25,190 bases of DNA, from positions 1 to 25,190 of IMG/VR virus record IMGVR_UViG_3300012936_000152. The stretch is one strand, 5' to 3'. Each line of letters opens with the position of its first letter. The first letter of the stretch is position 1. This document shows, piece after piece, positions 1-25,190 of this stretch. The notes below the pieces were generated by a model that had not been told where the DNA came from, did not search any database, and saw only the letters and a list, made by a program, of their open reading frames with translations. The position numbers and the translations under genes were made by a program. Origin of the DNA: a virus.

Positions 1-267
1 AGTCATGTCTGCAACGTGCTTCATTGCCGCTACAGCGACTTCATACGCTCTTGGGTGCCCTGACTCCTGAGCGACCTCTAAAGCGCCTCTGACCGCCTCC
101 TGACCCTGATCTATGAGTGAGTACAATTCCCCACGGGTATACTCATAGTCTTTAGTGCGATCATCCTTGTCCACTTTAGGTGGAACAGGTTTGCTGGGCT
201 TGCTTTCTACAACCTCAGCATCAACACTAATGTTGAGCATTTCTTCCATGTTCTCTTCTAAACTCAT
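1..267 (-). CDS. gp16: Terminase small subunit, gp16-like (partial, C-terminus outside window)
   Basis: Translating the minus strand from the ATG at 267-265 gives 89 codons without a stop up to the left window edge. The protein starts MSLEENMEEMLNISVDAE, has a Lys/Pro-rich linker, then a region around DYEYTRGELYSLIDQGQEAV followed by helical sequence with SGHPRAYEV. T4 gp16 has the same plan: a short acidic start, a linker, then a helix containing an SPRHMEV-like motif. In T4 the protein forms an oligomeric ring that recognises phage DNA and regulates the large terminase gp17 during head filling. The start codon overlaps the stop of the gp15 gene as ATGA, so the two are translationally coupled. 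Its position after gp13-gp14-gp15 is the canonical T4 order and supports the call. The C-terminal half is not visible. Confidence 0.85.
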   Translation of the reverse strand, partial: MSLEENMEEMLNISVDAEVVESKPSKPVPPKVDKDDRTKDYEYTRGELYSLIDQGQEAVRGALEVAQESGHPRAYEVAVAAMKHVADMT

Positions 268-1064
268 AAGATGTTAAACCCACTATTGAATCCGAAGTCA
301 TCATCGGCAGTAACAAGAACATCGTCGTTTGCATCGACTTGACCATCCTGGTTGATGTCTGTTTTTGCTTTTGGAGTGTAGGTAAGTTCTGCTGCTCTGC
401 GATTGACTTCCTGATCTCCAACAGTTTCGATAACCTTTGCCTTTCTGATGATATCTGCTTTTCTGTAAGGACCGTAGAGATATGTCTTAGCAGAAAACTG
501 TAGTGTGTATACAACCAGTCTTCTGTTTAGAAAACTTTCATCCCATTCATCTTCTAGGTTTACAGAGTTGAGAGTAACAGATACATCTCTCTTCTCGTCC
601 ATGTCTGGAATCATCTTCAATGTAATATTGAATGATGGTTGAAAGAAGGGTAAAATCTGTTCTAAGATTTGTAGACCAGTGTCTTGGTCTTTTGATAGAA
701 TGCCTAGTTCAAAGTTTAACGTATATGGAACAGGTAGATACTGTACTCGTATCTCGTTACCATTTTCCTCAATGACGTTCTTGTATTTTTGAACAGGACT
801 TGTTTTCCTAGCAGAATCATATGAGATACCAGTCATCTCAAAATAAATTCTAGGCATTGTGATTGCTACCTTCTGTGTAGAAGGATTCTCAAACAATCTG
901 TATAAAAACTTTTGCTTTGGTCCATACGCCAAAGCGACCTTTTCCGTTTCAATAACCTCGTTAGTTTCTGGATCCCTTGTCTTTACATCAATGTTATTGA
1001 AAAGAGTTCCAAAACCGATTACTGTTCTTCGGATGGTTTCGTTATAAAAGTGGGATCCTAACAT
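264..1064 (-). CDS. gp15: Tail sheath stabilizer and completion protein, gp15-like
   Basis: The 266-aa product matches T4 gp15 (272 aa) in length and in features I recognise. It has an N-terminal FYN....RR..I..G.LFNNI motif (T4: FYNSSFRRY...LFSNI), a central EQILPFFQPSFNITL (T4: EQILPYFQPHFNTTM), and an RR..VYTL.F segment before a tyrosine-rich strand. In T4, gp15 forms a hexameric ring that caps the tail tube and sheath and binds the neck proteins gp13/gp14 so that the head can attach. The gene begins in a TGATG overlap with gp14 and ends in an ATGA overlap with gp16. The C-terminal tail (about residues 232-266) differs from T4 and carries an EF-hand-like loop, listed separately. No strong Shine-Dalgarno is visible; coupling to gp14 is likely. 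Confidence 0.93.
   Translation of the reverse strand: MLGSHFYNETIRRTVIGFGTLFNNIDVKTRDPETNEVIETEKVALAYGPKQKFLYRLFENPSTQKVAITMPRIYFEMTGISYDSARKTSPVQKYKNVIEENGNEIRVQYLPVPYTLNFELGILSKDQDTGLQILEQILPFFQPSFNITLKMIPDMDEKRDVSVTLNSVNLEDEWDESFLNRRLVVYTLQFSAKTYLYGPYRKADIIRKAKVIETVGDQEVNRRAAELTYTPKAKTDINQDGQVDANDDVLVTADDDFGFNSGFNIL
324..359 (-). other. EF-hand/dockerin-like Ca2+-binding loop in the gp15 C-terminus
   Basis: Residues 236-247 of the gp15-like protein read DINQDGQVDAND. They place D, N, D, G, V and D at loop positions 1, 3, 5, 6, 8 and 12, the classic EF-hand or dockerin calcium loop. It is a single copy in a Lys/Asp-rich tail after the conserved gp15 core. Calcium binding is inferred from the pattern only. 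Confidence 0.6.
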
Positions 1065-2467
1065 CAGAAACTACCTGTAAAATTACCAAATTCACCGAAA
1101 GGATTACCTTCAGTCCAATCAATCAATTCATCTGCTCCATCTTCAATCGCTTTGTTCTGATCATAGTTGGAGTTAGAATTATCAATAGAACTGAACGATC
1201 CTAGTGTATATAGGGCACCAGAAATAGTGCCTCTTATGAGGTCACCATCACGGAAGTCTCCAGACTTGTTCATCAACTCTAGAGTCAGATCACTACCGTT
1301 CCAACCACCTACTTCACCAATACTATCTGTAGCTAGATCATATAACTTTGCTCTCTGACCACTGGTGTCTGTAGTTTCATATGCATTGATACAATATCTA
1401 TTGTTAGCAGCATCATAATAGAAGTGACCTTTAGTTGTAGTTGCTGTAGTTCCGTTATAGGTATAACGATATCTCAACCTTTGATCTTCAAAATCCCAAT
1501 AGAAATACTTGACTTGAGTTGTGGTAGCAAATACAGGATCAAAGGATGCACTGTGATCTACGTAGATCTTACCTGATCCATCAGAAGACCAAGATCTGTT
1601 ACCACCCTGATCATTGAAGTTTCCTGCTACGACATGTTCTCTTGCTTGGAAATCTACTGGGTTCTGTGGTCCATCAATGGTAACTGTAGGTGGAGTAACA
1701 TATCCACTACCAGCATCTGTGATAGTGATAGCATTAACTGCACCGTTGTAGATAGTCGCTGTACCAGTTGCTTGAGTACCACCTGTAGGTGGAGCTGATA
1801 ATGTTACATTAGGAGCAGATCTATATCCAGAACCACCACCAGAAATAATAATATTATTTACTGTTCCATTGTCTAAAGTAGTTGTAGCAGATGCTGTAGA
1901 TCTTAGATCACTAAGGTTCAACGTAGTCATTACAGAATGATCTAGTTCGATAGCATCAATCTCCTCAATACCAGTATCAAACTCATCACTACCCTGCTCA
2001 TAGATCTCAGCAGTGATCTCATAAAAATAGTTTTTGCCTAACTGGTAGAATGGTTGCTCTCTTTCAACGAACTTAATTTCGTATGCATTACCAGTCAGAG
2101 GATAGTAAATAAGATCCCCTTCGTTAGGTCTTTGTGTAATAGTAAGATTCAAAGCAGGAACTAGAGACTGTTCCCATCTTCTCTTTGATAGGATGAACTT
2201 AATCTCGTCACTAATTCGTACACCAAACTTACTGATGAAATCTACAGGAGATCCAAATCCTTCAACATTGACCAGTAGCATTTCAATCATATAAGATTGA
2301 TTGAACTCTGAGTATATGACTTCACCCAAAGTCTTATCCCTTAGCATAGTTCTAGGGATATAAAAAACATCGGTGCCGAACAATTTGATTTGCTCGTCAA
2401 CCAAGTCTTGTACTAGATTCTGTTCAGTGGTATTACCACCGTGCTGAGGAAAATAAACTTTTTTCAT
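1064..2467 (-). CDS. gp14: Neck protein gp14-like, with a large inserted domain
   Basis: The 467-aa protein begins with a recognisable gp14 core (about residues 1-175). This includes a LV.EQI...G.DVFYIPR stretch (T4: VAESIQMRGVECYYVPR), FISKFGVRISDEI (T4: FFSNFGMQVQDEV), P.EGDLIYYPL (T4: PKEGDLIYFPM) and FYQLGKN (T4: FYQLGQN). In T4, gp14 joins gp13 in the neck ring that connects the filled head to the tail. T4 gp14 is 256 aa, so this protein is about 210 aa longer. The extra length lies at about residues 193-435, between the core and a short acidic/aromatic C-terminus (GNPFGEFGNF) resembling the T4 end. Its ATG overlaps the gp13 stop as ATGA and its stop overlaps the gp15 start as TGATG, so gp13-14-15-16 form one translationally coupled string. 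Confidence 0.92.
   Translation of the reverse strand: MKKVYFPQHGGNTTEQNLVQDLVDEQIKLFGTDVFYIPRTMLRDKTLGEVIYSEFNQSYMIEMLLVNVEGFGSPVDFISKFGVRISDEIKFILSKRRWEQSLVPALNLTITQRPNEGDLIYYPLTGNAYEIKFVEREQPFYQLGKNYFYEITAEIYEQGSDEFDTGIEEIDAIELDHSVMTTLNLSDLRSTASATTTLDNGTVNNIIISGGGSGYRSAPNVTLSAPPTGGTQATGTATIYNGAVNAITITDAGSGYVTPPTVTIDGPQNPVDFQAREHVVAGNFNDQGGNRSWSSDGSGKIYVDHSASFDPVFATTTQVKYFYWDFEDQRLRYRYTYNGTTATTTKGHFYYDAANNRYCINAYETTDTSGQRAKLYDLATDSIGEVGGWNGSDLTLELMNKSGDFRDGDLIRGTISGALYTLGSFSSIDNSNSNYDQNKAIEDGADELIDWTEGNPFGEFGNFTGSF
1163..1891 (-). other. Inserted beta-rich domain within gp14, with two GSGY repeats
   Basis: This is approximately residues 193-435 of the gp14-like protein, absent from T4 gp14. 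It starts with two similar units of about 38 residues: GTVNNIIISGGGSGYRSAPN and GAVNAITITDAGSGYVTPPT, each followed by a VT(L/I) strand and a Pro/Gly turn. A Ser/Thr/Tyr/Trp-rich, beta-predicted segment follows (WSSDGSGKIYVDHSASFDP, YFYWDFEDQRLRYRY). The pattern suggests a surface decoration added to the neck. Boundaries are approximate and the function is unknown. Confidence 0.65.
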
Positions 2468-3300
2468 CCGATCATATCAAGCGGTGGTAACTCGTATGTG
2501 CTGGAAGAAGCATCCATTAATGCTTGGATTTCATTCAGAGCATCTTCATACAATTGTCTTCCGTTCATGGATACTCCACCTGGGAGTTGAACACCATTGA
2601 ACTTGATCAAGTTTTGTCCCCACTGTCTCTTGATTAGAGCAGTAGCATATTTTTTGACGAACTGATCATTATAAACTTCTGTAAATGTAGCGGGATCTAA
2701 AGCTCTATAACACTCGATGAGTAACCACTGATCTTCTGTTACTCTTTCTGGGTCAATATCAATATACAGACGATCTTGTCTACAGTTAAATCTGTAACCA
2801 ACCAATGAACCTGTATTGATAATCATATCAATAGTTTCAAAGTGTTGCTTTACCATGTAGTAGTTGACCATATCAACACCACCAAAAGCAAGACCTGTTC
2901 CTGATGTGTAAGAAAACAAATCCATCAAATAGTATTGGTTGTTAAGACCAAACAAACTATTTCTTACAAAGTTTGAACTGATACCATATACTTTTGTGAT
3001 ACCAAATACATGCTCTGGAATCTCTAAGTAGTTCTTTCTATTCTCCCATGTTGCTGCATCTGGAGCAGAAGTAGTAGCGGTTTCATTTGCTGTTGTAAAT
3101 CTTGTTACATCATCCGCAGTAAACTCGTGCTTGAGATACATTCTCTCAGCACCATTAAAGTGCCTCTCTCTAAAATACTGTAAAGCATCATCAATTGCGT
3201 CATCAATCTGATCATCATCTAGATTAATTTCAAGCACAGGAGCACCTAACTGTCTTAGACAGTAGTCTCTCAGTTCTTGTCTGCTGGATGGTTGAGCCAC
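2464..3300 (-). CDS. gp13: Neck protein gp13-like (head completion)
   Basis: The 278-aa product (T4 gp13: 309 aa) carries the characteristic N-terminus RQELRDYCLRQLGAPVLEIN, then an Asp-rich DDDQIDDAIDDALQYFRERH helix and an aromatic/acidic body. In T4, gp13 and gp14 form the neck that closes the packaged head and docks the tail. I chose the GTG at 3300-3298 as start: it gives the conserved short lead MAQPSSRQEL, and the sequence just upstream is a hairpin plus T-run rather than coding. An AGGGG lies about 9 nt before the GTG. A CTAAATA late-promoter motif at 3328-3334 would give a leader of about 22 nt. The 3' end overlaps gp14 as ATGA. Confidence 0.93.
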   Translation of the reverse strand: MAQPSSRQELRDYCLRQLGAPVLEINLDDDQIDDAIDDALQYFRERHFNGAERMYLKHEFTADDVTRFTTANETATTSAPDAATWENRKNYLEIPEHVFGITKVYGISSNFVRNSLFGLNNQYYLMDLFSYTSGTGLAFGGVDMVNYYMVKQHFETIDMIINTGSLVGYRFNCRQDRLYIDIDPERVTEDQWLLIECYRALDPATFTEVYNDQFVKKYATALIKRQWGQNLIKFNGVQLPGGVSMNGRQLYEDALNEIQALMDASSSTYELPPLDMIG

Positions 3301-3329
3301 AAAAAAATACCCCTAGTCTCCTAGAGGTA
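3301..3329 (-). terminator. Hairpin plus T7 between the 151-aa gene and gp13; may also mask the gp13 ribosome site
   Basis: On the minus strand a 9-bp stem (arms 3321-3329 and 3308-3316, one G-U pair) encloses a GAGA tetraloop and is followed directly by seven T (3301-3307). This fits an intrinsic terminator for the 151-aa gene. The downstream arm contains the AGGGG that serves gp13. Confidence 0.75.
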
Positions 3330-3334
3330 TTTAG
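3328..3334 (-). promoter_or_regulatory. Late promoter motif CTAAATA for gp13-gp16
   Basis: CTAAATA on the minus strand sits just after the stop of the 151-aa gene and 28 nt before the gp13 GTG. It is a variant of the T4 late -10 element TATAAATA. With T4 spacing, transcription would start near 3322, inside the left arm of the hairpin, so the promoter-derived mRNA would lack most of that arm. Confidence 0.6.
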
Positions 3335-3335
3335 C

Positions 3336-3791
3336 TTATTGAGCTTCTACTTCATGTAAGAACCAATGTCTCGCTGCAGCAATCGTATCAAAGATACGTT
3401 TCTGATCTTGGAATTCACAATACCAAGTAATTCCTCCATCTTTCCCTTCAGGAATTCTATCTACTAAAAGTTGGTTATCAGATAGTGTATGCATTGCTTC
3501 TAACTCTTGTTCAGTATCAGCAGTAAGCATTGCATCAATTACCATGTTGTACTTATGAGGATCCCATTTCTGCTCAATTTCTTGAATGACTTCATACATT
3601 GGAAGTTCATCAATAGACTTACCATATCCTTCTCTATCGATCTCGATAACCTTTCCTTCTTCCCATCCTGGTTCACCACGGCGAAGAGCTTCTAGTTCTT
3701 CACCTACGGCAAAGCGATGTTCAATATTCATGTCCATTTCAGAGATGTCCAAACCCCCCTGTCCAGATGGGTTTTCCGTAATATCACTCAT
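3336..3791 (-). CDS. Conserved-looking acidic hypothetical protein, 151 aa
   Basis: I do not recognise a family. The 151-aa product is acidic and soluble-looking, with no signal peptide or membrane segment. The N-terminal 25 residues are polar and probably flexible. A middle segment has VGEELEALRRGEPGWEEGKV, which reads like a small beta-barrel or linker, then a helical acidic stretch. The C-terminus ITWYCEFQDQKRIFDTIAAA and RHWFLHEVEAQ looks like a folded alpha/beta unit. The ATG at 3791-3789 has no good Shine-Dalgarno. A GATAAATA late motif (3824-3831, minus) lies 33 nt upstream. The gene precedes gp13, separated by a terminator-like hairpin, and is divergent from the plus-strand oxygenase island. 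It is expressed with the late genes but need not be structural. Confidence 0.75.
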   Translation of the reverse strand: MSDITENPSGQGGLDISEMDMNIEHRFAVGEELEALRRGEPGWEEGKVIEIDREGYGKSIDELPMYEVIQEIEQKWDPHKYNMVIDAMLTADTEQELEAMHTLSDNQLLVDRIPEGKDGGITWYCEFQDQKRIFDTIAAARHWFLHEVEAQ

Positions 3792-3801
3792 TTTATGTTA
3801 G

Positions 3802-3809
3802 GATAAATA
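3802..3809 (+). promoter_or_regulatory. Late promoter motif GATAAATA reading into the oxygenase island
   Basis: GATAAATA on the plus strand is a T4-type late -10 element. It lies 76 bp before the first plus-strand gene and faces the minus-strand copy at 3824-3831. It would give the island late as well as early transcription. It is a single short motif, so it could be coincidental in AT-rich DNA. Confidence 0.45.
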
Positions 3810-3812
3810 ACG

Positions 3813-3857
3813 ACAGTATAACATATTTATCTGTTGCGAGTTGATGAGTTATACTGT
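3813..3857. repeat. 10-bp inverted repeat overlapping the early promoter (possible operator)
   Basis: ACAGTATAAC at 3813-3822 and its exact reverse complement GTTATACTGT at 3848-3857 are separated by 25 bp. The right arm ends on the first base of the -10 TATAAT. The left arm lies between the two late motifs. It could be a regulator binding site or an RNA stem; no regulator is identified here. Confidence 0.5.
3824..3831 (-). promoter_or_regulatory. Late promoter motif GATAAATA for the 151-aa gene
   Basis: GATAAATA on the minus strand lies 33 nt upstream of the ATG at 3791, the same geometry as the other late motifs in the window. Predicted start is near 3818, giving a leader of about 27 nt. 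Confidence 0.6.
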
Positions 3858-3862
3858 ATAAT
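3834..3862 (+). promoter_or_regulatory. Sigma70-type early promoter for the oxygenase island
   Basis: A -35 TTGCGA (3834-3839, 4 of 6 consensus bases) and a perfect -10 TATAAT (3857-3862) are separated by 17 bp, the optimal spacing. Transcription would start near 3869, leaving a leader of about 17 nt before the ATG at 3886. It is the only convincing host-type promoter I see, in a region otherwise run by T4-type late motifs. Confidence 0.75.
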
Positions 3863-3885
3863 GTCTGTATTACCGAATAGAAAAA

Positions 3886-4332
3886 ATGAGTATCAAAGCA
3901 CTTGTGTTAGAGGGTGGCGAGACTGTTATCGCTGATGTACAAGAAGTACATGATAAAGAGAAGCAAGAATTTCTTGGTTACCGAGTAAGCAATCCATACA
4001 TTGCAGAAATGGAATGGTCTGAAGTTCCATCTGCTCCTGTAGAAGGAACATCACTTAGTGGTGATGCTCAGTCTGCTGAAGTGAAATTTAGTTACTGGGG
4101 ACCTCTTGCTGCGACAAGGGAATTTGATTTTGTTAAAGAGTATGTTCGTGTTATCTATGAAGCACATCCAGATACTGTTCAACTATACATGTCTGTTTTA
4201 GCACACCACCAAGAACATTTTGTTAACGAAGCAAATGTAGAAACCTCTAAGACAGTTGTTACTATGCTTCCTGAAGAGGGTGCAGAAGGTGCATCTGCAA
4301 ATAATGATCCATCCCAATCTTTTGATTCCTGA
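3886..4332 (+). CDS. Small acidic protein with an Sm/Lsm-like N-terminus, 148 aa
   Basis: The 148-aa protein opens with strands reading ALVLEGGETVIADVQEV and GYRVSNPYIAEM. The layout (xxLxxGExVIAxVxEx, charged turn, GYxxxNPYxxxx) resembles an Sm/Lsm-like barrel as often seen in small phage proteins. I cannot confirm an RNA-binding loop. The middle (FSYWGPLAATREFDFVKEYV) and a following helix are globular; the last 30 residues are acidic and Ser/Asn-rich, probably disordered. It is first in the plus-strand island, 24 nt after the early -10 element. The upstream sequence is A-rich (TAGAAAAAATG) with no clear Shine-Dalgarno. Its stop overlaps the next gene as TGATG. Function is unknown; a regulatory or RNA-related role would be inference. 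Confidence 0.7.
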   Translation: MSIKALVLEGGETVIADVQEVHDKEKQEFLGYRVSNPYIAEMEWSEVPSAPVEGTSLSGDAQSAEVKFSYWGPLAATREFDFVKEYVRVIYEAHPDTVQLYMSVLAHHQEHFVNEANVETSKTVVTMLPEEGAEGASANNDPSQSFDS

Positions 4333-5213
4333 TGACTGAAATTATTATTGATACTGGTCTTAAAGACAAGATTTTCCAAGTAAATTGGGAAGATGTATGT
4401 GGTAGTATTACTTCTACCCAAGACATTCAAGACTACGGTGATTATGCAATCATCGATGATTTTATTGAAAAGATTGATGATCTATCATCAGCTATATCTA
4501 GATATCCATCTGATTCAAGATCTCTGGAAGTAGAAGCAGCACATAAAGAATTTGGTGAACTAGAAAGGGGATATAAATTTCCTGGTATTGAACAACTATT
4601 ACCATCAACATATTTAAATCCTATCATCTTCGCATGTTACAAAGCTTTTGTTGAATGTGAATTCATTCCTCATGATTTGGATTCTAATGTTACTGAAGAA
4701 GGTAAAATTAGATTTATGCAGAAACTTCCTAGTATTTCTATTGCAAAGGGAACCCTTCTGCATGAAGGTATGATTATCAATAAAAATGCTGAGGTTCCTG
4801 GACTTGGAAACTTTGACTATCAAGCAACTCTATTTCTCACAGAACCTCCAGTAGGAAGTGGAATTGGATTGTATGATGTATGTATTGGTGATGAACGTTG
4901 TTCTGGTATCGAAGATTTGATGGATATCGAAGATAACGATGTGAGAAAAGAATTTTCTAAGTGGTTGAATGAGAATGCTACTTGCAAATCAGAGACAGTT
5001 GAATACCAAAACTATAAGGAAAATGATACTTTCCAACAGACTAGATTTATTGAAGCAAGAAAAAATCGTTTAGTCCTTCATAAGGGAACAAACTTCTTCC
5101 GTTACGAATATGAAGGTACGGGTGATATGTATATGCTATCCATCTATATGAATCAACCACCTAAGAGCAAAGAACTTGATGGTAACGAAATTGAGCAAGA
5201 TGACAACTATTGA
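4332..5213 (+). CDS. 2OG-Fe(II) oxygenase-like protein, apparently lacking the metal site, 293 aa
   Basis: The C-terminal half of this 293-aa protein follows the same strand order as the next gene. NFDYQATLFLTEPP (about 160-173) parallels SYAANIFLTDSG downstream, and NRLVLHKGTNFFRYEYEG...YMLSIYMN (about 246-274) parallels its C-terminal NSISMYRGNRWHSATFD...RYSLVACIL. The catalytic His-x-Asp that should precede the first strand reads NAEVPG, the distal His position reads NFFRY, and the Arg that binds 2-oxoglutarate is not in place. I infer a degenerate double-stranded beta-helix protein that may act as a partner or binding protein. The N-terminal 100 residues are acidic and unassigned. It starts in a TGATG overlap with the upstream gene and overlaps the following gene by about 14 nt. 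Confidence 0.65.
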   Translation: MTEIIIDTGLKDKIFQVNWEDVCGSITSTQDIQDYGDYAIIDDFIEKIDDLSSAISRYPSDSRSLEVEAAHKEFGELERGYKFPGIEQLLPSTYLNPIIFACYKAFVECEFIPHDLDSNVTEEGKIRFMQKLPSISIAKGTLLHEGMIINKNAEVPGLGNFDYQATLFLTEPPVGSGIGLYDVCIGDERCSGIEDLMDIEDNDVRKEFSKWLNENATCKSETVEYQNYKENDTFQQTRFIEARKNRLVLHKGTNFFRYEYEGTGDMYMLSIYMNQPPKSKELDGNEIEQDDNY

Positions 5214-6054
5214 TGTACCAGAGATTAATCTAGAGGATTTTTTCACATATTCAACTAGAGATATCATGGATATCTGTAAATTCAATCCTATAGAAGAGAT
5301 TGAAGTTGATATTGGTAGTGTTGAAGGACTCAGATATTTTAAAGCAAGAAATCTTCTCAAAGATCCTCTAGCTCTAAGACAATTTCTACGTCAATTTCCT
5401 GCTGAAAATAGACAAAAAAGTTCAGAGGAAGGAATGTCTTTTAGTGGTAGCTCATCTCCTGGATTGCAGCAACCTATCGAAAGATCATTCTTGAAATATA
5501 TGGGGTATCAAATCTACACTATTTGTAGACAGTTTGATTTTTTGAAATACAAAGCAAAAGATATTAACTGGAGATATTACACGAACTATTACTATAATGG
5601 TATGACGGCGTTTAATAAAAACTATCTACCCCATGTAGATCCATTCTCATACGCCGCTAATATTTTTCTTACTGATTCAGGTGAACACGGAACTTCATTT
5701 TTTAAATATGTAGATCCAGAAACAAACAAATCATATTATAGTATGGGTGATATTATGTCTTCTGGTGATGAAATTTCAAGAAGATATGTTGAAGTCATTA
5801 AAGAAAAATATGGATATGAACTGGCTAATCCAGAACATATTTTAAATAAAAAAGGGTACGGGTTATATCAATGTAAAAATGGAGTGTCTCCATGGGTCAA
5901 GTATAAAGGGGATGACTGCTATCAAAGATACCATCACCTACCTTCTGACTATAACTCCATTTCTATGTACAGAGGTAATAGATGGCATAGCGCAACTTTT
6001 GATGCAGAGAATAGTAAAACTGGTAGATACTCTCTAGTAGCTTGTATCCTATGA
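5200..6054 (+). CDS. 2OG-Fe(II) oxygenase-like protein, 284 aa
   Basis: The protein shows the double-stranded beta-helix signature of 2-oxoglutarate/Fe(II) dioxygenases. LPHVDPFSYAANIFL gives the H145-x-D147 iron ligands, RGNRWHSATFDAEN gives the distal H263, and TGRYSLVACIL gives the R276 that would bind the 2OG carboxylate (numbering from the ATG at 5200). It resembles the DUF6445-type phage and bacterial proteins more than classical prolyl hydroxylases; substrate unknown. Starts at 5176 (TTG) and 5179 (ATG) are also open. I prefer 5200 because it gives the short 14-nt overlap typical of this island and the clean start MTTIDVPEINLEDFF. The stop overlaps the next ATG as ATGA. The gene is noticeably AT-rich. 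Confidence 0.75.
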   Translation: MTTIDVPEINLEDFFTYSTRDIMDICKFNPIEEIEVDIGSVEGLRYFKARNLLKDPLALRQFLRQFPAENRQKSSEEGMSFSGSSSPGLQQPIERSFLKYMGYQIYTICRQFDFLKYKAKDINWRYYTNYYYNGMTAFNKNYLPHVDPFSYAANIFLTDSGEHGTSFFKYVDPETNKSYYSMGDIMSSGDEISRRYVEVIKEKYGYELANPEHILNKKGYGLYQCKNGVSPWVKYKGDDCYQRYHHLPSDYNSISMYRGNRWHSATFDAENSKTGRYSLVACIL

Positions 6055-6614
6055 AGACAAAGAAACTTAAATGGGATGAGTCTGAAATACAGACATTTGA
6101 GGATGTTTTTCCTAGGGAAGATTTTATTGAACTAACAGATTACATGAGACTTCCGAATTGGTCTTATGGTAATATTTCAAATCCTAGTTCTCCATCTACA
6201 CCATTTTTTTACAATGACTTACAAGAAGTTCCATTCTTTACAGAGCATTTATTTAAGCAAATTTGTGAACTAACTGGTCAAGATTGGGATCTACACAGAT
6301 GTTATGCTAACGGACATGTATCTGGAACCAACGGTGCTCCTCACCAAGATGATGAAACTCCTGGTTCATATACTTTTCTTGTCTATTCTAACTTTGTAAA
6401 TAGTGAAGTTAAAAAATGGAAACCTGCGTGGGGAGGTAAGACTATTTTTTACTTAGACTTTAACGATAACTATAAATGGGTATTACCTAAACCAAATACT
6501 GCTACATTTTTTCCTGCTGATATATTTCATCATGCAGAACCTACAACCAGACATTTTATTGGATTACGATTATCTGTAGCATGGAAATTACGGGCAAAAG
6601 AAAAGGGGTCGTGA
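6051..6614 (+). CDS. 2OG-Fe(II) oxygenase, prolyl-4-hydroxylase-like, 187 aa
   Basis: The motif order is that of small phage 2OG-Fe(II) oxygenases. GAPHQDDETPGSYTFLVY contains the H98-x-D100 pair, WGGKTIFY is the usual GGxTxFY strand, FFPADIFHHAEP carries the distal histidine (H160 or H161), and GLRLSVAWKL supplies the 2OG-binding R173. The enzyme would use Fe(II), O2 and 2-oxoglutarate to hydroxylate an unknown substrate. At 187 aa it is a complete single-domain protein without targeting signals. I use the ATG at 6051, which overlaps the previous stop as ATGA, rather than the in-frame TTG at 6042. It is last in the island: its stop codon lies in the loop of the terminator hairpin. Confidence 0.88.
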   Translation: MKTKKLKWDESEIQTFEDVFPREDFIELTDYMRLPNWSYGNISNPSSPSTPFFYNDLQEVPFFTEHLFKQICELTGQDWDLHRCYANGHVSGTNGAPHQDDETPGSYTFLVYSNFVNSEVKKWKPAWGGKTIFYLDFNDNYKWVLPKPNTATFFPADIFHHAEPTTRHFIGLRLSVAWKLRAKEKGS

Positions 6615-6627
6615 GACCCCCTTTTTT
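6601..6627. terminator. Bidirectional intrinsic terminator between convergent genes
   Basis: GGGGTC (6605-6610) and GACCCC (6615-6620) form a 6-bp stem with a GTGA loop. Downstream on the plus strand is CTTTTTT (6621-6627). On the minus strand the downstream bases are TTTT (6604-6601). It separates the plus-strand island from the minus-strand 133-aa gene, whose stop is at 6630-6632. Confidence 0.85.
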
Positions 6628-6629
6628 AT

Positions 6630-7031
6630 TCAGATGATACCGCCTGTTGGCGTTGGTTGTTCATCAAGATAGATCCCAACCAAAGGACTATCTTTTCTAT
6701 ATTTTGCTGGGCAATTTGCATTCCAAAGTTCTGCAATTTCTTGGATAACTTCGTCCTTAATTACTCCCTTGTTACCAGAACCAGGAGCAACACCTGCAGT
6801 AGATCCATCAACTTTTGCTTCGTCTCTTAATAGAGATTCGTAGCATACATCAGCAGAAGCCATCAATCTTAAGTTTGCTGCTGCATCTTCTTTAGAAACT
6901 CCTTCTGCATCGAAGTCCCATTCAGCACCACATGCTGCAGTAACTGCTTTCAATCTTTCTACCAGTTCTTCTCTGGTATGTTTGATATCAAGGAGTTGAT
7001 AACTCCCATCATGACCTTTAATGTTTTTCAT
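6630..7031 (-). CDS. Hypothetical protein, 133 aa
   Basis: I do not recognise a family. The 133-aa product is soluble-looking, with three cysteines. A mostly helical N-terminal two thirds contains TREELVERLKAVTAACGAEW and ANLRLMASADVCYESLLRDE. A Gly/Ser linker (GSTAGVAPGSGNKG) joins it to a short C-terminal segment (EIAELWNANCPAKYRKDSPL) and a Pro/Gly tail. There is a good Shine-Dalgarno (GGAGAG about 11 nt before the ATG at 7031). It follows the 1902-aa gene, but a strong terminator lies between them and I see no late motif in the 68-bp gap. It is therefore expressed by read-through or from a promoter I cannot identify. It is bounded downstream by the bidirectional terminator. Confidence 0.75.
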   Translation of the reverse strand: MKNIKGHDGSYQLLDIKHTREELVERLKAVTAACGAEWDFDAEGVSKEDAAANLRLMASADVCYESLLRDEAKVDGSTAGVAPGSGNKGVIKDEVIQEIAELWNANCPAKYRKDSPLVGIYLDEQPTPTGGII

Positions 7032-7054
7032 TTGATTTGTACTCTCCGTGTGTT

Positions 7055-7085
7055 AAAAAAATTTGTGGGGGAGGGTCACTCCCCC
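7055..7085 (-). terminator. Intrinsic terminator after the 1902-aa virion gene
   Basis: On the minus strand, GGGGGAG (7085-7079) and CTCCCCC (7073-7067) form a perfect 7-bp stem with a 5-nt TGACC loop. ACAAA and seven T (7061-7055) follow. Confidence 0.9.
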
Positions 7086-7099
7086 GTCGTGTGTATGAT

Positions 7100-10000
7100 T
7101 TACGCCTGAGACTCAGACCACGTAATACGTGCCGAGATCTGATATGGGTTGGAGCTAGAAACGCCACCCGAGTCAACGATGTTAGCAACAACAGTTAGTA
7201 GGTCAGGTCCGTTAGGATAGATGCCGTCACCACCAAGGATCGAGTTACCCAGAGAACTAATTCTAGATAGGTCGAAGGTAGTAGAAGACGTTTGACCGTT
7301 ACCTGCACCTGCTGCACGGAAGGAGAGGATCTGAGATCCACCCGATACCGTATCATCAGCAGCGTGTCTAACAAGTTGACATAGTGAAGGATCATCCACG
7401 TTCTCAAATGTATCAGTGGAGAGTGATGGGTTCAGAATCAGAGAAATCTCTGTTTCGTGAGTGGTTAGAATACCAACAGAGTCGAGTGCTAGTTGCATTC
7501 TGTTGATGATTTCACGTTCACCCAGAGCACCAGTGATAGAGGAATCAACCGAAGGTGCAAGTCTAATCGAAACCAGAGGAATATTCAGAGGAATCAATAC
7601 AACTTGGTTGGTTGCCGCAGAACCGATGTTCATCGTTGTTCCGCTGGAAACTGCAGGGTTGCCTAGAGCACTGTTGATAGCAGAGTAGTAGTTACGTGGG
7701 AAGTAACGAGTAGTTCCCTGTAGATACTGGATGTAAACATAGTGATAGCTGCTATCTGTATATGTTCTGGTGTTAATTGGTTTACCAGACTGGAAGTAAC
7801 CATTAGCGGCACTACCTTCAAAGATCAGCGTGTTGACCGTTAACTGAGACGCATCAGAGGTGTTGAAAGGAATACGGATGAAGTATTCTCTAGACCAGTA
7901 AGATCTATATGCCTCAGTGATTGTGCTGTTCGCTTGAGTCTGTGCAGAAGTACCAGAACTGTTGGTGAACTTCAGTGAGTTACCAGACGCGGTGAATAGG
8001 TACGCTTCGTCATCCTGGAACATACCATCCATGATGACCGAAGTACCCCAGTGGAACAGAGTTCCGACATAAGTAGGTAGATCACCATTCTCAATCTCAT
8101 AACGTGCAGGTAGGTTACCAGAACGGAAGTAAGATTCAGTCAGTTTGTTGTTGTGCTTAAACTCGTGGAAATACTTAACATGTCCATGAGCATCCTTAAA
8201 TCCGAAGCGGATCTTACCAGCACCATACCAGGAGTAATCCATGTAGCACATCTGGATCTTGGATAGGTCTAGAACATATCCAGACTTACCTAGACCATCT
8301 GCCTTATCAAGGTTCCACTGAGTCTGAGGTACTTTAGTATCTACAGTCTTAGTGATGATAACGTCAGCGTTGGATACACCTCTGTATGAAGGTTGAACTG
8401 TAAGTTGTGTGTTACTTGTAACCTTAACAACTTTGTAAGACATACCACGGATAACAATCTTATCACCTGGATTCAACTGAGATGTGAAGTTGGTATTTGT
8501 ACCAGTTACAATATGAGAGTCCTTAGTAACAGAGACTCTACCAGGAACCTGCTGTACAGAAGATCTTCTTACACAATTCAATGTATCACCATCGAACTCG
8601 AAGTAGAATCCGTTCTGATCATCGAACATACCGCAACGGATGTCGCAATCAGTCCAAGAAAGAACTGCAAGTGTTGGGAATCCACCACCGCTAGTAGCAG
8701 ATGGTTCTTCTTTCAACAGATAGGTGAAGTTGAAGTCATCAATTACCGAGTCGATTGGACCCTCAACGTTGAACTGTTGGATATCAGTATTGATAACCTT
8801 AACCTTGAGGTTTGAGGTCAACTGGTGAGGCTTGCTAGTTTGTGCAGCAGCAGTAAACTTCTGTTGGAAGTCGAGTGTACCACCAGTAAAGTCGGTTATA
8901 ACTTCGGTTGTTAGTTTAACTGTTGTAGCATCAACAACTTCCGAAATTCTAGTTTCAGAAATCAAGCAGTTGTTTGCTGTACCAGAACCAGTTACAATCT
9001 GACCAGGAACGAATCCAACCGTGCTTGTAACGGTAACCAAATCAGAACCTGCAGTACCAGAAGCATTGGTCTCAAGTCTTTGAGCACCAGTTGCAACGTA
9101 GTTAATATCCAGAATTGGAATCTGAGGAATAAAGTTAATTGCGAGAGAGGTCTGAATACCTTTACCTGACTGATAACGGAAATACTTACGAGTCTGTCTA
9201 GAGATTCTAGAGTTAGGAGACTTAGAAGTACCGATTTCCATACCACCGTCAAATGGTCTGTGTAGGAAGAATCCATCAGGTCTTACATAGATGTAAGAAG
9301 GAATTAGATAGTTCGTACCAGACTGGGAGAAGGAGAATGCAGTATCGACGAGAAGTAGATCGTCGTCAGTAATAGCAGTAACTCTTCTGGATTCAAGAAC
9401 ACCTGGAGTACCACCAGTTGTGTTAACAACCTTGATGATATCACCGATCTTAAAGAATCTCTGGAACGCTGCGTTTGTACCAACAACTCTTCTAGAACCA
9501 GTAACAACTTCAATTGTACCAGTACCAGTAACCTCACCAGATAGGTTTCCAGAAATAAATTCTTGGATACCCGAACCTGTACCAGAAATGGTAATGATGT
9601 TTGTATTATCTAGAGCATCTTGTAGTGAAGGTGCAAGTCTGAAGTTGTTGTTATCAACTAGAACTGCATAGTAATCAGTGTTATGAGTCAGACCACCAAC
9701 AGCGGATCCACTGTTGTCGTTATAGATGATTCTAGTTCCAGTGGAATAGAAGTGGTTGTTGATGTTAACACAGTTGTTAGAAACATCAATGTTTGAACTT
9801 GCATCAAACTGCTTAATAGTAGGTGCAATCTTGAATGGAATTGTAACTTCAAGTTCCTTCTCGGAGATTGCTCTAGTCGTGGTGTATGAACCATCAACAG
9901 TACCAAAGTCTGCAGTCGTGTTCTCAAAAGACTGAACACCACTACCTTGACCAGTAAACTGAATTTCATTACCACTAGCAGCGTTGCCAGCAGTGGTTGC

Positions 10001-12808
10001 TAACTGGAATCTGTTACCGTCAATAGTGATAACGTAGTAAGAGCTTCCGCTACTGAAAGGCGATGCAAGTGTACCTGGGCTGGTAAATTTCAGTAGTTCA
10101 CCAGTAGAGAACAGGTTGTCCTTAATGTAGAAGGAGTATCTCGCAGGGTTAGCAATAACACCAGTAAAGGTGATATTACCAGTTGCATATCTCAGTCTTA
10201 CAGGAGAAGCACCAGTGCTTGTCTTAATTCTAAAGCGGTTGTTATCAATTCTATCAATGTAGAATGTACCAGAGGTATAAGTGCTCTGGTTCATGTTTTG
10301 ATCATAGAAATACTGAATCTGACCACCATCAGCAACACTCAGCGTTACGTTCTGGTTGTTAGGGAATCCATGATTCTCTTTATAGAACGAGTCATTAGTA
10401 GAGGTATTCCTCTTAACGAATGCGATGTACTGGTTAGTGTAACCATCGGAGCTGTAGCTAGCGAAGTAACGGTTCATAGTTGCAGACCAACCTTCCTGGT
10501 AATACCAGAAGAACCAGTTGTTACCTCTAACTCTGACGTATTGTGGATTTACATAGTCAGTATAGAAGTTGTCTCTATAGTAATAAGTTTGAGGTAGATT
10601 ACTATTATAACCTTGTACAGTATATGCTCTACTCCATTGATTACCCTCACCTTGGTCATTGATATAGCGGTTGTTATTATCTGTTAGGAAGTCATAATTA
10701 CCGTTAAATCTGGAAGAGGTGCTGAAAGGAAGACTCTCATGGTTATATCCATAAGTTCTAGGTTGTGTACCTCTGTTCTGGTAGTAGTAGTTAATATAGA
10801 AATAATCAGTGCTGTTATCACCCAATTCAGGACGACGTGTAGCAAAGTAAACTGTTCTATCCCATGAAGTACCACCTAGACCATAGGTGCTGTTGACTGC
10901 AGCGAAGTCATGACCAGATCTAGTTCCACCCTGATCCCAGTAGTAGGTATAGAAGTATGCATACCAGTCATACCAACCTTTGTATTCTCTACGGATATTG
11001 TATACAAGACCGAAGTTATGATCACCAAATGTCCAAGTACCATCATGAGGATAAGATGCTGCAGGATATGCATCACTGAGGTTGATAGCACCTTGGTTTA
11101 GACGCTGAGACTGGTGTAGTTTAATGGTATCAGCATCAACTCTCTCAACATAATAAACCTGCATTCTTCTCAAACCACCCAAAGGTCTGTTACCTGGGTT
11201 TGGATAGTAGAGTAGGCAGTAGTGGTTTTGGAGATTGTGACTGGGGATTCTGATTGTATTATCAACATAATTAACATCAGACTCACCAAATCTCTTGGTG
11301 TATGTACACTCGTAGTTGAATACGAATGTCTTTTCTCTGTTTACTGTTACCGCAGTGTTTGATGTTGGATCTTCGTCAACATATGGTCTTCCATCAGGTG
11401 CAGTTGCTGTAGGATCTTGAATCTCAAGAATCTTAGGCGAAACAGTGTTAACGAAGTAGAAGTTAGTGTTGTCTGCGAAACCGTGCTCAGAGACAGTAGT
11501 TAGATAAACTTTAGAAGTTGTCTTTGTGCTGATAGTGAATGTATCACCCATACCTGGGTGAGCATCACAATAGTAGCTCAGAGGAGATGGAGTAGCTCCA
11601 TCAATGTAAATTCTGATGTATGCTCCTACACTACCTGGGCTACCATGTGCATATACAAACGTAGTGAATTCAGAACCACCACCATGAGTACCATCAGATG
11701 TAGTAGAGAATCTTAATGGGTGAGTACCAACAGAAGTATCAGAAAGATCGAATGTGTAGATCGACTTTCTGGAAAGATCTAGTTGTGCTTGTTGTACTCC
11801 ATCAAGGAAATACTTATTACCAGCACTTGCTACACCAGTTGAACCATCAAGAGTGTAAACAATTGAAGAACCAATTAGATCAATCTGTTCACCATTATTG
11901 AAAGAACCTGTTACATCATAGATATCAATAGTTGAACCACTGACTCTACCAATAACACCAGCACCACCACCAGCACCGTTAACAGTTGCACCAACAAAAT
12001 ACTCATTTGCGTCAACTGTTGTAGTTGCTGTTAGAGTAGTAACTGCTTTTACAGTAACAGGAATATTGTATAGATCAGATACAATACCAATCGACTGGTC
12101 TAGGGAGATTTGAGAACCCTGGAAGAACTTACCTGGAATAATCGAGGTGTAAGTACCTTGCAGTTCTCTGGTAGTTGGTTGGTTTGATCTTGCCTTATAT
12201 GTAAAGGTAGTTGTAGTTGGAACTGCCTGAATAATATAAGTACCTTCTGCAGTAATTTCTGCAAGACCCGTAACTGTAATAGGAACACCACTAGTTAGGT
12301 TGTGGTCAAAACTTGTAGTAACTGTAATAAGTTCTGAACCAGCAACTGCTTCTACCTTAGAGATAAAGGGGATTGTAGTATCAGAAGTAGATGCGTAGAA
12401 AGAAGGAATGTTGTTGATCGTCTGAATGGTCTCCCACTTAGATGCCTGAGGTCCGTACTCAAAGTCGGTATCAATCAGGTTTTCTGGATTGGAGACTCTG
12501 AACTTAGATACAGCGTCAACAAAAGTTTCCGATGGTTCAAATTTTACCGAATCTTCTTCTATAAAAATTTGAAGTGCATCTGTATCACTCATCGACGTGG
12601 TGTCGTGAAGTAGAGTGATTGTAGTTTCATCTGCAACACCATCATAACTGAATGTACCAGTCTTGGTACTGTCAGCAAAGTTGTAGATAATAATGTTATC
12701 TGTTGTGTTTGTAATCATCAACAGACGGCGCTGGTGGTGATTACCTTTTAGTTTGACCGTTTTTGCCGAAGCATCAAACGTAAAGTCAAAGAGCAATTTT
12801 TTTGCCAT
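7100..12808 (-). CDS. Large virion structural / fibre-like protein, 1902 aa, with a cupredoxin-like insert
   Basis: The N-terminus (MAKKLLFDFTFDASAKTVKL) and the stretch around residues 105-140 (NPENLIDTDFEYGPQASKWE) are of a type I know from T4-like cyanophage virion proteins. The body is a chain of beta modules. Several share the plan H(G/N/F)-x-TG-x-V...YYV..vd.n.FrLa...I..tG.GSG.Q.F (about 815-1090). Others are an aromatic-rich segment (about 604-795), a cupredoxin-like unit (about 331-428), an RPDGFFLHRPFDGGMEIG region and an FTSQLNPGDKIVIRGMSYKV module. The conserved-looking C-terminal domain has ITGALGEREIINRMQLALD. There is no catalytic domain. It most likely forms a tail-associated fibre or baseplate appendage. 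AGGGGA lies about 10 nt before the ATG, and a late-like motif is at 12831-12838. A strong terminator follows. Confidence 0.85.
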   Translation of the reverse strand: MAKKLLFDFTFDASAKTVKLKGNHHQRRLLMITNTTDNIIIYNFADSTKTGTFSYDGVADETTITLLHDTTSMSDTDALQIFIEEDSVKFEPSETFVDAVSKFRVSNPENLIDTDFEYGPQASKWETIQTINNIPSFYASTSDTTIPFISKVEAVAGSELITVTTSFDHNLTSGVPITVTGLAEITAEGTYIIQAVPTTTTFTYKARSNQPTTRELQGTYTSIIPGKFFQGSQISLDQSIGIVSDLYNIPVTVKAVTTLTATTTVDANEYFVGATVNGAGGGAGVIGRVSGSTIDIYDVTGSFNNGEQIDLIGSSIVYTLDGSTGVASAGNKYFLDGVQQAQLDLSRKSIYTFDLSDTSVGTHPLRFSTTSDGTHGGGSEFTTFVYAHGSPGSVGAYIRIYIDGATPSPLSYYCDAHPGMGDTFTISTKTTSKVYLTTVSEHGFADNTNFYFVNTVSPKILEIQDPTATAPDGRPYVDEDPTSNTAVTVNREKTFVFNYECTYTKRFGESDVNYVDNTIRIPSHNLQNHYCLLYYPNPGNRPLGGLRRMQVYYVERVDADTIKLHQSQRLNQGAINLSDAYPAASYPHDGTWTFGDHNFGLVYNIRREYKGWYDWYAYFYTYYWDQGGTRSGHDFAAVNSTYGLGGTSWDRTVYFATRRPELGDNSTDYFYINYYYQNRGTQPRTYGYNHESLPFSTSSRFNGNYDFLTDNNNRYINDQGEGNQWSRAYTVQGYNSNLPQTYYYRDNFYTDYVNPQYVRVRGNNWFFWYYQEGWSATMNRYFASYSSDGYTNQYIAFVKRNTSTNDSFYKENHGFPNNQNVTLSVADGGQIQYFYDQNMNQSTYTSGTFYIDRIDNNRFRIKTSTGASPVRLRYATGNITFTGVIANPARYSFYIKDNLFSTGELLKFTSPGTLASPFSSGSSYYVITIDGNRFQLATTAGNAASGNEIQFTGQGSGVQSFENTTADFGTVDGSYTTTRAISEKELEVTIPFKIAPTIKQFDASSNIDVSNNCVNINNHFYSTGTRIIYNDNSGSAVGGLTHNTDYYAVLVDNNNFRLAPSLQDALDNTNIITISGTGSGIQEFISGNLSGEVTGTGTIEVVTGSRRVVGTNAAFQRFFKIGDIIKVVNTTGGTPGVLESRRVTAITDDDLLLVDTAFSFSQSGTNYLIPSYIYVRPDGFFLHRPFDGGMEIGTSKSPNSRISRQTRKYFRYQSGKGIQTSLAINFIPQIPILDINYVATGAQRLETNASGTAGSDLVTVTSTVGFVPGQIVTGSGTANNCLISETRISEVVDATTVKLTTEVITDFTGGTLDFQQKFTAAAQTSKPHQLTSNLKVKVINTDIQQFNVEGPIDSVIDDFNFTYLLKEEPSATSGGGFPTLAVLSWTDCDIRCGMFDDQNGFYFEFDGDTLNCVRRSSVQQVPGRVSVTKDSHIVTGTNTNFTSQLNPGDKIVIRGMSYKVVKVTSNTQLTVQPSYRGVSNADVIITKTVDTKVPQTQWNLDKADGLGKSGYVLDLSKIQMCYMDYSWYGAGKIRFGFKDAHGHVKYFHEFKHNNKLTESYFRSGNLPARYEIENGDLPTYVGTLFHWGTSVIMDGMFQDDEAYLFTASGNSLKFTNSSGTSAQTQANSTITEAYRSYWSREYFIRIPFNTSDASQLTVNTLIFEGSAANGYFQSGKPINTRTYTDSSYHYVYIQYLQGTTRYFPRNYYSAINSALGNPAVSSGTTMNIGSAATNQVVLIPLNIPLVSIRLAPSVDSSITGALGEREIINRMQLALDSVGILTTHETEISLILNPSLSTDTFENVDDPSLCQLVRHAADDTVSGGSQILSFRAAGAGNGQTSSTTFDLSRISSLGNSILGGDGIYPNGPDLLTVVANIVDSGGVSSSNPYQISARITWSESQA
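10424..10999 (-). other. Tyr/Trp-rich segment of the 1902-aa protein
   Basis: Residues about 604-795 are exceptionally rich in Tyr, Trp, Phe, Asn and Arg. Runs include GWYDWYAYFYTYYWDQGG, DYFYINYYYQNRG, TYYYRDNFYTDYV and NNWFFWYYQEGW. It has an irregular repeat feel and almost no Lys, Glu or Cys. Such surfaces bind carbohydrate or mediate protein packing in other fibres; that role is inference. Confidence 0.65.
11525..11818 (-). other. Cupredoxin-like domain in the 1902-aa protein
   Basis: Residues about 331-428 read NKYFLDGVQQAQLDL, a YTFDLS strand, THPLRFSTT, then YYCDAHPGMGDTFTI. The spacing matches a type-1 copper protein: an upstream His (H363) on one strand and a C-xx-H-xx-M cluster (C414, H417, M420) at the C-terminal loop, as in plastocyanin and azurin. 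Fold and ligand set are inferred from the motif; metal occupancy is unknown. Confidence 0.65.
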
Positions 12809-12830
12809 TTTCTGTTATTCCCCTTGTGTT

Positions 12831-12838
12831 TGTTTATA
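12831..12838 (-). promoter_or_regulatory. Late-promoter-like TATAAACA before the 1902-aa gene
   Basis: TATAAACA on the minus strand lies 23 nt before the ATG at 12808 and differs from TATAAATA at one base. Predicted leader is about 17 nt with AGGGGA near its 5' end, matching the other late units here. The rest of the 97-bp gap to the 69-aa gene shows no hairpin or gene. Confidence 0.5.
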
Positions 12839-12905
12839 GTTACGAAGTGTAGTTCTCAAGTCAGTGCTCACATTGATAATAAATCTCTTGTAAAAAGTTT
12901 TGGGT

Positions 12906-13115
12906 TCACCAACCCATTGCCGCCATCATTCCCATAGAAATGGTGATTTGCTCAACAACGTAGTCTTGCCTTGCGTGAGGAATACCACCAGCTGTGGCTC
13001 CATCATGTAGAACCAGACTCATGGTATCTGTGTCCACAGTTAGTTCCGCAAGGGCACCAGTAAATGTAGAGTGTTGTACCGTAGTACCTCTTCTCAACTG
13101 TACCTGTTTGGTCAT
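12906..13115 (-). CDS. Mini-protein with a Mtd_N-like fibre-attachment domain, 69 aa
   Basis: The 69-aa product has the pattern VQLRRGTTVQHSTFTGALAE, LTVDTDTMSLVLHDGATAGG. This is the compact beta domain (QLRRGT...F.G..GE...DTD...L.vHDG.T.GG) found at the N-terminus of many phage tail-fibre and receptor-binding proteins, including the Mtd_N type. Normally it trimerises and attaches a longer fibre; here it is almost the whole protein, followed only by a hydrophobic Met-rich tail (ITISMGMMAAMGW). It lies between two giant fibre genes. Its own late promoter is at 13144-13151, and an AGGGGA Shine-Dalgarno lies just ahead of the ATG at 13115. It may cap or join the neighbouring fibres, or be the remnant of a longer fibre gene. 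Family assignment is from pattern memory. Confidence 0.75.
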   Translation of the reverse strand: MTKQVQLRRGTTVQHSTFTGALAELTVDTDTMSLVLHDGATAGGIPHARQDYVVEQITISMGMMAAMGW

Positions 13116-13119
13116 GGGT

Positions 13120-13163
13120 ATCCCCTAGAATTTATGCTAGTTTTATTTATAAAAACTGGGGAT
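13120..13163 (-). promoter_or_regulatory. Inverted repeat around the late promoter and Shine-Dalgarno of the 69-aa gene
   Basis: On the minus strand, ATCCCC (13163-13158) can pair with GGGGAT (13125-13120), which contains the Shine-Dalgarno of the 69-aa gene. Inside it, AGTTTT and AAAACT (13157-13152 and 13144-13139) form a second stem. Only RNA reading through from the 3083-aa gene would carry the left arms. The structure has no T-run and is a poor terminator. Confidence 0.5.
13144..13151 (-). promoter_or_regulatory. Late promoter TATAAATA for the 69-aa gene
   Basis: A perfect T4 late -10 element on the minus strand, 29 nt before the ATG at 13115. Predicted start is near 13138, giving a leader of about 23 nt with AGGGGA close to the start codon. 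Confidence 0.8.
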
Positions 13164-13165
13164 CT

Positions 13166-16100
13166 TTAAATGATAGTGACGAACGTGAATCCAACCTCAA
13201 ACTCGCGGTACTCGGTAGTAGCATCACCGCTGAGAGTAATAGTACCGCTTCCAACATGACGACTGTTGACGAGTCTTTCTTTGCCTTCTCCACTGAATGT
13301 GAAGAGAACTGTACTTTCTGGTTTGTTGGTGGTCTTGGATTCTGCCGCTCCACTTGCAGTAAAGAGTGAACCAGATCCATTGAAGTGAGGAATAAATCTG
13401 ACTTCTGTCGCACCACCAGATATGGTATACTGTGCAGTATCCCCAACATATCTTTCGGTGTGCTTCTCTTCTGATGTTCCAGATAGAGTTGCAGAACCTG
13501 TTGCTTGGTATCCAGAACGGATGAAGGATTCGTTTGCTCCTCCAGAGAATCTTGCGATGAGTGTATCTGCATCTGCAAACGCAACTGCTTCTGCTGCTCC
13601 ACCAACTGCGAATAGAGAACCAGTACCAACATGAGGTTGTACTGTTCTTTCTTCTGCAGATCCAGTGATAACAATGGATCCAGAACCAACGAAATCTCTT
13701 GCTCTCGGAGTTTGAGCTGTACCAGAAACAGTAAACAGAACTGTATCTTCTGGTGGATTCGTAGTTGTGGATTCTGCTGCACCAGATGCAGTGAATAGAG
13801 AACCAGAACCGAGGAAGCTTCCAGTAAACTTGGAAACAGATTCGCCAGAGAGTTGAACCTGTAAAGTCTCGTCGTCTGCAAACGTAACTTTTTCGTCGAT
13901 TGCTTGACCAGAGAACGTGGAAATATTTCCACTTCCAATGTGAGGACGACTGACTGCACTTGGGCTTGTTCCAGAGAATGTGAAGAGACCAAATCCATCT
14001 GGACTGAAGGTAATCTTCTCTTCTGCAAAGATAACTGCAGCGCCACCTTCGAGGAAGTCCATGACTCCCGATCCAGTGTAATGATCCAGTTGTTCTTCGA
14101 CTGCATTTCCACTGAATGTGTATTGTGCAGTATCTTCTGGTGGTTGTGCAACAAACGCTTCTGCACCAAATCCACCAATTCCGTAGAGACCGATTGCTGT
14201 CTCGACGAACGTAGCACTTTCTGCTGCACCACTGAATGCGAATAGAGATCCAGAACCATCGAAGTAACGAATGACTTTGATGTCTGTTGCTTCGCCAGAT
14301 AGAGTTACAGAACCAGAACCAACATAAGATTCTGTATGTCTTTCTACCGACTGACCAGCAGCGGTAAAGAGAACTGTACTTTCTGGTAGGTTGGTTGTAA
14401 CAGCCTCTGCGAGACCACCTGCTGTGAATAGAGATCCAGATCCAACAAAGTCTCTTGCTCTAGTAGTATCACCATCACCAGTGAGGTCAATCGAACCACT
14501 ACCAACCCAGTTAGGAATGAATCTAACGTTAGTTGCTTCACCACTCCAAGTATACTGAGCGAAGTCACCGACATAACGTTCGGTGTGTTTCTCGGATACT
14601 CTTGTACCAGATAGTGTTGCTTTTCCGAATCCTCTGTTGTTTGCTGGAGAGAAGGATTCTGCTTTGCTTCCACCAAAGACAAGTAGATATGTGTCTTCTG
14701 GTGGGTTGAATGCAACTCTTTCTGCAGCACCGCCAACTGTGAAGAGGTTGCCCCCAACAACAGGCATGTACTTGATTTTGAAGACAACAGCACCACTGAG
14801 TGTGATAGTTCCGCCTTCCTCGTCTGCTTGTGCAACTCTTTCGACACATGTACCAGAGAATCCACCATAAGAACCAGATCCAACGAAGTCTTTGGTAACT
14901 GCTGCTGTACCAATACTTCCAGCAACTGTAAAGAGTGCAGTATCTTCTGGTGGATTTGTAGTTGTGGATTCTGCTGCACCATTGGAAGTGAATAGATTAC
15001 CAACACCAGTGAAGTGGTATTCAACACTAACAGTACCTGTACCACTAACGACATATGGTTGTGTGATTCCGAAGTATGCTTCGGTATGTTTCTCGGAAAC
15101 TCTCGTTCCAGAGAATCCACCATAAGAACCAGATCCGATGTAAGGTGCTGGTGTGAAGGATTCGTCCTTGCTTCCTTGGAACTCGTAAAGTCCTGTAAAT
15201 TCTTCTGCAACTGCAACTGCTTCTGCAGCACCGCTGAGTAGATTGATAGTACCAGAACCAGGATATCTGACTCTGTAGATAAACTCGACTGCACCACTGA
15301 AGGTGTATAGTGTTGTATCTTCTTCTGCAACCGCAACTCTTTCGATAAGAGCTTGACCAGAGAAGGTAGATAAAGTTCCACCGACAAATACTTCTCTGAC
15401 TGTAGCAGCTTCTGCTCCAGTTCCAGATGCAGCAAACAGAACTGTACTTTCTGGTTTGTTGGTGGTCTTGGATTCTGCTGCTCCGCCAGCAGTGAATAGA
15501 GATCCAGAACCAACAAAGCTGACGACATAGTTGAATACAACCTGACCACTGATCGTATAAAGACCAGTTGCTGCTTCGTTGACGGTGAAGCTTTCGACAA
15601 GTCCACCAACAGAGAAGAGAGAACCAGATCCAACTTCTGTTGCTGGAGTAAAGGATTCTGCTTTGCTTCCACCAACAACAAAGATGACGGTGCTTTCTGG
15701 TTTGTTGGTGGTCTTGGATTCTGCAGCTCCACCTGTTGTGAATAGGGAACCAGATCCAACTTCGGCGTTGCTTTCTCTTTCGACAGCAGATCCAGATAGA
15801 GTATACTGAGCAGTATCTCCAATATAATCTTGAGTTGCTTTCTCGACTGCAGTACCAGACAGAGTAATAGCAGTTGCAGTACCGACATAACGTTCGGTAT
15901 GCTTCTCGATACCAGCACCAGATACTGTAAATAGACCTGTTGCTGCTTCGTTGACTGTGACTGTATCTGCAACACCACCAGCAGTAAACAAGGATCCAGA
16001 TCCAACCCACCTGTCTGTTTGTCTCTCGACTGCAGTACCAGATCCAGTAAATAGAACTGTATCTTCTGGTGGGTTTGTTGTGGTAGATTCGACAAGTCCA

Positions 16101-16320
16101 CCAAAGACAGGTAGAGTTCCAGATCCAACAAACTTAAATGCGAACCTGTAAGTATTACCAATAAATGCAGGTGCTGTGAATAGGGTATAAGTACCAAATC
16201 CATCAACGATTGCAAATCTAGCAAAGCGGTCAACTGCAGTACCAGAGAATCCACCGTAAGATCCAGATCCAATATACCTTCTTTCAAACGGAGTCTCAGC
16301 AACACCACTAATGGTGTAAG
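13166..16320 (-). repeat. Short beta-repeat array (about 20 aa per unit), C-terminal third of the 3083-aa protein
   Basis: This part is almost entirely alternating units of about 20 residues of the form GSGSLF(T/A)xxGAAExxxxx and TxLFTxSGxxxExxxxxY. Variants include GSGSYGGFSG, GSGSIDLTG and GSGTITLSG. The Gly-Ser-Gly turn, alternating hydrophobic strand and second Gly suggest stacked beta hairpins or a solenoid. At DNA level, words such as GGATCTGGATCTCTATTC recur. Confidence 0.8.
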
Positions 16321-19300
16321 TACCATGTGCAGGATCAGTTAGATGTGCTAGAGTTCCATCTTCACCGTAATCAACTTCACCAGTTGTTAGTGGGTTGGAT
16401 ACCTGACCTTGATCTTCGTTGGATGTAGCAGAAGCATCGACAGAACCATAATCTTCAGATGTAAGTACAGCAGGAAGATCTCTGTCGTATACCCAAGTTC
16501 TAGATTCTGCAACGCCACTGAGTGCGTTGAGTGTTCCAGTTCCGACGTATGCGCGGGATCTGATTGTGTCCGCAACACCACTGACTGTGAATAGTCCAGT
16601 GGTATCGTCTGTTTGAGCAACAACTTCTGCTGCTCCACCAGCAGTAAAGAGTGAACCAGTACCAACGTAAGAAGATCTCGCAACAACAGCGGTTGCACCA
16701 CTGACTGTGTATGTTCCTTGAGCAGGAGTGATGACGGTGTTGAGAATACTGCCGTTGTCTTCTTCGCCTGCAGTAGTTGGTAGAACGAGACTACCGTTAT
16801 CATCAGTAGTTGTTGTTGCAGCAGAGATGAGACCGTTATCAACCTGAGTGAAGGGTTGTATAAGTTCATCACTATAATCATACGTTCTAGATTCAGCAGC
16901 ACCATTAATAATTGGTAGATTACCAGAACCAGTCCACTTCCAGCAGAATCTGTAAGTGTTACCGATGAACGCTGGGGAAGTGGATATAGCAAATAGTCCT
17001 GTTCCACTTTCAGCAACAGCAACTGCTTCTGCTGCTCCGCCAACTGCAAACAATCCACCAGAACCAATCTGAGCAAATATAGGTTCGTATTTAACATCAC
17101 CAGACTGTTCTTGTGTCTTCTCGTCACCAACTTGAGGAACAAGTCCTGTTTCAGGAGTAACATAATCTGGGTTGATGAATAGAAGTTCGTCAATGTCTTC
17201 CTGAGTAAGTGGATCTCTAGTGAGACCAAGTTGAATCGTTCCTGTTGTTGCTGTAAGAGTTCTATTGGGGAACGCAATGAGACCGTTGGATTCTTCGCCA
17301 GCACTTATAGGACTGGAGATAGATCCATCATCTTCAGTTGTCGTAGCAGTGTCGGTGATAAGACCGTTATCAATTCCTGTGTATACAAGAACTGTGTCGT
17401 CGTTATAATCGAAAGTGACTTTCTCGACACATCCACCGACACTGAATAGAGATCCAGATCCAATAAAGTCTCTAGATCTTCTGAATGTAGTTGTACCAAC
17501 AACAGTGAATAGATAAGTTGATTCGTAATCAACAACAGCAACTTCGACTGCACCCGATGCGGTGAATAGAGATCCAGATCCAACAAAGTCTCTTGTCCTT
17601 GGAGTCTGAGCGACACCAGTAAGATCGATTGTTCCGTATGGATATGTGGTAGCAGTATTGATAACTGTACCGTTGTTCTCTTCACCAGCAGTAAGAGGAT
17701 CGGTGATGAGACCGTTGTCTTCCAGAACCGTTGCAGTAGCAGAGATAAGACCATTGTCTTCGCTGCTGAATACATCGATAGAATCTTCGTTGTAATCCCA
17801 AGTAACTGCCTCGGCACAACCATTGAGTGTAAAGAGAGATCCAGATCCAACAAAGTCTCTCGCTCTCGTAGAAACTGCTGTACCAACAACATCGTATAGT
17901 GTTGTTGCTTCTTCTGCAAAGGTAACTTTCTCGACCAGAGCCTGACCAGAGAATGTGCTGAGCGTGCCTCCACCAATCTCGCGTGCAACTTTCTTGTCTA
18001 CAGAATCGCCACTTACAACATAAGATCCTGTTAGTGGGTATACTGTAGAAGTATTGACGACTGTTCCATAGTTGATCTCACCATCGGTTGTCGTCTCATT
18101 GACGAAACCAGTATCAATGTAATCAGCACCTGTAGATGGTGTACCAGTAACATTGCCGTAATCAACAGACGTGAAGACAACAATCGAGGTCTCGTTATAA
18201 TCCCAAGTTGCAGATTCCGCAGCACCGTTGAGGGTGAATAGAGAACCACCGCCAATGAAAGGTCTTGTTCTAGCGTATGCGCTAGATCCAGATACACTGA
18301 ATAGACCGATAGTAGACTCAACAACAGCAACTGCTTCTGCTGCTCCACCAACTGCGAATAGAGAACCAGAACCAATCTGAGCAAATGCAGGTTCGTATTT
18401 AACGTCACCAGACTGTTCTTGTGTTGCTTCATCTCCAACCTCAGGAACAAGTCCTGTTTCTGGAGTAACATAATCTGGGTTGATAAACAGTAGAAGATCA
18501 ATATCTTCCTGAGTGAGTGATGCTCTCTGATAACCGAACGTAAAGACTGGTCCAGTTCCACCATCGTAAGCATCAACTGTCTGATTATAAAGAATCGTGT
18601 TATAATCTTCCTCTCCCTCGCTGAGAGGTTCTGCAACCAGACCATTTGTAAAGTGATCGGTAAGATAATTTGTAGGAGCAGTGATGCTACCGTAGTCATC
18701 GCTAGTGAAGATGACTTGATCACCATAATCGAAGGTGACTTTCTCGACTCCGCCACCGACAGAGAACAAGGAACCTGTAACTGGAGGTGCATTCCAGCAG
18801 AATCTGTAAGTATTACCAATACCTGCGGCAGAGGTAAAGAGTCTGAAGAGACCTGTAAATTCTTCATCAAAGGCGACTGTCTCTGCTGCACCAGATGCTG
18901 TGAATAGAGAACCACTGCCGATGAAAGGTCTTGTTCTTGGAGTCTGACCGACACCAGTAAGATCAATAAGACCAGTAGCAGCATTAACGGTCGAAGTATG
19001 AATAACTGTACCGTTGTTCTGAATACCCGCTGTAAGTGGGTTAGTAATACTGCCGTAATCAACAATCGATCCAGTAGCAGTAATGAGACCTTGATCGTCT
19101 GTGCTAAACGTGACGATTGTGGTATCGTTGTAGTCGAAGGTAACCTTCTCAACTCCACCATTAAAGGTGAATAGAGATCCAGAACCAACCCAATCATTAG
19201 TTACTCTGAATACACTAGATCCAGATACGCTGAATAGACCAATCGATTCTTCGGCAAATCCTGCCTTCTCTATTAGAGCCTGACCAGAGAATGTGGAGAT

Positions 19301-22300
19301 AGATCCAGATCCAATGTAATCGTTGGACTTGGAGAATGTAGTTGTACTACCAACTGCAAGAACTCCAGTAACAGGATATACTGTAGAAGTATGAATAACT
19401 GTTCCGTTATTCTGGATTCCTGCTGTAAGTGGGTCTGTAATAGATCCATTGTCTGCAGTTGTTTGTACTGCATTGGTAATGAGATCGTTATCTTCGCTGC
19501 TGAAGGTAACAATAGAGGATTCGTTGTAATCCCAGGTTGCGGATTCTGCACAACCACCAATAGAGAATAGTCCGCCTGTAACTGGAGGTGCATTCCAGCA
19601 GAATCTATAAGTGTTACCAATACCTGCTGCAGATGTGAATAGTCTGAATAGACCAGTTGCTTCTTCTGCAACCCCAGCAACTTCGACTGCTCCGCCGATC
19701 GCGAATAGAGAACCAGAACCAATCTGTGCAAAGACTGGGATATATTTTACATCACCAGATTCTTCCTGGGTTTGTTCAACACCGACAACAGGAACAAGAC
19801 CTGTCTCAGGAGTAACATAATCTGGGTTGATGAATAGTTTGTCGTCGATCTCTGTTTGAGTCCAAGATGGTCTCGTGTAAGAGAACGTGACTCCACCTGT
19901 AGTACCTTCTACAGTTTGACTGTAGATAATAGTTCCAAGATCGTCTATTCCTTCTGTTAGCGGATCGACAATCGATCCGTTGTCTGCTGTTGTTGTAGTT
20001 GCGCTGCTGATAAGACCATTATCAACAGGTGTACTATAGGTAACAATAGAGGATAGGTTGTAGTCAAATGTGACTTTCTCAACTCCACCACCAACAGAGA
20101 AGAGAGATCCGCCCATGATCTCACGGAAGACAGATTTCTCGATACCATGACCAGATAGGGTAGCGATGAGTGTGTTATCAGGATCATCGAATGTTGCTGC
20201 TTCGACTGCACCACCAAAGGAGAATAGAGAACCACCAAAGACTTCTCTGACGACATTCTTCTCGGTAGATGTGTTGCTGAATGTATAAGTTCCAGTAACA
20301 GCGTTGACGGTAGAAGTATGGATAACTGTACCGTGATTAGCAATACCTGCTGTAAGTGGATTGGTGATGCTACCATAATCAACAATAGATCCAGTAGCAG
20401 TAATAAGACCTTGATCGTCTGTTGTGAATGTGACGACAGTTGTCTCGTTATAATCAAACGTTGCAGACTCTGCACAACCATTGAGTGTGAATAGAGATCC
20501 AGAAGCAACATAATCTACTACCGCACGGAATGTTGTAGATCCAGATACACTGAATAGACCTGTAGTTTCTTCGGAAACAGAAACTGCTTCTGCTGCACCA
20601 CCGATAGCAAACAGACTACCTTCACCAACCTGTCCAAAGATTGGGATGTAAGAAACATCGCCAGATTCTTCTTGTGTTTGCTCAACACCAACGACAGGAA
20701 CAAGACCTGTTTCTGGAGTAACATAATCTGGGTTGATGAATAGTTTTTCATCAATCTCTTCTTGTGTCCAGAGAGATCTGGTAAGACTCCAAGTAAGTCC
20801 ACCAGTAGTACCATATGCATCTTGAGTGAATACAATATGGTCAAAGTCAACCGCACCCTGAGGAATGCCTTCGGTTGTAGAACCAAAGTCCTCATTTGTG
20901 GAAGCAGAATTTGTAACGAGATCTCTATCTTCGGTCGTGAAGAGATTGATAGAAGATAGATTATAATCAAATGTGACTTTCTCAACTCCACCACCGACAC
21001 TGAATAGAGATCCAGAGAATACTTCACGGAAGATAGACTTCTCAATACCATGACCAGAGAAAGATACTAGAGCAGTAGTTTCTGGTGGGTTAGAGCTGAC
21101 TGCTTCTGCAGCACCGCTAGCAGAGAATAGTGAACCAGATGCAATGAAAGGTCTAACACGAGCATATGTGTTACCTTGTGCATCAGGACCATTAGCAAAG
21201 GTTGCTGGTCCGAATGGAGTTGCTGGTCCAAGATGATTGATGTAGTACCAGTTCTCTTCACCACCTGACTGTATCTCGGTGATGAGACCGATGTCTTCGG
21301 TTGATGTTGTAGTAAACCCTGCACCATAATCCTCTGTAGAGTATGGTAGAGTAGAAGAAATATTGTAGTGGAATGTTGCCGCTTCGACAACACCACCAAA
21401 TCCAAATAGAGATCCAGAACCAACCCAATCATTAGTGACTCTGAATACGCTAGATCCAGATACAAGGAAGAGACCAAAATCAGGAACATGTTGCGTAGAA
21501 GATTCTTCTTGAATAGCAACTGCTTCTGATACACCACTAAGTGCAAACAGAGAACCAGAACCTGTTTGTCCGAATGTAGGTTTATATCTTTCAGATACTT
21601 CACCACCAAGTCCATTATTAAATCCAGTACCAATCCATTCATACCTATTGATAGGCATATCAGGAATATCTGTAGCAGTAGTTCTAGTCTGGTAACGTAA
21701 ACCAGTTTCTTTACGCTCACCTAATGTAAACTTACCTCTAGCTGCTTCTACTGTTTGTATATCGTGGACATTTCTACGTGTCTGTCCAAATGCTATGGAA
21801 CCGTAATCTTCCTCTCCCTCGCTGAAAGGTTCTGTAATGCTGCCGCCATCTGGAGTCGGAAAATAAAGAGCTTGACCCAGAAGTGCTTTTTGGTTTTGTA
21901 TATAACCCTCATGTAAGGGTTCTATAGTTCCATAATCATCATCTGATAATAGTAGATCAGAATCGGTATTATAAGTTGCGTTAAATGTTTCTACCGCCGC
22001 ACCATCAAATGTTGCTCCACCTGAACCCAACCAGAATGCGGAACTGCGTTCCATACCATCAGATATCTCGAATATGGTTCCTGAACCAATCCAGATACGT
22101 TTAAGTGACTGTCCAGCGATACCAGACGCTGCAATATTACCAGAACCAAGATAACTCGTTCTAGCAAACGCTTCGTTTGCTGTAGAGGTCATAGACGCAA
22201 CAGCGCCCATAGGTGAAATACTTTGATTTACAATCTCTCCTCTATCTCCATCAATATCACTTTCTGCTAGAGGAGTGTTTGGTATTAAATTTGTTGATGA

Positions 22301-22417
22301 TGATGTGATGTCTCCGTAATCTGCTGTAGTTCCAGACGCAGAAATATCACCTAAGTTTTCTGTCTCAAACGTTAGGTATAATGCGTTATTCGTATCAGCG
22401 TATACGTAGTTCGCCAT
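13166..22417 (-). CDS. Giant repetitive fibre-like virion protein, 3083 aa
   Basis: One uninterrupted 9.25-kb frame encodes a 3083-aa protein made mostly of repeats. Unit A is a beta-hairpin-like repeat of about 20 aa with the core GSGSLFxxxGAAE; I count roughly 30 clear GSLF-type copies plus many divergent ones. Unit B is an Asp-rich block of about 58 aa (for example EDNGLI...EDNGLITDPLTAGEENNGTVI), in about 13 copies. Unit C is a 57-aa block centred on LFINPDYVTPETGLVP, in four copies. N-terminal and central parts mix A, B and C; the last 1000 residues are A only, ending EFEVGFTFVTII. There is no signal peptide, membrane segment or enzyme motif. It is most likely a long tail or side fibre. 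The start MANYVYADTNNALYL has no Shine-Dalgarno and follows a terminator directly. Direct receptor binding is inference. Confidence 0.85.
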   Translation of the reverse strand: MANYVYADTNNALYLTFETENLGDISASGTTADYGDITSSSTNLIPNTPLAESDIDGDRGEIVNQSISPMGAVASMTSTANEAFARTSYLGSGNIAASGIAGQSLKRIWIGSGTIFEISDGMERSSAFWLGSGGATFDGAAVETFNATYNTDSDLLLSDDDYGTIEPLHEGYIQNQKALLGQALYFPTPDGGSITEPFSEGEEDYGSIAFGQTRRNVHDIQTVEAARGKFTLGERKETGLRYQTRTTATDIPDMPINRYEWIGTGFNNGLGGEVSERYKPTFGQTGSGSLFALSGVSEAVAIQEESSTQHVPDFGLFLVSGSSVFRVTNDWVGSGSLFGFGGVVEAATFHYNISSTLPYSTEDYGAGFTTTSTEDIGLITEIQSGGEENWYYINHLGPATPFGPATFANGPDAQGNTYARVRPFIASGSLFSASGAAEAVSSNPPETTALVSFSGHGIEKSIFREVFSGSLFSVGGGVEKVTFDYNLSSINLFTTEDRDLVTNSASTNEDFGSTTEGIPQGAVDFDHIVFTQDAYGTTGGLTWSLTRSLWTQEEIDEKLFINPDYVTPETGLVPVVGVEQTQEESGDVSYIPIFGQVGEGSLFAIGGAAEAVSVSEETTGLFSVSGSTTFRAVVDYVASGSLFTLNGCAESATFDYNETTVVTFTTDDQGLITATGSIVDYGSITNPLTAGIANHGTVIHTSTVNAVTGTYTFSNTSTEKNVVREVFGGSLFSFGGAVEAATFDDPDNTLIATLSGHGIEKSVFREIMGGSLFSVGGGVEKVTFDYNLSSIVTYSTPVDNGLISSATTTTADNGSIVDPLTEGIDDLGTIIYSQTVEGTTGGVTFSYTRPSWTQTEIDDKLFINPDYVTPETGLVPVVGVEQTQEESGDVKYIPVFAQIGSGSLFAIGGAVEVAGVAEEATGLFRLFTSAAGIGNTYRFCWNAPPVTGGLFSIGGCAESATWDYNESSIVTFSSEDNDLITNAVQTTADNGSITDPLTAGIQNNGTVIHTSTVYPVTGVLAVGSTTTFSKSNDYIGSGSISTFSGQALIEKAGFAEESIGLFSVSGSSVFRVTNDWVGSGSLFTFNGGVEKVTFDYNDTTIVTFSTDDQGLITATGSIVDYGSITNPLTAGIQNNGTVIHTSTVNAATGLIDLTGVGQTPRTRPFIGSGSLFTASGAAETVAFDEEFTGLFRLFTSAAGIGNTYRFCWNAPPVTGSLFSVGGGVEKVTFDYGDQVIFTSDDYGSITAPTNYLTDHFTNGLVAEPLSEGEEDYNTILYNQTVDAYDGGTGPVFTFGYQRASLTQEDIDLLLFINPDYVTPETGLVPEVGDEATQEQSGDVKYEPAFAQIGSGSLFAVGGAAEAVAVVESTIGLFSVSGSSAYARTRPFIGGGSLFTLNGAAESATWDYNETSIVVFTSVDYGNVTGTPSTGADYIDTGFVNETTTDGEINYGTVVNTSTVYPLTGSYVVSGDSVDKKVAREIGGGTLSTFSGQALVEKVTFAEEATTLYDVVGTAVSTRARDFVGSGSLFTLNGCAEAVTWDYNEDSIDVFSSEDNGLISATATVLEDNGLITDPLTAGEENNGTVINTATTYPYGTIDLTGVAQTPRTRDFVGSGSLFTASGAVEVAVVDYESTYLFTVVGTTTFRRSRDFIGSGSLFSVGGCVEKVTFDYNDDTVLVYTGIDNGLITDTATTTEDDGSISSPISAGEESNGLIAFPNRTLTATTGTIQLGLTRDPLTQEDIDELLFINPDYVTPETGLVPQVGDEKTQEQSGDVKYEPIFAQIGSGGLFAVGGAAEAVAVAESGTGLFAISTSPAFIGNTYRFCWKWTGSGNLPIINGAAESRTYDYSDELIQPFTQVDNGLISAATTTTDDNGSLVLPTTAGEEDNGSILNTVITPAQGTYTVSGATAVVARSSYVGTGSLFTAGGAAEVVAQTDDTTGLFTVSGVADTIRSRAYVGTGTLNALSGVAESRTWVYDRDLPAVLTSEDYGSVDASATSNEDQGQVSNPLTTGEVDYGEDGTLAHLTDPAHGTYTISGVAETPFERRYIGSGSYGGFSGTAVDRFARFAIVDGFGTYTLFTAPAFIGNTYRFAFKFVGSGTLPVFGGLVESTTTNPPEDTVLFTGSGTAVERQTDRWVGSGSLFTAGGVADTVTVNEAATGLFTVSGAGIEKHTERYVGTATAITLSGTAVEKATQDYIGDTAQYTLSGSAVERESNAEVGSGSLFTTGGAAESKTTNKPESTVIFVVGGSKAESFTPATEVGSGSLFSVGGLVESFTVNEAATGLYTISGQVVFNYVVSFVGSGSLFTAGGAAESKTTNKPESTVLFAASGTGAEAATVREVFVGGTLSTFSGQALIERVAVAEEDTTLYTFSGAVEFIYRVRYPGSGTINLLSGAAEAVAVAEEFTGLYEFQGSKDESFTPAPYIGSGSYGGFSGTRVSEKHTEAYFGITQPYVVSGTGTVSVEYHFTGVGNLFTSNGAAESTTTNPPEDTALFTVAGSIGTAAVTKDFVGSGSYGGFSGTCVERVAQADEEGGTITLSGAVVFKIKYMPVVGGNLFTVGGAAERVAFNPPEDTYLLVFGGSKAESFSPANNRGFGKATLSGTRVSEKHTERYVGDFAQYTWSGEATNVRFIPNWVGSGSIDLTGDGDTTRARDFVGSGSLFTAGGLAEAVTTNLPESTVLFTAAGQSVERHTESYVGSGSVTLSGEATDIKVIRYFDGSGSLFAFSGAAESATFVETAIGLYGIGGFGAEAFVAQPPEDTAQYTFSGNAVEEQLDHYTGSGVMDFLEGGAAVIFAEEKITFSPDGFGLFTFSGTSPSAVSRPHIGSGNISTFSGQAIDEKVTFADDETLQVQLSGESVSKFTGSFLGSGSLFTASGAAESTTTNPPEDTVLFTVSGTAQTPRARDFVGSGSIVITGSAEERTVQPHVGTGSLFAVGGAAEAVAFADADTLIARFSGGANESFIRSGYQATGSATLSGTSEEKHTERYVGDTAQYTISGGATEVRFIPHFNGSGSLFTASGAAESKTTNKPESTVLFTFSGEGKERLVNSRHVGSGTITLSGDATTEYREFEVGFTFVTII
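16133..16180 (-). repeat. GNTYRF cassette, divergent copy
   Basis: Encodes TAPAFIGNTYRFAFKF, related to the three other GNTYRF cassettes but with the Cys-Trp replaced by Ala-Phe. Confidence 0.65.
16937..16990 (-). repeat. GNTYRF cassette
   Basis: Encodes TSPAFIGNTYRFCWKWTGSG, related to the copies at 18788, 19588 and 16133. Confidence 0.65.
17040..17210 (-). repeat. 57-aa C block, copy 4
   Basis: Encodes LTQEDIDELLFINPDYVTPE, then TGLVPQVGDEKTQEQSGDVK and the IGSGGLFAVGG entry to an A unit. It is most similar to copy 3. Confidence 0.8.
18348..18518 (-). repeat. 57-aa C block, copy 3
   Basis: Encodes LTQEDIDLLLFINPDYVTPE, then TGLVPEVGDEATQEQSGDVK and IGSGSLFAVGG. It shares GDExTQEQSGDVKYEP with copy 4. 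Confidence 0.8.
18788..18840 (-). repeat. GNTYRF cassette (RLFTSAAGIGNTYRFCWN)
   Basis: Protein-identical over more than 25 residues to the copy at 19588-19640, with differences at third codon positions. Both are preceded by TGLF and followed by APPVTG. Confidence 0.8.
19588..19640 (-). repeat. GNTYRF cassette (RLFTSAAGIGNTYRFCWN)
   Basis: Partner of the copy at 18788-18840. For example GGT CTC TTC AGA CTC TTT in one is GGT CTA TTC AGA CTA TTC in the other. Confidence 0.8.
19695..19864 (-). repeat. 57-aa C block, copy 2
   Basis: Encodes WTQTEIDDKLFINPDYVTPE, then TGLVPVVGVEQTQEESGDVK and IGSGSLFAIGG. It pairs with copy 1 in having VVGVEQTQEESGDV. Confidence 0.8.
20601..20771 (-). repeat. 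57-aa C block, copy 1
   Basis: Encodes WTQEEIDEKLFINPDYVTPE, then TGLVPVVGVEQTQEESGDVS and VGEGSLFAIGG. It is the most N-terminal copy; a weaker relative (RYKPTFGQTGSGSLFALSG) appears further upstream. Confidence 0.8.
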
Positions 22418-22425
22418 ACAGTATC

Positions 22426-22457
22426 AAAAAAATAGGGGGACTATAAAGAAGTCCCCC
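22426..22457 (-). terminator. Intrinsic terminator after the 344-aa gene, directly before the 3083-aa gene
   Basis: On the minus strand, GGGGGACT (22457-22450) and AGTCCCCC (22442-22435) form a perfect 8-bp stem with a 7-nt loop. TA and seven T (22432-22426) follow. The T-run ends 9 nt before the ATG of the giant fibre gene. Confidence 0.9.
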
Positions 22458-22488
22458 AAATGATTATGATATAAAGTAGAGTCAAATA

Positions 22489-23523
22489 TCAGTCGAGGCT
22501 GATGTTCAAGGTAACTTTGATTTGGTCACCGTTGTTCTGAATTGGGTATGGACCATTGGTGAATCTTTCAGCGAACATGATGCTGCTATAAAGAGTCAGG
22601 TTACCAGTGCCGTTAAGCGCAGGTGTGGTCTCGAATGTTGTGCCCGAAGGAACATCGAAGATTGTGTAGGTGTTCTCTGTGGTTGTGGTGTTAGAAGTAC
22701 CACGAGCGATGTAGATAACGTCGCCTTTCTGTAGACCGTGTGCAGAGGATGTAGTAACTGTAGTGTAGTCCAGGTTGATCGTAGGATCGGTTGCTGCCTG
22801 AATGTTATCAGTCAGAAGAACTGCTACGTTAGATGCATCACAGAGGTAAATTCTGCGAGCTGCGCGGTCGATACCACCAACAAACACACCAGACGCTGCA
22901 ATTGCTGCAGTTGTCGCTGCACTGACTTGCATACCAAGAGTAACATTGTCCATGATGCTAGCAGTGTTAGGCAAGGTGATGTAATCTTGTCCGATAACAC
23001 CAATACATGGAGAACCAGAACTACCTTTGTTGATAGTTGCAGCAGCAGCACCAGAAGCAGCATCAACAACGCCATGAATTGCAACAGGCATGTTGTTTGC
23101 TCTTACAATGTAGTAACCGTAGATGTTACCAGCAGCACCAGAGAAAGTAAACGTCTGCTCAGGATAAGTAGCAGTAGTTACAACGTTAGCAGAGGAGTCT
23201 TGGTTGATTTTCCATTGGGCACCATTTAGGAGAATACCATACTGATCTGTGTAGTCGTAGCGAGACTCTGTTCTATTGTTAATAGCTAGAGGATAGCCAG
23301 TTGTACCAGAAGTACCGTATGTGTTGGTATTACCATTGGCATATGGTTCATAGTATGCTGTGGTGGAAGGTACATCACCTTCAGCAGGGGTAGTGTCGCT
23401 GCTGTACAGCTTAAGGATTAGATCTCTAGGAGCATTGTCCTCACGATCTAGAACATGATTGTTGTTATTGATTAGATAACGAAGCGACTCAAGTTCGCCA
23501 ATATTAGGTACTAGCAGTGCCAT
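22489..23523 (-). CDS. Virion structural protein typical of T4-like cyanophages, 344 aa
   Basis: The start MALLVPNIGELESLRYLINN, then HVLDREDNAPRDLILKLY, is a signature I associate with a conserved virion protein of T4-like cyanophages; no T4 counterpart is clear. The rest is Thr/Ser/Ala/Gly-rich and beta-like. It includes TFTFSGAAGNIYGYYIVRAN (about 127-146), an Ala-rich middle, and a SSAHGLQKGDVIYIARGTSN segment. The end is FAERFTNGPYPIQNNGDQIK followed by VTLNISLD. It has no enzyme motif or membrane segment. GGAG sits about 9 nt before the ATG, two late motifs lie upstream, and a strong terminator follows. It is therefore a single-gene late unit, probably made in quantity. Whether it belongs to the tail, baseplate or head surface is not shown. 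Confidence 0.85.
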   Translation of the reverse strand: MALLVPNIGELESLRYLINNNNHVLDREDNAPRDLILKLYSSDTTPAEGDVPSTTAYYEPYANGNTNTYGTSGTTGYPLAINNRTESRYDYTDQYGILLNGAQWKINQDSSANVVTTATYPEQTFTFSGAAGNIYGYYIVRANNMPVAIHGVVDAASGAAAATINKGSSGSPCIGVIGQDYITLPNTASIMDNVTLGMQVSAATTAAIAASGVFVGGIDRAARRIYLCDASNVAVLLTDNIQAATDPTINLDYTTVTTSSAHGLQKGDVIYIARGTSNTTTTENTYTIFDVPSGTTFETTPALNGTGNLTLYSSIMFAERFTNGPYPIQNNGDQIKVTLNISLD

Positions 23524-23562
23524 TTAACTTAACTCCAAAATTGTTGTGTGCTTGCTTACGTT

Positions 23563-23570
23563 TATTTATA
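23563..23570 (-). promoter_or_regulatory. Late promoter TATAAATA (proximal) for the 344-aa gene
   Basis: A perfect T4 late -10 element on the minus strand, 40 nt before the ATG at 23523. Predicted start is near 23557, with a leader of about 34 nt containing GGAG. Confidence 0.8.
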
Positions 23571-23588
23571 AATCTTTCAACCGTAAAT

Positions 23589-23596
23589 TATTTATC
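23589..23596 (-). promoter_or_regulatory. Late promoter motif GATAAATA (distal) for the 344-aa gene
   Basis: GATAAATA on the minus strand overlaps the stop codon of the 236-aa gene and lies 26 bp upstream of the proximal motif, in the same direction. Confidence 0.55.
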
Positions 23597-24305
23597 ATAA
23601 CAAGACTTTCAAACCAACCATGAATCTTCTGATGCTGGTTACGCCTTGTACTTTGAATCTGAGGATATCTCCCGCGACCAAAGTTTTATCCCATACGGTT
23701 AGGTTATCGTTGTTTCCTTTCATGGTTCCTTGGGCGATAGTCGGATAATCCGTGCTAACGATTGAAGAAAATCCATTAGGATAGTCATTATAACTGCATT
23801 TCTCGATGTCTACTCTAAGAAATCCATTTACATCACCAACGATAGTCCATGTATCAATTTGTCCTGTAACATCTAGGGTTAGTTCACCTTTGATTCCAGC
23901 AGTCATATCCTGAGATCCACTACTATGAACAAAATTGATTGTTCTAGTTAGATCTGCAGTTGTTGCTAAAGCAACAATAAAAACTTTATCTCCTACAGAA
24001 GGAGGGGTAGTAAAAGCAATCTGACTGTTGCTGACTGAGTAGTCAACACCTGGGTGTTGAACCAAACCATTTACAGAAACAATAATTTGACTAGAGTCAG
24101 TTGGAACGTAAAGCTCGTTGTTATTTGTTAAATTAAATACAGTTTGAGAATTGTTGAACTGACTGGTAAAGTCATCCAGAACAATATTATTATTCTGCAG
24201 ATATTTTGCAGGTATATCATAAGTAACTCCAACCGCATACTTTTTCTGCGCTGGAGCAATTACATTGTAATTGGAATTCTGTACACTAACGTTATACGTA
24301 GGCAT
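23595..24305 (-). CDS. Virion structural / fibre-like protein, 236 aa
   Basis: Two modules are visible. Residues about 43-113 (LDDFTSQFNNSQTVFNLT...IIVSVNGLVQHPGVDYSVSN...IAFTTPPSVGDKVFIVAL) match the plan of a beta module found in many marine phage fibres (DD.s..FnG....F.L......v.vNGv.Q.pg.DY.v....i.Ft.aP..gd). Residues about 138-236 (KGELTLDVTGQIDTWTIVGD...VAGDILRFKVQGVTSIRRFM) look like the jelly-roll-like end domain of phage tail fibres and spikes. The role is probably a small fibre or adhesin subunit. The ATG overlaps the stop of the 111-aa gene as TGATG and AGGAG lies about 9 nt before it, so the two form a pair. Confidence 0.8.
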   Translation of the reverse strand: MPTYNVSVQNSNYNVIAPAQKKYAVGVTYDIPAKYLQNNNIVLDDFTSQFNNSQTVFNLTNNNELYVPTDSSQIIVSVNGLVQHPGVDYSVSNSQIAFTTPPSVGDKVFIVALATTADLTRTINFVHSSGSQDMTAGIKGELTLDVTGQIDTWTIVGDVNGFLRVDIEKCSYNDYPNGFSSIVSTDYPTIAQGTMKGNNDNLTVWDKTLVAGDILRFKVQGVTSIRRFMVGLKVLL

Positions 24306-24640
24306 CAGGATACTCCTGGTGTTACTTCGATTATACCTTCAATGACTCTTGACTTAGTTCCAGATGGAGCAGTCAGGAGAATATCATAGACATATCTTCG
24401 GGCTTCTAGTGCTGCTGTTGTTGCGTTTGCTAGCGAAATTGATAAAGCACCATTGTATCTATCTGGATAACCAACAACAAAGTCAGTTGCAGTAGATGAC
24501 GAATAGCTTCTTCTTAACTTGGCAACAGCGGTATATCCAGTGAGATTGAGTGGGGTAGTATTTGCTTCGTTCTGAATATTGAACGTCGCAGAGAAATCTG
24601 TACCCTTCTCACAAATCAAATTAATTGGTATTGCCGCCAT
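24305..24640 (-). CDS. Small virion protein with an N-terminal baseplate-like beta domain, 111 aa
   Basis: The 111-aa protein has the sequence plan KGTDFSATFNIQNEANTTPL, NLTGYTAVAKLRRS, then ALSISLANATTAALEARRYV. This D(F/Y)..TF.l....g.plnLTGYt..a.lR.....F.v....G...i.L....T..l..g.Y.YDi pattern is common in small phage baseplate and tail proteins (BppU N-terminal type) and in cyanophage virion proteins. It probably forms an immunoglobulin-like beta sandwich. It precedes and is coupled to the 236-aa fibre-like protein. A CTAAATA motif inside a hairpin lies 24-30 nt upstream, and the only Shine-Dalgarno-like bases (GAGGGG) are in the downstream arm of that hairpin. Specific location in the virion is inferred. 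Confidence 0.75.
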   Translation of the reverse strand: MAAIPINLICEKGTDFSATFNIQNEANTTPLNLTGYTAVAKLRRSYSSSTATDFVVGYPDRYNGALSISLANATTAALEARRYVYDILLTAPSGTKSRVIEGIIEVTPGVS

Positions 24641-24655
24641 CAGACTAAAAGAAAA

Positions 24656-24677
24656 CCCCTCACTATTTAGCGAGGGG
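24656..24677 (-). terminator. Hairpin after the ParB-like gene, with a late promoter in its loop
   Basis: On the minus strand, CCCCTC (24677-24672) pairs with GAGGGG (24661-24656) across a 10-nt loop; TTTTCTTTT follows. The left arm overlaps the last codons of the ParB-like gene. It can act as a weak terminator and can mask the GAGGGG used as ribosome site by the 111-aa gene. Confidence 0.65.
24664..24670 (-). promoter_or_regulatory. Late promoter motif CTAAATA for the 111-aa/236-aa pair
   Basis: CTAAATA on the minus strand includes the TAA stop of the ParB-like gene and lies in the hairpin loop. Predicted start is near 24658, giving a leader of about 18 nt beginning in the GGGG of the ribosome site. 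Confidence 0.55.
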
Positions 24678-25152
24678 GATATTGTTTACGTTCTTCTTTA
24701 ATTTTATCTAGTTCTGCTTGCAAGAAATGCAACCTAGCATCTCCTTTAATAGCAAGGGGTTTGACTAAATTCCAATCTAAAACATAGTACGAACCTTTTG
24801 TGTGACCTTGATCTAGAAGTTTCATGATTCTATGTCTCCCATCTAACATACGATACTTATTATCATATGGATTGGGAGCGTTATATGCAACTATACCAGG
24901 GTAACTAGGATCACATTTATGATAAAGAATACTTCCACAACAGTAACAATTGTCTCCTGTTTTCCATGGGTGGAGGTGTTTTCCTTTCCAAGCAATGTCT
25001 TTTAGATCAATAGTTTTGAGATTACTCTCATTACATAGATCTAATAAATCTTCGATCTTAATGAAAGAAGGGCACCAATCATTAGAGATCATCCAGTTGC
25101 CTTCTACATCTGTCCATGATGCTTTATGACTGTGCCCTTCGTACCAACTCAC
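24667..25152 (-). CDS. ParB-like (Srx-fold) protein with a Cys-rich insert, 161 aa
   Basis: Residues 100-125 read YRMLDGRHRIMKLLDQG then SYYVL, the core motif of the ParB/Srx-like fold (DGRHR nucleotide-binding loop, then a helix and strand). Upstream FIKIEDLLDLC and IDLKDIAWKG fit the first strands and helix of the same fold. Between them is a CYCCGSILYHKCD segment (C69, C71, C72, C80), a possible metal or structural cysteine site, followed by YPGIVAYN. Such ParB-like proteins are frequent in cyanophages; activity (CTP or nucleotide binding, nuclease) cannot be told here. There is no helix-turn-helix domain, so it is not a full ParB. The GTG start at 25152 overlaps the upstream stop as GTGA. 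It is a non-structural gene inside a structural operon. Confidence 0.7.
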   Translation of the reverse strand: MSWYEGHSHKASWTDVEGNWMISNDWCPSFIKIEDLLDLCNESNLKTIDLKDIAWKGKHLHPWKTGDNCYCCGSILYHKCDPSYPGIVAYNAPNPYDNKYRMLDGRHRIMKLLDQGHTKGSYYVLDWNLVKPLAIKGDARLHFLQAELDKIKEERKQYPPR

Positions 25153-25190
25153 TCAGCAGCTACTGCTTCTGGAGCAGCTTCTTCTGCTGG
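25149..25190 (-). CDS. C-terminal end of an upstream gene (partial), acidic Ala/Glu tail
   Basis: From the right window edge the minus strand reads PAEEAAPEAVAAE and then TGA at 25151-25149. The stop overlaps the GTG start of the ParB-like gene by 4 nt (GTGA), the junction style used throughout this operon, which supports this frame. The other two frames meet stops at once or encode unlikely Arg/Cys/Ser strings. Only 13 residues are visible, so the product cannot be named. Confidence 0.5.
   Translation of the reverse strand, partial: PAEEAAPEAVAAE

Follow-up and report, generated by a model that had tools for sequence, protein, structure and literature searches.

The window analysed here is a 25,190-base virus record whose gp13 region is nearest to that of Kyanoviridae cyanophages; we infer cyanobacterial hosts from these relatives. 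Four overlapping plus-strand genes interrupt its minus-strand series. The first, ORF1 (3886–4332), encodes a 148-residue LSm/Sm-like protein of the phrog_431 family with a C-terminal helix and tail. It is followed by ORF2 (4332–5213; 293 residues), a degenerate 2OG-oxygenase paralogue of ORF3, by ORF3 itself (5200–6054; 284 residues), a predicted 2OG-Fe(II) oxygenase of phrog_1644, and by ORF4 (6051–6614; 187 residues, from the ATG at 6051), a second predicted 2OG-Fe(II) oxygenase of phrog_274 (T4-GC 166). We take the ATG at 5200 as the true start of ORF3, the TTG at 5176 in the open-reading-frame list lying upstream of it. Successive genes thus overlap by 1, 14 and 4 nt. All of the neighbours are on the minus strand: gp15, gp14, gp13 (2464–3300) and the small orfX (3336–3791; 151 residues) on the left, and orfY (6630–7031; 133 residues, fast evolving) and a 1902-residue protein (7100–12808) on the right. 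The last of these is of virion type, its S-CAM1 homologue being annotated as a virion structural protein. Neither orfX nor orfY matches a family in Pfam or PHROGs. The gp13 leader (3301–3334, minus strand) contains a CTAAATA motif and a hairpin, and a terminator-like hairpin (7067–7085, minus strand) lies 3′ of the virion-type gene. A sequence-only reading had described the four genes as an island with its own promoter and a bidirectional terminator, which the present analysis bears out. It had also called the block more AT-rich than the structural genes; this holds for ORF2–ORF4 (GC 0.33–0.35, against 0.38–0.44 for gp13–gp15 and the fibre genes), but not for ORF1 (0.40).

Transcription of the block is probably controlled from the 94 bp region between orfX and ORF1, which is conserved among relatives. 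A putative sigma70-type promoter for ORF1–ORF4 (3834–3862, plus strand; TTGCGA-17-TATAAT, a 10/12 match) is kept in about 20 relatives, and several distant ones have an exact TTGACA, reading TTGACA-17-TACAAT. Upstream of it, a late-promoter motif, GATAAATA, points toward ORF1 (3802–3809, plus strand), with TAAATA invariant among about 20 aligned relatives. A second conserved copy of the motif points toward orfX, gp13, gp14 and gp15 (3824–3831, minus strand) and reads ATAAATA or CTAAATA in nearly all of the aligned relatives. Sigma70 promoter-like sites are no commoner in the window than in shuffled sequence, and the count of the late motif in the window is not above chance; both putative elements are therefore accepted on their conservation and not on their counts. 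The late promoter of S-PM2 is NATAAATA, and a cyanomyovirus gene preceded by both an early and a late promoter is believed to be transcribed in the middle mode (PMC2984593). The description of the island as early thus stands as far as its conserved sigma70-type promoter is concerned, but a purely early island is not supported, since a conserved late motif of the NATAAATA type also points at ORF1. At the other end, a bidirectional terminator (6605–6620; GGGGTC-GTGA-GACCCC, with a T-run on one side and an A-run on the other) separates ORF4 from orfY; its hairpin form is kept in relatives, although the stem sequences differ.

ORF3 belongs to the 2OG-Fe(II) oxygenase superfamily and is the predicted catalyst of the block. 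Its putative catalytic residues, H145, D147, H263 and R276, are invariant in all 41 distinct sequences. The AlphaFold2 model (pLDDT 87, pTM 0.83) has the double-stranded beta-helix fold, and its top matches in the PDB are 2OG oxygenases (E 1e-4, probability 1.0). These include the Dictyostelium PHD, mimivirus lysyl hydroxylase, OGFOD1 and Tpa1, but the similarity to the protein hydroxylases is at the superfamily level (TM about 0.4 to the query), and the small-molecule oxygenases PasI, PolD and KanJ score about equally. In Pfam the only match is DUF6445, which falls below the cut-off for the window protein, while 19 of 19 aligned members match it at E ≤ 0.01. ORF4 is likewise predicted to be an intact enzyme, of the cyanophage family phrog_274: it retains the HxD...H...R set as HQD, FHH and R, matches 2OG-FeII_Oxy_3 (PF13640) at E 2e-5, just short of the Pfam cut-off, and aligns with the family of S-PM2 p230 (cyanophage GC166) in hhalign with a probability of 100 (E 7e-47). 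It is missing from the block in some lineages. The two PHROGs families are labelled 'minor coat protein' (phrog_1644) and, in RefSeq records, 'DNA endonuclease V' (phrog_274), and our results suggest that these labels hide 2OG oxygenases. A search of 84,980 genomes with peptide patterns found no bacterial source of ORF3. Single ORF3-type genes also occur elsewhere in T4-like contigs, one adjoining clamp and clamp-loader genes (L173) and one beside Hsp20, LSm and gp43 genes (L176), these neighbours having been named by eye from sequence.

ORF2 aligns with the ORF3 family over 231 columns (hhalign probability 99.1, E 6.5e-19), but in the window its HxD is replaced by GxG. The full HxD...H...R set is absent from 40 of the 41 distinct ORF2 sequences, a count that sets L176–L178 apart as ORF3-type genes; it is complete only in L171, a member of a distant phage clade, and others keep fragments of it. 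As L171 alone retains the set, the degenerate form is probably derived. Within the window group, dN/dS for ORF2 is about 0.12–0.19, as expected under purifying selection. The three consecutive 2OG-oxygenase-like proteins of the sequence-only reading accordingly share the fold, whereas in the relatives of the window only ORF3 and ORF4 retain the catalytic residues. Successive hydroxylation by three enzymes, which had been suggested on that basis, is not a likely mode of action, given the degeneracy of the ORF3 paralogue ORF2.

ORF1, which had been grouped with the oxygenase-like genes, has an Sm/LSm fold instead. It matches phrog_431 (E 4e-18), and its AlphaFold2 model, with block means of 90–95 over residues 1–40 and low values in the C-terminal tail, contains a five-stranded Sm barrel. 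The best Foldseek match by TM score is 3by7, an Sm/LSm-like protein from a marine metagenome (TM 0.93 to the target, rmsd 1.3), and many spliceosomal Sm/LSm chains are matched as well. ORF1 differs from 3by7 in being longer, in its C-terminal helix and tail and in leading an oxygenase operon. Weak PDB sequence matches to choline-phosphate cytidylyltransferase were set aside in favour of the fold match; PDB sequence searches with ORF1, ORF3 and ORF4 gave nothing convincing.

The distribution of the block indicates that it behaves as a cassette. ORF1, ORF2 and ORF3 have one order and orientation at every locus with true copies (88 loci, which include many repeats of the same contigs and comprise 41 distinct ORF2–ORF3 pairs), and wherever the contig extends far enough the block lies between gp13 and the virion-type gene. 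Five close relatives (L040–L044) with gp13 84–87% identical to that of the window lack orfX, ORF1–ORF4 and orfY with an exact junction: the virion-type gene is followed by a short spacer and then by the same gp13 leader hairpin, the leader lying some tens of bases past the stop. Judged from this junction, the gp13 leader marks one boundary of the insertion, and the unit gained or lost includes orfX and orfY, the two small genes on the minus strand. More distant relatives (gp13 77–81%) carry the block, some of them without ORF4. One of the empty-site relatives, a 135 kb sequence, carries psbA and CpeT; neither was found in the island carriers, whose contigs are incomplete.

A different kind of evidence comes from L005. 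Its gp14–gp13 region is 97–100% identical to the window and its orfX 90–93%, but identity falls to 63–87% between about 3950 and 7100 and returns to 95–100% beyond about 7100, in the virion-type gene. Synonymous sites diverge as well (dS 0.05 in gp13, but 0.8–1.6 in ORF1–ORF4 and orfY, with the allele read as L029), so the block has been replaced and has not simply undergone faster protein evolution; on this comparison the two phages differ by a recent block swap that took orfY with it. Trees also conflict: the flanking genes join lineages A, B and N (SH-aLRT 99), a clade that the ORF3 tree rejects (AU p = 0.00022). However, the ORF3 tree has long branches and does not reject the broader grouping W+A+B+N (AU p = 0.17), and the strongest evidence is therefore that of the empty sites and the swap.

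It might be argued that the block is ancestral and vertically inherited with a few losses, its divergence reflecting fast evolution and not exchange. The occurrence of the block at the same site and in the same order in two distant phage clades is in keeping with this, as is the result for W+A+B+N. Nevertheless, the divergence is confined to the block between otherwise near-identical phages, synonymous sites included, and rejection of A+B+N requires exchange. We give this explanation a very slight chance; strictly vertical inheritance is already contradicted, although losses may have occurred alongside exchange. From the shared site, the block-wise absence, the block-limited divergence and the tree conflict, we conclude that the block moves as a cassette, acquired, lost and exchanged as one unit. 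Comparison of the gp13 flanks across relatives thus supports the acquisition or exchange as a unit that the sequence-only reading had proposed, and our confidence in the anatomy and cassette behaviour described here is high. No integrase, recombinase or homing nuclease was recognised in ORF1–ORF4, orfX or orfY with Pfam and PHROGs, and the breakpoints lie in or beside conserved flanking genes; ordinary homologous recombination through the flanks is therefore the likely mover.

Runs of 2OG oxygenases beside tail or structural genes are known from cultured cyanophages, following gp12 in S-PM2 (p227–p233) and S-CAM4, structural genes in S-ShM2 (039–042) and a tail fibre gene in S-SSM7 (030–031). 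ORF4 is homologous to p230 of S-PM2, and ORF3 is distantly homologous to Syn9 gp213, S-ShM2 041 and S-SSM7 030, both within their PHROGs families; homology of ORF2 and ORF3 to GC240, GC741 and PiuC of the post-gp12 run of S-PM2 is not supported. With the window ORF2 and ORF3 as queries, tblastn found nothing in cultured phages, and relatives appeared only when divergent members were used. The cultured runs differ from the block in lying at another genome site, on the same strand as the preceding tail or structural genes and continuous with them, and the stretches inspected contain neither an ORF2-like degenerate partner nor an LSm gene. The gp13 site is without the block in S-CAM1, S-BM3 and S-PM2. 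In the annotated phages searched we found no ORF2–ORF3 pair, no LSm leader in an oxygenase run and no occupied gp13 site. The block had been put forward as an undescribed system; consecutive oxygenases by tail genes are not new, but this gene combination at the gp13 site is, the novelty lying in the pairing of an enzyme with a degenerate partner, in the LSm leader gene and in the cassette behaviour. Mobile metabolic cassettes that come and go as units, such as zwf-gnd-petE-PTOX, have been described in cyanophages (Sullivan et al., 2010; PMC3037559). Those occupy varied places and carry host metabolic genes, whereas the present block has a fixed site and its own putative promoters and terminator, and none of its genes was recognised as derived from a host.

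The pairing of ORF3 with ORF2 resembles the ribosomal prolyl hydroxylases OGFOD1, Tpa1 and Ofd1, which combine a catalytic with a non-catalytic DSBH domain, possibly by duplication. The second domain of OGFOD1 is thought to have lost its activity once it had arisen by duplication, and to serve in binding the substrate or partners (PMC4396695). These enzymes are among the best PDB fold matches of ORF3, at an identity of about 10–12% that indicates superfamily-level similarity only. In these enzymes a single chain holds both domains, the catalytic one leading, whereas the block has two genes with the degenerate one first; the block may thus work like OGFOD1/Tpa1 but is not placed in that family. 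On this analogy we propose, with a probability of about 0.4, that the block is a host-directed protein-hydroxylation module in which ORF2 is the non-catalytic partner of ORF3. The block would be transcribed from its sigma70-type and late promoters, that is, both early and late in infection. ORF3, to judge from fold and conservation, would hydroxylate a protein side chain, and ORF2 would shape or recruit its substrate, the part ascribed to the inactive second domain of OGFOD1/Tpa1; the tandem order and overlap of the two genes are only suggestive of a complex. The target may be a host protein or ribonucleoprotein, which is the weakest step of the proposal and is put forward because the adjoining virion genes do not share in the divergence and swapping of the block. 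ORF1 may link the block to RNA. A more specific version is a long shot: active ORF3 and non-catalytic ORF2 would form a two-subunit protein hydroxylase, an LSm ring protein would work alongside it, and the target would be a host component associated with RNA (the ribosome, for instance, or a translation factor or RNA polymerase), alleles of the cassette being swapped between phages depending on the host.

That the oxygenases instead hydroxylate proline, lysine or asparagine in phage tail or fibre proteins, to stabilise or vary them, is an obvious alternative given where such genes lie: the cultured runs come after gp12 or after tail fibre or structural genes, the present block sits between two virion-type genes with a late-promoter motif, and the fold matches of ORF3 include mimivirus lysyl hydroxylase and prolyl hydroxylases. 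We consider it rather unlikely. The adjoining virion-type gene remains 95–100% identical beside a swapped block, which makes that gene a poor candidate for a co-evolving target, and close relatives with homologous virion genes manage without the block. A collagen-like fibre substrate was also sought, but the fibre and structural proteins of the window that were checked contain no Gly-X-Y runs, which weakens this alternative further. Action on a small molecule or glycan (a host surface sugar, a metabolite or a secondary product) is unlikely in our view, even though PasI, PolD, KanJ and EvdO2 are among the best PDB folds and a cyanophage cluster of halogenase and 2OG genes has been read as secondary-metabolite or capsule-modifying (PMC7824862). 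An LSm-like partner would be unexpected in such a pathway, and no sugar, halogenase, transferase or carrier gene was recognised with Pfam and PHROGs in the block or its small neighbours. Finally, 2OG oxygenase genes occur in 14 of 16 genomes, and for cyanophage enzymes of this kind in general a role in NtcA-dependent transcription has been suggested (Sullivan et al., 2010; PMC3037559), which consumption of 2-oxoglutarate would tune in the cyanobacterial host. For the present block this is improbable: an uncoupled 2OG sink requires no specific partner, and the conserved degenerate partner, the LSm gene and the allele swapping would all be left unexplained.

Few unexplained auxiliary genes are commoner in T4-like cyanophages than those for 2OG oxygenases. 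In the present block they occur in a defined operon, together with an LSm gene and with a conserved pairing of an enzyme and a degenerate partner, and both clean deletions and recent allele swaps of this operon are found in nature. It consequently gives handles on the substrate of a cyanophage 2OG oxygenase, namely proteins to co-express and natural variants to compare. The block is a promising candidate for a module with which uncultured T4-like phages of the ocean modify proteins to manipulate their hosts.

The names under which RefSeq lists several relatives of the two 2OG-Fe(II) oxygenases of the block, ORF3 (phrog_1644) and ORF4 (phrog_274), are 'minor coat protein' and 'DNA endonuclease V'. 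The proteins of these families so named (NC_008296.2 gp213, NC_015281.1, NC_015287.1 and NC_006820.1 p230) match ORF3 or ORF4 and carry the 2OG-Fe(II) oxygenase motif; both names look wrong.

Upstream of the minus-strand neck gene gp13, a late-promoter-like motif is fused to a terminator-like hairpin (3301–3334, minus strand), which ends in seven T residues and is followed directly by the GTG start. This leader is kept in relatives that lack the block. In the lineage without ORF4 (L049, L050, L052, L057, L060 and L061), about 700 additional bases lie between the small gene orfX and gp13, leaving room for another gene. The neighbouring neck gene, gp14 (1064–2467, minus strand), encodes 467 residues, compared with 292 in the cultured cyanophages S-CAM1 and S-PM2, and its residues from about 190 to 290 are matched by PHROG families of tail fibres and baseplates, which would fit the insertion of an additional domain into a neck protein. 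The minus-strand ORF at 13166–22417 is fibre-like and repetitive (3083 residues; repeats such as 'GSGSLFT.SGAAE'); it overlaps several long open frames (370, 660 and 388 residues) that are read from the same strand in a different frame and appear to be a side effect of its repeat codons.

ORF3-like oxygenase genes also occur elsewhere in T4-like phages, where LSm genes recurrently lie near this family: at L176 (418–2250) near Hsp20-like, LSm-like and gp43 genes, and at L173 (9612–12948) not far from an LSm-like gene, between genes that resemble those for the sliding clamp and the clamp loader.
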